Shown: positions 1 through 64,000, numbered from the stretch's first letter. The stretch is 64,000 nt of DNA from Methylococcus sp. EFPC2 (GCF_016925495.1 NZ_CP070491.1:1922001-1986000), one strand, 5' to 3'. Notes: generated from the letters alone by a model not told the origin. Made by a program: numbers and translations.

Positions 1-325
1 GCTTATGCGGCGCCGGTTAAGCGGTTGTAACCGCCCTGCAGTACCCCGATCTTCGCACCGGACCACATGCGACCCCCAAGGCTTGCCGTTTCATCCCCCC
101 TCTTTCCATCGCCGAGGGGGTATTCCAACGCGCGCAACACGCTGGACGAGCGGTGCGAATTCATAGGGACTGGGGCCGATTATCTGGATCGATTGAAGAG
201 CGGTGCGGCCGTGATTCCGTTCCGGCGTTCCGGCTGATACTATCGAATTACCACGCCTAGCCCGGCCAGGCGACAAGCAGGACTCCTTCACCTGCTGGCG
301 TGGTTCCTATCTTGAAGGGCTGGCC
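1..325. other. Left-edge stretch with no recognised gene
   Basis: I see no convincing coding region here. A minus-strand frame at 91-291 is low-complexity and resembles no family I know. The stretch precedes the first gene of the mobile element, so the element's left boundary and its integrase may lie here or outside the window. No tRNA was recognised. Confidence 0.4.
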
Positions 326-1030
326 TTGAAGGTGGCTTTCATGCAGGTCCCATCCTGGGTAACTCTCTTTGATACCGGCGAGAAGGAGCACCTTATTGAG
401 GTACTAAGGGATGAACTAAAAGCCGTTCAAGCGGGTTTTATAAAGCCTAGCCTTCACATAACTATACGCGAAATGCTTTTGCCCCTGATCCATGCTTACC
501 TGCTCGATTTCGATAAGCCGGGAAAGCCCGTATCTGAGAGTGTTCGATTAGCGGCCGAACTGTACTTTCTAGCGGCTGATGTGGCTGACAAAATCGAGCG
601 GTGTCGAGCTATAACTTACCATATTGACTCCCTGACTTCGTTATGGGACCAGTTTATTAAACATGGTTCAGCGTACCGGATATATCATGATCTCCCAAAT
701 GAAATTTCTGCCAAACAGGTAAGGTCCAAGAAGCAGAGCGAGCGAGCCAAAAAGCCGCGCCGCCTCTTGGAGTGTGACGATGGATCGGTGACAAACACTA
801 ATCAGATCATCGGGAAAATCGCAATTTCCAACGAGCACAAAAGCAAATCGCCAAAGGAATTATGGCTGGTTTTTTTCCATGAACTAGATAGATTAGGCTT
901 CGGCCCAAAGGAGCCTAAAAACTCGCCTATAAGATATATCTACGACCGAAACGGAGTGAGCGAGGAATATAAATACAGCTCCTTCCAAAAGGTCGTTTCA
1001 CTATACCGTACGGGGAAAAAATTACTCTAG
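326..1030 (+). CDS. Hypothetical protein, AT-rich orphan
   Basis: A protein of about 234 residues that I do not recognise. It is soluble, with no signal peptide or membrane segment, a basic middle section (KKQSERAKKPRR near residues 137-148) and a basic C-terminus. The start is uncertain: a TTG at 326 and an ATG at 341 are in the same frame, and neither has a clear ribosome binding site. Its base composition is visibly more AT-rich than the genes that follow, and codons such as ATA and AGA are frequent, which suggests separate acquisition. It sits at the left end of the phage-like element, a place where cargo genes are often found. A defence or accessory role is possible but nothing in the sequence shows one. 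Confidence 0.6.
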   Translation: MKVAFMQVPSWVTLFDTGEKEHLIEVLRDELKAVQAGFIKPSLHITIREMLLPLIHAYLLDFDKPGKPVSESVRLAAELYFLAADVADKIERCRAITYHIDSLTSLWDQFIKHGSAYRIYHDLPNEISAKQVRSKKQSERAKKPRRLLECDDGSVTNTNQIIGKIAISNEHKSKSPKELWLVFFHELDRLGFGPKEPKNSPIRYIYDRNGVSEEYKYSSFQKVVSLYRTGKKLL

Positions 1031-1055
1031 CCGCGGTTCGAGTAAAGTCGCCGAT

Positions 1056-1095
1056 ATCGTTTGACCCAGATAGCAACTGCACGGGGTCAAACGAT
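1056..1095. promoter_or_regulatory. Perfect 12-bp inverted repeat at the AlpA-like start
   Basis: The arms ATCGTTTGACCC (1056-1067) and GGGTCAAACGAT (1084-1095) are exact reverse complements separated by 16 bases. The right arm ends on the AT of the ATG at 1094. This could be an operator for the regulator that follows, or an mRNA hairpin that hides its start codon. The structure is directly visible; the function is inferred. Confidence 0.6.
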
Positions 1096-1339
1096 GCAAA
1101 AGAACTCTTCACAACCTGAACCGATTCCGGATGCGCTTCGTCATTTCGACGACCTGCCCAATAGCGCACACGTCCGCTTGCCTGTGGTCTGCGCCTTGTT
1201 CGCGTGCGCACCGGCAACGGTTTGGAGGAATGTAAAAAAGCAAAAGCTGCCGTCGCCGGCGCGCATTGGGGCTGGCGTCACCGCTTGGAATGTTGGGGCG
1301 CTTCGTCAGGTGATGTTGTCTTCGGGTGAGGATGCCTGA
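1094..1339 (+). CDS. AlpA-like helix-turn-helix phage regulator
   Basis: A small DNA-binding protein of 81 residues. The segment from HVRLPVVCALFACAPATVWRN to VTAWNVGALR has the AlpA/MerR-like pattern, in which the helix-turn-helix around ATVWRNVKKQKLPSP is followed by an ITAW-type turn. AlpA proteins of P4-like elements activate integrase or excision genes. A TTG at 1061 would add 11 residues, but I chose the ATG at 1094 because the inverted repeat ends exactly there. Its stop overlaps the start of the KilA-N gene, so the two are probably translationally coupled. Confidence 0.75.
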   Translation: MQKNSSQPEPIPDALRHFDDLPNSAHVRLPVVCALFACAPATVWRNVKKQKLPSPARIGAGVTAWNVGALRQVMLSSGEDA

Positions 1340-2013
1340 TGGCTAAACCTTCAAACCTCATCCGCTTGGCCTATCAGGAATTAAGCGTCGGCTTTACCAG
1401 GGAAGGCTGGTTCAATGCGACGGGAGTGGCTTCACACTTTGGTAAGCAGCCCCATGAGTGGCTGCGCCTGCCTGATACCGAGCGCTACTTGCGAGCTCTC
1501 GAAGGTAGATACGGGAAAATCCCGTATGTAAAAACCAGTCGCGCCCGCGTGGATCGGGGCGGTGGCACATGGCTGCACCCCAAGCTTGCGGTGGCGTTCG
1601 CGCGATGGCTGGATATCGATTTTTCAGTCTGGTGTGACGAACAGATTGATGCCTTGCTCCGTGGCAGTCACCCAGCCTACGACTGGGAAAAGGCCCGTTC
1701 CACTGCGACGGCCTCGTTCAGGGTGATGGTCGAGGTGCTCATCTTGGCGCGGCAGGCGGAAGGCAAGACCACGGCCCAGCATCATTTCGTCAACGAAGCG
1801 CGGCTGATCGCGTGGGCTGTCTCCGGGAAATTCGAGGCGCTCGATCGCGCATCGCTGACCGTCTCCCAGCTATCGCTGTTGGCTTTGCTGGAAGAACGCA
1901 ACGCCGTCTTGCTGGCGAGAAGTGTGCCCTACGGCGACCGCAAGCTTCTGCTCGAACAGTACGCACTCGACTGGCGCGCCCAACATCGGCCGGCGCTGGA
2001 GGCGGCCGCATGA
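1339..2013 (+). CDS. KilA-N domain protein
   Basis: A protein of 224 residues. The first 110 or so match the KilA-N fold: a GWFNATGVASHFGK segment, PHEWLRLPDTERYL, and the GTWLHPKLAVAFARWLD block that ends the domain. KilA-N is a DNA-binding module of phages and large DNA viruses, often in regulators or antirepressors. The C-terminal half is helical and not assigned. The gene begins one base inside the TGA of the AlpA-like gene, so they form one transcription unit. A regulatory or anti-repressor role in the element is likely, but the target is unknown. Confidence 0.85.
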   Translation: MAKPSNLIRLAYQELSVGFTREGWFNATGVASHFGKQPHEWLRLPDTERYLRALEGRYGKIPYVKTSRARVDRGGGTWLHPKLAVAFARWLDIDFSVWCDEQIDALLRGSHPAYDWEKARSTATASFRVMVEVLILARQAEGKTTAQHHFVNEARLIAWAVSGKFEALDRASLTVSQLSLLALLEERNAVLLARSVPYGDRKLLLEQYALDWRAQHRPALEAAA

Positions 2014-2297
2014 ATGCCTGCGTCAGCAACAACCCGTTGACAGCCGCAACGGGAGAGGCCTATCCTTTTTCCGTCGCCCCCCATGGGCGATACGGTCTTG
2101 GCGGACCGGTAAGTGAGCACAATCAAGGTGCTCGTGTGGCACCTTTTTTCATGCGCGGAATCCAGTTTCCATGGGTATCGTGCGCGGGCAGTCGCAAGAC
2201 TGGTCGGTCTCACTTCCGATCCGCCAACCCGTGTACGGTGCCCACCCTTTGCTTGGCGGCTGGGGCGGGTTTTCAAGACCCAAGTGAGGATTCCACC
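2014..2297 (+). other. Intergenic leader region with possible Ash/Icd-like overlapping frames
   Basis: This gap between the KilA-N gene and the next small gene contains a hairpin terminator (listed separately) and two open forward frames, one starting at an ATG at 2010 and running into the next gene. Their peptides are rich in Arg, Cys and Pro, and loosely recall the short overlapping Ash/Icd-type products annotated in P4-like satellites. I cannot show that either frame is translated. The region may act as an untranslated leader or transcription-attenuation zone. Confidence 0.3.
2125..2149 (+). terminator. Rho-independent terminator or attenuator
   Basis: The stem AAGGTGC/GCACCTT (2125-2131 and 2139-2145) with a 7-base loop is followed directly by more T residues. 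It lies between the regulatory genes and the replication operon, so it could end the alpA-kilA transcript or act as an attenuator for the genes downstream. Confidence 0.65.
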
Positions 2298-2582
2298 ATG
2301 TCTACCCAGACTCCCCCGGGCGTAATCTGCCCAAAATCCACCCTGCCCATAGACCAGGCCGCGCGCCTGGCAACCGTCTGCCGGCGCTTGAAAGAAGAGC
2401 TTGAAGCCGCTGCCGGCTTGGCTGCCGATCTATCCATAGACCACCGCGACATCCGCGAGCTCCGCGGCGTGCTACGCGATCTGGACAAGGCCTTTACCCT
2501 GGCCAAAGGCGCGCACCGAACCGCCGAAGGCCTTTGGGATGCCGCGTGCGAAGCCGAACGCAACCAGGGAGGGCAGCGGTAA
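2298..2582 (+). CDS. Small hypothetical phage-type protein
   Basis: A protein of 94 residues without a recognised domain. It is largely helical, with a coiled-coil-like stretch (LKEELEAAAGLAADL and RELRGVLRDLDKAFTLAK). The ATG at 2298 follows a GAGGA ribosome binding site. The TAA stop overlaps the ATG of the next gene by one base. It is the first of a run of tightly packed small genes leading to the primase, so it probably belongs to the same operon. Confidence 0.7.
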   Translation: MSTQTPPGVICPKSTLPIDQAARLATVCRRLKEELEAAAGLAADLSIDHRDIRELRGVLRDLDKAFTLAKGAHRTAEGLWDAACEAERNQGGQR

Positions 2583-2836
2583 TGGACGACATCATCCGAC
2601 GAATACTGGCGGGCTGTATCGAGGACGAGCAGCCCAGCAAAAGCCATCTCCAAACATTCAAAAGTGCCCGCGCGTTCGCCGGGGAATTGCTTGGCCGCCG
2701 CGCTGCCGGCGGAGAAGCCGGGATGCTTGCAGTCAGCGACAAAGAGCTGGAGGACATGCTGACGGAGGCTTTCCTCGCAGGTGTTGATCTTCGTGGGGAA
2801 CAAGAAGAGCAACTGGGAGGAGACCGCCATGGATAA
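2582..2836 (+). CDS. Small hypothetical protein
   Basis: A protein of 84 residues beginning in the stop codon of the previous gene. It is acidic and helical; a segment near residue 50 (LAVSDKELEDMLTEAFLAGVD) looks like a short helical hairpin. No family was recognised. It ends 8 bases inside the next gene, which has its own GGGAGGAG ribosome binding site within this frame. Confidence 0.65.
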   Translation: MDDIIRRILAGCIEDEQPSKSHLQTFKSARAFAGELLGRRAAGGEAGMLAVSDKELEDMLTEAFLAGVDLRGEQEEQLGGDRHG

Positions 2837-3143
2837 GCATCTCTCTCCCATAAACCGTGCTACGGCATCCGGGATAAATCCCTTAATCAAGGACGATTTA
2901 AGGGAAACCGCGGCGGCGGTGGCAAACGTCATCAACCTTCTGGCGTGTGCGACGACCGATGCAAGCGACCGCGGCTACCCGACAGGTGAAGGTCTTTGTT
3001 TTGTGCTTGAGGTCGTTCATGCGGCGCTCAAGTTCGAAATCGACAGGCCAGAGAATGCCGACCTGGGCGCCGCGGCCCTAACCCCGTCTCACACGGCCAA
3101 TGTCGTCGCGGCAGAAACACAGGGAGGGCACGACCATGGCTAG
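2829..3143 (+). CDS. Small hypothetical protein
   Basis: A protein of 104 residues of unknown function. The ATG at 2829 is preceded by a strong GGGAGGAG site at 5- to 12-base spacing, which decides the start over an earlier in-frame ATG at 2781. The centre is helical (DDLRETAAAVANVINLLACATTD). The 8-base overlaps with both neighbours show translational coupling. Confidence 0.65.
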   Translation: MDKHLSPINRATASGINPLIKDDLRETAAAVANVINLLACATTDASDRGYPTGEGLCFVLEVVHAALKFEIDRPENADLGAAALTPSHTANVVAAETQGGHDHG

Positions 3144-3789
3144 TACGCGAAAATTTGTCGAAGAGCATCACAAGAATGCTGAGCAAGAGGCGCTGTGGTT
3201 CGGCTTGCGCGCGCCGCTGCCCGATCATCCCATCAAATCCCGCGACGGGCTTTCATTCACTTACCGGTATCCGGAGCCGGCTCCCGAGGGATTGGCTGGG
3301 CTGCAAAATTGGTGGGTGCCGTTGGTCCCAAATTATTGGGATAACGGTATGACCTTGGGTCGGCGGATGTTTGCCGAAGTCGTCAGACTCGTAAACGCCG
3401 ACGTGGAGGCGGCCGAACATGCCTTGTGGTTCGGCATCGAGGCCATGATCCGCCAACACCGCTGCTCGGGCGTCGAAGACGGTTTCATCGAAGAGGTCGC
3501 CAAGTATGCCGTCATCGGTATGCAGGTGATGGCCAGCCAGGGCCACTTCGAAACGCCCGAAAGCTCAGAGTTGCGCGAAGAGTTGGAACGCGTTGGCTCG
3601 GCGCTTGATCGAGCTATTGCGCAGACGATGTCGGCGGGCCTGGCTGGTCGCGACGTGAAGGACAGTTTGCCGACCAGGCAGCACGGACGCGCACTCAATA
3701 AAGCAACCTATGCCATTGAGTCCGCAGTCAAGGCGCTGCGCTCTGCGCGCGCACTACTCAGTGATTTGCGGGGCAGCGAGCATGACTGA
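3136..3789 (+). CDS. Hypothetical protein upstream of primase
   Basis: A protein of 217 residues not assigned to a family. It contains two short related phrases, EALWFGLRAP and HALWFGIEAM, and the C-terminal half is helical. The ATG at 3136 lies 8 bases inside the preceding gene and follows GGGAGGG, supporting this start rather than the in-frame ATG at 3100. Its own last 8 bases overlap the start of the replication protein. The position suggests a replication accessory protein, but the sequence does not prove it. Confidence 0.65.
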   Translation: MASTRKFVEEHHKNAEQEALWFGLRAPLPDHPIKSRDGLSFTYRYPEPAPEGLAGLQNWWVPLVPNYWDNGMTLGRRMFAEVVRLVNADVEAAEHALWFGIEAMIRQHRCSGVEDGFIEEVAKYAVIGMQVMASQGHFETPESSELREELERVGSALDRAIAQTMSAGLAGRDVKDSLPTRQHGRALNKATYAIESAVKALRSARALLSDLRGSEHD

Positions 3790-6448
3790 CGTTCGCTCAG
3801 ATACTCTCAGCCCGGACTTTACCGAAGCCGCCAGGTTTCTCAGTCTGCTGGCCGAGGGTGAGGAAGCCTTTACTTTTCAGACCTTCGACGACCTGAAGAG
3901 CCGAAAAGATAAGAAGCTCGCGCATATCTTCCACGGTGACTTGGAGTCATGTGCGTCGGCGCTGGCCGACCTGAACAAACGCGGGTCCGGTGTTTTCGTA
4001 ACGGTCAACGAAACGGATGGCCATGGCCGCAAGCTGGAGAACATCGTCCGAATCCGCGCCGTCTGGCACGAGGAAGACACGCCCTGCGGCATAACGGAAT
4101 GGCCGCTGGAACCGCAGCTGGTCATCGAGTCGTCCCCGGGCAAGTTCCACCGCTACTGGCCGGTGGACGGGCTGACTCCTGCGCAGTTCACCGGTGTGAT
4201 GGAGCGGATGATTGCCGACTATGGCAGCGATCCGAACGTAAAAGACACGACACGCGTGTTGCGGTTGCCGGGGTTTTGGCACCTGAAAAATCCGGCCGCG
4301 CCGTTCCGCGTGCGCATCGTTCATGAATCGGGAGGGCTGCCGTATTCAGCTAGCCGGTTGCTCGAGGCATTTCCAATGCTAGAGCGGGCGGCAGTGTCGG
4401 CGCCAGTCAAGCCGGCGGGCGATTTGCCGCCCGGTGCTCATAAGTCGGTCGTAGCCGAGCTGGCCGGTCGGGCCGCGCGGCGCACGCATGAAGATCCCAC
4501 GCTCGGGCGGCATGCCATGGTGCTGTGGCTGGGGCGAGAGTGCGCGCACCGCGGTATCCCTGTCGACTGGGCGGAATTCGCCGTTCAGTCGTTCGCCGAA
4601 TTGATGCGCCCCACGGACACAACCGGCCAGGTCGTAGCGATGAACTTTTCCGGTGAGGTAAAGGCCTTTCGGGATGCTCATGTGGCGGGCCTGGCTGATC
4701 CAGCAGACAAGCGGACGCGGCGGTATTCGGAAAGCCCGACTCAGACTGCGCCCGACGATGCCGTGACCGAAGGTGCCCGTAATAAACATCTGGCCCGGAT
4801 GGCAGGGGCTTTGCGGCGATCTGGCGTAGGAGCTGGCGCGATCCTGGAAGCACTACGCGCGGAGAACGGCGCCCGGTGTCATCCCCCGTTGCCGGCGGGT
4901 GAGGTTGAGGGGGTTTGGAAATGGATATTGCGCGAGCAACAGCCCACGCAAGCTGCCGGACCGGCGGAGAACGATGCCGTGGTGCTGGAATGGCCGGACC
5001 CTAGTCTACCTACGTCGACCTTGGTTCCCGACATTCCGGCCGATGTGTTGCCGGGCTATGTCGGAGCCATGGCCGGTGCTGTGGCGGAAGCGACCCAGAC
5101 ACCGCCGGCAATGGCGGTGTTGTTCGCGCTCTCCACCCTGGCGACCGTGTTACAGCGTCGTTTCCTGGTGGCTCCTTTCGGCTCAGATTACACGGAACCG
5201 CTGAGCTTGTGGACGCTGGTAGCCTTGCCCTCGGGCTCACGTAAAACGGCCGTAATCAATGCACTAAGCGCTGTGCTTGCCCGCTGGGAGAAGCTGGAGC
5301 GGGACCGGATGCGCGGGGACATCGCGCGGAACGCGGCGGCGCGCGAGGTAGCCGAGAAGCGCATCGAGCGCCTGAAGGCCGAGGCGGCCAAGGCGAGCAC
5401 GGCCGACGATCGCGAGGCGCTGACGGCGGAAATTCAACGCGAAAAGGAACTGATGCCGTTGGAACTGCGTGCTCCACGCCTGTTCTCCGGGGATATCAAT
5501 AGCGAAGGCCTGCAGCGTTCGTTGGTCGAGTATGACGGTATGTGGTCCGTTCTGACGGATGAGGGCGGCATCTTTGCCGTGATGGCTGGTTTGCACACGG
5601 GCGGCCTTTCCAGCCTCGACGTTTTTCTCCAGGCGCACGCCGGCACACACCTCCGCGTCGACCGGGCTGGCCGGTCTGCTTACGTCGACCGCCCGGCCTT
5701 GTCGTTCGGCATGGCTCTGCAGCCCGGCATCCTGCGGGATGCTGCCAAGTCGCGGAAATTTCGAGACTCCGGCCTGTTGGCTCGCTTCCTCTTCGGCATC
5801 CCGCCATCGAACGTGGGTACCCGAGATGTGCGGCGCCATTCCGCGATTTCTGAGACGGTCAAGGAAGCATGGGAATCAAACATCATGGGCTTGCTCGACT
5901 CGATGGAAAGGCCATTGAGCGCGCCGGTTGTGCTGCCGTTCGACCAGGATGCCCTGAGCCTTTGGCTGGATTTCTCGGAGGAATTGGAGCGTGAGCAAGG
6001 CGCGGGCGGGCGCTACGCGCATATCGCGGACTGGACATCAAAACTGCCGGGCGCGGTGGCGCGCGTGGCTGGGCTGCTGGAACTGGCGATCCACGGGGTG
6101 GACGTGCGGCGCGTGCGGCAGGAGTCGGTGGCACGGGCGGTTGCCTTGGGCCGTCTGCTTATTCCCCACGCCGAGGCGGCATTCTCGCTCATGGGCGCAG
6201 GAGTCGGCGAGGACGATGCCCTTGCCTTGCTGGCCTGGATACGGGCGCAGAAGCTTGAGCGATTGCATCGGCGAGAGGCCCAGCAGGCGTTGCGTGGGCG
6301 CTTCCCTACGCTCGACAAGCTCAAGTCTGCCGTTGAGCAGCTGGGGGAATGGCATGTCCTCGGGCCTGAAATCAAAGAGCGTGCGAGCGAAAAAGGCGGG
6401 CGGCCGTCGGCTGCCTACGTGGTCAACCCCAAGGTGCATGTCGCATGA
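3782..6448 (+). CDS. RepB-type primase/DUF3987 replication protein
   Basis: A protein of 888 residues from the ATG at 3782, which overlaps the upstream gene by 8 bases. Residues 1-200 resemble a RepB-family DNA primase: a beta-rich core with FVTVNETDGHG, VIESSPGKFHRYWPV and a TTRVLRLPGFWHLKN motif. The middle and C-terminal part match DUF3987, a P-loop ATPase/helicase-like domain of phage and plasmid replication proteins; the loop reads ALPSGSRKTAVINAL (about residue 480), with Arg where the usual motif has Gly. A charged coiled coil follows the P-loop. Such proteins start replication of phages and satellites from a nearby origin, which fits the palindromic iteron block immediately downstream. 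Confidence 0.85.
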   Translation: MTDVRSDTLSPDFTEAARFLSLLAEGEEAFTFQTFDDLKSRKDKKLAHIFHGDLESCASALADLNKRGSGVFVTVNETDGHGRKLENIVRIRAVWHEEDTPCGITEWPLEPQLVIESSPGKFHRYWPVDGLTPAQFTGVMERMIADYGSDPNVKDTTRVLRLPGFWHLKNPAAPFRVRIVHESGGLPYSASRLLEAFPMLERAAVSAPVKPAGDLPPGAHKSVVAELAGRAARRTHEDPTLGRHAMVLWLGRECAHRGIPVDWAEFAVQSFAELMRPTDTTGQVVAMNFSGEVKAFRDAHVAGLADPADKRTRRYSESPTQTAPDDAVTEGARNKHLARMAGALRRSGVGAGAILEALRAENGARCHPPLPAGEVEGVWKWILREQQPTQAAGPAENDAVVLEWPDPSLPTSTLVPDIPADVLPGYVGAMAGAVAEATQTPPAMAVLFALSTLATVLQRRFLVAPFGSDYTEPLSLWTLVALPSGSRKTAVINALSAVLARWEKLERDRMRGDIARNAAAREVAEKRIERLKAEAAKASTADDREALTAEIQREKELMPLELRAPRLFSGDINSEGLQRSLVEYDGMWSVLTDEGGIFAVMAGLHTGGLSSLDVFLQAHAGTHLRVDRAGRSAYVDRPALSFGMALQPGILRDAAKSRKFRDSGLLARFLFGIPPSNVGTRDVRRHSAISETVKEAWESNIMGLLDSMERPLSAPVVLPFDQDALSLWLDFSEELEREQGAGGRYAHIADWTSKLPGAVARVAGLLELAIHGVDVRRVRQESVARAVALGRLLIPHAEAAFSLMGAGVGEDDALALLAWIRAQKLERLHRREAQQALRGRFPTLDKLKSAVEQLGEWHVLGPEIKERASEKGGRPSAAYVVNPKVHVA

Positions 6449-6511
6449 TCCATCTACACAAAACCCCGATAGAGGGGGTGCTACGAGGTCGTTCGGACCT
6501 TTCACAGAACC

Positions 6512-6588
6512 TTTTCACAAAACTACACAAAATTCACAAAACCGGTTTTGTGAATTCACTCTCGGAGGTTTTGTGTGTTTTGTGAAAA
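6512..6588. repeat. Nested palindrome 1 of the candidate origin
   Basis: Outer arms 6512-6532 and 6569-6588 are complementary with one extra T in the left arm. Within them, 6531-6556 is a perfect 26-bp palindrome with half-site AATTCACAAAACC and no spacer. Each half carries CACAAAA units, giving three on each side. Confidence 0.85.
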
Positions 6589-6680
6589 ACGCCTAAAGGG
6601 TTTTTTAGACCTTTATTTATATATATTTTCAATAACTTACGACGGTCTCAACATGAGCCAGAGAAAATGCCCCGGAGTCT

Positions 6681-6730
6681 ATTCACAAAACCCACAAAAC
6701 CTAGGAGGGGGTTTTGTGGGTTTTGTGAAT
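6681..6730. repeat. Palindrome 2 of the candidate origin
   Basis: The 21-bp arms at 6681-6701 and 6710-6730 are perfect reverse complements around an 8-base spacer. Each arm holds two CACAAAA units about 9 bases apart. The unit is the same as in palindrome 1, so one protein probably reads both blocks. Confidence 0.85.
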
Positions 6731-6768
6731 TGTGTTTCGCACTTTTCCCCAATTTTGAGGACAGCGAA

Positions 6769-7062
6769 ATGAGTACAGCAGAAAACCTTGCCAGAGGACG
6801 TACCCCGACCTTGATTGCCGACGATGTAAAGGTGAAGCGCATGGCGCGGGCAGCGGGTGTATGGCCGTTGTTGCGCAAGGCGCATAGGGACGGACGGCCG
6901 TGTTTGGTCGTGCGTGGGCTCACCGCGTATGCCGCCTTCGAAGACGGATTCGCCGCCGTGGTGTGTGGCGAGCTGGCCGACCTGGTCGAGTTGATGACCG
7001 TCATGTGCGCCTTGTTGCAGATCGAGGCCGCCAATATTCAGAAACTATGGACTATCCATTGA
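6769..7062 (+). CDS. Small hypothetical protein downstream of origin
   Basis: A protein of 97 residues with no recognised family. A GAGGA site precedes the ATG at 6769. The N-terminal third is basic (VKVKRMARAAG) and the remainder alternates small and hydrophobic residues. It is the first gene after the palindrome block and could be expressed from a promoter inside it. Confidence 0.65.
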   Translation: MSTAENLARGRTPTLIADDVKVKRMARAAGVWPLLRKAHRDGRPCLVVRGLTAYAAFEDGFAAVVCGELADLVELMTVMCALLQIEAANIQKLWTIH

Positions 7063-7266
7063 GGTTGCCGATGCGAGACCGGAAGGGTGGGTCGATTCTT
7101 CCAAGCCAATCCACCAGGACTGGTGTGCGTGTTTTTTGCGTGCCGTCGCGAAATGGAATAGGGGGGGCCATGAAATTCCTTGGGGCTTTCTGCCCTTGGA
7201 CCGGTCTGGTGTATTTTTTTGCAGCGGCGGGAGTTTCCGAGGGGGGGTACCCCGCGGAGTTCACCA
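7063..7266 (+). other. Leader-like gap with a possible short peptide
   Basis: This spacer between two small genes includes an ATG at 7170 preceded by a run of seven G residues, which would encode a 34-residue hydrophobic peptide ending at 7274 and overlapping the next gene. The arrangement, a short alternative-frame peptide reading into the following gene, resembles the gap at 2014-2297. Translation is not established. Confidence 0.3.
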
Positions 7267-7530
7267 ATGACTAGACACCGCCGCCGCAAGCCTCGTGATT
7301 TCGACGATGCATTGGACACCACCCTGTCCGACCCTGCCGAAACCGCGTTTACGGTCTTGGCCGGGCCGGCACCGTGCGATGGCTGCTTCGGGAACTGGCG
7401 GTGCAAATCCGAGAAGTTGGCGTGCTCCGACTTCGCCCATTTCGTTGCTACTGGCCGAACAATCGACGGCAGCCGACAGGCCAACGTCCACACGTTCCGG
7501 CGGCTCTTCTCCGCCGATGGAGACCGCTGA
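7267..7530 (+). CDS. Small cysteine-containing hypothetical protein
   Basis: A protein of 87 residues with four cysteines arranged C-x2-C-x5-C-x6-C (CDGC, then Cys in WRCK and ACSD), a spacing compatible with a small metal-binding knuckle. The N-terminus is strongly basic (MTRHRRRKPRD). Similar four-cysteine proteins are common among phage early genes without known function. The TGA overlaps the next ATG by one base. Confidence 0.65.
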   Translation: MTRHRRRKPRDFDDALDTTLSDPAETAFTVLAGPAPCDGCFGNWRCKSEKLACSDFAHFVATGRTIDGSRQANVHTFRRLFSADGDR

Positions 7531-7964
7531 TGAATTTCACCCCACCCCGCACCGGCAAACATGCGCGCGGCATGCACGAACTGGCCATCCTGTTGAGTCG
7601 AGTGCTTGCCGTCGACCCGGCTGCCAGCTTCCAGGATGCCGTCGCCGGCTTGCAGCACATCCGGCACCCGATGTTGAACGGCCTGGGAATCCACGTCAGG
7701 CGGCGGTGGATAGCGACCCAGCGCGATCGGCGTAGTTGGTGGGACCGCGCTGCGGCGTCGGCTCATGCCGCCGGCAAGGTGCCAGTGGTCGCCTACCGCC
7801 TCGACCGCGAGCCTGACTGGACCTTCATACGCCCGTTGACGGCGGGGCGCCTGAGCTTCGACGAAACTGCGTCCCTTCCTAGCATCCGCGCTTTTTTGAC
7901 AAGTCTGCGGCATTGGCCACTCGGCCCATTGTCGGCCAATCACACACCTGGGGAGGACAAATGA
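7530..7964 (+). CDS. Hypothetical phage protein, possible resolvase/nuclease relative
   Basis: A protein of 144 residues. The segment SWWDRAAASAHAAGKVPVVAYRLDRE resembles the C-terminal part of small phage PDDEXK-type nucleases and Holliday junction resolvases, in which a Trp-containing helix is followed by a P-V-x-x-Y-R strand. I do not see an unambiguous catalytic D/ExK set, so it may be an inactive relative or a chance likeness. It overlaps its neighbours on both sides and belongs to the same operon. Confidence 0.6.
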   Translation: MNFTPPRTGKHARGMHELAILLSRVLAVDPAASFQDAVAGLQHIRHPMLNGLGIHVRRRWIATQRDRRSWWDRAAASAHAAGKVPVVAYRLDREPDWTFIRPLTAGRLSFDETASLPSIRAFLTSLRHWPLGPLSANHTPGEDK

Positions 7965-8170
7965 TCGAAAGTATCGATTTCAATATCCGGATGATGCTTG
8001 AGACGAATGAATGTGTCCCGACGCTCAGCTTCGTCGACCCCGATGGTCGCCGCCAGCAGGTATGGCAGGGTGATCCCTGTGCCGATGTCCGAACCGCCTC
8101 GGAGGCGTTGTGCCTGGCGCTCCGCAAAATCACGAACGCTATTCGCGCCCAACGGGGCCCTGTGCATTGA
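7961..8170 (+). CDS. Very small hypothetical protein
   Basis: A protein of 69 residues starting 4 bases inside the previous gene, with a GGGGAGGA ribosome binding site. It reads as a compact beta-rich unit (PTLSFVDPDGRRQQVWQGD) followed by a helix. No family was recognised. Confidence 0.6.
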   Translation: MIESIDFNIRMMLETNECVPTLSFVDPDGRRQQVWQGDPCADVRTASEALCLALRKITNAIRAQRGPVH

Positions 8171-8196
8171 GTGCGGGCGCCAGCGGCAAAAATCCG

Positions 8197-8214
8197 GCCG
8201 GGCGGTTTCCCGGC
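8197..8214 (+). repeat. Short hairpin with CGGTTT loop, copy 1
   Basis: The stem GCCGGG/CCCGGC encloses the loop CGGTTT. A second hairpin with the same loop but a shuffled GC stem occurs at 8696-8711. Both stand just upstream of a gene start and have no T-run, so they are more likely RNA-processing or translation elements than terminators. Confidence 0.5.
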
Positions 8215-8235
8215 GATGCCCAGCGGAGATCCACG

Positions 8236-8682
8236 ATGAGACGATATCTTCAACATGCCGACAACCTCCGGCGCGCCGCAAAAATGCAAGCTGCGGCGGA
8301 TTCGATCTGCGCCCAACGGCTCGAGCGCTGCAAGGCCGCTGTCACCGCGCGCCGGCTTGAACGTGAGTCCCGCGCCCGAATCGAAGCGCGGGGCCCGACG
8401 CCCACCCATGTGCCGATGCCACCTGCGCCCACCCGCGCCCCCTCCGGAAACTTGCGGCGGCTATATCAGAGCGCGACATCCAAATACGAGCGCCGGCTGA
8501 TCATCGAGCTGCAGAAGCTAGAGATCAACAATTTACGCCGGGGTCGTGTTAGCCCCCCAACGCCCGTCAATTCTGCGCGCCCTACGGCTACCGGCAACCC
8601 ATACGCTGCAAGTTTCGCCCGCAAGCAGTCCCAATGGCGAGCCGCCGCGTATGCCGGATGGAAGAGCGAAGCGAACTCTTGA
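8236..8682 (+). CDS. Hypothetical basic protein
   Basis: A protein of 148 residues, rich in Arg and Ala. The N-terminal 55 residues form a charged helix (RLERCKAAVTARRLERESRARIEARG), then comes a Pro-rich linker (PTHVPMPPAPTRAPS), a second helix (YERRLIIELQKLEINNLRR) and a low-complexity tail. No family was recognised. The composition suggests a nucleic-acid-binding or structural accessory role. Confidence 0.55.
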   Translation: MRRYLQHADNLRRAAKMQAAADSICAQRLERCKAAVTARRLERESRARIEARGPTPTHVPMPPAPTRAPSGNLRRLYQSATSKYERRLIIELQKLEINNLRRGRVSPPTPVNSARPTATGNPYAASFARKQSQWRAAAYAGWKSEANS

Positions 8683-8695
8683 TTCATAGAACCGG

Positions 8696-8711
8696 CCCGG
8701 CGGTTTCCGGG
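8696..8711 (+). repeat. Short hairpin with CGGTTT loop, copy 2
   Basis: The stem CCCGG/CCGGG encloses the loop CGGTTT, matching the loop of the hairpin at 8197-8214. It lies 25 bases upstream of the coiled-coil gene. Conservation of the loop with rearranged stem bases suggests selection on an RNA structure. Confidence 0.5.
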
Positions 8712-8735
8712 ACCCTAAACCTTGGAGATATACCG

Positions 8736-9317
8736 ATGAATCTTCGTTTACCCCAAAAAACCGAAATCCTATTGCAGAAATTCTTGAGCAGCCCTACCGC
8801 CCAACAGGTGCAGTCGGAGCTCGACGCCGACCGGATACGACAACGCAAAACGCTAAGTCGGGAGCTTGGCGTGTTGGGCATTCAAACCGAAAAAGCCGTC
8901 AAGGATGCCGAGGCCCGCCTTCCGGCTGCCGGCGAGAAGGTAGCCGCAGCGCGGGCCAAGCTGAATGAAGCCGCCAACGAATACTATGCCGTCGAGGCGG
9001 AAATCACCGCTGCCCGCTTGGAATACGACAGGCGCCGGGATCAGATCGAGGCCGAGCTAAAAAGAACGGCATCGGAGCAAATTGCCGTCTTTGCCGAACG
9101 CATGGACGGCGAGCGCAGGGGGCTTGAGCAGAACTATTCCAGAGCCACAGCCCGGCGCGCGCTGGCTCTGGGCAATCTTGTGCACCAAGAGCTCCCTCGT
9201 GTGGCTTTGTTGCCGCTCGACGAGGCGGCACTCGAAGCAAAGCTGCAAGCGCTATATGCCGCGCTGCCGCCAGGCAAAGACGAGGCCCTTGAAGCAGACC
9301 TAGCAGCGGTCAACTAA
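8736..9317 (+). CDS. Coiled-coil hypothetical protein
   Basis: A protein of 193 residues, helical over most of its length. Residues 45-130 form a long heptad-patterned coiled coil (AVKDAEARLPAAGEKVAAARAK and EYDRRRDQIEAELKRTASEQ). A GGAG site precedes the ATG at 8736. It immediately precedes the terminator and the tape-measure gene. A scaffold or tail-assembly function would fit that position, but no family was recognised. Confidence 0.6.
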   Translation: MNLRLPQKTEILLQKFLSSPTAQQVQSELDADRIRQRKTLSRELGVLGIQTEKAVKDAEARLPAAGEKVAAARAKLNEAANEYYAVEAEITAARLEYDRRRDQIEAELKRTASEQIAVFAERMDGERRGLEQNYSRATARRALALGNLVHQELPRVALLPLDEAALEAKLQALYAALPPGKDEALEADLAAVN

Positions 9318-9384
9318 GGGACAACCACAAGCCACGCTCCAATGCGGCGCATAGCGCGACCTATCAACCCGCCGCCCTGCCCCC

Positions 9385-9402
9385 AGGCCGGCGGGCCTTT
9401 TT
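9385..9402 (+). terminator. Rho-independent terminator
   Basis: The stem AGGCC/GGCCT with a four-base loop is followed by TTTT. It separates the run of small early genes from the tape-measure gene, which implies that the latter has its own promoter or depends on readthrough. Confidence 0.65.
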
Positions 9403-9426
9403 AACATCCCCTAAACGGTGATTCCG

Positions 9427-11544
9427 ATGGCATCCATTCTATCCTCCCTCTCCATCGACTTAAGCGCCAACATCGCCCGGCTGCAAGCCGACATGAACCG
9501 CGCCAACGCGACCACCGCGCAAGGATTTGCGCGCATGGAGTCTGTGGCCCGCTCCACCTCAAGCGCCATCAAGGGCCTGATCGGCGGCGCTTTTGCCGGC
9601 ATCACGTTGGGCAAGTCGTTCGAAATCCTCAAAGAGTTCGACACCCTCAACGCTAGCTTGAAAACGGTCACCGGCTCGCTGGACGCCGCAGGGCAGGCAT
9701 CCACGATGTTGCGGCAGTTTGCCACGGAAACGCCCTACGAGCTCAAGGACGTGACCGAGGCCTTCATCCGCCTCCGTTCGCTGGGCCTGGATGCGTCGGT
9801 AGAGTCGCTGCGCTCGTTCGGCAATACCGCCTCGGCCATGGGCAAGCCGTTGATGCAGTTTATCGAGGCGGTTGCGGATGCAAGCACGGGCGAGTTCGAG
9901 CGGCTGAAAGAATTCGGCGTCAAGGCCAAACAAAACGGCGATCAGGTCGCGCTGACCTTCCAGGGCCAGACCACGACTATCAAGAACAGCGCGCAGGAGA
10001 TTCAGCGGTATCTGCTGGACCTTGGCAATACAAAATTCGCCAGTGGCATGAAAGACCAGATGGAGACCCTGAGCGGCGCCTCCTCAAACCTCAGCGACTC
10101 ATTCAGTAATTTGGTCGATACCATAGGCAATCTAGGGGTAAGAGACGCGATAAAAGCCAGTTTTGGCGGCGCGGTCGAACTGCTCAACGAGTTGAACCGA
10201 GAAATCCACGCCTTCAACTCGGACGATTTGACCGCCAGGATCACCCGCTACGAAGATAGCTTTTATGCCCTGAACGAACAGTTGAAGGCATCCAAACAAG
10301 CGACCAAGAGTCTTGGCGACCAGCTCAAATATGCATTTACGGAAGGCGGCGGATTCGGCGTTTCCGATCAGGACGTCCAGCAACTGCAGGGCCGTGTCGA
10401 TACGGCGAAAGACATGCTGCACAAGCTCTATGCGGAACGCGCTGCATTGGAGAAAAACGCGCCCGACACAGGCGGCACACCCCAGACGCGACCAGCGCCA
10501 AGCGCTGCGCCGAATAAGAGTCAGCAAAACGACGCCTTACAACAATTCCGCGCCAACCTATCCGGCATGCAAGATGCGTATCGCCAGCAGCAGGAATTGT
10601 TACGCGCGTTTTACGACTACGACCAGGCTGCGGCCGGCGAGAATGCGCAAAAAAAGCTGGAAGCCGAACGGCGCTACCTGGAAGACTCCGCTGCACTGCA
10701 AGAGCGCAACATTCAGCAGAACATAGACGCCAAACAACAAGAGCTCGCCGCCATCAAGGACCGGGGCGATCAAGCCAAAATCATCGGCGAAATCACCGCG
10801 CTGGAATCGGAGCTGAGCAACCAGCGTGCTATTTCCGCCCTCAAGCTGCAAACGCTCTCCGAAGAAGAAACGCGGTCGGCGAAGCAGCGCCGTGATGAGA
10901 TCTACAGCGTATTCGAGGCCGTGAAGATGAAAGCCGACGAGGACCTCGTCAACGGCATCTCCGGCACCGACGATAAACTGAAGGGCGCCACCGATTCCGC
11001 CCGTGAATTCGGCCTGGTGCTCAGCTCGGCGGCCGGGCAGGCCATCACCAACTGGCAGGGATTCGGCAACCTGTTGCAATCGCTGGGCCAGGACATTTCA
11101 CAGCTCATCCTGAAAACCACCGTGCTCCAGCCGCTGGAAGATAGCCTGAGTAATATCAATTGGGGATCCATTGGCAGCAGCCTGCTCAGCTCATTCTTCT
11201 TCGCAGACGGAGGCATCATGACCTCACGCGGCCCCCTGCCGCTGCATGCCTATGCCTCCGGCGGTATCGCCAATTCCGCGCAGCTCGCCGTGTTCGGCGA
11301 AGGGAGACAGCCCGAGGCCTTCGTGCCGCTGCCGGATGGCCGCTCTATCCCTGTGACCGTTAGCGGCACGGGGTCTGAGTCTGCGGTGCCAAATATCACC
11401 CAAATATTCAATATTCAGGGTGGGGGCGATGCCGGTTTAGAAAGGCGCTTGGCGCAGGCAGCGGAGGATGGCGCCAAACGTGGCTATGCCATGGTGCAGT
11501 CAGACTTCCAACGGAACGGACCAATCCGTCGCACTCTGCGTTGA
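9427..11544 (+). CDS. Phage tail tape measure protein
   Basis: A protein of 705 residues from the ATG at 9427; a GTG at 9418 would add three. Residues 60-220 match the tape-measure N-terminal domain, with the characteristic ATETPYELKDVTEAFIRL, LQSF-like LRSFGNTASAMGKP, and FGVKAKQNGDQVALTFQG blocks. The middle is a long helical coiled coil (residues 350-500) and the C-terminus has Gly-rich ASGGIANSAQLAVFGEGRQPEAFVPLPDG, typical of lambda-like tail length rulers. Such proteins set tail length and pass into the host with DNA. No tail tube, chaperone or tip gene flanks it, which is highly unusual for this family. Confidence 0.92.
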   Translation: MASILSSLSIDLSANIARLQADMNRANATTAQGFARMESVARSTSSAIKGLIGGAFAGITLGKSFEILKEFDTLNASLKTVTGSLDAAGQASTMLRQFATETPYELKDVTEAFIRLRSLGLDASVESLRSFGNTASAMGKPLMQFIEAVADASTGEFERLKEFGVKAKQNGDQVALTFQGQTTTIKNSAQEIQRYLLDLGNTKFASGMKDQMETLSGASSNLSDSFSNLVDTIGNLGVRDAIKASFGGAVELLNELNREIHAFNSDDLTARITRYEDSFYALNEQLKASKQATKSLGDQLKYAFTEGGGFGVSDQDVQQLQGRVDTAKDMLHKLYAERAALEKNAPDTGGTPQTRPAPSAAPNKSQQNDALQQFRANLSGMQDAYRQQQELLRAFYDYDQAAAGENAQKKLEAERRYLEDSAALQERNIQQNIDAKQQELAAIKDRGDQAKIIGEITALESELSNQRAISALKLQTLSEEETRSAKQRRDEIYSVFEAVKMKADEDLVNGISGTDDKLKGATDSAREFGLVLSSAAGQAITNWQGFGNLLQSLGQDISQLILKTTVLQPLEDSLSNINWGSIGSSLLSSFFFADGGIMTSRGPLPLHAYASGGIANSAQLAVFGEGRQPEAFVPLPDGRSIPVTVSGTGSESAVPNITQIFNIQGGGDAGLERRLAQAAEDGAKRGYAMVQSDFQRNGPIRRTLR

Positions 11545-11606
11545 CCGGTAGAATGGATCGTCGTCTGCTCGGCAGTGTTCAGATATGGAGGGCGAATCAT
11601 ACGCAG

Positions 11607-11628
11607 AGCCGGGGGCGCTCCCGGCTTT
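11607..11628 (+). terminator. Terminator after tape measure gene
   Basis: The stem AGCCGGG/CCCGGCT with a six-base loop is followed by TT and then a C-rich stretch. It lies 63 bases after the stop of the tape-measure gene. The short T-run makes it a moderate terminator. Confidence 0.5.
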
Positions 11629-11814
11629 CCCTGCCGACCACGTGCTCGCCCTGTCTTCCGAGCATCGGTAGATACGAGGGTCAGGGCAAGGCATTAAACA
11701 CGGCAGTCCAAACGTCAGGCGGGCGTCTACTAGGCAGGCAGCGTCAAAGATGCGCCGCAGGCCTGGATACGGAAATCTGAATATGACCGTCTCACGTCGC
11801 CTTATCCAAGCGTA

Positions 11815-11842
11815 ACCGTCGTGACGGTATATTTGACGGTAT
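11815..11842. repeat. GACGGT repeats, candidate attachment or arm sites
   Basis: TGACGGTAT occurs at 11822-11830 and again at 11834-11842, and ACCGTC at 11815-11820 forms an inverted pair with the first copy. The 12-base period is close to one helical turn, as in integrase arm sites. Their position at the end of the element is suggestive only. Confidence 0.35.
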
Positions 11843-11949
11843 CCGTCTCCATTGAAAAACAAGATTCCGCTATATACGTGCCTCACAGCGAGCCGTTTGG
11901 TTGTGACCATCGCACCAATAGTTAGTATCAAGCCGTCGCAAGACGCCTC

Positions 11950-11985
11950 AAAACCCGCGAGCCGCAAGGCTAGGCGGGTTTTTTG
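11950..11985. terminator. Strong bidirectional terminator
   Basis: The stem AAAACCCGC/GCGGGTTTT (11950-11958, 11974-11982) encloses a second small hairpin AGCC-GCAA-GGCT with a GNRA tetraloop and is followed by more T residues. With A residues on the left and T residues on the right, it can end transcripts from both the element and the chromosomal genes opposite. Confidence 0.7.
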
Positions 11986-12055
11986 TTGTTGGCTGCCTTC
12001 CCCATGCATCCCCCACCGCCATGTAGGGTGGTTATGTACGATGGCTTCGGAGCGG

Positions 12056-13204
12056 TCACGCGTCGCCGGCAGGGTCGTCCGAAACCGCATCCGAGGGCGC
12101 GCCGGCTGGCAATGGCTCGGGAAATAAGGCGATATCGCTCGGACACACCCGAACGAGCAATGCCTCCCCTTTGTGAAACATGTGCATGCCGGCCAGGCGG
12201 GCGACGAGTTGAGGGTGGTCGCCCTCCCCCTGCGGGCGGAAATGCAGCAGGGTTTCGTGGCCCAGGTATTCCACCAGCACCGCTTGCGCCCGCAACACGC
12301 CGGCTCCGTCCTCTTCCACCAGGGTGAATGCCTCGGGCCGGATCCCAGCGGTGAACGGCTGGTCTCGCGAGCCGGTCAGGGATTCCCGGCTCAGGCCTCG
12401 CGGCTCGGCAAGCAAAACCTGATCGCCGAGTCGGATGCGTATCGGCCCGTCCTCGTCCGCCACCAGGCGGGTAGCAAACAAATTCATCGGCGGACTGCCG
12501 ATGAAACCGGCAACGAAGGCATTCGCCGGGCGTTCGTACAAGGTCTTGGGATCGGCGACCTGCTGCAGGCGGCCACCGTGCAATACGGCGATGCGGTCAC
12601 CGAGGGTCATCGCCTCCACCTGGTCGTGGGTGACGTAGATCATGGTGGCGCCGATACGCTTCTGCAATTCGCCGATTTCGGCGCGCACCTGCACCCGCAG
12701 CTTGGCGTCGAGGTTGGAGAGCGGCTCGTCCATCAAAAAAACCGCCGGCTCCCGCACCAGCGCCCGGCCCATGGCTACTCGCTGGCGTTGCCCGCCGGAC
12801 AATTGCTTGGGCAATCGACTCAGCAGCTCATCCAGCTCCAGCATCCGGGCCACTGCGTCCACCCGCCGGGCGATTTCAGCCTTGCCCAGCCCTCGCATCT
12901 TGAGCGGAAACTCCAGATTGCCGCGCACCGTCATGGTCGGATAGAGCGCGTAATCCTGAAACACCATGGCGATGTTGCGCTCCTGCGGGCTCAGCCGGTT
13001 GGCCTCGCGCCCGCCTATCGATATCCGTCCGGAACTAATGTCCTCCAACCCCGCGAGCATGCGCAGCAGGGTGGATTTACCGCAGCCGGACGGTCCGACG
13101 AATACCATCAGCTCGCCGTCCTCTATGGCCAGGTCCAGTCCGGCGATGGCGCGGTGGCCGTTGGGATAGGTCTTGGCGACCTGCTCGAAGACCACGGTGG
13201 CCAT
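12056..13204 (-). CDS. Sugar ABC transporter ATP-binding protein (MalK/UgpC family)
   Basis: A protein of 382 residues that powers import of a sugar or glycerol-phosphate-type substrate. It has Walker A (GPSGCGKST), Q-loop (VFQDYALYP), signature (LSGGQRQRVAMGRA), Walker B (FLMDEPLSNLDA) and H-loop (YVTHDQVEA), then a C-terminal TOBE/OB domain with GIRPEAF and the YLGHETLLHF segment typical of MalK and UgpC. The ATG at 13204 fits the family; upstream in-frame codons extend into the neighbouring gene. It lies two bases downstream of a secreted glucoamylase-like gene, so the pair is co-transcribed. No permease is adjacent; a candidate binding protein is at 58037-59341. Confidence 0.92.
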   Translation of the reverse strand: MATVVFEQVAKTYPNGHRAIAGLDLAIEDGELMVFVGPSGCGKSTLLRMLAGLEDISSGRISIGGREANRLSPQERNIAMVFQDYALYPTMTVRGNLEFPLKMRGLGKAEIARRVDAVARMLELDELLSRLPKQLSGGQRQRVAMGRALVREPAVFLMDEPLSNLDAKLRVQVRAEIGELQKRIGATMIYVTHDQVEAMTLGDRIAVLHGGRLQQVADPKTLYERPANAFVAGFIGSPPMNLFATRLVADEDGPIRIRLGDQVLLAEPRGLSRESLTGSRDQPFTAGIRPEAFTLVEEDGAGVLRAQAVLVEYLGHETLLHFRPQGEGDHPQLVARLAGMHMFHKGEALLVRVCPSDIALFPEPLPAGAPSDAVSDDPAGDA

Positions 13205-13206
13205 GC

Positions 13207-15255
13207 TTAATCCAGGAAGTTTTCGAAACCGATCAGCGGCAGCACGCGCTGGATGTAGGGATGCGCGGCAAAATGCTTCTGCACCGCATGGTCGGCCAGG
13301 TGATTGGCCAGGGCCACCAGTATCATGGCCTGATCGAGGCACAGGTAGTTGTAAGCCACTTCGCCGCTCAGAGGATTCACGGCGTCGTAGAACCCGAATT
13401 CGCCATAGACGGGATAACGCTCCAGTAACTGGCGCAGATTGGCGATCGCCGCTTCCGGCTCGGTCAACAAGGCCAACACCGCCGCGTGCGGCGTCACCAC
13501 GCCATCGCCGTAGCCCAGCGAACCCAGCAGGCGCACGCCGTATTCGCCGTAGCGCTCAGACCCTGGCGTGGAACTGGGAGACATGCCCCAGACCAGATAT
13601 TCCAGATCGTCCAGCGCGTAGTGACGGTGTATCTCGGTGTGTACCCGGTCGTTCCGGCCCAGGCTTTCCGGCGCGTAGCGGGCTTCGTCCAGCAGCAGCG
13701 CGGGCATCAGGGCCTCGAACAGGCTGCCGCCCCAGGACGGCACATAGCGGTAATCCCGCCATTCGTAATAACCGCCGGTCCAGCGGAATCCGTTCGCTTC
13801 CTTCTCCCGGCGATGGGAGGGCTCCCGCGACTGCCAGGTGAACTCGTTGGGGTAGGTACGCGCCATGGCGAACCAGTGCGCCTCGGGCGCCTCACCCTTA
13901 CCGATGGCGATCAGGCTGCCGAGGCGGGCCTCCGAATAGAGGGCCCCATAGTGATAACTGGCCCGCTGCCCCAGGTTTACGTAGTAACCGTGCGACATCA
14001 GATTCCAGTTGGCGTCGTAAAAGAAACGGTAATCGCCCTGGGCGATCAGGCGATCCAGGCTCTCGGCCAACTCCGGAAACGCCTGCCGCGCCGTCATCAA
14101 GCCGGCGGTCAGCCAGGTGGAATCGACGAAGGAAACGAAATTGCTGGTGCGCTCCAGCGTCGTGGTGTTGTAGTAGTTGTAGAAGAAACCCTGGTAGGTC
14201 TCCATGCGCTCCAGCGCATCCAGGGTGGTTTTAAGGCGCGAGAGGGCCTCTTCCCTGCCGATCAGGCGCAACTCGGTCGCCGCGATCACGCCTAGAAAAT
14301 GGAAACCGATATTGGTCGTGCTGGTATAGTCGCCGATGAAGGCCTGCTCGACGGCCACCGAGTCGGCGGTCAGATGTACCCGGTCCAGGGGCAGGCCGTG
14401 TTCGCGGTCGGTCAACGCATCCAGCCCCCGCCAGGTGTCGGCGGCCAGTCGCAACAGCAGTTCGCGTTCGTCTTGCGGCAGGGTCTTGGCGTCCACCCGG
14501 GCCTGCCCGGGCCAGCCGACGAGCCTATCCTTCAGTGCCGCCCGCGCCTCCAATCCGCCGTTATGAGCCAGATCCCAGGCGTCTTTCTTGCGCGCCACCA
14601 CCTGGTCGTTGGCCGAAGGGCCGGGGTTACCGGTTTTGATCAGCTCGATATCGTCGATCAGATAAGCCCCCTTGTTCACCCGGGTATCGCGACTCGCCAG
14701 GCCGATGTGCAGCTCGCTGAGGTGGTTCCATGTTCGGATGCCCAGCATCTGGTTGAGGGGTATGCTTACCCGCTGCCAGTCCGTGCCGATGTCGCTCACG
14801 CGCACGCGGGCGACCTCCTCCAAGCCGGCCGCTCCTTCACGCGGCCGGTGGAAACCGATTTCGAACTGACGGTTGAAGCCGGCCTCGCCGTCGCCCCGCA
14901 CAAGCAGGGTCAGATGGTCATAATCGGTGGCATCGAGATCATCCAGTTTCAACCGCGCTTCGACACCGTGCTCGGGTGGACTGCCCTTGGCCTCGGCGGG
15001 CATCTCGTAGCGCAAACGCAAGGCGCGCACCGGCTTCCCGTCCCGCTCCGTCTTGGCGAGGGCAAGCTGCATGGCCTTACCCGCGCGGCCGTCCGTCAAG
15101 CTGCGCCAGTCACGCCTCAGCTGGTCGGCGGTGATTTTCTCAAAATCGGCGATGACCGCCTGTTTGAGGGCCCCTGCCAGGGGTTCGGCGGCCAGGAAAG
15201 AAGGAAGACAGAGCAACAGGGCGAGGGTGTGGCGTCCGAACACGAAAGGTCTCAT
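13207..15255 (-). CDS. Secreted glucoamylase-like protein (GH144-type domain)
   Basis: A protein of 682 residues with a signal peptide (LALLLCLPSFLAAEP). Residues 30-210 form a beta-sandwich, carbohydrate-binding-like domain (VIADFEKI, YDHLTLLVRGDG, LIDDIELI). Residues about 260-660 match the glycoamylase-like (alpha/alpha)6 domain: NIGFHFLGVIAATELRLI, FYNYYNTTT, FVSFVDSTWLTAGLM, the PSWGGSLFEALMP block and YGEFGFYDAVNP. Family members degrade beta-1,2-glucans or related glucans in the periplasm. Its partner ABC ATPase immediately downstream supports a role in glucan or oligosaccharide turnover; the exact substrate is not shown by the sequence. Confidence 0.85.
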   Translation of the reverse strand: MRPFVFGRHTLALLLCLPSFLAAEPLAGALKQAVIADFEKITADQLRRDWRSLTDGRAGKAMQLALAKTERDGKPVRALRLRYEMPAEAKGSPPEHGVEARLKLDDLDATDYDHLTLLVRGDGEAGFNRQFEIGFHRPREGAAGLEEVARVRVSDIGTDWQRVSIPLNQMLGIRTWNHLSELHIGLASRDTRVNKGAYLIDDIELIKTGNPGPSANDQVVARKKDAWDLAHNGGLEARAALKDRLVGWPGQARVDAKTLPQDERELLLRLAADTWRGLDALTDREHGLPLDRVHLTADSVAVEQAFIGDYTSTTNIGFHFLGVIAATELRLIGREEALSRLKTTLDALERMETYQGFFYNYYNTTTLERTSNFVSFVDSTWLTAGLMTARQAFPELAESLDRLIAQGDYRFFYDANWNLMSHGYYVNLGQRASYHYGALYSEARLGSLIAIGKGEAPEAHWFAMARTYPNEFTWQSREPSHRREKEANGFRWTGGYYEWRDYRYVPSWGGSLFEALMPALLLDEARYAPESLGRNDRVHTEIHRHYALDDLEYLVWGMSPSSTPGSERYGEYGVRLLGSLGYGDGVVTPHAAVLALLTEPEAAIANLRQLLERYPVYGEFGFYDAVNPLSGEVAYNYLCLDQAMILVALANHLADHAVQKHFAAHPYIQRVLPLIGFENFLD

Positions 15256-15551
15256 GCGGGTTGGCGGAAGCGGCTATTCTACCCGGCCCAGGTCCGCAGG
15301 AGACAACGCGGCACACGCCGCTTAGGCCCGAGACAGACGACGGATGCTCCGCGGGCGAGCACCTCACCCCACTCCCCGATGGCCATCCGAATCGCAGGGC
15401 ACACGGAAGACACTCAAACCGGGCCGCCCGCAAGGAGTTCCTGCGAGCGGTTTAACCGATCCTACTCGGGAACGCGCCGACTCAATCGGAGGCTTAAAAC
15501 GATCCTGTTGTTGCGTCGACTGCCTCCCCCGCCGAAACGGGCCGCGCCCCG

Positions 15552-18500
15552 CTAGCGCGCGACCGTTCCGAAAACCTGGGTCGCATAGCGGATGGTCGTG
15601 CCACTGGCATAAGTGAACTGCACATTCAGCACCACAGACTCGCCCGGTTTGAGCAGCGTCTTGCTCACATCCAGGTAGTAATGGCCCGTCTGATCCACCT
15701 TCGCCCCCGTTATCGACACACCGGTGCCGGTCAGCTCGAACACCACGCGGATCGGGCTCTTGATATCCATGATCGAAGCATTGGTCAGGGTCAGGTTGAC
15801 CGAGCTGGTCATTTTCCGGGTCTTGCGATCCAGCGTGGTTTTCTGATCGGACGAGACGATCAGCACCAGATCGCTGACATCCTGCTCGCGCAGTGCCGGT
15901 GCGACCTTAACCACGACATTGTCGCTGGTTTCGGTAGCACCATCGGACACCGTGACTTTCAGTACATATTCGCCCGCCACGTCCGGTACGAACGCCGCTC
16001 TGGCCGCTATGTTCGCATCGGGCGTGATCGCGCTGTTGTCGAGACCGCTGCCGGTCGGCACGGATACCAGACTCCAGGCATAGCTCAAAGGCCAGGGCCC
16101 CTGATCGGGATCGTGGCTCGCCCCCGCATTCAAGGCGGCGGTGTCGCCGAGCTGCAGCGCGAGATCGGACCCCGCATCAGCCACAGGCGGCACGTTGGCC
16201 GGCGTGACCGTGATATTCAGGGTATCCGTCGCGGTGTCCCGGCCGTCGAACACGTGCAGTTCCACGGTATAAACGCCTGGCAGATCGGTGCTGAACTGGG
16301 CCACCGGCGCGGTCTCGTCCTGCAACACACCGTGACCGGCCTCCGGCTCGCTCAACAGGCTCCAGGCGTAGGTCAACGCCACCGGGCCGGCATCGGGATC
16401 GAGGCTGCCGTGACCGTCGAGCACCGCCGTAGCGCCCACGGCCACTGTTTGATCCTGCCCGGCTTGCGCGTTGGGCGGCACATTGGCGGCTGCCGCGGCG
16501 ATCTCCACGTACGCCGGTTCGCTGTCCAGCTTACCGTCCGAAACAATGAGTTCCAGCCGATAGAGACCGGCGACATCGGGGACGATGCGCGGGCTCGGCG
16601 TGTGATTGTCGGCGATAGACGTATCCACCAGGTCGCTGCCCGCGGGTACCGCCAGCAAGCGCCAGCGGTAGTCGGTCAGCAAATCGCCGTCCGGGTCGCT
16701 GGAGGCCGAACCGTCAAGGGCGACGGCGGAATTCGTGTACACGTTCCGGTTTTGGCCGGCCTGGGCCGCCGGCGCGCGGTTGACCGCGGCCGTCGCGATC
16801 TGCGCGAGCAGATCTTTCTGCACGGTGGCATCCGTCGTCGAGCCGATCCGGACTTTGACCGTGCCGTTCAGACCCGGCGCTTCCAATCGTACCCTGAGGC
16901 TCAGGCTACCGTCGCCCAGACCGGGCAGGCGGAACAGCGAGACGCTCTGGCCGGGCTGTCCATCCTGGCCTATCAAGGTCGCCGCAGCGCCGCCGCCGAC
17001 CTGAACGATGCTCGCCGTATAGGCATCTTCCACGTTGCCGGTATTCTTCACCCGCAGGGTGAAATCGGCGGAACCCGGATTCGGCAGTACCTGCGTCGGC
17101 GGGTCCAGGCTGGCGTCCAGGGCTTTGTGCGGAGCAATTTCGACATTCGCGCCGGCCGTGGCACCGACCGCCCCGTCATTGCGGGCGACCGCGTGGCCAA
17201 ACAGGCTCAGTCTGCCGGGCAGCGCCCAGTCGTAGTTGCCGAGCGCCACACTGACATCCCAAAACGCGCCAGGCAGCAGGTCCACGCTGGTTGTTCCCAG
17301 TATCGCCGACAAGGCGCCGGCACCGCCCAAGCTGAGGTCGAAGACCCCGCCCAGGCGGCCGGTATTGGATACGCGAAGCAGCAAGGACGTATTCGGGCTG
17401 CCCTGGTCCGGCAGGAAGGCCAGGGCCACGCCGTAATCCGACACCTTGAGCAGACCGGAGGCCGTGTTCGTCACCGTGGAATCCGTGGTAGACACGGCGG
17501 ACACCAGGACCGGATAGTCGCCCGCCGGCGTGCCGGGAGGCGGCACCACGACCAGACTGACATCGCGGTAGCTGCCGAGCCCCGGAGCGACCGCCACGGT
17601 CTGCTCGCTGAAGCTGGCGGCGAATCCGGCCGGCAGGCTCGCAACCAGGTTGTAGCTGTCAGCCGTCGCGCCGACGTTGGACAAACGGACTGTGTACAGC
17701 GCCTGCGTACCCTGCCCCGCGGCGACCACTGCTGGCGTCAACCTCAGGTCGAATGCACGGGTATCCAGCGCGACTTCGGCCGCGGAACCTCCCGCCTCGC
17801 TGATCACGATCTGGGCGTTCACCCTGTCTTTCACCCCGTCGGCCGTGGTGGCCTGGACGGCGAATCCCTCGCTGCCGGGCAGGCTGGTGTAGGGCACATG
17901 TACGCCCAGCGCGAAAGTCTTAACCTCGCCGGCCGCCAGGTTCAGCGTAGCCGGCAGTTCATAGCTGCCGTCCGGCAAGCCGCTGACGGACAGGTCGAAG
18001 GTTTGCGCGTGGGCGAACGGATTGCTCAACGTTACCGTGAAGCTGGTGCTATCACCCGCGGTGGCGCTCTGTACCGCCGGGGCGAGCGTAAGGATGTGCT
18101 GCGCACTCACGAAGAGCGGCGCCAGTTCCAGCGTGCCGTTACCGGCGACGCTGGAATAGTCCACCGTGGTTCCCCGGCTGATCTGGCGCACTTCGCCGGG
18201 CTGCATGCCCTTTAGTTCGGAAAGCAGGCTGAACGACTGCCCCGCATCCGAATTGATCAGTCCGTCCCACTGCAACGACGCGGTATCGCCGGTCGTCGTC
18301 TGCGACGAGGGTACGGGGCTGAAAGAGCCTGCAAGCGGAACGCTCCCCGTCGTGGCCGCCGCGCGGTGATCCACATTCACGGTGATCGAAGACAGATTCT
18401 CGAAGATGGTCGGCAAGGCGATCTGCACCCAGGTGGTAGAGGCCAGCCGCCGCTGCACATCGGGGGGAGCATCCCAGGAGCCGTCCTGCTTCTGCGCGCC

Positions 18501-21500
18501 AAGCAGGTATTCTGCGCCCGCGATGATGGCCGGATCGGTGCTGCTGCGCGCGACCAGCAACAAGGCTTCCAGCGCCTCGGCCGAAGGCAGGGGACCGGAA
18601 GGTTCGCCACCGCTCGGTGCGTCCTCCCAGCCGCCGTCTGTGCGCTGAGTGCCGCGCAGGAATTGTTCGACCGCATCGATCCTGGACTGTGCCGCCGCAG
18701 CGTCGACGCCGCTCAGGTAAGGCAGGGCGGCCTTGAGCCCGATGATGGTCTGGGCCGCGGTGCGCACGTTGCGCCGGTAGAGCCAATCGGCGCCGGATAA
18801 GGCGTTCGCCGCGCGGGTCAGCGCGCCGAGATAACGCCCCTTCCGTTCCGCTGTCGCATAGCCCGGCTGCAGGCCGCTCACCTCGACGAAATGGCTGTCC
18901 AGGGTCGGGTTGACGTCGGTGGTGACCTCGACCTTGATCTTTTTCAACTGCGCGGCCGGCCACACCTGGGCGATACGCAGACGATCCAGGCTGACCGGAC
19001 CGTTGAAGGTCCACAAGCCCTGGGCCGGAGTGACGCGGCTGTCCTGCGGCCCATACGCCCAACCATTATTTTGGTCGTCTTTCACGCCATCGATGGTCGT
19101 GGCGATGGGGTAGCCGACTTGGGAGAAATTCGCCGCCGCTCCGGAAATCGGCAAGGCCGCAGCACCCTGGAAGGCTTCCAGCTCGTTAAGGACGAACAAG
19201 CCTTGTCCGTAGAAAGTGTCGGAAATACTCAGGCGCACTGCGGTGACGTTGGCGGCCGGGGCGAAGCCCAGTTCCAAGCTACGCCCGGGATTGCGCAGGA
19301 ATTCGAGCCCGCCTCCCTGGGGGTCGAATTCGGCCGGCGGCATGGGCACGAAATCCCTGCCGGCCGTGGCGTCGAGCGCTTTCGCCAAGGCCTGGATATT
19401 GCCCGCGGTATGCGTCGCATTGGCCAAGCTGGCGATCGTCGGATCGGCGTCGATGTAGATCTTATTGGCCCTATTGTCGGCGGCATAGCTCCAGGATCCG
19501 TCGACCGACTGGCGGGTCAGCAGCCAATCCAGGGTCTGCAGGAAGCGATAGGACAGGCGGTCGAAATTCGCCCCGCGGAAGCGCGACACGGTCCAGGCCC
19601 ACAGCGAGCCTTCCGTGATGTTGTCATTATCCGGCATCCAGCCGGTTTCGGGTTGCTGCCACGCCGCATGGGCGTCGACGAAGGCGCGCTCGAGATCCGC
19701 GTCGAGCGGCAGTTCCGGCAGCTTCTGCTTGGCCACCGCCAATCCGGTCGCTGCCTGGGCCTGCACATGACAGCCGTAGCACTGGTAGTTGGGCTGGTAA
19801 CTCCATTTCTGCCAGTTGGCGACTTCCGGCTGCTCCCACAGCACGCCGCGGGTCATGGCATCGCGCACGCGCTGCGGCAACGATTCGTTGGGACCGGAAA
19901 CCTGGCGGACCTCGAGGGTTTCCGAACCGCGGTTATCCGAGGAAACGGTATCGTAGATCCAGAAATAGACGTCGGAATGGACCGGCACATACAAGCGGTA
20001 AGTCCTTCCTGCCGATGCCGCCGCGGCCTCGGCCTGCGTGGCGGCGGCGATGGCCTTGCCGGTGCCGGCATAGCTCTTGCCGGTCACCGCCACCGTCGAT
20101 TGGAGATCGTATATCCAGGTCTTGCCGAAATTCTGGCTATCGTCCGGCCAATACGAGATCGCGCCGCTCGTCTGTTTGATTTCGTATATGCCCGCGTTCA
20201 GGTTGAGCTTTTGTCCCACGCCGTAGTTTCCGGCGCCGTTGGCGATGGCATCCAGCGTCACCGTTTGGGTCGGTACCGGCGTGGCGACGCCGTCGCCGAT
20301 GGCCAGGATTTCGTCGGTCAGATAGAAATAGTTGGCGTCGCGGCTGTCGTAAGTGCCCGTGATGCGGATGTAGCGCATCGCGGTGGGCGGCAGCTTGATA
20401 CGCTGCAGGCCGCGCTGCTCTCCGGCAGTCTTGTCGGCGACGGAAAAGAAACTGACGTTGTCCAGTGAAGCCTCGATCTTGTACTGGGCATACCGGTTGT
20501 CGCCGTCCCAGAGCCTGAACTCGAGGGTGTCGATAGTACGGGGTTCTGAGAGATCGACCTGGATGTAGCCGCCGTTGCGGTTGACGCCCACATAAAACGG
20601 ACTCCCCGGGCCGTAATAGGGATACCCGGTATCCAGGTTGCGAGTTTCGTCCAGTAATTGCGCCGCCGGAACGCTGGCAGGCCCAGAATTCACTACTTGC
20701 ACGTTGGCGCCGCGGCTGGCGGCGGCCCAATCGATGCGGTCCAGGCTGGGATCGGTGGGCTCCAGGCCCACGATACCGCCGCCGCCCGCGGCGAACTGCG
20801 GGGTCACGTCGATGGACGTGGCGACGCGGGAATCGCCCGGCGGTACCGCCGCCGGATACGCCGCGGCCACGGCCTTGATCGGTACACCTATGCCTAAGCG
20901 CCCCTGCCCCAGCCCACCGGCAATGGCTTTACCCGCCCGGTCGGTCAAGCGTACTTCCAGGGCATAATCGCCCTCCGGCCAACCTAGCGCGCTGACCGTA
21001 TCGAGCAGAAAGGCCGTGCCGTTTTCTTCGCCGCCTATGCTCAGGCTGGTCGGGTTGGCGCTTTGGTAACGAACACTGCCGTCCGCGTTGCGCAGGATGA
21101 CGGTCGCCAGAGCCTCTATCGCTATGCCCGAGGGGTTGGCGATTCTTGCCTGGATGCGGGTAGAACCGTCTTTCAGGATGAACGGCGGAGTCCCCGAAAC
21201 CGACAGCAGGTTGACCGTAGCCGTGGCGCTGAGCAGCCAGCCGTAGGCCTGGACCGGCTTGTCGAAACCGGCGACCCGGGCGACCACACGGTAAGAATAA
21301 TGGCCGGCAGAGTCCGGTGTGAGCGTGACGGGAATCGTGCGGGTAGCGCCGGGCTCCAGGTTGACCGCGGTTACGCCGACTGAGGCCGCGACTCCCGCCG
21401 GCAATCCCTCCAGCGCCAAGCTGAGCGAGGCCGGACGCTTGCCCCGGTTTTTCAGCGTGAGACTGGTTGTGTGAGCGACGCCGGGCTGGGTCGCGCCCGT

Positions 21501-24500
21501 GTTGGGCGACAAGGCGGCCACGACGCCTAAGGCGGAGGCCTGCGCGAGGTCGGCGAACACCGCCGGAACCAGGGATGGGAGCGCGCCGATATCCTTGCGC
21601 TGAACCAGCGTGGCCAGGTTTGCGCTCTCGGAAGCATACGGCACCAGCAGCGGATCGGCGGCGGCCAGTTTGCTCAAGTTTTCCGCCGCTAGCCGCAGTC
21701 GATCCCACAGGCCTTGGTCGCCGGGGGCGGACTGCAAGCGATCGTATGCGTCCCTGAAGTCGGCCAGAACTCCGGCCAACTGCGAGTTGCTGCCGACAGC
21801 CGCCTGATCCACCGACTTGTCTATGGCCACCGCCTGGCTCGAACGGAGGTTCAGCCGCAGAGCAACGGCACGCTGACTGGGCGGCGGCGCATCGGCAATG
21901 TTGCCTTGGACGACGATATCCAGGCTACGGTTGATCGCCGCACCCGGATCGATGCGGACGGTCAGCGGAAACTGCCGTGACTCGCCGGCGGCCAGAGTCA
22001 CTTCCGCCGGCAGACCGTCCAATTGCACGCCGTCGGGCAACACTGCGCGCAAGGCCACGCGCTCGCCGAGATTGCCCGATGCAGTCAGCGTGAGCACGGG
22101 CGTCAGCGTTCCGCCAGGAGTCACACTGACGGCAGTGGCGTCCAGGGTGAGGCTTACCGCGTGCAAAGCGGGCGTCGTCACCTGGCTTTGTGCAGTGTCC
22201 TGCACGGACGGATTCGAGGTGCTGCTGACCTTCAGGGCGAAGGGAACCGAGCTGCCGGGCGGACTGAGAGCACCCGCGGCCGGGTCTAGGCATACGCCCA
22301 CTTCCGCGGTCTGCCCCGGCGGAACGGTCACCGACGGCAGGCTGCTGCGGGCGCTGAAACCGGCGGGAGCCTGGCTGAAGGCCAGCCCGTAAGTATCGGT
22401 GGCCGGCCCGGTGTTGCGGATTTGCGCCTTGAAGATCGAGGGCAATTGAGCCCCGTTGAATGGCAGATAGAACAATGAGTCGTTAACTATCTGCGCCGAC
22501 ACGCCAGCCTGGCTTCCGGGGTTAACCGGAACCGGACCTGCGGCGAGAGGGCTGGAGAGGAAGGGGAAGACCGCTGGGTCGCCGGGGAAGTTGTACTTGA
22601 GCCAGTTCAGGCCAAGTTGCAGACCGAGGCCAACGGCTTTGCGATAGGTGTCGTACAGCGCGGGGGCGATGGGGTTGACCGTGCCGCCCAGCTCTGCGGC
22701 CGCGTCTTCCAGGCATTGGGCGACTTCCAGGAAGCCGCCGCCGGTACCTGAACCGGTCACGCCGCCGACGAAGGCTTCTTTGAGCTTGCCCTTCAGGCAT
22801 TTGCCCGCCTTCTTACCGAGCTCATCCATGGATGTCGGCGTTGCGTTTTGCAGGATCTTGTTGACTTGGGGGATGACGGTGTTTTCCAGCTCGCTTTTGG
22901 CGTCCTTGACCACCTCGGCCAGCGAGGAGCCAGCCACGCCCTTGGTGGCGACGGCGGACAGGAAGGGGCCGATGAATCCGTACTGGGCGATGGCCCAGCC
23001 ATGTATAGTGCCTATCCAGCTCAGCATCGCCTGGTTCAGAGGCCCGGCCGCGGCGGTGTACAGCACGCCTATATACTCGCCGATGGCGCCGTGGCTGCCG
23101 TCTTCCAGCACGCTGATGGTGTGGCCGTTGGTCCAGTCGGTTTCCAGCCAGCCCACGGTTTCCCGCCCATCCACCGTCACCATGCCCGTTGGGGCCAGCA
23201 CGGTCCTGCCCTCGTCCAGAGCCTGGGAAATGCGCGCCTTGGCCTCGCCCGACAAGGCCAGCGTTTCCAGCGCCTCCGAGGTCTCGCGGGAAATCAGCCG
23301 TACCGGCTTATCGTCCGGCACCTGGGCGAAGATGCTGCCCACCGACAGCGCGGTCTGGCCCGTCAAGGCGGTCAGCACTTTTCCTTCCAGCACGCTTTCG
23401 AGGTAGCCGCGGAACATCTCGAAGAAAAAGGCGGCGTTTTCCGCCTGTCCCGGCAGGGGCAGAGCCAACACGTCGTTCTTCTGCAGGTCGAGCTTGAAGC
23501 GCAACGCATCTCCCTCGTGTTTCGACAGCGACAGCACGACGCGCGGAGAAGCGTAATAAGCCTTGGTCAGATAGCCTTTCTGCAACTGATCCAATGCCAG
23601 ATCGGACGCCAGCGCGTAGGCGATCCCGTTGGTCTCGTTGGCGACGATGGCCTGCTTGCGGGCGACCGCGTTCGCCTGGGCCAATAGCGCGAACTGCGCT
23701 TCGGTCTGCGGCCCCGCTGCGGGTATCGCGTCGACCCGGGGCCTGAGCGCGTCCAATTGGTCCTTAAGCAGTCCCGTGCGCAGCTGTTGCGCCTCCATGG
23801 CCAGGGGGTCCTGCAGACCCGGCAGGATGTTGGCCGTGACGATGTCGAGATCGGTCACCAGCGGCAGGGGGCTGGCGGTAGACGAGGCGCTGCCGCCGTT
23901 GCGCCGCTGGGCAAAGCCTATGCGGTCGCCGAGGCTGCGCGTGAGGATCTTGGAACGTCCGTCGGGGTCGACGATTTCCGTTTCCAGGAATATGCCGGTG
24001 ACGACGGTGTTGCCTGCGGAGAATCCGCTCACCGTCTGCTCCTGGTAATCCTCCCCGCGGATAAGCATGTCGTCGTCGATGTCGCCGTCGCCTCCGCCGA
24101 TCAGCAAATAAGGCGAGTAGGTGTTGCTCGTCACGCTGACGAAAAAGGCACCGAACGACGAAACGTTGACCGAATGGCCGACGGACAGCGGTTTTCCGAC
24201 CAATTCGGCGGTGGTAAAGCTTTGGTTCAGGACCGTCTTGACGTCCGCTCCGCCGTCGGAGTATCCGCTGATCAGGCTGGCGAAGGGCGTGCGGAGCTCC
24301 CGCTTGAGGCGAACGGCCACCCGGTGCCGCAAACTGTCGGGGATATCTACGAATACGTCTTGCGCCGCAACCAGATTCTCTCCCAGATTCAGGTGAGTAG
24401 CACTCGGGTCGGCCGGCTGAAACCCGCCGCCGCTATCGAACTCGACCCAGTAGTGCTCCTTGGCGGCCGCGAGTAGTTCGGCCGACTGCCCCGGCGCGGA

Positions 24501-25055
24501 AACCAGGGTGTCATCGGGAAGACAACCGACCACGCTCAGCGGCGTCCGGAACATCGAGAGTACCAGCGGGCGGGCCAACTCGTCCATCAGTATGCCGTGG
24601 GCATAACGGGCCTTGACGTTCGACACCCGCAACAAGGCCGCCAGCAGACTGGCCTTGTCCAGCGAGTTGCCGGCCTTGCTCCACAAGGTTCCCCGTGCGC
24701 CGCGCAAGGAACCCTTATAGATTTCGTTGCGGATTTCGTCGCGTACGTAAGCGTATATGCGGGCGGGATCGTGATTCAGCTCCGCGGCTTTTTGCGTGAC
24801 ATAAGGATCGCTGGTGTTGGCTTCGGGCGTCGAGCCGAGATAGTCGTCCGCAGCGAGGTTGCGGGGAGTGAGGGTGACGCTGGAATTCGCGACCGCGGGC
24901 GGCGCCGTGTCCGCCGCCGCCGTGCTGAATCCCAAGGGGATATGGAATCCGCCCGGCCCGTAGCCCAGGTTGCCTGGATGCAGGTTCTGAAAGTAAAACC
25001 CTATCAGTACCACACGACATACGGCTTTGAAAAAACCGGAACGTTCCATACCCAT
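15552..25055 (-). CDS. Giant secreted multidomain protein with transglutaminase-like, discoidin, toroid and PKD domains
   Basis: A protein of 3167 residues. I chose the ATG at 25055 because GAGGTGAG precedes it. After an atypical hydrophobic N-terminus there is a transglutaminase-like region (about 85-150; YAYVRDEIRNEIY, GNSLDKASLLAALLR) that lacks the usual Cys. Then come: a long domain of unknown fold; several Ig/NEW3-like modules (about 850-1440); an F5/8-type discoidin domain (about 1460-1590); a toroid segment preceded by a heme motif C1759-YG-C1762-H1763; a second carbohydrate-binding-like module; more toroid repeats (about 2090-2210); more Ig-like modules; and three PKD domains (about 2760-3050). 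It is probably an exported surface or periplasmic protein. No sorting signal is seen at the C-terminus. Confidence 0.85.
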   Translation of the reverse strand: MGMERSGFFKAVCRVVLIGFYFQNLHPGNLGYGPGGFHIPLGFSTAAADTAPPAVANSSVTLTPRNLAADDYLGSTPEANTSDPYVTQKAAELNHDPARIYAYVRDEIRNEIYKGSLRGARGTLWSKAGNSLDKASLLAALLRVSNVKARYAHGILMDELARPLVLSMFRTPLSVVGCLPDDTLVSAPGQSAELLAAAKEHYWVEFDSGGGFQPADPSATHLNLGENLVAAQDVFVDIPDSLRHRVAVRLKRELRTPFASLISGYSDGGADVKTVLNQSFTTAELVGKPLSVGHSVNVSSFGAFFVSVTSNTYSPYLLIGGGDGDIDDDMLIRGEDYQEQTVSGFSAGNTVVTGIFLETEIVDPDGRSKILTRSLGDRIGFAQRRNGGSASSTASPLPLVTDLDIVTANILPGLQDPLAMEAQQLRTGLLKDQLDALRPRVDAIPAAGPQTEAQFALLAQANAVARKQAIVANETNGIAYALASDLALDQLQKGYLTKAYYASPRVVLSLSKHEGDALRFKLDLQKNDVLALPLPGQAENAAFFFEMFRGYLESVLEGKVLTALTGQTALSVGSIFAQVPDDKPVRLISRETSEALETLALSGEAKARISQALDEGRTVLAPTGMVTVDGRETVGWLETDWTNGHTISVLEDGSHGAIGEYIGVLYTAAAGPLNQAMLSWIGTIHGWAIAQYGFIGPFLSAVATKGVAGSSLAEVVKDAKSELENTVIPQVNKILQNATPTSMDELGKKAGKCLKGKLKEAFVGGVTGSGTGGGFLEVAQCLEDAAAELGGTVNPIAPALYDTYRKAVGLGLQLGLNWLKYNFPGDPAVFPFLSSPLAAGPVPVNPGSQAGVSAQIVNDSLFYLPFNGAQLPSIFKAQIRNTGPATDTYGLAFSQAPAGFSARSSLPSVTVPPGQTAEVGVCLDPAAGALSPPGSSVPFALKVSSTSNPSVQDTAQSQVTTPALHAVSLTLDATAVSVTPGGTLTPVLTLTASGNLGERVALRAVLPDGVQLDGLPAEVTLAAGESRQFPLTVRIDPGAAINRSLDIVVQGNIADAPPPSQRAVALRLNLRSSQAVAIDKSVDQAAVGSNSQLAGVLADFRDAYDRLQSAPGDQGLWDRLRLAAENLSKLAAADPLLVPYASESANLATLVQRKDIGALPSLVPAVFADLAQASALGVVAALSPNTGATQPGVAHTTSLTLKNRGKRPASLSLALEGLPAGVAASVGVTAVNLEPGATRTIPVTLTPDSAGHYSYRVVARVAGFDKPVQAYGWLLSATATVNLLSVSGTPPFILKDGSTRIQARIANPSGIAIEALATVILRNADGSVRYQSANPTSLSIGGEENGTAFLLDTVSALGWPEGDYALEVRLTDRAGKAIAGGLGQGRLGIGVPIKAVAAAYPAAVPPGDSRVATSIDVTPQFAAGGGGIVGLEPTDPSLDRIDWAAASRGANVQVVNSGPASVPAAQLLDETRNLDTGYPYYGPGSPFYVGVNRNGGYIQVDLSEPRTIDTLEFRLWDGDNRYAQYKIEASLDNVSFFSVADKTAGEQRGLQRIKLPPTAMRYIRITGTYDSRDANYFYLTDEILAIGDGVATPVPTQTVTLDAIANGAGNYGVGQKLNLNAGIYEIKQTSGAISYWPDDSQNFGKTWIYDLQSTVAVTGKSYAGTGKAIAAATQAEAAAASAGRTYRLYVPVHSDVYFWIYDTVSSDNRGSETLEVRQVSGPNESLPQRVRDAMTRGVLWEQPEVANWQKWSYQPNYQCYGCHVQAQAATGLAVAKQKLPELPLDADLERAFVDAHAAWQQPETGWMPDNDNITEGSLWAWTVSRFRGANFDRLSYRFLQTLDWLLTRQSVDGSWSYAADNRANKIYIDADPTIASLANATHTAGNIQALAKALDATAGRDFVPMPPAEFDPQGGGLEFLRNPGRSLELGFAPAANVTAVRLSISDTFYGQGLFVLNELEAFQGAAALPISGAAANFSQVGYPIATTIDGVKDDQNNGWAYGPQDSRVTPAQGLWTFNGPVSLDRLRIAQVWPAAQLKKIKVEVTTDVNPTLDSHFVEVSGLQPGYATAERKGRYLGALTRAANALSGADWLYRRNVRTAAQTIIGLKAALPYLSGVDAAAAQSRIDAVEQFLRGTQRTDGGWEDAPSGGEPSGPLPSAEALEALLLVARSSTDPAIIAGAEYLLGAQKQDGSWDAPPDVQRRLASTTWVQIALPTIFENLSSITVNVDHRAAATTGSVPLAGSFSPVPSSQTTTGDTASLQWDGLINSDAGQSFSLLSELKGMQPGEVRQISRGTTVDYSSVAGNGTLELAPLFVSAQHILTLAPAVQSATAGDSTSFTVTLSNPFAHAQTFDLSVSGLPDGSYELPATLNLAAGEVKTFALGVHVPYTSLPGSEGFAVQATTADGVKDRVNAQIVISEAGGSAAEVALDTRAFDLRLTPAVVAAGQGTQALYTVRLSNVGATADSYNLVASLPAGFAASFSEQTVAVAPGLGSYRDVSLVVVPPPGTPAGDYPVLVSAVSTTDSTVTNTASGLLKVSDYGVALAFLPDQGSPNTSLLLRVSNTGRLGGVFDLSLGGAGALSAILGTTSVDLLPGAFWDVSVALGNYDWALPGRLSLFGHAVARNDGAVGATAGANVEIAPHKALDASLDPPTQVLPNPGSADFTLRVKNTGNVEDAYTASIVQVGGGAAATLIGQDGQPGQSVSLFRLPGLGDGSLSLRVRLEAPGLNGTVKVRIGSTTDATVQKDLLAQIATAAVNRAPAAQAGQNRNVYTNSAVALDGSASSDPDGDLLTDYRWRLLAVPAGSDLVDTSIADNHTPSPRIVPDVAGLYRLELIVSDGKLDSEPAYVEIAAAAANVPPNAQAGQDQTVAVGATAVLDGHGSLDPDAGPVALTYAWSLLSEPEAGHGVLQDETAPVAQFSTDLPGVYTVELHVFDGRDTATDTLNITVTPANVPPVADAGSDLALQLGDTAALNAGASHDPDQGPWPLSYAWSLVSVPTGSGLDNSAITPDANIAARAAFVPDVAGEYVLKVTVSDGATETSDNVVVKVAPALREQDVSDLVLIVSSDQKTTLDRKTRKMTSSVNLTLTNASIMDIKSPIRVVFELTGTGVSITGAKVDQTGHYYLDVSKTLLKPGESVVLNVQFTYASGTTIRYATQVFGTVAR

Positions 25056-25275
25056 ATCTCTCACCTCTCGTTGGATCCCGTTGCCCGGGTCTCGGACACC
25101 CGGTGCCACGACTTCGCCCTCTTGCGGATACTTGCCCACGCCAACATGGCTGGCTGATCCCGACAACCCATCGCCTGCCCAATCGCCACTGCCGAAGTTG
25201 CTACGGAATTACACTGGGCCAAGGCGACGACTTTCGTATTTGGCGGAAGTCCTGCCCGCCACGTTCGCCGTTCGA

Positions 25276-25929
25276 TCAGCGAGCGTATTTGCGCCGGGCC
25301 ACGGCCCCGAGCGCACCGGCCAGTAACAACACGACCACCGGCGGCTCCGGCACCGCAGCCGGGAGCGGAGTGATAGCGATGTTGTCGACGCCGACCGTGC
25401 TATCCCCACTCACCCCGTTCTGATTGAAGAATTCCAGGGTGGGTATGACATAGCCGTAACTGTTGTTGAATGAGATAGAAAAGTGCCGCCAGTCACCGCC
25501 CTTGGCACTAGCGCCTACCGTTCCCGCGCTGTTGGCGACGCCATTGACATCCAGGTCGAACAAGGCCAAGCCGTCGTCGAAAACGAGGCCAACCGGGTCG
25601 AACTGGCTGATGTCGTCGATGAAGTAAAGCGATGCAAAGACCACGTCCCGAAATACGCCACTGGGGACGTCGGCGGAAAGCCCATTCAAAAAATCGAACT
25701 CCAAGCGATAGTTTCCGGCCGCCAGGGCGACGCCTTGGTAAATCGAGGAATAATCCGCGCCCGAGGCATCACCCAGCACGGCCGTCTGGCCGCTTGCGTC
25801 GACATTCCCGGTGGTGGCCCAACCACCAAGCCCCGTAGAAAAATCGCCGTTGACGACACCGGCGCTGGCCCCGTTACCGAGAACGCCCAGCGACATAAAC
25901 AAGAACACTAAGAAAGCCACGTTTTTCAT
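25276..25929 (-). CDS. PEP-CTERM sorting domain protein
   Basis: A protein of 217 residues with a signal peptide (FLVFLFMSLGVLGNGASAG), a beta-rich extracellular part starting VVNGDFSTGLGGWATTG, and a C-terminal sorting signal: PEPP, a hydrophobic helix (VVVLLLAGALGA) and a basic tail (RRKYAR). PEP-CTERM proteins are processed by exosortase and linked to exopolysaccharide or the cell surface. The start at 25929 has a GAGGTAGG site. It lies upstream of the giant secreted protein in the same direction, with a gap of 220 bases. Confidence 0.9.
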   Translation of the reverse strand: MKNVAFLVFLFMSLGVLGNGASAGVVNGDFSTGLGGWATTGNVDASGQTAVLGDASGADYSSIYQGVALAAGNYRLEFDFLNGLSADVPSGVFRDVVFASLYFIDDISQFDPVGLVFDDGLALFDLDVNGVANSAGTVGASAKGGDWRHFSISFNNSYGYVIPTLEFFNQNGVSGDSTVGVDNIAITPLPAAVPEPPVVVLLLAGALGAVARRKYAR

Positions 25930-26393
25930 GCCTACCTCAAGCTTAAACACGGAGTACGAGCGGCCGCTGGACCAGACCGATACCAAGACCTTTGGTACCC
26001 AAAGCAATATCGGCGCCATATCAATAAGCCTATGAAACTATAAGGCTATTTTTTAGCCTGCCCACTGCCTGCGTAGACTTGTAAAATTCTTCGACATCGG
26101 TAGCGAAAGGGGAAAGCACCGCAGATGGCCGGACCTTTTCCATGCGACTAGTCGCGGCATCGCCAAGGAAAAGCCAAGCGCATCGCGGATTCGCTTGCGC
26201 CGCAGGGTAAAGTCGGCACACCGGCACCACAATTCCCTCGATTGGGGGTATTGCGGAACACTCGAATGCCAGGGGCGACAATCGGGTGAGGATCTAGCCC
26301 GAAAAGAATAAAGGCCCGATTGGTCGTAATGACGCCAAACGGGCCTAAAGATGAGGATGGGCGAAGCCGAAGGCCCGCCCGCAGCGGAATGAA
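25930..26393. other. Gene-free stretch between PEP-CTERM gene and eda
   Basis: I see no supported gene. The stretch should contain the promoter of the PEP-CTERM gene. It also contains a short hairpin AGGCTA/TAGCCT with a T5 loop at 26043-26059 and the eda terminator. Short minus-strand frames at 26030-26445 are not credible as genes. Confidence 0.5.
26301..26346 (-). terminator. Terminator of the edd-eda operon
   Basis: On the minus strand the stem AGGCCCG/CGGGCCT (26340-26346 with 26312-26318), with further internal pairing, is followed by a T-rich tail (TTATTCTTTT). It lies 48 bases beyond the eda stop codon. Confidence 0.7.
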
Positions 26394-27017
26394 TTAAGGC
26401 TTCAGCGCGACGGCTTCGCGGGCCAGATGCTTGATTTCCGCCCACTTGCCGCCGGCCACCAAGTCCTTGGGCGTGAGCCAGGAACCGCCCACACAGACCA
26501 CGTTCGGCAGCTTGAAGAACTCGGGCGCATTCTGCACGTTGATGCCGCCCGTCGGGCAGAAACGCACCTGGGGGAAGGGGCCGCGGAAGGCCTCCAGCAT
26601 CTTGACCCCGCCGGCCTGGACCGCCGGGAAAAACTTCTGCACGTCGAAGCCGAATTCCAGGGCCTGGATCACTTCCGAAATCGTCGCCACACCCGGCAGG
26701 AAAGGCAGCTTGCTGTCCGCGACCGCCTGCAGCAGTCTAGGCGTACTGCCCGGCGATACGCCGAACTGCGCCCCGGCATCGATGGAAGCCTTCAATTGGT
26801 CGGGGGTGGCGATGGTACCCACGCCCACGATGGCATCGGGAACCGACTGGCGGATGGCACGAACCGCGTCCAGGCCCGCGGCGGTGCGCAGGGTGATCTC
26901 GAGCACGCGTATGCCTCCTTCTACCAGGGCGTGAGCCAAGGGCACGGCGTCTTCCAGCCGCTCGATCACCATCACGGGCATCACGCTGGTTTCGGCAATA
27001 ATCTGATCCAAATTCAT
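26394..27017 (-). CDS. eda: KDPG aldolase
   Basis: 2-keto-3-deoxy-6-phosphogluconate aldolase, 207 residues, the usual family length. It splits KDPG into pyruvate and glyceraldehyde 3-phosphate in the Entner-Doudoroff pathway. The class I aldolase barrel shows the catalytic Glu in LEITLRT, GVGTI, the FGVSPGS turn, FFPA with the KFFPA Schiff-base lysine, and the phosphate-binding FCPTGGI and GGSWL. It is 53 bases downstream of edd in the same direction, so the pair forms an operon and supplies the complete lower branch. Confidence 0.97.
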   Translation of the reverse strand: MNLDQIIAETSVMPVMVIERLEDAVPLAHALVEGGIRVLEITLRTAAGLDAVRAIRQSVPDAIVGVGTIATPDQLKASIDAGAQFGVSPGSTPRLLQAVADSKLPFLPGVATISEVIQALEFGFDVQKFFPAVQAGGVKMLEAFRGPFPQVRFCPTGGINVQNAPEFFKLPNVVCVGGSWLTPKDLVAGGKWAEIKHLAREAVALKP

Positions 27018-27070
27018 AAGAGTCGACTCTGAGTTGATTAATGGGGATGGAGGCACGCTATACGGCCGCC

Positions 27071-28888
27071 TCATTCGTCGAAATCGAAGGTGAACGCACC
27101 GCGCTCGGGGGTGTCCGCCAGCTTACGGAACCCGCTGAACAGCTCGCGGCCGAGTCCGAACTGGTTGCCCGACAAATCGGCCGTCTCGATCTCGCGCAGA
27201 GCCCAACGATCCTCGGGGACCTGGGCTTCCAGCCTACCGTTGACGGCGTCGAGCAGGATCATGTCGCCGTCGCGCAGCAGGGTCAAAGGCCCGCCCATCG
27301 CGCTTTCCGGGCTGATATGGATGGCCGCGGGCACCTTGCCGGAAGCGCCGGACATCCGGCCGTCGGTGACGAGAGCGACCTGGAAACCCCGGTCCTGCAG
27401 GATCGCCATGGTCGGCGTGAGCTGATGCAATTCCGGCATGCCGTTGGCACGCGGGCCCTGGAAGCGGACGACGGCGACGAAATCGCGTTCGAGCTCGCCG
27501 CGCTTGAAGGCCGCCAGCAGGTCTTCCTGCCGGTCGAATATCAGGGCCGGCGCCTTGATCACCCGGTTTTCCGGAGCCACGGCGGAAACCTTGATGACAC
27601 CGCGGCCGATATTGCCGATAACCAGGCGCAAGCCGCCGTCCGGGCTGAAAGGCTCAGCCGCCGTCGCCAGCACGGCGGCATCGTGGCTCTTTTCCGGAGC
27701 CGGCCGCCAGGCCAGCTCGCCGTTGTCCAGCCACGGCTCTTGGGTCCAGCGCCGCAGGCTGGGACCGAGTACCGTGTTCACGTCTTCGTGCAGCAATCCG
27801 GCGTCCAGCAGTTCGCGGATCAGGAAGGCCATGCCGCCGGCCGCGTGGAAGTGATTGACGTCCGCCTTTCCGTTGGGATAGACGCGGGCCAGCAAGGGCA
27901 CGACCGCCGACAAATCGTTGAAATCGTCCCAGTTGATGTCGATGCCAGCCGCACGGGCGATGGCCACCAGATGTATGGTGTGATTGGTCGAGCCACCGGT
28001 CGCCAACAGACCGACGATGCCGTTGACCACGACGCGCTCGTCGACGATATCGCTCAAGCCGGGCGCTGACGAATCCAGCGCGAGCTCGACCGCCCGGCGG
28101 GTGGCGGCGCGGGTCAAGGCCTCGCGCAAGTCCGTGCCCGGATTGACGAAGGAGCCCGGCAATTGCAAACCCATGATCTCCAGCAACATCTGGTTGCTGT
28201 TGGCGGTGCCGTAGAAGGTACAGGTGCCGGCGCTGTGATAGGACGCCATCTCGGATTCCAGCAACGCGTCGCGGTCGACCTTGCCTTCGGTGAACAACTG
28301 CCGGACCTTGGCCTTTTCCGCGTTCGATATGCCGGAAACCATGGGTCCCGCCGGCACGAAGAGGCCGGGCAGATGGCCGAAGCGCAGGGCGCCGATCAGC
28401 AAGCCCGGAACGATCTTGTCGCACACGCCGAGGAACAGATTGGCGTCGAATACGTGATGGGCCAGCCCCACGGCGGTGGACAGGGCGATGACGTCGCGCG
28501 AGAACAGGGACAAATCCATCCCGTCCTGACCCTGGGTCACACCGTCGCACATCGCCGGCACGCCGCCCGCGACCTGCGCGGTGGCACCCGCCGCGCGGGC
28601 CTCGGCCTTGATGATCTGCGGATAGTGTTCGTACGGCTGGTGGGCGGAAAGCATGTCGTTATAAGCCGTGACGATGCCGATGTTCGGCGCCTGGGCCGCT
28701 TTCAACACCAGTTTGTCGTTGGCGGGTACCGCGGCGTACGCGTGGGCGACGTTGGTGCAGGCGATGCGATTGCGCTCGACGCCGCCCTGGCGGGCCCCGC
28801 TAATGCGCTTGAGATAGGCCGCGCGGCGTGCTTCGCTGCGGGCGCGTATACGTTCGGTGACGGCAAGCAATATGGGATGCAAAGGCAT
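27071..28888 (-). CDS. edd: 6-phosphogluconate dehydratase
   Basis: Entner-Doudoroff enzyme of 605 residues that converts 6-phosphogluconate to KDPG; a member of the IlvD/Edd family with a 4Fe-4S cluster. Visible motifs are [15 protein letters not shown], the cluster-binding region [45 protein letters not shown], and the C-terminal [18 protein letters not shown]. The length matches the family. With eda it suggests that hexose phosphates, or sugars from the ribulose monophosphate cycle if this is a methanotroph, can be cleaved by this route. Confidence 0.97.
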
Positions 28889-28917
28889 AGAAGTCCGGCT
28901 GATGTAGGGGGCTGATT

Positions 28918-28923
28918 ATTATA
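28918..28923 (-). promoter_or_regulatory. Possible -10 element upstream of edd
   Basis: The minus strand reads TATAAT at 28923-28918, 30 bases before the edd start, within a short AT-rich patch. A clear -35 box was not seen; a small GGCGTC/GACGCC hairpin (28932-28946) lies just upstream and may be an operator or an upstream terminator. Confidence 0.35.
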
Positions 28924-29145
28924 ATTAGAGGGGCGTCGTCGACGCCTCATAGCCCGGAACCTGGAAAAAGGCGCCGCATTTAATCCAAACCCAAATGGGG
29001 TGTCAAGAAACGGCCCGGCTCAGGGCTGGCAATACGCGGCTGTGTTGGCCAAATCGGCGGGCTGGCGAGCCGTCCCGGGATCGTAACGAAACCCTCGACG
29101 TGGACGCACGGCAGCGCCCTTGTTTGACGCCGACTCGGCGGGAAA

Positions 29146-29173
29146 GGCGACGGGTTGCGACTAACCCGTCGCC
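29146..29173 (-). terminator. Hairpin terminator of the small membrane protein gene
   Basis: Perfect 11-bp arms at 29146-29156 and 29163-29173 around a six-base loop stand 13 bases beyond the stop of the gene on the minus strand. The tail TTTCCC is short, so termination may be partial. Confidence 0.6.
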
Positions 29174-29185
29174 GGAGGGCGGGCC

Positions 29186-29614
29186 TTACTTAGCAGAGAT
29201 ATTCACTTTCGGCGTCCAGCCGGACTTGCCCTGGCATTCGCCATCCTGTATGGCGACTTTCACGAATGAAATGGTGTTGGCGACGGTCTCTTCTTCGAGG
29301 AGAGCGGTAGCGCCCGGCTTGACCACGCAAATGTTCTCTTCGTCTCCGGTATCCGCGGAACCCAGCTTGCCGGGCACGGCCACCAGCAGCGTATCGCCGA
29401 TATTAGGATTGCGTACGGTCACGGTCTGCCCCACCGAAACGTTGGTGCGTACCTGAGCGATCTCGCCATCGCCGCCACGGAGGGTCAGCAGCAGTATCAC
29501 CGCCACCACGGCCCCGCCCACGACGTACAAGGCTTTGGGATTGGTTTTCAAGATGTTCAGCACAGCGGCCGCCCCGCCTTGGGCTTCGCTTTGGGTTTCG
29601 TTTTCGTTTGCCAT
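29186..29614 (-). CDS. Single-pass membrane protein of unknown function
   Basis: A protein of 142 residues. The first 30 are polar and cytoplasmic, then one membrane segment (ALYVVGGAVVAVILLLTL, about residues 28-45), then a beta-rich periplasmic part. VGQTVTVRNPNIGDTLLVAVPG suggests an SH3-like barrel, and two cysteines (ENICVV, DGECQG) could form a disulfide. An AGAGGT site supports the ATG at 29614. The gene stands alone between edd and the zinc-ribbon gene. Confidence 0.7.
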   Translation of the reverse strand: MANENETQSEAQGGAAAVLNILKTNPKALYVVGGAVVAVILLLTLRGGDGEIAQVRTNVSVGQTVTVRNPNIGDTLLVAVPGKLGSADTGDEENICVVKPGATALLEEETVANTISFVKVAIQDGECQGKSGWTPKVNISAK

Positions 29615-29782
29615 CTTTTGTTTTACCTCTTTCTTTTGGAAGACTCCGCCGTTCGCATCGAAACAGCCAAGGAGTGCGCGCAAATTAACATGATGTTGAG
29701 GCGATGCAAACCGGGCATTCCCTGCCCCGGGACCGCTCGCCAGCGCTAAGACTCCGTCCGCTCGAAAAAGTTGGGTGGCCGC

Positions 29783-29992
29783 TCAGTGTTTGCAGCCGCA
29801 ACCGCCCGCACCGCAGCCGTGCCCCGTAAAACTCGGCTCGGGCTTGCGGCCACCGCCTTGAACGGCCGGCGCCGACAACTTCTTGCGCGCCTCGCCGCCG
29901 CACGATGGGCAGTACGGGGCGGGATCGGCGATCTTGTGGACTGCGGTGAAGTCCCGGTGACAGGACTGACATTGGTAGTCGTAAGTAGGCAT
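29783..29992 (-). CDS. FmdB-family zinc ribbon protein
   Basis: A protein of 69 residues starting MPTYDYQCQSCHRDF, the standard FmdB/CxxC regulatory-protein opening. The two pairs CQSC and CPSC form a zinc ribbon. The C-terminus has an extra Cys/Gly/His-rich tail (GCGAGGCGCKH) typical of members that may bind additional metal. The function of the family is unclear; regulation of an amidase operon gave it its name. Confidence 0.9.
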   Translation of the reverse strand: MPTYDYQCQSCHRDFTAVHKIADPAPYCPSCGGEARKKLSAPAVQGGGRKPEPSFTGHGCGAGGCGCKH

Positions 29993-30246
29993 GGTTTTCT
30001 CCCCGTGAACCGTCGGCTTAAACAGACGCTGCCTATTATCCCACAAGGTCAAGGGTAGGAAACCAAACCCGGCCTTGCCCAGCACGCCATTTGCGCAAGC
30101 GTAAAACCGGTTATGTCGGGAAGCAGAATCGACGACAAATCGTCTTGTCAAGCCATAAGTTTTAGTGTCCGATGCACCGGAGCAGCGCCACCGTGCCGGC
30201 TTGAGCATACGCTGAATGTCTTCGCCCGCGAACCCCGGGAGGATCC

Positions 30247-31389
30247 ATGAAACACACGCCGTTTGGCTTCAGTCTTCTGGCCGCCTTGCTTTACACGGCC
30301 CTCGCCGGGGCGGAGCCGCTGGGCCTGCCTCCGGTAAACATACCCGCCGACAACCCGCAAAGCCCGGACAAGATCGCTTTGGGCAAGAAGCTGTTCGAGG
30401 ATAAGCGCTTCAGTTCGACCGGCGAGGTGAGTTGCTCCACCTGTCACGACCCGGTCAAAGCCTTCACCGACAGCCCATTGCCGACGTCCAAGGGAATACA
30501 CGACGCCACGGGCACCCGCAACGCACCGACCGTACTCAACGCCGCTTACTTCAAACGCCAATTCTGGGATGGACGTTCGCCCAGCCTGGAAGACCAGGCC
30601 ATCCATCCCTTCGTCAACCCGATCGAGATGGGGCTGCCGAATCACGAGCCCATACTGAAAATCGTGCGCTCCGATCCCCAGTATGCGAAGGCGTTCAAGA
30701 CGGTATTCGGCACGGCGGGCGAGGCCATTACGCTGACGGAAGTCACCCGCGCCATCGCGAGTTTCGAACGCACCGTGCTGTCCGGCGATTCGCCCTTCGA
30801 CCGTTATTATTTCGGCGGCAACCAGGACGCCCTGTCGCCCGCCGCAGCCCGGGGATTTCAAGTTTTTCTGGGACAGGGGCGTTGCGTGTCCTGCCATGTT
30901 ATCGAACAAACTCAGGCGCTATTCACCGATCATCGCTTCCACAACATCGGCGTGGGCATCAACCGCATCCAGGACGACGTGCCGCGTCTGGCCGGCGCTT
31001 TCCTCGAGGCCAAGGCGCGCGGCGCGGATGTCGACGTGACCGTACTGAGCGACAGGAAGAGCTCGGAACTGGGCCGCTTCGCCATCACCGACCAGTTCGA
31101 CGAACTGGGCGCGTTCAAGACGCCGACCCTGCGCGAAGTCGCGCGCACCGCGCCCTACATGCACGACGGCAGCCTCAAGACCTTGCGCGAGGTGGTCGAG
31201 CATTACAACAACGGCGGCGTCAGCGATACGAAGACCCGGGTGAACGACTTCCTGAGCGGCGGCATCCGTCCGCTCGCTCTGAGCGAACAACAGAAGTCCG
31301 ACCTGGTCGCATTCCTGGAAGCCTTGTCCAGCGGTCCGTCGCAGGAATCGGCCAAATCCGCCAAAACGCCGAGGAGCAAGCGGCCATGA
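30247..31389 (+). CDS. Di-heme cytochrome c peroxidase (CcpA/MauG family)
   Basis: A periplasmic enzyme of 380 residues with signal peptide (LLAALLYTALAGAEP) and two heme c sites, C63-ST-C66-H67 and C213-VS-C216-H217. TGTRNAPTVLNAAYF, FWDGRSPSLEDQA and FKTPTLREVARTAPYMHDGSLKTL are typical of bacterial di-heme peroxidases, which reduce hydrogen peroxide with electrons from a c-type cytochrome; MauG relatives modify proteins instead. The last four bases overlap the next gene. It is followed by a phosphoesterase and a cytochrome c, suggesting one redox operon. Confidence 0.93.
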   Translation: MKHTPFGFSLLAALLYTALAGAEPLGLPPVNIPADNPQSPDKIALGKKLFEDKRFSSTGEVSCSTCHDPVKAFTDSPLPTSKGIHDATGTRNAPTVLNAAYFKRQFWDGRSPSLEDQAIHPFVNPIEMGLPNHEPILKIVRSDPQYAKAFKTVFGTAGEAITLTEVTRAIASFERTVLSGDSPFDRYYFGGNQDALSPAAARGFQVFLGQGRCVSCHVIEQTQALFTDHRFHNIGVGINRIQDDVPRLAGAFLEAKARGADVDVTVLSDRKSSELGRFAITDQFDELGAFKTPTLREVARTAPYMHDGSLKTLREVVEHYNNGGVSDTKTRVNDFLSGGIRPLALSEQQKSDLVAFLEALSSGPSQESAKSAKTPRSKRP

Positions 31390-32456
31390 GCAAGATGAAT
31401 CGACGCGATTTTATGAAGAACACGGGCGCTCTGGCCGTCGCCGGTAGCCTGCCGGTCAGTCTGATCGAACTGGCCTTCGCCGACGCCAAGGAAAACTTCA
31501 CCCTCGCCTACATCTCCGACTCGCACATCCAGCACATCAAGGGCAGCGAATTCGTGCGCAACTGGGACCGAGGGCTGATCCGCGCGGTGGCGGAAACCAA
31601 TCTGCTTACGCCCAAGCCGGATTTCATCGTCTACGGCGGCGATCTGGCCCAACTGGGAACGAAAGCCGAACTCGACCATGGCGCGGAGATCCTTTCCAGC
31701 CTCAAGGGCAAGGTCCATCACGTCATGGGCGAGCACGACTATTACCTGGACCTCGGGGCCTACTGGGAAAAGCTGTTCGGCCCGCAGCATTACAGTTTCG
31801 ACCACAAGGGCGTGCACTTCGTGGTGCTGAACAGCATTCTCACCCACGACGAATGGACCTTCCACCGCTGGCCCACCCCCGAGCAGCGCATGGCCGAGAT
31901 GGCCGGGCTGGACAATCCCAACGGCTCGCCTTTCATGGTGGGCGAAAAACAGCGGGCATGGCTCAAGGACGACCTGGCCAAGGTGGACAGGAAGACCCCC
32001 GTCGTGGTGTTCTCCCATTCGCCTTTGCAAAAGATCTACAAGGGCTGGAATTTCTGGACCGAGGATGCCGACGAGGTGCAGGCCTTGCTCAAACCCTTTG
32101 AGAAGGTCACCGTCATCTACGGCCACGTACACCAGATCCAGTACAACCAGATCGGCAACATCAGCTTCAACTCGGTGATGGCGACCGCCTGGCCCTGGCC
32201 CTATCCCACGGCCTACAAGCAGGCCGAGGTTTACCTGCCCAAGCTCACCGTGCCGATCAACCGCGCCGATCCTTTTCACGAACGCGACGCCACGGGCTGG
32301 CAGTTCATCAACCTGGCCAGCGGCAACGCCGACCTGCATTACACCTTGTACGACAACCAGCGCCGCGTAGTGGCCTACAACACTCAAACCCGGCAACCCG
32401 AGGACACGCAGTATCAAGCGCCGGAACGCCGCATCCCGCCACAGAATCATTATTGA
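31386..32456 (+). CDS. Tat-exported metallophosphoesterase
   Basis: A protein of 356 residues with a twin-arginine signal (NRRDFMKNTGALAVAGS) and the calcineurin-like phosphoesterase motifs: D-x-H (ISDSHI), GGD (YGGDLAQ), G-E-HD (MGEHDYYLDLG, with Glu where Asn is usual), FSHSPL and GHVHQ. These bind a dinuclear metal centre. The substrate is unknown. The ATGA overlap with the peroxidase gene and the 12-base gap to the cytochrome gene show an operon. Folded export by Tat fits metal loading in the cytoplasm. Confidence 0.9.
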   Translation: MSKMNRRDFMKNTGALAVAGSLPVSLIELAFADAKENFTLAYISDSHIQHIKGSEFVRNWDRGLIRAVAETNLLTPKPDFIVYGGDLAQLGTKAELDHGAEILSSLKGKVHHVMGEHDYYLDLGAYWEKLFGPQHYSFDHKGVHFVVLNSILTHDEWTFHRWPTPEQRMAEMAGLDNPNGSPFMVGEKQRAWLKDDLAKVDRKTPVVVFSHSPLQKIYKGWNFWTEDADEVQALLKPFEKVTVIYGHVHQIQYNQIGNISFNSVMATAWPWPYPTAYKQAEVYLPKLTVPINRADPFHERDATGWQFINLASGNADLHYTLYDNQRRVVAYNTQTRQPEDTQYQAPERRIPPQNHY

Positions 32457-32468
32457 AGGACTAAGGAC

Positions 32469-32876
32469 ATGACGCTGAAAAACATCCAAATAGCCCTCTT
32501 GGGCCTCCTAGTCTGGTCATACGTGGGCATGGCGGCGGCGGACGAATTCACCGACGAAGACGAGAAGCGCTGGATGGCCCAGTTCGACGCCGTCGCCCAG
32601 CAAGGGCGCAGTCTGTGGACCAGTCCGGCGCTCGGCAGCAACGGCGTGGTCTGCGCTCAATGCCACCCGAACGCCGCCAACACCCATCCCGAAACCTATC
32701 CCAAGTTCCAGAAACAACTGGGTAAGGTCGCGCTGCTGAGCGACATGATCAACTGGTGTATCCAGAATCCCTTGCAAGGAAAACCACTGGAACTGACCGA
32801 CCCCAAACTGACCGCACTGCAAGCCTATGTGACCTGGGAGCGACGCGGCGTCCCGCTGGCTCCGGGCAAACACTGA
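32469..32876 (+). CDS. Periplasmic c-type cytochrome
   Basis: A protein of 135 residues with a signal peptide (IALLGLLVWSYVGMAAADE) and one heme site, C62-AQ-C65-H66, in a class I-like fold. The region from DMINWCIQNPLQGKPLELTD resembles cytochromes found with sulfur or phosphoesterase-linked redox operons (SoxX-like layout). It is the third gene of the peroxidase operon and is a likely electron donor or acceptor for the peroxidase. Confidence 0.88.
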   Translation: MTLKNIQIALLGLLVWSYVGMAAADEFTDEDEKRWMAQFDAVAQQGRSLWTSPALGSNGVVCAQCHPNAANTHPETYPKFQKQLGKVALLSDMINWCIQNPLQGKPLELTDPKLTALQAYVTWERRGVPLAPGKH

Positions 32877-33023
32877 GTTCACCGATATCCCGGCCCTCCC
32901 GGTGCGCCGGGGTGAACTCCGGCGGGACTGCACGATCCAGCGTCCTAAGGAAATTGCATTAAGCCCTGTTTTGAGTCGATACTCTGCGCCAAGCCAACCT
33001 CACCTTCGCGCATGGGAGTATCA

Positions 33024-33662
33024 ATGAAAGCCACCGAACGCCTGCTGCTGGAAAACAAGGCCTGGGTCCAGGAAAAACTGGACCAGGACCCTCATTTTCT
33101 CGATCACCTGCGCCAGGAGCGAAACTGCGAAATCTTCTGGATAGGCTGCTCGGACAGCCGGGTCCATGCCGATGAGATCACCAACAGCGCACCCGGCGAA
33201 ATCCTGGTTCATCGCAATACCGGCAACCAGGTTTGCCATTTCGACTTCAACCTGCTCGGCGCCCTGGAGTACGCGGTCCACGTGCTCAAAGTCGAGCACG
33301 TGATCGTCTGCGGCCATTACCACTGCCGCGGCGTCAAGGCGGCCATGGCCAAACCGCTGACCGATCTCACCTTCGCCAACAAGTGGCTCAAGCAGATCAA
33401 GGATGTCTATCGCCTGCATCGCCGCGAAATCGACGCGGCAGGCGATGAGAAGCAACGCTGGGACCGGTTGGTGGAACTCAATGTGATCGAGCAGGTTCAT
33501 AATCTGGCGCATACCCAAATCGTCCAGCGGGCCTGGAACAACAGCCGCCAGCCGCTGCTCCATGGCTGGGTCTACGGCCTGAACGACGGAGTGATCAAGG
33601 AATTGATCAGCCTGACGCCCGACGTTCAACTCGACCCTCTCTACCAGTACGATTTAGAATAG
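33024..33662 (+). CDS. Beta-carbonic anhydrase
   Basis: An enzyme of 212 residues that interconverts CO2 and bicarbonate. Zinc ligands are C42, H98 and C101, and the catalytic D44-R46 pair is in CSDSR; HRNTGNQV and LEYAVHVLKVEHVIVCGHYHC are family signatures. GGGAG at 33013-33017 favours the ATG at 33024 over the one at 33012. The full length resembles E. coli Can. It stands as a single gene. Confidence 0.95.
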   Translation: MKATERLLLENKAWVQEKLDQDPHFLDHLRQERNCEIFWIGCSDSRVHADEITNSAPGEILVHRNTGNQVCHFDFNLLGALEYAVHVLKVEHVIVCGHYHCRGVKAAMAKPLTDLTFANKWLKQIKDVYRLHRREIDAAGDEKQRWDRLVELNVIEQVHNLAHTQIVQRAWNNSRQPLLHGWVYGLNDGVIKELISLTPDVQLDPLYQYDLE

Positions 33663-33698
33663 GCGCTTCGTCCCCCGTCGATCCCGATAAATACCTCC

Positions 33699-34295
33699 AT
33701 GTCCATTTTGAATATCGTCCTCGTCGGCCTGCTGGCTTTCAGCCCCCTATCCTTCGCCAAAGAAAAACCCAAGCACATGTCCGAAGCACAACCCCGCGTC
33801 AAATTCGAAACCACCCTGGGCGATTTCGTCCTGCAACTCGATCCGGCCAAGGCGCCTGCCACCGTCGAGAACTTCCTGACCTATGTCAAGGAAGGCCATT
33901 ACGACAACACCATTTTCCACCGCGTCATCGCCGGATTCATGGCACAAGGCGGCGGTTTCGACACCGAATTCAAGCAGAAGCCCACGCATGCTCCGATCAA
34001 GAACGAAGCCGACAACGGCCTGCTCAACGAGCGAGGCACCATCGCCATGGCGCGCACATCCGATCCGCACTCGGCATCGGCTCAGTTCTTCATCAATTAC
34101 AAAGACAACGATTTTCTGAACTACCAGAGCCCGACTCCGCAAGGTTGGGGCTATGCGGTATTCGGCAAAGTGGTGGAAGGCTTGGACGTCGTCGACGCCA
34201 TGGCCAAGGTTCCCACCGGCCGCGGCGGCCCGTTCCCGACCGACGCGCCGCAAACGGCGATCGTCGTCAAGAAAGCCTCGGTGCTGGCACAGTAA
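33699..34295 (+). CDS. Periplasmic peptidyl-prolyl cis-trans isomerase (cyclophilin)
   Basis: A protein of 198 residues with a signal peptide ([17 protein letters not shown]) followed by a cyclophilin domain: [20 protein letters not shown], the catalytic Arg in [14 protein letters not shown], and [16 protein letters not shown]. It assists folding of exported proteins. It is similar to PpiA. It is 36 bases after the carbonic anhydrase gene but may have its own promoter; a terminator follows. Confidence 0.94.
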
Positions 34296-34306
34296 AACCA
34301 TCGAAG

Positions 34307-34328
34307 AGGCGGCCTCAGGCCGCCTTTT
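34307..34328 (+). terminator. Terminator between cyclophilin gene and lpxH
   Basis: A perfect 8-bp stem, AGGCGGCC/GGCCGCCT, with a TCA loop and TTT tail lies 12 bases past the cyclophilin stop. It ends 12 bases before the lpxH start, so lpxH translation begins close to the hairpin. Confidence 0.75.
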
Positions 34329-34339
34329 CATCGGCCAGT

Positions 34340-35068
34340 ATGAAACCCGAAACCCTGTTCATATCGGACCTGCACCTCAGCGCGGCCCGTCCCGACATCA
34401 CGCGCCGATTCCTCGGCTTCATCCAGCAACGCGCGCTCGGAGTCGAGCGGCTCTATATCCTGGGCGATTTGTTCGACGCCTATATCGGCGATGACGACAA
34501 CGCGCCACCGAACCGGCAGATCAAGCTAGCCCTGAGAAAAGTCAGCGACAGGGGCACGGCGGTTTTTTTTCAGCACGGAAACCGTGACTTCCTCCTCGGC
34601 GAAGATTTCTGCCGGGAAACCGGAGCGACCCTGCTGGGCGATTACGCGGTCATCGACCTTTACGGTGTGCCGGCCCTGGTCACCCACGGCGACCTGTTAT
34701 GCACCGACGACATTCCTTACCAGGAGGCCCGGCTACGGGTGCGCAGCGAGCAATGGAAGTCCGATGCGTTGTCCAAACCCCTGTGGTTGCGGCAAGTCTA
34801 TGCGCGCTGGTACCGCTTCAAGAGTGGGCTGGACAAGAGCAAAAAAACGCAGGAAATCATGGACGCCAATCCCCAGACCGTAGAGGCCGTCCTGCAACAT
34901 CACGGGGTGAGGACGCTGATACACGGTCACACCCACAGGCCGGCACTCCATCGCTTCGAACTGGATGGCCAGCCCGCCCGGCGTTTTGTATTGGCCGAAT
35001 GGAATCCCGACGGACAAGTCCTCTGTTGGCACAAGGACGGTAGCTGGGGATTGGAAAACATCGTCTGA
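34340..35068 (+). CDS. lpxH: UDP-2,3-diacylglucosamine diphosphatase
   Basis: Lipid A biosynthesis enzyme of 242 residues that hydrolyses UDP-2,3-diacylglucosamine to lipid X and UMP at the inner membrane. Metallophosphoesterase motifs are FISDLHLS, LGDLFDAYIGDD, HGNRDFLLG, THGDLLCTDD and HGHTHRP. The hydrophobic insertion region (KPLWLRQVYARWYRFKSG) recruits the acyl chains. It marks a Gram-negative outer membrane. Confidence 0.96.
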   Translation: MKPETLFISDLHLSAARPDITRRFLGFIQQRALGVERLYILGDLFDAYIGDDDNAPPNRQIKLALRKVSDRGTAVFFQHGNRDFLLGEDFCRETGATLLGDYAVIDLYGVPALVTHGDLLCTDDIPYQEARLRVRSEQWKSDALSKPLWLRQVYARWYRFKSGLDKSKKTQEIMDANPQTVEAVLQHHGVRTLIHGHTHRPALHRFELDGQPARRFVLAEWNPDGQVLCWHKDGSWGLENIV

Positions 35069-35112
35069 CGACGCGCCATCTCGCCGCTAGGAAGCCCGGC
35101 CCCGGAACTCTC

Positions 35113-36045
35113 ATGCCGAACGAGCCTCGACCTAAAGGCGTCGCGGAACCTCTCAAACGCAAAATCGCACTTCACCGCAGCCGTACGCGCGGTCTGGCCT
35201 ATATGGTCATGGCCAGCCTGCTGTTTTCGGTCATGAACGTCTGCGTCTACGCGGTGGCGATATACCAGCCCGAATTGTCGGCGATGACGGTCAGCTTCGT
35301 GCGCGTGTCCGTCAACCTCGTGATACTAGTCATCCCGGCGCTGGCGGCCGGTCGGCCCGCCTCGCTGTTCGGCGACGGCCGTGCCTCGCTGTGGCTGCGG
35401 GGCCTGTTCGGCGCGGTAGCCCTGATGTTGTCATTCACCGCCATCCAACGCATCGGGCCGGGCGAAAGCTCCTTTCTCAACGCAAGCAGCGGACTGTTCG
35501 TTGTCCTCCTGGGACCCTGGCTTTTATCGCAACGCAATAGCCGGGCGACCTGGCTGGCCGTACTGGGCGCCTTTGCCGGCATATTCCTGCTCTTCGAACC
35601 GCGCTGGGACGGCGACGATTTTCCCGGCCGGGCCATGGCCTTGCTCGGCGGCCTGCTATCCGCCCTGGCCTATTTGATGGTGGCCAGGGCGGGGCGCAGC
35701 AACTCGCCGGAATCGGTGATTTTCTATTTCTGCTTGGTCGCCATTACCCTGCACGTGGCCTGGTTCGCCTGGGCGGGCTATTCGATCCCCACGCTCCCGG
35801 AGATTTGGGCACTGATGCTGCTCGGCGGGCTGGCCGCGAGCGGTGCCCAACACTTCATGACTCGCGCCTATCAAACGGCCCCTGCCGCGCTGGTCAGTGC
35901 GGTGGGTTATGCGGCGCCGGTGTTGAGCCTGGCCTGGGGCATCGTGTTCTTCGACCGTATACCCGACCCACGCGCGCTCGTCGGCTGCGCGCTGGTTCTG
36001 GGCTTCGGCGTGCTGCTGCCGTTTCTTACCCGCGCCGAACGCTGA
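35113..36045 (+). CDS. DMT-family (EamA) transporter
   Basis: An integral membrane protein of 310 residues with about ten membrane segments in two EamA repeats. Clear blocks are GLAYMVMASLLFSVMNVCVYA, the GLFGAVALMLSFTAIQRIGPGESSFL segment and the C-terminal GAQHFMTRAYQTAPAALVSAVGYAAPV. Members export metabolites such as amino acids or cations. The substrate is not predictable. Confidence 0.92.
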   Translation: MPNEPRPKGVAEPLKRKIALHRSRTRGLAYMVMASLLFSVMNVCVYAVAIYQPELSAMTVSFVRVSVNLVILVIPALAAGRPASLFGDGRASLWLRGLFGAVALMLSFTAIQRIGPGESSFLNASSGLFVVLLGPWLLSQRNSRATWLAVLGAFAGIFLLFEPRWDGDDFPGRAMALLGGLLSALAYLMVARAGRSNSPESVIFYFCLVAITLHVAWFAWAGYSIPTLPEIWALMLLGGLAASGAQHFMTRAYQTAPAALVSAVGYAAPVLSLAWGIVFFDRIPDPRALVGCALVLGFGVLLPFLTRAER

Positions 36046-36112
36046 TGGCCTAAGCTGATTCGCTCCGACCCATCCCGCTGCTGACCAACCCGTAACCAAA
36101 AGGATTTATGCC

Positions 36113-37465
36113 ATGAAATTCGTATGCCGCCCGCTGGCCCTCGCGCTCGCGCTCGCTCTATCGCTTTCCACCGGTTCGTCCGCGGCCGGCAAGCTCGACA
36201 AGATCGGCCACATCGTCGTCATCTACCTGGAAAACCGCAGCTTCGATCATTTGTACGGCCGCTTTCCCGGCGCCGACGGACTGGATGACGCCAAGCCCCT
36301 CAACACCGTGCAGATCGATGAACGCGGCAATCCCTACGCCACGCTGCCGCCGGTGTTGAACACCTCGAAAAAACCGCTGGCGCGGGATCCCCGCTTCCCC
36401 GCCGATCTGCCCAACGGCTCCTTCGACCTCGGTCTCTACGTGAAACCGGCGGAAAAGACCGGCGATCTGACCCATCGCTTCTACCATCATCAGGCGCAGA
36501 TCAATGGCGGCAAGCTGAACCGCTTTGCCCAGGTATCCGACGCCGGCGGCCTGACCATGGGACATTACGACGGCAGCAAGCTGCCCCTATGGCAATACGC
36601 CTTGCGCTATACCCTGGCCGACCATTTCTTCCAGGCGGCCTACGGTGGTTCCTTTCTCAATCATCAATGGCTGGTGTGCGCCTGCTCGCCGTTTTTCCCC
36701 AAGGCACCGGACGGCATGAAGGCACGGCTCGGCAAAGGCGGCGAACTGGAAAAAGACGGCGAACTGACGCCGGACGGCTATGCGGTGAACTCGATCTATC
36801 CGGCCCAACCGCCCTACCCCGAGTCCAGTGCGCCGGACAAGCGATTGCCGCCGCAGACCGCGCCCACCATAGGCGATCGGCTGTCGGAAAAAGGCATTTC
36901 CTGGGCCTGGTATGCCGGCGGCTGGAACGACGCGGAAGCCGGCAAGCCGGCCGGACACTTCCAGTTCCACCACCAGCCCTTCGTCTATTACCAGCGTTAT
37001 GCGCCGGGCACGGCGGAACGCCGCGAGCACCTGAAAGATCTGACGGATTTAGAGGCCGCCATCGCCCAGGGCAATCTGCCGGCAGTGTCCTTCTACAAGC
37101 CGATAGGTGCGCTCAACGAACATCCGGGTTATGCCGACGTCGTGTCGGGCGAACAGCACATCGCGGACCTGATCGCCCGGATAGAACACAGCCCGCAATG
37201 GAAAGACACCGTCATCGTGGTCACCTATGACGAATACGGCGGCTTCTGGGACCACGTCACTCCGCCCAAGGGCGACCGCTTCGGTCCCGGCAGCCGCATC
37301 CCCGCCATCGTCATCTCGCCTTACGCCAAAAAGGGACAGGTCGACCACACCGTCTACGACACGACCTCCATCCTCAAGCTGATCGAAAACCGCTGGAATC
37401 TGACGCCCCTGGGCACGCGCGACGCAAAAGCGACTAGCCTGGAACGGGCACTGGACCTGCGATGA
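36113..37465 (+). CDS. Secreted phosphoesterase/acid phosphatase (PLC/AcpA family)
   Basis: A protein of 450 residues with a signal peptide (LALALALSLSTGSSAAG). It has the phosphoesterase-family opening HIVVIYLENRSFDHLYG (metal-binding Glu and Asn), a central GSFLNHQWLVCACSPFFP block and a C-terminal IVVTYDEYGGFWDHVTPP containing further metal ligands. Related proteins are non-hemolytic phospholipase C and acid phosphatase AcpA. Probably periplasmic, releasing phosphate from organic esters. Confidence 0.88.
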   Translation: MKFVCRPLALALALALSLSTGSSAAGKLDKIGHIVVIYLENRSFDHLYGRFPGADGLDDAKPLNTVQIDERGNPYATLPPVLNTSKKPLARDPRFPADLPNGSFDLGLYVKPAEKTGDLTHRFYHHQAQINGGKLNRFAQVSDAGGLTMGHYDGSKLPLWQYALRYTLADHFFQAAYGGSFLNHQWLVCACSPFFPKAPDGMKARLGKGGELEKDGELTPDGYAVNSIYPAQPPYPESSAPDKRLPPQTAPTIGDRLSEKGISWAWYAGGWNDAEAGKPAGHFQFHHQPFVYYQRYAPGTAERREHLKDLTDLEAAIAQGNLPAVSFYKPIGALNEHPGYADVVSGEQHIADLIARIEHSPQWKDTVIVVTYDEYGGFWDHVTPPKGDRFGPGSRIPAIVISPYAKKGQVDHTVYDTTSILKLIENRWNLTPLGTRDAKATSLERALDLR

Positions 37466-37508
37466 CGCGAACAAACCTCGCGCGCCCGCACAGAGATCGG
37501 GCGCAAGC

Positions 37509-37940
37509 TCAGGTCAATCCATAGGCGATCACGGCATAACGGCCCAGCTTGCCCAATGCGATGGCCGCCAGGCCGGCCGGGAAAGAAAACTTCAGCCAGC
37601 CGGCAGCGAAACAGAAGCCGTCCCCCACCACCGGCAGCCAAGACAACAGCAAGATGGGCAAACCGTGGCGGCGCACGGTCTCCACGGCCTTGCGCCGGCG
37701 CGGATCGTTCAGTTGTTCCAGCGGATAACGGCGTGCCGTCCAGGCCCCCAGCCACCAGGTCGTCACCGCGCCCAGGCTGTTGCCCACGGTGGCGACCGCC
37801 AGCAGCCAAGCCTGCGGCTGCTCGCCCTGGAGCAGCAGATAGGCCAGCACGGCCTCGGAACCGCCCGGCGCGATGGTCGAGGAGATGAAGGCGCTGAGGA
37901 ACAAGCCCCAGACGCCGGTGGACAGGAAAAACTGATCCAT
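37509..37940 (-). CDS. YqaA-family membrane protein
   Basis: A protein of 143 residues with four membrane segments and the VTT/SNARE-associated pattern: GLFLSAFISSTIAPGGSEAVL, AVATVGNSLGAVTTWWLG with the conserved Gly-Asn, then LLLSWLPVVGDGFCFAAG. E. coli YqaA is of this length. It may contribute to membrane homeostasis. It converges with the phosphoesterase gene. Confidence 0.9.
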   Translation of the reverse strand: MDQFFLSTGVWGLFLSAFISSTIAPGGSEAVLAYLLLQGEQPQAWLLAVATVGNSLGAVTTWWLGAWTARRYPLEQLNDPRRRKAVETVRRHGLPILLLSWLPVVGDGFCFAAGWLKFSFPAGLAAIALGKLGRYAVIAYGLT

Positions 37941-38027
37941 GCGATGAGCTCTCGTGTTGGGCCCGCGATCTTAACACCATCCCCGCGGCAGGCGGCTTCG
38001 GGCGAGGCGGGCGGGTGTGTTCTCACG

Positions 38028-38033
38028 TATAAT
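38028..38033 (+). promoter_or_regulatory. Possible -10 element for valS
   Basis: A perfect TATAAT lies 44 bases before the valS ATG. The -35 region is GC-rich and does not match consensus, so this is only a candidate. Confidence 0.35.
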
Positions 38034-38076
38034 CCGCGCCCATCCGAATACTCCGAACCAAGCCAATTTCGTACGC

Positions 38077-40923
38077 ATGGATAAAACCTACGATCCGCAC
38101 GCCATCGAGCAGCGCCTCTACCAGAACTGGGAAAACCAGGGCTATTTCGCCCCGCGCGGGGAAGGTAAGCCCTACAGCATCATGATCCCGCCGCCCAACG
38201 TGACGGGCAGCCTGCACATGGGGCACGGCTTCAATAACACCATCATGGACGCGCTGATCCGCTATCACCGCATGCTGGGCGACAACACCTTGTGGCAGGT
38301 GGGCACCGACCATGCCGGCATCGCCACCCAGATGGTGGTCGAGCGGCAACTGGCAGCGCAGAACCTCACCCGATTGGACTTGGGGCGGGAAAAGTTTCTG
38401 GAAAAGGTGTGGGACTGGAAAGCCGAATCCGGCGGCACCATCACCCGCCAGCTGCGCCGCCTGGGCTCCTCGGTCGACTGGAGCCGCGAGCGCTTCACCA
38501 TGGACGAAGGCCTGTCGCGCGCCGTGCAGGAAGCTTTCGTGCGCCTCTACGACGACGGCCTGATCTACCGCGGCAAGCGTCTGGTGAACTGGGACCCCAA
38601 GCTGCACACCGCCATCTCCGACCTGGAAGTGGTCAGCGAGGAGGAGCAGGGCAGCCTGTGGCATTTCCGCTATCCCCTGGCCGACGGCTCGGGCCATCTG
38701 GTGGTCGCCACCACCCGTCCCGAAACCATGCTGGGCGACACGGCCGTCGCCGTGCACCCGGAGGACGAGCGCTATAAGCACCTGATCGGCAAGACGGTGA
38801 AGCTGCCCATCACGGAGCGCGAGATTCCCATCGTCGCCGACGATTACGTCGACCCCGAATTCGGCACCGGCTGCGTGAAGATCACCCCGGCCCACGACTT
38901 CAACGACTACGAGGTCGGCAAGCGCCACAACCTACCGCTGATCAACGTATTCGACCGCGACGCCCGCATCCTGCACGAATTCACCGTGCTGACCTTCGAG
39001 AACTACGCCGGCACCCATGGCGAGAAGGCGCCCGAACGCTATGCCGGCCTCGACCGCTTCGAGGCGCGCAAACTCATCGTGGCCGAACTCGAATCGCTCG
39101 AATTGCTGGAGAAGATCGATCCGCACACGCTGAAAGTGCCGCGCGGCGACCGCTCCGGCGTGGTGGTCGAACCCTGGCTGACCGACCAGTGGTACGTCAA
39201 CGCCCGCGAACTGGCCAAGCCGGCCATCGAAGCCGTGGAGAAGGGCGACATCCGTTTCGTGCCGCAGCAGTACGAGAACCTTTATTTCGCCTGGATGCGC
39301 GACATCCAGGACTGGTGCATCTCGCGCCAGCTCTGGTGGGGCCACCGCATCCCGGCCTGGTACGACGAACAGGGCAAGGTCTACGTCGGCCGCAACGAGG
39401 CCGAAGTGCGCGAGAAATACAGCCTGAACGGTGATTTCGCCCTGCGCCAGGACGAGGACGTGCTGGACACCTGGTTCTCCTCGGCGCTGTGGACCTTCTC
39501 CACCCTGGGTTGGCCGGATCAGACACCGGAACTCCAGACCTTCCACCCGACCAACGTACTGGTCACCGGCTTCGACATCATCTTCTTCTGGGTGGCGCGC
39601 ATGGTCATGATGACGATGCACTTCATGAAACACCCGGACGGCACACCGCAAGTGCCTTTCAAGGTGGTCTACGTGCACGGCCTGGTGCGCGACGGGGAAG
39701 GCCAGAAGATGTCCAAGTCCAAGGGCAACGTGCTGGACCCGCTGGATCTGATCGACGGCATCAGCCTGGACGACCTGGTGGCCAAGCGCACCAGTGGGCT
39801 GATGCAGCCGCAGATGGCGGAGAAGATCGGCAAGCGCACCCGCAAGGAGTTCCCGGACGGCATCGCCGCCTACGGCACCGACGCCCTGCGCTTCACCTTC
39901 GCCTCCCTGGCCGCCACCGGCCGCGACATCAAGTTCGACATGGGGCGCGTCGAAGGCTACCGCAACTTCTGCAACAAGCTGTGGAACGCCGCCCGCTATG
40001 TGCTGATGAACACCGAGGGACACGACTGCGGGCAACTACCCTCACCCCAACCCCTCTCCCAAGGGGAGAGGGGATTAAGTCTACCGGACCGCTGGATATT
40101 GAGCCGCTTGCAGCTCACCGCCCGTTCGGTCGCCGAGGCCTTCGAGGGCTACCGCTTCGATCTGGCCGCCCAGGCCATCTACGAATTCACCTGGAACGAA
40201 TACTGCGACTGGTACCTGGAACTGGCCAAGGTGGTGCTGAATCAGGGCGACGAAGCCGGCCGGCGCGGCACGCGGCAAACTCTGGTGCGGGTGTTGGAAT
40301 CCCTGTTGCGCCTGACCCATCCGCTGATGCCCTACATCACCGAGGAAATCTGGCAGCGCGTCGCGCCCCTGGCCGGCGCCACCGGACCTTCCCTCATGCT
40401 GCAAGCCTATCCGCAAACCGACGAGAGCCTGATCGACGAAGCGGCGGAAACCGAGATCGCCTGGGTGATGAATTTCATCCTGGGGGTGAGGCGCATACGC
40501 GGCGAGATGAATATCGCCCCGAGCAAGCGCATCCCGGTCCTGCTGGAAAACGGCGGCGCTCAGGAGCGCCAGTGGCTGGACGACAACCGCAGCCTCATCC
40601 TCGATCTGGCCCGTGTGGAGGAGATCCGCTGGCTGGACGCGGGCGAACCGGCACCGGAATCGGCCATCGCCCTGCTGGGCGAACTGCGTATCCTCATTCC
40701 CATGCGCGGGCTGATCGACAAGGATGCCGAACTGGCCCGCCTCAACAAAGAAATCCAGCGCATCGAAAAAGATCTGCCGCGCATCGAAGGCAAGCTGAGC
40801 GATCCCGCCTTCATCGGCAAGGCACCACCCCAGGTCGTCGAAAAGGAACAGGCCAAGCTGGCGGAACTGCGCGCCAGCCTCCAGCAACTGAAGGATCAGG
40901 CGGTACGGATCGGCGCGTTGTGA
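38077..40923 (+). CDS. valS: Valyl-tRNA synthetase with an in-frame palindromic insert
   Basis: Class I aminoacyl-tRNA synthetase of 948 residues that charges tRNA-Val. It starts [18 protein letters not shown] and carries the HIGH-type motif ([14 protein letters not shown]), the editing domain ([10 protein letters not shown]), KMSKSKGN, an anticodon-binding domain and the C-terminal coiled coil. Residues about 648-668 include a peptide ([14 protein letters not shown]) encoded by a REP-like palindrome (listed separately) between the catalytic core and the anticodon-binding domain. This segment is absent from ordinary ValS. The frame is intact, so the enzyme is presumably functional. Confidence 0.97.
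40036..40075. repeat. REP-like palindrome inserted in frame in valS
   Basis: The stem CCCCTCTCC/GGAGAGGGG (40051-40059, 40065-40073) is preceded by CCCTCACCCCAAC. This is a very common intergenic palindrome type in GC-rich proteobacteria, here lying inside a coding gene and read as amino acids. The length is compatible with the reading frame. Confidence 0.7.
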
Positions 40924-40948
40924 ACCGCGCGAGGCCGGCTCCCGCCCC

Positions 40949-42436
40949 ATGAACATTCCCGACCACGCGGCCGAAAAGCGCGATACGTCTTCGCTGCCCA
41001 CCACCCTGGAAGGCTGGTGCGAACGATTGCAGGAGCGGGAAATGCCGATCTTTTCGCGCACCGTCCAACGCCTGCAGGGCGCGATGGAAGACGGGCGGTC
41101 GAGCGTATTGACGGTCGCGCGCATCGTGCTGGAAGACCCGTCGCTGACCGCCAAGCTGTTGAAGCTGGGCAACACCGCCTACTACAACCCGCGTAGGCAA
41201 CCGTTGTCCACCATCAGCCGCGCCATCGTGATGATAGGCCTGAACGTCATCCACGATCTGGCGGTAGCCTGCGCCTTCATCGAAACCGTCATCAAGGGGC
41301 GCAGCAAGCCCAAGGTGCTGAAGGAAATCGCCCGCGCCCTGCATTCGGCCGTGCAGGCCAAGGCGCTCGCATCGCTGGTCGGCGAGCGTGAGCCGGAAGA
41401 AGTGTTCATCGCGGCCCTGATGCAGAACATCGGCCATATCGCATTCTGGGGCTTCGAGCAGAACAAGGGGGAGGAAATCCTGGCCCTGGTCGAAAACGGC
41501 GAACCGGAGGACAAGGCCGAGAAACAAGTCCTGGGCTTCCGGCTCCGGCAACTGGGTGCATCTCTGGCGCGCAACTGGAAATTGGGCGGCCTGACCGAAG
41601 AATCGTTCTCCGGCTCGCCGCCGACCCGCCGCATGGAGGCGATCCGGCTCGGCTGCGAAATGGCCCGGCTGGCCGAGGCCGGCTGGAACGCTCCGCAACT
41701 GGCAGCCTATCTGGAAAAACTGGCCCAGTGGTCGGGCCGGCCCGCTCAGGAAATGCTCGCGCGCGCGCAGGACAACGCCACGATCGCCATACGCCTGGCC
41801 GGGCACTTCGGGGCATCGGAAGCCGCTCCTTACATTCCGGCGCCATCCAAGACGTCGGCCGCCGCCGCCGAGCTCGCCGAGTCGAAACAACCCGCCGAGG
41901 AAATCGACGAGCATCCGGCCCGGGCCGTACAGCAGTTGATCGTCGACGACATCAGCAAGTTGATACTGGGCCAATTCGACCTGAATCTGGTGCTGGAAAG
42001 CATCATCGAAGGACTTTACCGGGTCCTGCACATGGAGCGGGTATTGTTCGCCCTGCTGACACCGGACCGCCTCACCATACGGGAGAAAACCGCCCTGGGC
42101 TGGCCGGCGATCGACGGCCGCGAGCCCATCACCCTGCCCGCCACCACCACGCCGCACAACCTGTTTTCATTCGTGCTGGAACGCAACCAGACCGTCTGGG
42201 CCGTGCCTGACGCACGCTCGCCGCTGGCCTCGCTGTATACCCAGACCTTCAAGTCGCGCATCGGAAGCCATGAATGCTTCGTCGCCCCGATAGGCTTGCA
42301 TAACAAGACGCTCGGTTTGTTCTATGTCGATCGAGCCCTCAGCCACACGCCCATGACGCGCGAACAATTCGACGGTTTCCGCCAGCTCACCCAGCAGGCC
42401 AATATCGCGCTCAAATTGTCGCAGTCGCCCGTCTGA
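40949..42436 (+). CDS. HDOD-GAF signalling protein
   Basis: A cytoplasmic protein of 495 residues. An N-terminal HDOD domain (about 30-290) has [38 protein letters not shown] and [13 protein letters not shown]; a C-terminal GAF domain (about 335-490) has the [27 protein letters not shown] start and [22 protein letters not shown] proteins act in signalling and usually lack phosphodiesterase activity; GAF domains bind small molecules. It starts 25 bases after valS but is functionally unrelated. Confidence 0.9.
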
Positions 42437-43334
42437 CGACTTCCGCCGCCAGGCACAGCGCCAGCCACAGACCCGTACCGAATCGCACCAGTTCCATGGC
42501 CCTCGTTATGTCGCCGGCCGTGGCCGGGCGCCCCTGACCTATGCCGGGGCGCTCATGCCTCACGCCCCGGTAAGTCGCCGCCCCTCCCAGGCGCAAACCC
42601 AAAGCCCCCGCGCCGGATGTCATGACCGGCCCGGCGTTCGGGCTTTCCCAGCGACCGGCCTGAGTGCGCCAGCAGCGCAAGGCCACACGGAAATGCCCTA
42701 GCGAGGCATAGGTCAAGGCCGTCAGGCGGGCCGGCAGATAGTTCAACACATCGTCCAGACGCGCGGCGGCCCAGCCGAAGTGTATAAACCGCTCGCTCTT
42801 ATAGCCCCACATCGCGTCCAGGGTGTTGGCCAGACGGTACAGCACGACGCCCGGCGCCCCGGCCACGCCGAACCAGAACAGCGCGCCGAACACCGCGTCG
42901 TTGCCGTTCTCCAGCACCGACTCGACGGTTGCCCGGGCGACCTCGTCCGAGCTCATGTCGCCGGTATCCCGGCTCACCAGGCAAGCGACCCGACGCCGGG
43001 CCTCGATCCTGTCGTTCGCCGCAAGCGCCGTGCGGACGGCCTCGGCATGTTCGCCCAGGCTCTGCAGCCCCAACGCGAAATACAGAGCCATAACCTCGAC
43101 GATAGCGCTCAAGCCCGGCGACCGGGCCAGCCAGGCCGCCAACCCTACGGGCGGCGCCGTGAGCAGGACGACGGCCAGGCAGCCGCGCAGGCGCCCGGCT
43201 TTCCGGCCCCGATTCAGGCGGCCTTCCAGATCAGACGCCAGCCGACCGAATCCCACCAGCGGGTGAAACCGGCGCGGCTCGCCCAGCAAGCGGTCCAGCA
43301 GCACCGCGATGATGGCGGCAGCGGCGACCGTCAT
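42411..43334 (-). CDS. cbiB: Adenosylcobinamide-phosphate synthase
   Basis: Membrane enzyme of 307 residues (also called CobD in aerobic-pathway bacteria) that joins aminopropanol phosphate to adenosylcobyric acid. Characteristic stretches are [67 protein letters not shown] and [11 protein letters not shown]. The ATG at 43334 overlaps the cobB stop by four bases. It is the last gene of a three-gene cobalamin operon. Confidence 0.94.
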
Positions 43335-44617
43335 GGCCGGAACAAGGCCGCCACGGCTTGCGGGTTGGAGGGGAAATAAGCATGGAAAAACGAAGCGGTC
43401 AGCCGGCCGACCCGCCAAACGGCTTCCGGCCTGCCGTGATGCCGAGCGGCCCGCGTATGCATCGCCGGCTCCAGCGCCACATCGGCTCGCGCATGGTGAA
43501 AGCTGTGGCCGCGCAACTCGCCCTCGGGCAGATCGAGCGCCTGCAAGCCCAGATTGACCAGCCCGTTCTGCAGCGCGCCCTGCCCCGGCAGCAGCCCCGC
43601 CATCTCGCCGGTCCGGCCGCTCGCATCGGCGAGCGATTCGAGCAGATAAAGCAGGCCGCCGCATTCCGCCCACAGCGGCTTGCCGGCCCTGCAATGGGCG
43701 CGCAACGAGTCCTTGAGCCGGCGGTTTTCCGCCAGCGCGGACAAGTGCAGTTCCGGATAACCGCCGGGCAGCCAGACCGCGTCGGCCTCAGGCAGGGTGT
43801 CGCCGGCCAGCGGCGAGAAGAAAAGCAGTTCGGCACCGAGCGCGCGCAAGACATCCAGGTTGGCCGGATAAAGGAAGGCGAAAGCGGCGTCGCGGGCCAC
43901 CGCGATGCGCACACCATCCAGCAATCGCGGAAGCGGCTCGGTTTCGGTGGCGTGAAAATCCACCGGCTCGGGCAAAGCGTCCGCCCAAGCGGCATCCAGC
44001 GCGGCCGCGGCATGGTCGAGCCGAGCGTCCAGGTCGGCGATCTCCTGCGACTGCACCAGCCCCAGATGACGCTCGGGCAGGGCCAGTTCGGCGGATCGCG
44101 GCAGGGTACCGAAGAATCGAAGACCCGGAGGCAGACTCTCCCGCAGCATCGCCGCATGGCTCTCGCTGCCGACCCGGTTGGCCAGCACGCCGGCGAACGG
44201 GAGACCGGGACGAAAAGTCGCCAATCCATGGGCGAGGGCGCCGAAAGTCTGCGCCATGGCGGAAGCCTCGATCACCGCCAGCACCGGTATGCCGAACAGC
44301 GCAGCCAGATCGGCGCTGGAGGGCGTGCCGTCGTACAAGCCCATCACGCCTTCGACCAGGATCAAGTCGGCCTCGCCGGCCGCGGCGCTCAGCAACTCCC
44401 GGCAGTGGACTTCCCCGCCCATCCAGAGATCGAGGTTGTACACCGAAGCGCCGCTGGCGCGCTCCAGTATCATGGGGTCGAGAAAGTCCGGCCCGGTCTT
44501 GAACACCCGCATCCGTCGCCCGCGATTGCGGTGGAAGCGGGCCAGGGCCGCGGTGACCGTGGTCTTGCCCTGGCCCGAGGCCGGTGCCGAGATCAGCAGT
44601 GCCGGACAGCCGCTCAT
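43331..44617 (-). CDS. cobB: Cobyrinate a,c-diamide synthase
   Basis: Enzyme of 428 residues that amidates cobyrinic or hydrogenobyrinic acid using glutamine and ATP (CobB/CbiA family). The N-terminal P-loop is [14 protein letters not shown]; later blocks are [23 protein letters not shown] and the glutaminase domain with [10 protein letters not shown] and the [13 protein letters not shown] nucleophile cysteine. Four-base overlaps with bluB upstream and cbiB downstream show tight coupling. Confidence 0.95.
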
Positions 44618-45264
44618 GGAACGGCCCTCCCCCAGCGGTTCTCGAACACCAGTTCGTCCAGGTTACGCCTGTGGTCCCAGCCTGCCGTTTCCAGCATGGG
44701 CTCGGGATAAAAAGCCTCGACATGGCCCAGACACAAGACCGCCATGGGCCGCGCGCCTTCCGGAAAATCCAGCAAACGCGCCAGTTCGTCCGGCTCGAAC
44801 AGCGACACCCAGCCCAGGCCCAAACCTTCGGCGCGGGCCGCCAGCCAAAGATTCTGGATGGCGCAGGCCACCGAGCATAAATCCATCTCGGGCAGGGTGC
44901 GCCGGCCCAGCACGTAGCGTTCCCGCCCCTCGCACAAGGCCGCGACCAGCAGTTCCCCGCATTCGCGTATGCCATCCAATTTCAAACGCAAGACTTCATC
45001 GGTCCGGCTTACGCAGGCCTCGGCGGTGGCCTTATGCTCCCGCTCAGCCAGGGCGTGGATGGCCAGACGCAGTTCGCGATCGGCGATGCGGATGAAGCGC
45101 CAGGGTTGCATGTATCCCACCGAAGGGCCCTGATGCGCGGCCTCCAGCAAGCGGCGCAGCACGGCGGGGTCGACCGGGTCGCGCGTGAAATGGCGCATGT
45201 CGCGCCGCTCGCGGATGACGCGGTAAACGGCGTCCCGCTCTCCCGGACTATAGGCTGCACTCAT
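44614..45264 (-). CDS. bluB: 5,6-dimethylbenzimidazole synthase
   Basis: Nitroreductase-like flavoenzyme of 216 residues that cannibalises FMNH2 with oxygen to form dimethylbenzimidazole, the lower ligand of B12. Motifs are RRDMRHFTRDPVDPAVL, AAHQGPSVGYMQPWRFIRI and LGLGWVSLFEPDEL. An in-frame GTG at 45276 is an alternative start. Its presence with cobB and cbiB shows aerobic synthesis of true B12. No cobalamin riboswitch is visible in the 130 bases before the divergent acetyltransferase gene. Confidence 0.93.
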   Translation of the reverse strand: MSAAYSPGERDAVYRVIRERRDMRHFTRDPVDPAVLRRLLEAAHQGPSVGYMQPWRFIRIADRELRLAIHALAEREHKATAEACVSRTDEVLRLKLDGIRECGELLVAALCEGRERYVLGRRTLPEMDLCSVACAIQNLWLAARAEGLGLGWVSLFEPDELARLLDFPEGARPMAVLCLGHVEAFYPEPMLETAGWDHRRNLDELVFENRWGRAVP

Positions 45265-45394
45265 GAATTCGAACACCGAGAATGTGAACCGTCGTCTCGC
45301 GCTGGGAGACGAAAAACGGCGGCCCTTATATCATGCCCAGACTAGATTTGCCTGTCCGCTACCGGTCCTCTTACGATGCTTGCGTAGAAAAGCG

Positions 45395-45874
45395 ATGACG
45401 AAGAAGCTGACGATACGAAGCGCAAGCCCGGACGATGCCGGCGAAATCGCGGCCATGACCGGCGCCTTGCTGGACGAAATCACACAAGCCATGGGAGCCC
45501 GGGTTTTTGATTTCAATCTCGACGAGAGCGTTGCCAGGCTCAAGGACTTTCTCGACCGGGAAATATATTTCGTTTTCCTGGCCCTCGACGGGGATGGAGA
45601 AGCCGCGGGATTCGTGGCGCTCTACGAAAGCCATGCCCTGTATGCCGGCGGGGCTTTCGGCACCATCGCGGAGTTCTATGTCCGTCCTCCGTTCCGCTCG
45701 CTGGGCATGGGGCGAGGCCTGCTGGAGCGGGCCAAAGCTTGCGGCCGTGCGCGCGGCTGGACGCGCCTGGAGGTCACGACTCCGCCGCTCCCGCAATTCG
45801 AGCCTGCATTGGCTTTTTATGAGCGTGAGGGATTTTCCGTCACGGGCGGCCGTAAAATGAAGGCGGCGCTGTGA
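45395..45874 (+). CDS. GNAT-family N-acetyltransferase
   Basis: A protein of 159 residues with the GNAT fold: LTIRSASPDDAGEIAAM opening, a central strand ending TIAEFYVRPPFRSLGMGRGLLERAKACGRARG that includes the acetyl-CoA loop R-x-x-G-x-G/A (RSLGMG), and LAFYEREGFSVTG near the end. The substrate is unknown. It is transcribed divergently from bluB. Confidence 0.88.
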   Translation: MTKKLTIRSASPDDAGEIAAMTGALLDEITQAMGARVFDFNLDESVARLKDFLDREIYFVFLALDGDGEAAGFVALYESHALYAGGAFGTIAEFYVRPPFRSLGMGRGLLERAKACGRARGWTRLEVTTPPLPQFEPALAFYEREGFSVTGGRKMKAAL

Positions 45875-45985
45875 TTTCATCCTCGATCGAGCCGGTGCGG
45901 CTTCCCTGGCGGCCTTATTCGGACGTCGAGCGGTGTGGACCCTGACCGGCTGCCAGGCAACCCTACTTCTAACCGTGAGATCGCC

Positions 45986-46372
45986 ATGAACCGACTGCTT
46001 GCTGCCTCCGCCCTGCTCCTGGGTTTAGCCCATGCCCCGTATTGCTCGGCCGAGGACCTGCAAAAACACCCGGATGTCTTGAGCGTCGAGGTGAGAGCGA
46101 ACGGAGCAAATCGCTTCGATTTCGACGTCACGATCTCCTCGCCCTATGACACGCCGCAGCGCTACGCCGACGGCTTCCGCGTCAGCGGCACGGACGGCCG
46201 GAATTACGGCGAGCGCAAGCTGCTGCACGATCACGCCACCGAACAGCCCTTCACCCGCGATCTGTACGACGTCGACATACCGGCCGGCATACGCGCCGTG
46301 CGCGTGCAGGCGCGGGATCAACAATACGGCTACGGCGGCAAAACCGTGGAAGTGGCGTTACCGGGACGTTGA
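45986..46372 (+). CDS. Small conserved periplasmic protein
   Basis: A protein of 128 residues with a signal peptide (LLAASALLLGLAHAPYCSAED) and a beta-rich mature part (VSVEVRANGANRFDFDVTISSPYDTPQRYADGFRV). No enzyme motif is visible; the DVDIPAGIRAVRVQARDQQYGYGGK segment resembles a carbohydrate-binding or immunoglobulin-like edge. The last bases overlap the next gene. Confidence 0.75.
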   Translation: MNRLLAASALLLGLAHAPYCSAEDLQKHPDVLSVEVRANGANRFDFDVTISSPYDTPQRYADGFRVSGTDGRNYGERKLLHDHATEQPFTRDLYDVDIPAGIRAVRVQARDQQYGYGGKTVEVALPGR

Positions 46373-46848
46373 GCGGCGCCGTGCTGCGCGTGGGCCTCAT
46401 CTCCGATACGCACGGGCTGCTGCGTCCCGAGGCGCTCGCGTTTTTGCGCGGCTGCGAGCACATCATCCACGCCGGCGACATCGGGCACGTCGGCATCCTC
46501 GAAGAATTGCGGACGCTGGCGCCCCTGGCCCCGGTGCGCGGCAACAACGACCGGGGCGACTGGGCGCAGGGCTTGCCGGAAACCGAGTTTCTGGAGATCG
46601 GCGGCGTATATGTCTACGTCATCCACGACCTGCGGGAACTGGACATCGACCCCGGCTCCGCCGGGGTATCCGTGGTCGTGTCGGGGCACTCGCACGTGCC
46701 CCGCATCGCGGAGAAAAACGGCGTACTTTACGTCAATCCGGGCAGTTCGGGCCCCCGGCGTTTCAAGCTCCCGGTCGCCGTGGGCGAATTGATCCTTGCC
46801 GGCGGATCGGTATCGGCGCGCATCGTCGAGCTCGATCTCGGCAAATAG
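46369..46848 (+). CDS. YfcE-family metallophosphodiesterase
   Basis: A cytoplasmic protein of up to 159 residues. Phosphoesterase motifs are LISDTHGLL, HAGDIGH, VRGNNDRGDW and SGHSHVPRI, ending with the family motif YVNPGSSGPRR. The start is uncertain: TTG at 46369 overlaps the previous stop by four bases, and a GTG at 46381 is also possible. The physiological substrate is unknown. Confidence 0.9.
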   Translation: MSGAVLRVGLISDTHGLLRPEALAFLRGCEHIIHAGDIGHVGILEELRTLAPLAPVRGNNDRGDWAQGLPETEFLEIGGVYVYVIHDLRELDIDPGSAGVSVVVSGHSHVPRIAEKNGVLYVNPGSSGPRRFKLPVAVGELILAGGSVSARIVELDLGK

Positions 46849-46861
46849 GACCGCAAAGACT

Positions 46862-48607
46862 TCACGACTGGGCTGACTGCCGCGCGGCCGGTCTGGCGGC
46901 GATGATTTCCCATTCCCAGCGTCCTTCCGGCAGCAGCCGCAACAAGGCATCGTGGTTCTCGATGCGTTCGTCTTCCCCGCGCAGACCTGCCCGGCCTATG
47001 GTCAGATAGGTGATCGCCCGGTCGGTGAACATCTGCATGAGCTGGCGCGTCGTCGCCGGATCCGCCTCGGTGCTCGGATGCTCCAACACCACGAAGCGGG
47101 GCGCGGCGAGCAGAACGCGCGCGAAAGACACGGCTCTCTGCTCGTCTATCGACAAGACGCTGTCCCAGTTGCGCTCCACATCCAGCCATCCTACACGCGC
47201 CAGCATGGACTCCAGTCCCAGGGAGCGAAGGATCTCCAGGATGTGTTCGTCGGATGTCGCGCCCTTTCCGGGGCCGCCGTCCAGCGCTTCGCGCAACGTG
47301 CCGGGTGGGAGATAAGGCCGCTCGGGCAGGAACAGGATGCGGTCCAGCCGCGGACGTATCACCTTGCCGGTGCCGGTATCCAATATGCCTAAGGTGGCCT
47401 TGAACAGTGCGTACTGGGCCCGCTCGTCGGTCCCGGTGATCAAGACCCGCGTGCCGTGCGGGATCGTTACCGTCAGATCGCGAATCAGATCCTGATGACC
47501 GCCGGTCGGCGACATGATCGTCAAATGCTCGTAGGCGACCTTGTCGTTGTCTTCCACATAAGTCGTGCCCGACGACGTTTCCGCCTGGGCCAGTTGAATT
47601 TCGTACCAGAGATTGATCAGGCGCTCGATCACCGCGGCGTAGGAGGAAATGGACTGGAACTGGGTGATGATGAGAGAAAAGGCGCCGATCAGCATCGAAA
47701 ACGCCATCACCGATTGGGTGATGACACCGAACTCGGCATCGCCCTGGATGAACAGCGGGGCCACAATCAGGATGGGAATGAGCTGCACCAGATAGTTGTA
47801 GCCGGTAGTGAAATAGCCCAGATTCCGGTTGACCACGATGATCTTGCGAAAATTGCCGACCACGCTGTCGAAGCGCGAGCCGAGCCGGCTCAGCAGACGG
47901 TGCTCCTGGTGCAATTGGGCGATCGACTCCGCGCGTTCCCGCACATGGATCAGGCCCGAGCGAAAATCGGCCTCCTTGTCCAGTTGCTGGTAATTGAGCC
48001 CCACCAAAGGACGACCGAGCACCACCGTCAAATACGAACCCAGCAAGGCGTAAGCCACCGCGACCACGAACAGGCCGGGGCTGATGGACCACAGCACCCC
48101 TGAAAATGCGGCCACGGTGAAGACCCCGTTGAGCCCCATGAGGGCGAAGGACAGCGTGGTGGTCGTGAAGGTGCGCACGTCGTCGGCAATGCGCTGATCG
48201 GGATTTTCGAACCCGCTGCTCTTGATGAGCGGGTCGTTGATCCGGTAATAGGTGGGGTATTGCAGATAAAGCTCCAGCAAGCGCCGGGTCATCCAGTCCC
48301 GCCATAAGAGGCCGAGGCGCTCTTCGGTATAGCGCAGCCATACCGCCACGCCGGTCGAAACGGCGAAGACCCCGACATAAAGCAGCGCCTGATGCAAATA
48401 GGCCGACATGTCCCGCCCCGCGATGGCGGTCATGAAATCCCGGCCGACATAGCTGTTGACGATGTTGAGGCCGTTGATGCCCAGCAGCAGGGTGATCAGC
48501 ATCACGAACCAGCGGATTGCCCTGCCACCGACTTCCGAACGGGCGAAATCCCGCATCAGCTCGACGATCAAGCCCCACCCTTGCTCGTTTATGGGAATGT
48601 TCAGCAT
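46862..48607 (-). CDS. ABC exporter-like protein (SbmA/BacA-type TMD) with degenerate ATPase domain
   Basis: A protein of 581 residues. Residues 1-340 are an ABC_membrane_2/SbmA-type transmembrane domain (WRDWMTRRLLELYLQYPTYYRI, NPDQRIADDVRTF, the Q-L-x-H region). The C-terminal part aligns with a nucleotide-binding domain but key residues are gone: the Walker A position reads ITGTDERAQYALFK (no GK[ST]), the Q-loop is FLPERPYLP, the signature LSIDEQRAVSFAR, the Walker B/catalytic Glu FVVLEHPSTEAD, and the H-loop IGRAGLR. Functional members of this family move peptides or B12. This one probably cannot hydrolyse ATP normally. Confidence 0.88.
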   Translation of the reverse strand: MLNIPINEQGWGLIVELMRDFARSEVGGRAIRWFVMLITLLLGINGLNIVNSYVGRDFMTAIAGRDMSAYLHQALLYVGVFAVSTGVAVWLRYTEERLGLLWRDWMTRRLLELYLQYPTYYRINDPLIKSSGFENPDQRIADDVRTFTTTTLSFALMGLNGVFTVAAFSGVLWSISPGLFVVAVAYALLGSYLTVVLGRPLVGLNYQQLDKEADFRSGLIHVRERAESIAQLHQEHRLLSRLGSRFDSVVGNFRKIIVVNRNLGYFTTGYNYLVQLIPILIVAPLFIQGDAEFGVITQSVMAFSMLIGAFSLIITQFQSISSYAAVIERLINLWYEIQLAQAETSSGTTYVEDNDKVAYEHLTIMSPTGGHQDLIRDLTVTIPHGTRVLITGTDERAQYALFKATLGILDTGTGKVIRPRLDRILFLPERPYLPPGTLREALDGGPGKGATSDEHILEILRSLGLESMLARVGWLDVERNWDSVLSIDEQRAVSFARVLLAAPRFVVLEHPSTEADPATTRQLMQMFTDRAITYLTIGRAGLRGEDERIENHDALLRLLPEGRWEWEIIAARPAARQSAQS

Positions 48608-48920
48608 GTTGCCCTCTTCTTGTTGTTGTCCCGGCGCGGCGGGAACACCGACCGGCGCCTACTCCCTCCACCGTGGTCGGGCCCATAGCAAGATTGCCGT
48701 TTCATGACGACCTCCTCGCGCCCGCATTATCTACGATCGGCGGCCTGAACGGCAGGCTGGGGTAGACGATGTGCGGACTTCGAAGAAAGAGCTGGGCTTG
48801 ACCGTAAGGAAGAGAGAACCGGCGGTTGGGTCACGGGCCCGCAAAAACGGGCTTGCGGAGAGCCATGCCTAGGCCGCAGGGGTTGGCCCGATAGCGGACC
48901 GGCCACACGGAAGCGCAGGA

Positions 48921-49261
48921 CTAGCGGTGGCCCCCATGAAAATGCGGGCGCAAGCCGGGCGGGCGGGGGGCAAAAGGCCGGTAAGGACGATAGTAAGGAG
49001 AGCGGGGTCGATATTCCCGGTACTGCCAGCTGGGATACCCGTAGCCATAATAGCCCGGACCGTAATAGCCCGGACCATAGCGATAGCCGTAGCCGTAACC
49101 TGGACCGTAGCTGTACGGATAGGTGTAGCGGTAAGGATAACCGCCCTGATACCGACTCCGTAGGAGACACCCGTGGTGCCGCAGCCCGCCAACACCAGGG
49201 TTAAAGCCATGAGCGCCGAAGCCACCGCGACACGCAGCGTTTTTCGTGCGGGAACGAACAT
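48921..49261 (-). pseudogene. Frameshifted Tyr/Gly/Pro-rich lipoprotein gene
   Basis: The reading frame starting at 49261 gives a lipoprotein signal (VASALMALTLVLAGCGTTG). The continuation expected for this type of protein, rich in Tyr, Gly and Pro (GYPYRYTYPYSYGPGYGYGY and onward to FHGGHR), lies in a different frame ending at 48921. One missing base near 49160, in the region that reads GGAGTCGGTATCAGG, would join them. Total length is 341 bases, one short of a multiple of three, so a single-base deletion or sequencing error fits. A real frameshift event cannot be excluded. Confidence 0.65.
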
Positions 49262-49347
49262 TGACTGTTTTCCGAGTGAGTGAGACACGGCATTAGACCG
49301 GATTATCCTCGTGGCGCTCCCTATCTCGCAGGAGAAATCGATCCGGC

Positions 49348-50082
49348 TCAGGCCGGCTTCCGGGCGGTCACCACGGCATTGACCCCGTGCCGGTATTCCA
49401 CGGCGACATCGACGCAGCCCAGCGAGCGCAGCGATTCGAGTGCGGGGGCCAGACGCATGATGTGATCGGGCGATTCGTCGCTGAACAAATGCAGGATCCA
49501 CTGCTCCAGCACGTCGAGGCGTTGCATGCGGGTCAGTTCGCGAAAATAACCGCGAACTTCCTCTTGGGTCAGGCGGCATTGCTCGCGCACGTCATCCAAG
49601 GCATAGCGATCGCCGTTGACGAACAAGCCGCCGGGCTTGAGCACGCGGAAGATTTCCTGCAACACCTCGAGGCGATAGGTCGCGAAAAAATTGTGCAGCA
49701 CATAGGCGCTGGCCACCGCATCGAAGCGGGCATCCGGCTGCGACCGCAGGGTCGTCAAGGCGTCCTGCTCCAGCAGGGTCAGACGGCCCTGATCCAGCCA
49801 CCGCGAGAGATTGCGCCTGGCCTGGTTGAGCATGGTGGGCTCGCTATCCATCGCCAGCAACCGGATGTCGTCTCGGCCGCTCAACAAGGCGATGCTGGTG
49901 ATGCCGGTGCCGCAGCCGATCTCCAACACCTCGATGGGATCGGGCCGCGGCGGAAGTTCGGCGACGCGTGCGCCCACGCGCAAGCTGATGTCCGGCGCGC
50001 TTGGACAAATGATTTTGAGCAATTCGTAGTGTTCGCCTATCAGTCCGGCGAAGAGCTGTTCGACCTGTTTTTGGGCTTGCAT
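49348..50082 (-). CDS. SAM-dependent methyltransferase
   Basis: A class I methyltransferase of 244 residues. SAM-binding motif I is VLEIGCGTGITSIAL, the acidic strand end LLAMDSEPTML follows, and motif post-I includes DAVASAYVLHNFFATYR and LKPGGLFVNGDRYAL. The substrate cannot be predicted. It stands alone between the lipoprotein remnant and atpD. Confidence 0.88.
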   Translation of the reverse strand: MQAQKQVEQLFAGLIGEHYELLKIICPSAPDISLRVGARVAELPPRPDPIEVLEIGCGTGITSIALLSGRDDIRLLAMDSEPTMLNQARRNLSRWLDQGRLTLLEQDALTTLRSQPDARFDAVASAYVLHNFFATYRLEVLQEIFRVLKPGGLFVNGDRYALDDVREQCRLTQEEVRGYFRELTRMQRLDVLEQWILHLFSDESPDHIMRLAPALESLRSLGCVDVAVEYRHGVNAVVTARKPA

Positions 50083-50230
50083 GGGGTGAAGTCTTTAGAA
50101 ATCCGGGAACGCTCGCCAGCCGGTTGAAACTGCGGGTGAACCCAGCGGGTTTGAGGGATGCGGACAATATCAGGAATGGTGGCCAGGATAAACCGCAGGG
50201 CCGACGCCACCCCGCCGGACTGGACGTGGC

Positions 50231-51649
<1,419 letters not shown>

Positions 51650-51833
51650 CTATCGCTTAATTCTCGTCCCGCGGCTAACGCAGCAGGGGTTTGCGCCGGG
51701 CTCCCTTGTGGCGACGGCCGGCGAACCGGCCCGCTCAGTGGCCCCTAGGCCGGCGTGTAGCCCCGCTTTGGCCAAGCCGTCACCGCAGCGCTATGATCCA
51801 ACATGAGCTTAACAACTTGAGCACGGAGTAAAA

Positions 51834-52370
51834 ATGTCCGCAAAGAAAACGCTAAACGCCGCGATGACCGCCACGGCCCTGGTCGTCGGCGCCCAAATTT
51901 ATCCGGCGGTGGGGGTCGCGGGCCTCCCTGCAACCTCGCTGGATATCGCGCTCAATCAAGCCTCATGCCCTGCCGGCCAAAACATACCGATGGAGGTCAC
52001 TCGTCTGCGCGACGACATCGCCCATGCCGCCAGCGTGGACGAAGCGCGGACCCTGGCGCTGGCGCCCACCGACGCCGCGCTGCAGGCCGTAAGCAGGGCG
52101 CGCTACGTGATGCCGCTGAGCGAGGATCTGCAGCAGGCTCAAACTCGGCTCGAAGAACAGCGCTCGCGCATCAACGCCGCCGCAACCCCGCGCCGGGTCG
52201 CCGACGAGTTTGCCGGGATGACGGTAGCGGGCCTGGACGATGACCGGCTGATCCATGCCAAGGTCGGCAGCCACGGTTGCAGCTATTCGTCCGGCGAGAC
52301 CATCGCGATCGTGATCGGGCTGATACTCGGCATCATCCCCGGCCTGATACTCCTGGTCGTGCTTTGCTGA
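51834..52370 (+). CDS. Secreted or membrane-anchored hypothetical protein
   Basis: A protein of 178 residues. It has an N-terminal signal-like segment (AAMTATALVVGAQIYPAVGVA), a helical middle with Q-A-x-T-R repeats (EDLQQAQTRLEEQRSRINA) and a C-terminal membrane anchor (TIAIVIGLILGIIPGLILLVVLC) after a Cys-containing loop (GSHGCSYSSG). The C-terminal anchor resembles short Gly-rich helices of YqaE-type proteins. Function is not known. Confidence 0.7.
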   Translation: MSAKKTLNAAMTATALVVGAQIYPAVGVAGLPATSLDIALNQASCPAGQNIPMEVTRLRDDIAHAASVDEARTLALAPTDAALQAVSRARYVMPLSEDLQQAQTRLEEQRSRINAAATPRRVADEFAGMTVAGLDDDRLIHAKVGSHGCSYSSGETIAIVIGLILGIIPGLILLVVLC

Positions 52371-52429
52371 CCGCGCACGCAAGCCGCCCGACACGGAATA
52401 TTCCGGCACTCAGGCCGGCATTGATCGGG

Positions 52430-53407
52430 TCAGGCCGCATCGGACTCGACCGCGGCCTCGATCGCAAGCTCACGGGCGTCTGAGTCCGCCGGTCGCAGAC
52501 GCCACCACGCGGCGAGCAGGCTGCCGATGATGGAATGGAAGCTCGCCGAGATCGCCGAGGGGACCGGCGCCAGCGCCATTTGCGGAAAACTGGCGCGGGC
52601 CAGGACGGCACCCAGACCGGAATTCTGCATGCCGACTTCGATGGAGATCGTGCGGCAAGTCCTTTCCTGCAACTTCAGCATACGCGCCATGGCGTAGCCC
52701 AAGGCAAATCCGCCCAGGTGCAGAAGCGCGACGGCGCTGAGCAATTTCAGCGCGGAGGTCCTCACCGTATCCGCATTGGCTCCGATCACACTGGCGCAGA
52801 TCAACGCGATGAAGATCACCGAGACGAAGGGCGCGACCGGCGTCACCGCGCTGACCAGACGCGGAGTGTAGCGGTTCAGCAGCATGCCCAGCAGGACCGG
52901 CAAGGCCACCACCTGCAGCGTATTGACGAACAGGCTCCAGGCATCGACCGTCACATAGGCGCCCGCCAGCCATTTGGTCAGTAGCGGAGTCATCACCACC
53001 GCCGCGAAAGTCGAGCAAAGAGTCATCAGCACCGAAAGCGCAACGTCGGCGCGCGCGATGTAACTCACCACGTTGGAAGCGGTGCCGCACGGGCAGCAGG
53101 CCACGAGGATGAGACCGACGGCCAACTGCGGTTCGAGTGCCAGGCCCTGGGCGATCGACCAACCCAGCAGGGGCATGATGGAAAAATGCGCGATGACGCC
53201 GATCAAGACCTGCCGAGGCATGCGGGCGACCCGGCGGAAATCCTGGAAGCTCAGGGTGATGCCCATGCCTATCATGATGGCGGCGAGCCCCCACACGATC
53301 ATGGTTCCGCTGAACCAGGTGAACCAATGGGGATAAACCAAGGCAAGACCGCTACAGGTCAGCACCCAGAAAGGGAACAGATTGGCGAGCAGATTGAATA
53401 GACGCAT
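52430..53407 (-). CDS. Bile acid:sodium symporter family transporter
   Basis: An integral membrane protein of 325 residues with about ten segments. Typical BASS motifs are GLAAIMIGMGITLSFQDF, LVACCPCGTASNVVSYIARAD and TISIEVGMQNSGLGAVLA. Members carry organic anions, pantoate or pyruvate with sodium. The GTG at 53410 is an alternative start. The substrate is not shown. Confidence 0.93.
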   Translation of the reverse strand: MRLFNLLANLFPFWVLTCSGLALVYPHWFTWFSGTMIVWGLAAIMIGMGITLSFQDFRRVARMPRQVLIGVIAHFSIMPLLGWSIAQGLALEPQLAVGLILVACCPCGTASNVVSYIARADVALSVLMTLCSTFAAVVMTPLLTKWLAGAYVTVDAWSLFVNTLQVVALPVLLGMLLNRYTPRLVSAVTPVAPFVSVIFIALICASVIGANADTVRTSALKLLSAVALLHLGGFALGYAMARMLKLQERTCRTISIEVGMQNSGLGAVLARASFPQMALAPVPSAISASFHSIIGSLLAAWWRLRPADSDARELAIEAAVESDAA

Positions 53408-53552
53408 CACGTGGATCGATGGCGGAGTTTAAAAGGGCGCCAAGAGTAACATGAGGGGGGAGCGGGTTGAAAAATCCGGGCTAGGCGATAGAAAATGCAG
53501 CTGCAGTGGAAATACCTCTCGGTCAACGAAACGACTTTCGTAAGGGGGAAGC

Positions 53553-53801
53553 ATGCTCAGCATCGGCGACATCGCGGACATTCCGCCACCCCACGTCGGC
53601 CCTCAGTACAAAATCGGGGTCACCATCAACACCACCTTCAACCACGGAATCTGCAAGGCCGAGATCGTCGGCATTACCAATCGCGTCGGCGAATATACCT
53701 ACGACGTAGTTCTGCTTACCGACTGCAACAGCCGGTCGGGTGTCATTCCTGCCGGTACCCGGACCTGGGTATATATCGAACAAATCACGACGATTTCATG
53801 A
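53553..53801 (+). CDS. Small hypothetical protein
   Basis: A protein of 82 residues with a strong AGGGGGAA site before the ATG. It is beta-rich (KIGVTINTTFN, YTYDVVLLTDCN, TRTWVYIEQI), and has no signal peptide or known motif. It starts 145 bases from the divergent transporter gene. Confidence 0.6.
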   Translation: MLSIGDIADIPPPHVGPQYKIGVTINTTFNHGICKAEIVGITNRVGEYTYDVVLLTDCNSRSGVIPAGTRTWVYIEQITTIS

Positions 53802-53900
53802 GACTCGGGGGATCCGGCACCTTCGCTGCCGGAGCATGGGAGGTCAGGACAGGATGACCGAACACCCGTCCCGGACCGAGGCGTAATCTGAAAACCCAAA

Positions 53901-53934
53901 GGAGGGCTCCCCGACGCTCGCCGGGGAGCCCTCC
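53901..53934 (-). terminator. Long hairpin terminator
   Basis: A perfect 13-bp stem, GGAGGGCTCCCCG with its complement (53901-53913 and 53922-53934), encloses an 8-base loop. On the minus strand it is followed by TTTGGGTTTT. It ends the SmbP-like gene and may also stop the small gene at 53553-53801. Confidence 0.75.
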
Positions 53935-53984
53935 CTACCCTTCTGGATACGATAGCGCGGCAGGCGCGCTATCGATCGAGCGCC

Positions 53985-54353
53985 TTATGAACCGCCGCCG
54001 AACTTGGGCGCCGCCGGCTGCTTCATTTCCGCGATCGCTTCCTCCACGGCTTGCGTGCCTTCGGCAATCTTTCCGGCCTTGGCTTCGTTGACCGCGGTTC
54101 TCAATTTGCCCACGATACGCTGCATGGCAGGAGAAGACCGCTTGTCGTTCTGTTCCTTCGCCTGCTTCAAGGCTTCCTCGGCGCCCTGTTCAAAGGCCGC
54201 GGCATTGCCCTGTTTGCCGTCAGCGACCGCTTTTTCCGAATGCGCCTTGATCTGCGAAAAATCGATGCTCATGGGAGCACCCGCAGCCTGCGCAACGCTG
54301 GCGGAAAAGAAAGAAGAGACCAGCAAGGCGGTAAATACATGATACGGCTTCAT
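53985..54353 (-). CDS. SmbP-like small periplasmic protein
   Basis: A protein of 122 residues with a signal peptide (LLVSSFFSASVAQAAG) and a helical mature part with two related segments (SEKAVADGKQGNAAAFEQGAEEALKQAK and VGKLRTAVNEAKAGKIAEGTQAVEEAI). The pattern matches the Nitrosomonas small metal-binding protein, but the His residues that bind metal there are nearly absent here. It may be a structural relative without metal binding. The ATG at 54353 follows GAGGA. Confidence 0.75.
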   Translation of the reverse strand: MKPYHVFTALLVSSFFSASVAQAAGAPMSIDFSQIKAHSEKAVADGKQGNAAAFEQGAEEALKQAKEQNDKRSSPAMQRIVGKLRTAVNEAKAGKIAEGTQAVEEAIAEMKQPAAPKFGGGS

Positions 54354-54676
54354 CAAAATGTCCTCGGTAGGATACGGATAAGTCTTGCGACGCGATCAAC
54401 GTATGATTCGTTGGACGCTCCGGGTAAGCCGATGGGCTCAACGGAGAGGCCAGGATTCATCACGTTATTCGATAGAAAGCGATCTCCGTGCCAATCATTT
54501 GATTGAATTAAATTTCAATTAAATCATTGTCTTGAGATATACAAAGAGACTAAAACCGAATCGGGCCCGCCCAAGTGACCATGAGATATCATGAAATCAC
54601 GAAATACCGTGACATCAGCCGATGGGAAGACAGAATCGCCTGAAGCCTGTCTTGCGACAACTCGAGGACCCCGCCG
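54354..54676. other. Intergenic region between SmbP-like gene and ygiD
   Basis: This divergent gap of 323 bases has no supported gene. It is AT-rich near 54500-54530 with an imperfect inverted repeat (TGATTGAATT and AATTAAATCA arms around 54500-54526), a plausible regulator site or promoter for ygiD. No clear -35/-10 pair was fixed. Confidence 0.4.
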
Positions 54677-55489
54677 ATGACCTACCCGCTTGTCAGCACC
54701 GACTTTTCCGCTCCGTCCGGAAAAATGCCGGCATTGTTCATCGGGCACGGCAGTCCGATGAATGCGATCGAGGATACCGAATTCAGCCGCACCTGGGCCG
54801 AGATCGGACGCTCGCTTCCCAGACCCGAGGCGATACTCTGCATCTCCGCGCACTGGGAAACCGACGGCACGCGGATCACGGCCATGGATGGTCCCAGGAC
54901 CATCCATGATTTCTACGGATTTCCCAAGCCGCTGTACGAGGTTCAATACCCCGCGGCCGGCAACCCCGACTTGGCCCGGTGGATCACCGGGCACGTGGAC
55001 TGCACGCGGATCGCAGACGACTTCGACTGGGGATTGGATCACGGCGCCTGGTCGGTTTTGTGCCGATTATTTCCCGAGGCCGACATTCCGGTGGTGCAAC
55101 TCAGCCTGGACCGCACTCAACCTCCCGCCTTCCATTACCAACTGGGGAGAGCCTTGCGGGCCTTGCGAACCCGCGGCGTATTGATCATCGGCAGCGGGAA
55201 CATCGTCCACAACCTGGGCACGCTGGTTTGGAAGGACGTCGCCCACGATTGGGCGCTCGCTTTCGACGAACATATTCGAGGTCTGATCGTGACGGGAGAC
55301 CACGACGCCATCGTCCATTACCAGCGACTGGGAGACACGGCGCGCAAGTCGGTGCCGACGAACGAGCACTTTCTGCCGTTGCTCTACATCCTGGCCCTGC
55401 AGGACGAGCACGAAAAAATCGGCTTCTACACCGAGAAAGTGACCTTGGGCTCGATTTCCATGCGTTCGCTCATCCTGCCCGGCGCCTAG
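54677..55489 (+). CDS. ygiD: LigB-family 4,5-DOPA dioxygenase-like protein
   Basis: Protein of 270 residues of the YgiD/DODA family, extradiol ring-cleavage dioxygenases acting on DOPA and related catechols. Metal-binding residues appear as FIGHGSPMN and CISAHWETDG, then DHGAWSVLCRLFPEADIPVVQLSLD and VLIIGSGNIVHNLG; the Thr-Asn-Glu-His-Phe segment (TNEHFLPLLY) completes the site. The physiological substrate in this organism is unknown. Confidence 0.92.
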   Translation: MTYPLVSTDFSAPSGKMPALFIGHGSPMNAIEDTEFSRTWAEIGRSLPRPEAILCISAHWETDGTRITAMDGPRTIHDFYGFPKPLYEVQYPAAGNPDLARWITGHVDCTRIADDFDWGLDHGAWSVLCRLFPEADIPVVQLSLDRTQPPAFHYQLGRALRALRTRGVLIIGSGNIVHNLGTLVWKDVAHDWALAFDEHIRGLIVTGDHDAIVHYQRLGDTARKSVPTNEHFLPLLYILALQDEHEKIGFYTEKVTLGSISMRSLILPGA

Positions 55490-55660
55490 TTCGTACTCGA
55501 TAAGGCGAGCCTCGCCCAAGTGTCCGACGAAGCAGAACACCAAGGGGCTCGCGGGCCGAGCCAAGGTGAACCCGTCGGCCCTCCGGCCGCGTCCTCTGAA
55601 CCAGCCGATGACCGGCACTGGGTTAGAATGCCGCACCATCCACAACCCAGACCCGACCGC

Positions 55661-57013
55661 ATGCCCTCGTTACCCGCCCCCGTTCCGCCCGGCTTGCCGC
55701 TGCTCGGCAACCTGCTCGAATTTCGCGCCGGCGCCTATCAGGCCATGCAAAATTGGCACAAGCGGCACGGTGACTTGGTCCATTTCCGCTTGGGGCCGCG
55801 CAGTTTCTATCTGGCGAGCCACCCCGACCTGGTCGAAGAAATCCTGATCGCGCGGCCGGAACAATTCGTCAAAATGTATACGCCGGCACAACCCAGAGGG
55901 CTGGCACTGGTGCTGGGTCAGGGACTAGTCACCAGTACCGGCGCGCTTTGGAAACGCCAGCGCCGGCTGATCCAGCCCTTGTTCGTACGTAGCCGCGTGA
56001 CGGAATATGCCGATGAAATCGTCGCCGCCGGGCGCGTCCTGTTGCAACGATGGCAGGCCCTGGCGCCTGCGGCATCGCTGGACATCGGGGCGGAGATGAT
56101 GAGCACCACGCTGGAAGTCATCACCCGGACGATGTTCAACGCCAGCGTGCAGGACCACCTAGAACGGCTCGCCCCGGCTTTTTCCACCGTTTTGCAATAC
56201 GCGGCCGACGACGTGCGTCTGCCCCTGCGCATACCGCAATGGCTACCCACTCCGCGGAACCGGGCTTTCCGGTATGCGATGGGGGTTCTCGACGGACTGG
56301 TTTATGAGCTGATCGAGGAACGGCGACGGGCAGGAACTCCGCGGGACGACCTGTTGGACCGATTGATGCGGGCGCGCGACGAGGAAACCGGCGAGCCGAT
56401 GAGTGACGAACAGATCCGCGACGAAGTGCTGACCATATTCGCCGCCGGCCACGAAACCACCGCCGTGACCCTGACCTGGGTCTGCTACCTGCTCGCGGCT
56501 CACCCGCAGGTGGCGGCGCGTCTCGAGGCGGAAGTGGACGAAGTGCTGGGAAACCGTGAACCCACGTTGGACGACATTCCCCGGTTGATCTGGACCCGCG
56601 CCGTCGTCGACGAAGCCATGAGGCTTTACCCACCGGCGGCGGTCCTGATCCGCAAGAATACCGGCGAAACCTCGCTGGGAGGCTACCGCATCCGGAAGGA
56701 CGGGCTGGTCATCGTCAATGTCGCCAACATTCATCGCCATCCCGGCTTTTGGGAGATGCCCGACGCCTTCAGCCCGGAGCGCTTCCTGGCAGACGCCGCC
56801 AAACCCGCACACCGCTTGGCCTATATGCCGTTCGGCGCCGGCCACAGGGTCTGCATCGGGAACGCGTTCGCCCTCACCGAAAGCGTGCTGCTCTTGGCCA
56901 TGATGGCCCGGCATCACCGTTTCGATCTTGCGCCCGGCCAGTCGGTCGACCCGGAAATCGAGGTGACGCTACGCCCTCGAGGCGGCTTGCGCTTGACCGT
57001 TTCCAAACGGTGA
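55661..57013 (+). CDS. Cytochrome P450
   Basis: A heme monooxygenase of about 450 residues. Landmarks are the Pro-rich start (PAPVPPGLPLLGN), the I-helix oxygen-binding TIFAAGHETTAV, the ExxR pair in VVDEAMRLYPPA, and the heme-binding FGAGHRVCIG with Cys at residue 398. An in-frame ATG at 55628 would add 11 residues. The family (CYP) number cannot be assigned by eye. It needs a separate reductase, not seen nearby. Confidence 0.95.
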   Translation: MPSLPAPVPPGLPLLGNLLEFRAGAYQAMQNWHKRHGDLVHFRLGPRSFYLASHPDLVEEILIARPEQFVKMYTPAQPRGLALVLGQGLVTSTGALWKRQRRLIQPLFVRSRVTEYADEIVAAGRVLLQRWQALAPAASLDIGAEMMSTTLEVITRTMFNASVQDHLERLAPAFSTVLQYAADDVRLPLRIPQWLPTPRNRAFRYAMGVLDGLVYELIEERRRAGTPRDDLLDRLMRARDEETGEPMSDEQIRDEVLTIFAAGHETTAVTLTWVCYLLAAHPQVAARLEAEVDEVLGNREPTLDDIPRLIWTRAVVDEAMRLYPPAAVLIRKNTGETSLGGYRIRKDGLVIVNVANIHRHPGFWEMPDAFSPERFLADAAKPAHRLAYMPFGAGHRVCIGNAFALTESVLLLAMMARHHRFDLAPGQSVDPEIEVTLRPRGGLRLTVSKR

Positions 57014-57036
57014 ACGGGCCATCAGGCCAGGGACGC

Positions 57037-57876
57037 CTACCGTGGACGTGCGGGCTGGAAACGCTCCATCCCGACGGCATTCGAGACCGCCAACGGGTGG
57101 GACAAGCTGACGATTTGATCGGTGATCATCCCGTATAGCTCGCCGACCCAGGCCGGCATGACGCCCGGCACCGGTTCGAGCGTGCGCGAACGGGGATCGT
57201 GAGGGGCAATCACGACTTTCACACGCTCCTTGCCGACCTGAGCGACCAGCACGAACAATTCGTCTATGGCCGCGTCGCCCATGGCCAGACAGCCGATGGA
57301 CACGGCCCTGCCGTGGATAAAGATGTCCGAGCCCGGGTCCCGGCGGCCTTCCGCCGCCGCATGCGCGCGATCGTATTCGTTGGGATAATCGAGCTTCATG
57401 GACAGATGGAAATTGCTGTTGGGATTCAGGCCGACGATCCGGTAGATGCCTTCCGGCACCTGGCCATCTCCCTGCCGCAGTTTCGGTCCGGCCGTGCCGC
57501 TGGCCGCCAGGATGTCGTAATCGCGGATAAAGCGGTATTCGCGCCCCTCGTCGCGCGCCCACAGCTCCAACTTCTTCTCGGCCTTCAAGCCCACCAGGGT
57601 CACCTCGGCAGGCGGATAGGCCACCCCGGCGCGTACGAAATAGGGCTGGAGTTGTTCGACCGCATAGGGGCCGAAATCCCGCAGCACGTCGGCTACGCTA
57701 CGTTGGCCGGGCTCGCTCAGTGGCGGAGGCAGAATCACGGTGTTTTGAGCGGGCTTTTCGACGACGGCTCCCTCATGGCCGGTTGTCCTAGGGTGGTATG
57801 CAGCGTCATGATGGGCGCAGGCGCCGATCAGCACGGCCGCCGTGAGCGGCAATAGCTTCAAGATACGGTGAGTCAT
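57037..57876 (-). CDS. L,D-transpeptidase-family lipoprotein
   Basis: A protein of 279 residues with a lipobox signal (LLPLTAAVLIGACAHHD). The YkuD catalytic domain shows the DIFIHGRAVSIGCLAMGD motif with the active-site His and Cys, preceded by VPEGIYRIVGLNPNSNFHLSM. Such enzymes make 3-3 peptidoglycan cross-links or anchor lipoproteins; related periplasmic ones are ErfK/YafK. The C-terminal 60 residues are variable. Confidence 0.92.
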   Translation of the reverse strand: MTHRILKLLPLTAAVLIGACAHHDAAYHPRTTGHEGAVVEKPAQNTVILPPPLSEPGQRSVADVLRDFGPYAVEQLQPYFVRAGVAYPPAEVTLVGLKAEKKLELWARDEGREYRFIRDYDILAASGTAGPKLRQGDGQVPEGIYRIVGLNPNSNFHLSMKLDYPNEYDRAHAAAEGRRDPGSDIFIHGRAVSIGCLAMGDAAIDELFVLVAQVGKERVKVVIAPHDPRSRTLEPVPGVMPAWVGELYGMITDQIVSLSHPLAVSNAVGMERFQPARPR

Positions 57877-58036
57877 AAGGAATACGCGAGTTCAATTTCT
57901 TATCGGTTTCAGGGCCGGCGCGAGAACGACATGCCTCTGGCGAAGTCAAACGGAGCCTCAAGCCGGCGAGTAAAGACACTGCCCAAAACGATCCTGGCTC
58001 CCCCGGCCATTCCAAACCACCAACGCCGCCCCCTGC

Positions 58037-59341
58037 ATGCTTCGTATGTTAACACCTGCCCTCAGCAAACTCGCAAGTGCTCTCTGCATCCTGCTCACCG
58101 CCACGTTGCAGGTGGCCTGCCGATCGAACGAGCCCGGCCTTACCGAGGTGGAATTCTGGGCCATGGGCCAAGAAGGCGAACGGGTGAAGGCCTTGCTGTC
58201 CGAATTCGAGCGACGTCATCCGGAAATCCGCGTGAAGGTGCAGCAAATCCCCTGGAGCGCCGCGCATGAAAAGCTGCTGACCGCTTACGCAGGCGAAGCC
58301 ATGCCCGATGTATTCCAGCTTGGCAACACCTGGATACCGGAATTCGCCGCCCTGCATGCCTTGGAAGCCCTGGACGCGCGGCTCGCCCGGACTCGCGACC
58401 TGAACCGCGAGGACTTTTTCGCCGGCATCTATGCCGCCAACCGGATCGACGAGATCACGCGTTCTGTCCCCTGGTATGTCGACACGCGCGTGTTGTTTTA
58501 CCGCAAGGACATCTTGGCGGAGGCCGGATACCCCGAGCCGCCAGCGGATTGGCGAACCTGGATCGTAGCCATGGAGCGCATATGCAAACTGGGCGGCGGC
58601 ACGCGTTATGCCATGCTGCTGCCCATGAACGAATGGCAGATTCCCGCCATTCTGGGCCTGCAGGCCGGTGCGTCCCTCCTGCGGGAAGGGGGACGATACG
58701 GCGATTTCCGCAATGCGGACTTCCGCCGCGCCTTCTCGTTTTACCTGGATATATTCCGTCGCGGACTGGCGCCGGCGGTAGCGGAAGCGCAGATCGCCAA
58801 TCTGTATCAGGAGTTCGCCGCCGGCTACGTCGCCTTTTACATCACCGGCCCCTGGAACCTCGGCGAATTCCGCCGCCGCCTCCCCGCTACGCTCCAGGAT
58901 CGTTGGGCAACCGCGCCGCTCCCGGCTCCGGAGGGGACGTTCCCCGGATTGTCGCTGGCCGGCGGGGCCAGCTTGGGGCTATCCAGCAAGTCCAGGCACA
59001 AGGACGCCGCCTGGAAGCTCATCGAGTACCTCGCAGCACCTCCTCAGCAGGTCGCTTTCTACCGCCTAACGGGTAATCTGCCGGCCCGTCGTTCCGCCTG
59101 GGACCATCCCATCCTGGCCGAAGACGCGAAGGTCCGGGCATTTCGAGCGCAAATCGAACGCACCGCTACCCTGCCGCAAATTCCGGAATGGGAACACGTC
59201 GCCAACAAACTCGCGGAATACGCCGAAAAGGCGGTCAGAGGGGAAATGAGCGAAGACCAGGCCCTGCAGGCCCTGGACCGCGACGTCGACCGCATCCTCG
59301 AAAAACGCCGCTGGCTGATGGAAAAAGGCTCGGGGCGCTAA
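58037..59341 (+). CDS. ABC sugar-binding lipoprotein
   Basis: A protein of 434 residues with a lipobox (ILLTATLQVACRS) and the family-1 sugar-binding fold: VEFWAMGQEGERVKALLSEFERRHPEIRVKV, MPDVFQLGNTWIPEFA, VLFYRKDILAEAGYPEPP and the YVAFYITGPWNLGEF block. It delivers sugars to a MalF/MalG-type permease powered by a MalK-type ATPase. Such an ATPase with a glucan hydrolase is encoded at 12-15 kb, but no permease is in the window, so a link is only inferred. A strong terminator follows. Confidence 0.93.
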   Translation: MLRMLTPALSKLASALCILLTATLQVACRSNEPGLTEVEFWAMGQEGERVKALLSEFERRHPEIRVKVQQIPWSAAHEKLLTAYAGEAMPDVFQLGNTWIPEFAALHALEALDARLARTRDLNREDFFAGIYAANRIDEITRSVPWYVDTRVLFYRKDILAEAGYPEPPADWRTWIVAMERICKLGGGTRYAMLLPMNEWQIPAILGLQAGASLLREGGRYGDFRNADFRRAFSFYLDIFRRGLAPAVAEAQIANLYQEFAAGYVAFYITGPWNLGEFRRRLPATLQDRWATAPLPAPEGTFPGLSLAGGASLGLSSKSRHKDAAWKLIEYLAAPPQQVAFYRLTGNLPARRSAWDHPILAEDAKVRAFRAQIERTATLPQIPEWEHVANKLAEYAEKAVRGEMSEDQALQALDRDVDRILEKRRWLMEKGSGR

Positions 59342-59353
59342 ACGCCCCGCAAC

Positions 59354-59385
59354 AAAAAAGGCGCTGCCGCGGCAGCGCCTTTTTT
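59354..59385. terminator. Strong bidirectional terminator
   Basis: A perfect 15-bp stem, A6 plus GGCGCTGCC with its complement and T6, around a two-base centre sits between the convergent sugar-binding gene and the oxidase operon. It works in both directions. Confidence 0.9.
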
Positions 59386-59402
59386 GACCGTAGTTACTCG
59401 CC

Positions 59403-60278
59403 TTACAGCCAGTAAACGAAGATAAACAAGCCCAACCAGACCACGTCGACGAAGTGCCAATACCAGGCCGCGGCTTCGAACGCGAAATGGTGCTCGGCGT
59501 TGAAATGTCCTTTCAGGCTGCGGAACAAGGTCACAGTCAACATGATGGCGCCGATGGTGACATGCAGGCCGTGGAAACCGGTCAACATGAAGAACGTCGA
59601 GCCGTAGATGCCGGTGCCCAGGGTCAAGCCCATTTCCGTATAAGCCTCGTGATATTCGTAACCCTGGAACAGTACGAAAGAAAAACCCAGGGCGACGGTG
59701 GCGATCAGACCCTTGATCAATTGCTGACGGTTGTTGGCCAGCAACCCCCAGTGCGCCCAGGTCACGGTGCCGCCCGAAGTGAGCAGGATCAGGGTATTGA
59801 TGGCCGGAACGCCCCAGGCCCCCATGGGCTCGAAATGGCCGTCGATACCGCCCACCGCGCCCGGACCGTTGGTCGGCCAAACCGCAGTGAACGAATCCCA
59901 AATCAGCTTGGTTTCGGCGAATCCACCCGTTCCTTCACTGCCCAACCACGGCACCGAAAGTACCCGCGCGTAATAAAGCGCGCCGAAGAATGCGCTGAAG
60001 AACATGACTTCGGAAAAGATGAACCAGATCATGCCCATGCGGAAAGAGATGTCCACCTGGTGGTTGTAGGTTCCGCTTTCGCTCTCGGCCACCACCGTAC
60101 CGAACCAGCCGAACAACATGACGACCAGCACGATGGCGCCGATGATCATCAGGGTCGATCCGATGCTGGAGCCATTCAGATGATTGGCGAAACCCGCGAG
60201 TAAGGTGGTCAGCCCGATCGATCCGACGATCGGCCATTTTGCGGTGTGCGGTACGTAATATGCGTCTTTGGTTGCCAT
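59403..60278 (-). CDS. ctaE: Cytochrome c oxidase subunit III
   Basis: An integral membrane subunit of 291 residues with seven segments. Blocks such as WPIVGSIGLTTLLAGFANHLNG, FRMGMIWFIFSEVMFFSAFFGALYYAR, FVLFQGYEYHEAY and FFMLTGFHGLHVTIGAIML, and the C-terminal AAWYWHFVDVVWLGLFIFVYWL, are diagnostic. Last gene of the ctaC-ctaD-ctaG-ctaE operon. Confidence 0.97.
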   Translation of the reverse strand: MATKDAYYVPHTAKWPIVGSIGLTTLLAGFANHLNGSSIGSTLMIIGAIVLVVMLFGWFGTVVAESESGTYNHQVDISFRMGMIWFIFSEVMFFSAFFGALYYARVLSVPWLGSEGTGGFAETKLIWDSFTAVWPTNGPGAVGGIDGHFEPMGAWGVPAINTLILLTSGGTVTWAHWGLLANNRQQLIKGLIATVALGFSFVLFQGYEYHEAYTEMGLTLGTGIYGSTFFMLTGFHGLHVTIGAIMLTVTLFRSLKGHFNAEHHFAFEAAAWYWHFVDVVWLGLFIFVYWL

Positions 60279-60287
60279 CTTGCTCCC

Positions 60288-60848
60288 CTACTTAACTTGG
60301 ATTTGATCTTGCTTCTTGTCGGTGATATCGAAAAAGGTATACGAGAGGGTCATGTCCTTAACATCGGCCGGCAGTGACGGATCCACGACGAATCGGACCG
60401 GCATTTCCCTCTCCTGGTGCGGCTCGAATTTCTGCGCCGTGAAACAAAAACACTGGGCCTTCTTGAGCAAAGGCGAAGCGGTCCCCGGAGCCACGCTGGG
60501 TATCGCCTGACCAATCAGACCACGGTCGGAGGTGTTTTCGGCATAAAACTTGACGGTATAAAACTGCCCCGGATGGATCTTGATCTTCGCCTGCTCGGCT
60601 CGGAATTTCAGGGGAGTGTCGCCGTTGACCGAAGTCACGAACTCGAGGTTTACCTCCCGGTTCGCATCGACCTGATAGCCGCCGTCCGCGCTTGCCTCGC
60701 TCTTGACCTTACCGTTCAATCCGGTGAGATCGCAAAACACATCGTAAAAGGGGACCAAGGCGAAGCCGAACCCGAACATCGCCACGGCGATCAATACCAT
60801 GCGCCGGACCAGGCGAGCATTCGCCTTCTGCTTGTCGAATTGATTCAC
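60288..60848 (-). CDS. ctaG: Cytochrome c oxidase copper chaperone
   Basis: Cox11/CtaG family protein of 186 residues that inserts copper into the CuB site of subunit I. One N-terminal membrane segment (MVLIAVAMFGFGFALVPFYDVFCDLTGL) is followed by a beta domain with the copper motif CFCFTAQKFEPHQEREMPV. A GTG at 60848 is the start; it overlaps the TGA of the tiny gene upstream as GTGA. Nine bases separate it from ctaE. Confidence 0.95.
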   Translation of the reverse strand: MNQFDKQKANARLVRRMVLIAVAMFGFGFALVPFYDVFCDLTGLNGKVKSEASADGGYQVDANREVNLEFVTSVNGDTPLKFRAEQAKIKIHPGQFYTVKFYAENTSDRGLIGQAIPSVAPGTASPLLKKAQCFCFTAQKFEPHQEREMPVRFVVDPSLPADVKDMTLSYTFFDITDKKQDQIQVK

Positions 60849-60955
60849 GGTGCCGAAGTCGACGTAGCGACTCTGAAAATCGCGTAGGCATAGAGTGCCA
60901 CCGCGAACAGCGCGATCGCCGATGCCAGGATGATGTTTTTTCTGCGAGTATCCAT
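60845..60955 (-). CDS. Cytochrome oxidase small assembly protein, 36 residues
   Basis: A tiny gene between ctaD and ctaG that encodes MDTRRKNIILASAIALFAVA and a further 16 residues ending STSAP. It has a basic start and one membrane segment, the hallmarks of the small assembly protein that accompanies ctaG in many proteobacteria. Its TGA (60847-60845) overlaps the GTG of ctaG. An ATG at 60964 would add three residues. Confidence 0.75.
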   Translation of the reverse strand: MDTRRKNIILASAIALFAVALYAYAIFRVATSTSAP

Positions 60956-61015
60956 GAATTTCATTTGTCGGTCCCGCCACCCGTAGGGAGGGCGGGAACC
61001 CAACTCACCAGCCGA

Positions 61016-62629
61016 TTAATGCTTGTCCAGGATGAGTTCCGGAGCCGGCGCTTCGGTCCAGGTATGGTAGGGCGGAGGGGAAGGCAGATGCCATTCCAGG
61101 CCGTGGTTTTCCGCGCCTTCCCAGACTTCGCTGCTGGCTTTTTCGCCACCCTTGATTGCCTTGATGACCACGTACACGAAGATCAGCTGGGAGAATCCGA
61201 AGACGAAGGCTCCCGCGCTGGACATCGCATTGAACTCGGCGAATTGAACGGCGTAGTCCGGAATACGGCGGGGCATGCCGGCCAAGCCCACGAAGTGCTG
61301 CGGGAAGAACAACACGTTCACCGATATCGTGGACAGCCAGAAATGCAGCTGACCCAGGCGCTCGTCGTATTTATGGCCGGTCCACTTCGGCAGCCAGTAG
61401 TAAGTGCCGGCGAACAGGGCGAACACGGCACCCGGGACCAGCACGTAGTGGAAGTGGGCGACGATGAAATAGGTGTCGTGGTACTGAAGGTCGGCCGGCG
61501 AGATCGACATCATCAGGCCGGTGAAACCACCCATGGTGAACAGCACCACGAAAGCGATGGCGAACAGCATGGGCGTTTCGAAGGTCATCGCCCCTTTCCA
61601 CATGGTGGAGATCCAGTTGAACACCTTCACGCCGGTCGGAACCGCGATGAGCATGGTGGCGTAGGTGAAATACAACTCACCGGCCAAAGGCATGCCTACG
61701 GTGTACTGATGGTGGGCCCATACGATGAAGGACAGCAGGCCGATGGAAGCCGTCGCATACACCATGGAGCTGTAGCCGAACAAGGGCTTGCGGGCGAAGG
61801 TGGGGATGATCTGGGAGATCACGCCGAAGGACGGCAGGATCATGATGTAAACCTCGGGATGCCCGAAGAACCAGAACAAGTGCTGATACAGAACCGGGTC
61901 GCCGCCGCCGGCCGCATTGAAGAAGCTGGTACCGAAATATTTGTCGGTGAGCAACATGGTGACCGCGCCGGCGAATACCGGCATGACCGCGATCAGCAGG
62001 AAGGCGGTGATGACCCAGGTCCACACGAACATGGGCAGTTTCATCAGCGTCATGCCCGGTGCGCGCATGTTGAACACGGTCACGATGATGTTGATCGCCC
62101 CCATGATCGAGGACATGCCCAGCAAATGCACTGAGAAGATCGCGAACGGCAGGTGATTGCCGCCCTGCAACACCAACGGCGGGTACAGGGTCCAGCCGGC
62201 CGCCGGAGCGCCGCCTTCCATGAACAGGGTGCTGGCCAGCAACGCGAAGGCGAAGGGCAGGATCCAGAAGCTCCAGTTGTTCATGCGCGGTAATGCCATG
62301 TCCGGAGCGCCGATCATCATCGGGATCATCCAGTTGGCCAAGCCCACGAATGCCGGCATGACCGCGCCGAACACCATGATCAGCGCATGCAGCGTAGTCA
62401 TCTGATTGAAGAACAGGGGATCGACCCATTGCATGCCGGGTTCGAACAGTTCCAGCCGGATGATCAGCGCCATCGCGCCGCCGACGAAGAACATGATCAG
62501 CGCGGTCACCAGGTAGAGCGTGCCGATGTCTTTGTGGTTGGTGGTCGTCACCCACCGCATGAACCCCTTGGCGGGACCATGGTCGTGATGCTCGTGGTGA
62601 GCGTCATGAGTTGCAGCGGTCATAGCCAT
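61016..62629 (-). CDS. ctaD: Cytochrome c oxidase subunit I
   Basis: Catalytic heme-copper subunit of 537 residues with twelve membrane segments. The heme a and CuB ligands lie in [33 protein letters not shown] (His-Tyr crosslink region), [12 protein letters not shown] and [17 protein letters not shown]. The His-rich N-terminus ([11 protein letters not shown]) is a common feature. ATG at 62623 is a near alternative to 62629. It reduces O2 and pumps protons. Confidence 0.98.
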
Positions 62630-62656
62630 TTACCTCATTCTTGAATAAGTGAAAGA

Positions 62657-63775
62657 TTATTTCTGGGCCTGAATTTCAGACGGCTGCACAAGATCGCCCT
62701 TTTTGTTGCCGAAGGCGTTGCGCTGATAGGTGATCACGGCGGCCAGATCGGCGGCACTCAGCTGATCTTCGAAGGCAGGCATGGACTTCTTGCCTTTCAC
62801 GACCACGCTGACATGCTCCGCGATGGGCCCGAGCGCCACCGGACTGCCCTTGATCGCGGGGAAGGTTCCGGGGATGCCTTCACCGTTGGGCAGGTGGCAA
62901 GCGGCACAGTTGGTGGAGTAGACCTGCTCGCCCTTGGCCACGAGTTCGTCGAGCGTGAAGGTCTTGCCGGATTCGGCCTGCTCGGACTCCTGCTTCGACT
63001 TATGCTCGGCCACCCACTGCTTGTATTCCTCGTCCGTCTTGGCGATGACCACGATGGGCATGAAGCCGTGGTCGCGACCGCACAATTCGGCGCACTGTCC
63101 GCGGTAGGTGCCGGGTTTCTCCACCTTGATCCAGCCATCGGTGATGAAGCCGGGAATGGCGTCCTTCTTCCAGCCGAACTCGGGCACCCACCAGGCGTGC
63201 AACACGTCTGCGGCGGTCAGCAGAATGCGGATTTTCTTGCCGACGGGAATCACCAGAGGATCGTCGACATTGAGGAGGTAGTTATCGACGGTGGTCGGAT
63301 CGATCCTGGATCCCAGTTGGCGCGCTTCGTTGCTCTTGGTGTCCAGGGTGCTGAAGAAGTCGATGCCTTCATCCAGGTAGGTATAGCGCCACTTCCATTG
63401 ATAACCGGTGACCTTGATCGTCATATCGGCGGCACCGGTGTCGTACGCCTTGATCATGACCTGAGTCGCCGGCACGGCCATGGCAAACAGGATCAGGAAA
63501 GGAATGAGGGTCCAGACGATTTCCAGCCGGGTGTTCTCGTGAAACTTGGCGGGCACGGCTCCCTTGGATTTGCGATGGTGAACGATGGAATAAACCATCA
63601 GGCCGTAGACGATTACGCCGATCGCCACGCAGATCCACAGGATCAACATGTGCAGGTCATGAATGTCGCGACTGGTTTCGGTCACGCCAACCGGCATGTT
63701 GACCGCATAATCGGCCTGCGCTTCACCCCATATCATCAGCGCCAAGCCAGCGAGCAGTTGCTTTGTTTTTTTCAC
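62657..63775 (-). CDS. ctaC: Cytochrome c oxidase subunit II with fused cytochrome c
   Basis: A protein of 372 residues with a signal peptide and two membrane segments, then the cupredoxin domain with CuA ligands (VLHAWWVPEFG and GQCAELCGRDHGFMPI). A C-terminal cytochrome c domain (residues about 270-350) has the heme site CAACH and KKSMPAFEDQLSAAD. The fusion defines a caa3-like subunit II. It is the first gene of the operon. Confidence 0.97.
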   Translation of the reverse strand: MKKTKQLLAGLALMIWGEAQADYAVNMPVGVTETSRDIHDLHMLILWICVAIGVIVYGLMVYSIVHHRKSKGAVPAKFHENTRLEIVWTLIPFLILFAMAVPATQVMIKAYDTGAADMTIKVTGYQWKWRYTYLDEGIDFFSTLDTKSNEARQLGSRIDPTTVDNYLLNVDDPLVIPVGKKIRILLTAADVLHAWWVPEFGWKKDAIPGFITDGWIKVEKPGTYRGQCAELCGRDHGFMPIVVIAKTDEEYKQWVAEHKSKQESEQAESGKTFTLDELVAKGEQVYSTNCAACHLPNGEGIPGTFPAIKGSPVALGPIAEHVSVVVKGKKSMPAFEDQLSAADLAAVITYQRNAFGNKKGDLVQPSEIQAQK

Positions 63776-63821
63776 GGAGCCCTCTCTTCAATCTCTAAAA
63801 TATGCATAACCAAATCTTCGT

Positions 63822-64000
63822 CATCGGGTATCCAGCCAATTCCTCAACTCCCGCGCCAAGGTTTTGCGCTCATCCTCGACCAGAAATCCGCCGATTTCCA
63901 CGCACTTACCGTGGAGCCTGAGCTGCAGGCTGCTAGGGTGGCCGCGCCGGGCGGACCGAATCAAATCCAAGGCCACCCACGCGCGCTGGAAGCGCCAAGA
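63822..64000 (-). CDS. DUF2244 protein, partial at the window edge
   Basis: The C-terminal 58 or so residues of a protein whose start lies beyond position 64000. The sequence WRFQRAWVALDLIR, then LQLRLHGKCVEIGGFLVEDERKTLARELRNWL, is the characteristic end of DUF2244 proteins, which often precede the cytochrome oxidase genes and may help oxidase assembly. The stop at 63822 is 46 bases upstream of ctaC. Confidence 0.8.

Follow-up and report, generated by a model that had tools for sequence, protein, structure and literature searches.

Phage satellites have long been known to redirect the capsid size and the packaging of the phages that they exploit, and tape measure proteins (TMPs) set the length of phage tails and are ejected together with the DNA. 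Remodelling of a helper tail by a satellite TMP was described in 2026, for PLEs only: their TMPs replace the helper TMP in chimeric tails that are about 10 nm shorter, PLE1 and PLE4 lose 96-99% of their transduction when tmp is deleted, and the authors, who also predict tmp genes for further putative satellites, cf-PICIs among them (Extended Data Fig. 10b), leave the reach of the strategy open (PMC12987554, Nature 2026). PLEs respond to one lytic myophage (ICP1) and carry a tail chaperone, and some of them a baseplate hub, in addition to the TMP. A different tail gene was borrowed by the Pseudomonas AH14b satellite, in which a P4-type integrase, AlpA and a primase accompany a single tail-assembly gene (TAPI) homologous to that of the helper (PMC4936722).

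The window, that is the whole stretch of 64,000 nucleotides that was analysed, corresponds to C1:1922001-1986000 of the 4.56-Mb, three-contig genome of Methylococcus sp. EFPC2. Most of an integrated element of 15.6 kb (C1:1918431-1933989) lies inside it, the remaining 3.57 kb being to its left. The element is real and probably a functional satellite and, by likeness to the Vibrio cholerae PLEs, we consider it fairly probable that it puts its own TMP into the tails of a helper phage. Its features are as follows, with window positions wherever no contig is named.

C1:1918352-1918436: tRNA-Leu(gag); a 78-bp repeat (attL) starts in its 3′ end, from C1:1918431
C1:1918549-1919838: intact tyrosine integrase, 429 aa, just inside attL and 2.2 kb left of the window
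C1:1919981-1921629: ImmA/IrrE-like gene (334 aa) and overlapping 215-aa gene
1 to 11989, + strand: in-window part of the integrated element
118 to 234, + strand: last 39 residues of a second, broken P4-type integrase, sharing 56% identity with the intact integrase
326 to 1030, + strand: 234-aa protein matching no family
1061 to 1339, + strand: AlpA-family regulator, 92 aa, homologous (8e-20) to an AlpA-like protein of a sister island
1339 to 2013, + strand: KilA-N protein, 224 aa (PF04383, 6.7e-20)
3710 to 6448, + strand: replication protein, 912 aa, RepB_primase, PriCT_1 and DUF3987 (DUF3987, 1.4e-94)
about 6500 to 6746, no strand: candidate origin with TTCACAAAACC/GGTTTTGTGAA repeats and a perfect 21-bp palindrome
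6667 to 7062, + strand: 131-aa protein with a homologue in the same place in island L086 (5562-5858)
8739 to 9317, + strand: 192-aa protein, helical (coiled-coil), encoded just before the TMP
9427 to 11544, + strand: intact 705-aa tail tape measure protein, encoded by the element's last gene (TMP_3, 2.3e-14; phrog_1716, 1.8e-52)
11912 to 11989, + strand: attR, 78 bp, 74/78 (95%) identical to attL at the tRNA-Leu(gag) 3′ end

The original prediction had let the block begin at position 326 and had seen no integrase. Both statements have to be corrected, since the element starts at attL, so that 326 is no border, and an intact integrase lies left of the window. That flank had been singled out as the place where an integrase, or head and tail genes, might be found; the integrase and the attL at tRNA-Leu are there, and no head or tail gene is located immediately to the left. 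Insertion at the tRNA-Leu(gag) 3′ end would be catalysed by the satellite's own integrase. The integrase remnant, detected by tblastn (2.5e-7) and also as a 75% DNA repeat, indicates that the left cassette was once exchanged or stacked. The 215-aa gene matches phrog_18577 (3.8e-103) and phrog_15597 (7.7e-56), and together with the ImmA/IrrE-like gene it may make up a satellite cassette for defence or a toxin-antitoxin pair. A secG-tRNA-Leu query found matches in 37 of 38 genomes of the family, which include Methylocaldum sp. 14B (G417) and Candidatus Methylocalor cossyra (G420); in most of them the match ends at the tRNA 3′ end, and in some it continues into the att sequence, at least twice beside a related integrase, which identifies the site as an integration hot spot. 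Just beyond the element, the minus strand holds a 3204-aa open frame (window 15552-25166) that reads like a surface/adhesin-type repeat protein.

Judged by its organisation, the locus appears to be of the Gram-negative PICI/P4-like type, with which it shares a tRNA site, a P4-type tyrosine integrase, an AlpA-family regulator downstream of the integrase, a primase-helicase and the lack of a complete tail module. The AlpA-like regulator, the KilA-N protein, the primase/DUF3987 protein and the candidate origin had all been predicted, and each was recovered. The 92-aa regulator itself matches no Pfam or PHROG family; its sister-island homologue matches phrog_66 'excisionase and transcriptional regulator' (7.5e-6), and the protein probably regulates excision. 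The KilA-N protein is 56% identical, over its full length, to that of the second TMP element of the genome. Replication would start from the iteron origin, whose palindrome has its arms at 6681-6701 and 6710-6730, and would depend on the satellite's own primase-helicase. Iterons occupy the equivalent place in islands L086 and L316, and the 131-aa protein is 53% identical over 49 aa (1.3e-14) to its homologue in L086, a lone-TMP satellite of Methylocaldum sp. 14B. In contrast to P4, the primase is of the RepB-DUF3987 type and not P4 alpha, and Psu, sid and delta were not recognised. No PHROG match to terS or to another packaging or redirection gene was obtained among the small ORFs scanned, and the element may represent a Gram-negative PICI type without terS.

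Among the ORFs scanned, no terminase, portal, capsid, chaperone or further tail gene was recognised, in agreement with the prediction of a phage-satellite-like element whose single structural gene is the TMP; integrase and replication genes are its own, and the virion and packaging set is incomplete. The TMP gene, whose integrity the original prediction had wanted tested, is intact, being a single open frame uninterrupted by stops (GC at the three codon positions 0.595/0.439/0.725); translation from the ATG at 9427 gives 705 aa, and from the first GTG, at 9418, it would give 708. The protein matches many tape-measure PHROGs, its N-terminal part, with the TMP_3 domain, is up to 60% identical to other TMPs, and near the C-terminus it shares 57-73% identity with phage TMPs across stretches of 52-82 residues. 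A protein search of the genome found no other TMP of this kind.

The 192-aa protein encoded directly upstream may be a partner of the TMP. A homologue precedes a TMP of a different Pfam family in island L281 (score 97, against 38 for shuffled sequences, sd 6, maximum 62). AlphaFold predicts one 133-residue helix (pLDDT 76, pTM 0.32), a model in which a globular chaperone fold is absent; sequence and fold searches of the PDB gave nothing, and no relatives of the gene were found in IMG/VR. Weak matches in G420 and G451 were rejected, as they fall in chromosomal genes and look like chance coiled-coil matches. The counterpart in island L316 matches a Psu-like PHROG (3.5e-6), a family of match that coiled coils also yield by chance, and the window gene has no Psu match. 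A terminator-like hairpin separates the helical gene from the TMP gene.

With the PLEs, the element shares a mobilisation and replication programme combined with its own TMP, a likeness in gene content; it differs in that its TMP_3-family TMP stands alone, no chaperone having been found. The cf-PICIs with a putative tmp combine it with a capsid, as do islands L084/L099 and L179 described below, whereas the window element has neither capsid nor packaging gene. AH14b resembles it in its P4-type integrase, AlpA, primase and single tail gene, although there the borrowed gene encodes a tail assembly protein and not a TMP.

Searches with the TMP, with its family models and with the gene upstream of the TMP brought out eight more islands that carry a TMP and lack a tail operon. 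Six belong to Methylococcales, one of these lying in the chromosome studied here, and two to other gammaproteobacteria. For the islands outside this genome (L086 to L057), absence of a tail operon refers to ORF inspection and family scans of selected ORFs. The TMP-bearing islands are:

C1:4255044-4274305, same genome, 19.3 kb: flanked by 46-bp repeats at tRNA-Arg(ccg); integrase, a 911-aa TMP (PF10145, 3e-37) whose start AlpA overlaps, KilA-N, DUF927, TerS (phrog_57) and GpA-type TerL, without capsid or portal
L086, Methylocaldum sp. 14B, 13.15 kb: 29-bp imperfect repeats at tRNA-Leu(caa); integrase, primase-like protein, iterons, 131-aa-gene homologue, 545-aa TMP as last gene
L084/L099 (Methylocaldum sp. 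14B) and L179 (metagenome): HK97-type capsid, 90-aa protein and TMP, with differing integrases
L089: integrase at tRNA-Leu(caa), 749-aa TMP, IS elements and one extra morphogenesis-type gene (Phage_tail_S)
L281: 13.1 kb between repeats at tRNA-Met; DUF3987/Toprim, helical-gene homologue, 546-aa TMP
L316: integrase near tRNA-Ser, DUF927 primase, TGTAACAGG iterons, helical gene, 647-aa TMP
L052, outside Methylococcales: integrase, AlpA and TMP
L057, outside Methylococcales: integrase, DUF927 and TMP at tRNA-Pro

The order integrase-primase-iterons-TMP is common to the window element, L086 and L316, and the helical protein precedes the TMP in the window element, L281 and L316. Since the sister islands repeat the arrangement, the ruler looks like a tool kept for satellite-specific tails and not like a leftover. 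The expectation that the TMP would be found beside the primase in other hosts was borne out in so far as other hosts do combine a TMP with a replication module without tail operon; it failed in so far as elements with a related integrase or primase often have no TMP. Likewise, the TMP is intact in the window, and one decayed relative exists, a broken fragment near a transposase-like gene on a Methylocalor plasmid (L088:9601-10100). Further right on this plasmid, at 17-18 kb, repeated peptides suggest a CRISPR-like repeat array.

The satellite TMPs belong to at least two unrelated Pfam families (PF20155, PF10145) and to several separate lineages. A tree built from 68 TMP_3 domains places the window TMP, L084 and L179 in one clade (SH-aLRT 99), separate from all 62 phage-context TMPs; the TMPs of L086, L052 and L057 fall at other points, each next to phage TMPs. 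A single origin of all six satellite TMPs within TMP_3, a group picked before the tree was built, was rejected (AU p about 5e-50, on a tree with long branches). These scattered positions indicate that the TMP was recruited several times, and the clade that one satellite TMP lineage is common to satellites with unrelated replication genes. Indeed, the capsid-90aa-TMP blocks of L084 (8592-12998) and L179 (5621-9938) are 94-96% identical at the protein level and their integrases and helicases differ, as if the block were a module moving between satellites. Between these two nearest relatives of the window copy, the TMP has a dS of 0.141, a dN of 0.031 and a dN/dS of 0.217 over 656 codons (0.236 for the capsid); the whole protein is under purifying selection except a glycine/serine linker, where changes concentrate.

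Most homologues of the window TMP sit in ordinary tail operons. In a survey of 84,980 species genomes and IMG/VR, inspection of about 160 TMP loci left the L084/L099-L179 type as the only satellite, so that TMPs of this family rarely stand alone, yet do so repeatedly in satellites. Nine low-conservation TMP loci (L110, L136, L249, L204, L090, L195, L203, L138 and L253) were discarded as lone TMPs because they are ordinary tail operons, and the weak match in L096 proved to be no TMP locus. Nor is the TMP a constant part of this integrase family: local TMP models found none in 34 family islands, many of which are truncated by contig ends, and the models missed L316, later spotted by eye and with PHROGs.

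We propose that, upon helper infection, the satellite TMP would be produced and would replace the helper TMP in helper tails, the capsid, the packaging functions and nearly all tail parts being supplied by the helper. In the resulting satellite particles, tail length and the DNA-ejection plug would be set by the satellite TMP. A helper prophage in the same genome, which the original prediction had suggested looking for, was rejected: the PF04860 portal and PF05065 capsid families have no match anywhere in the genome, and a search with TMP_3 and PhageMin_Tail returned two TMP-bearing elements only, that of the window and C1:4255044-4274305. The helper phage may be lytic. Against the proposal, we counted this absence of a helper prophage by the two families, the lack of a chaperone with the TMP, unlike in PLEs, the hairpin before the TMP and the many islands with a related integrase and no recognisable TMP.

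At least five satellite-like islands are present in this genome (at C1:0.29, 0.56, 1.79, 1.92 and 4.26 Mb). One (C1:290618-291868, L268) has an integrase 75% identical to that of the window element, an AlpA homologue and a primase-like protein; no TMP was recognised in it, which makes it a TMP-less relative. Another (G000:C1:1791600-1800500; L271, L274:2588-3466) is an integrase island in which the only virion gene recognised encodes a 292-aa structural protein (phrog_6121, 2.7e-38), which suggests that single-virion-gene satellites are not confined to tape measures.

The lack of a TAC gene in the window element also fits a different, rather unlikely role, in which the TMP is a weapon that competes for helper chaperone and tail tube proteins and poisons the tail assembly of the helper or of competing phages, regardless of any use that the satellite makes of it. 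Defence systems are known to act on tail assembly (PMC12987554, PMC11364771), and the ImmA/IrrE-like gene and its neighbour may be a defence or toxin-antitoxin pair. However, the window TMP retains both conserved ends of a working TMP, and selection in L084/L179 spares only the linker. The two roles, weapon and building block, are mutually compatible.

Slightly less likely still, the TMP could act mainly at entry, the ejected plug matching the helper particle to a new host's inner membrane or to its exclusion systems; the gain would then be host range or escape from superinfection exclusion and not tail length. The recruitment of TMPs from unrelated families agrees with this, as does the lone phrog_6121 protein, an unlikely ruler; moreover, siphophage TMPs are ejected and contact inner-membrane proteins, according to HK97 work as cited in PMC11364771. 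On the other hand, lone satellite TMPs are somewhat shorter than phage-context TMPs (median 683 against 966 aa, n=9 and 134, p=0.009, with non-independent rows and mixed families), a faint hint of shorter tails and hence of length. Finally, a decayed prophage that lost every morphogenesis gene except the TMP is very improbable and was rejected, because the att sites, integrase, primase and TMP are all intact, TMPs of differing lineages recur in eight further islands without tail operon, and the nearest TMP relatives are in other satellites and not in phages, even if the second integrase remnant shows rearrangement and a broken TMP exists on the Methylocalor plasmid.

The reading that we favour therefore remains a satellite that would place its own TMP in helper tails. 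More tentatively, and just short of what we would call probable, methanotrophs may harbour 'ruler satellites' that repeatedly and independently captured a single phage TMP each, of siphovirus or myovirus type, exchange it among themselves as a module, and remodel helper tails without a chaperone of their own and with a dedicated helical partner encoded upstream. TMP-bearing satellites have been known since 2026; what is new, as far as the literature found shows, is the form with neither chaperone nor capsid, the fact that it arose repeatedly, and a TMP clade confined to satellites. Next to the PLEs, these islands are an unrelated, recurrent and simpler case, in methane-oxidising bacteria, hosts of industrial interest, and they let one test directly whether a single ruler gene suffices to retarget a helper tail.
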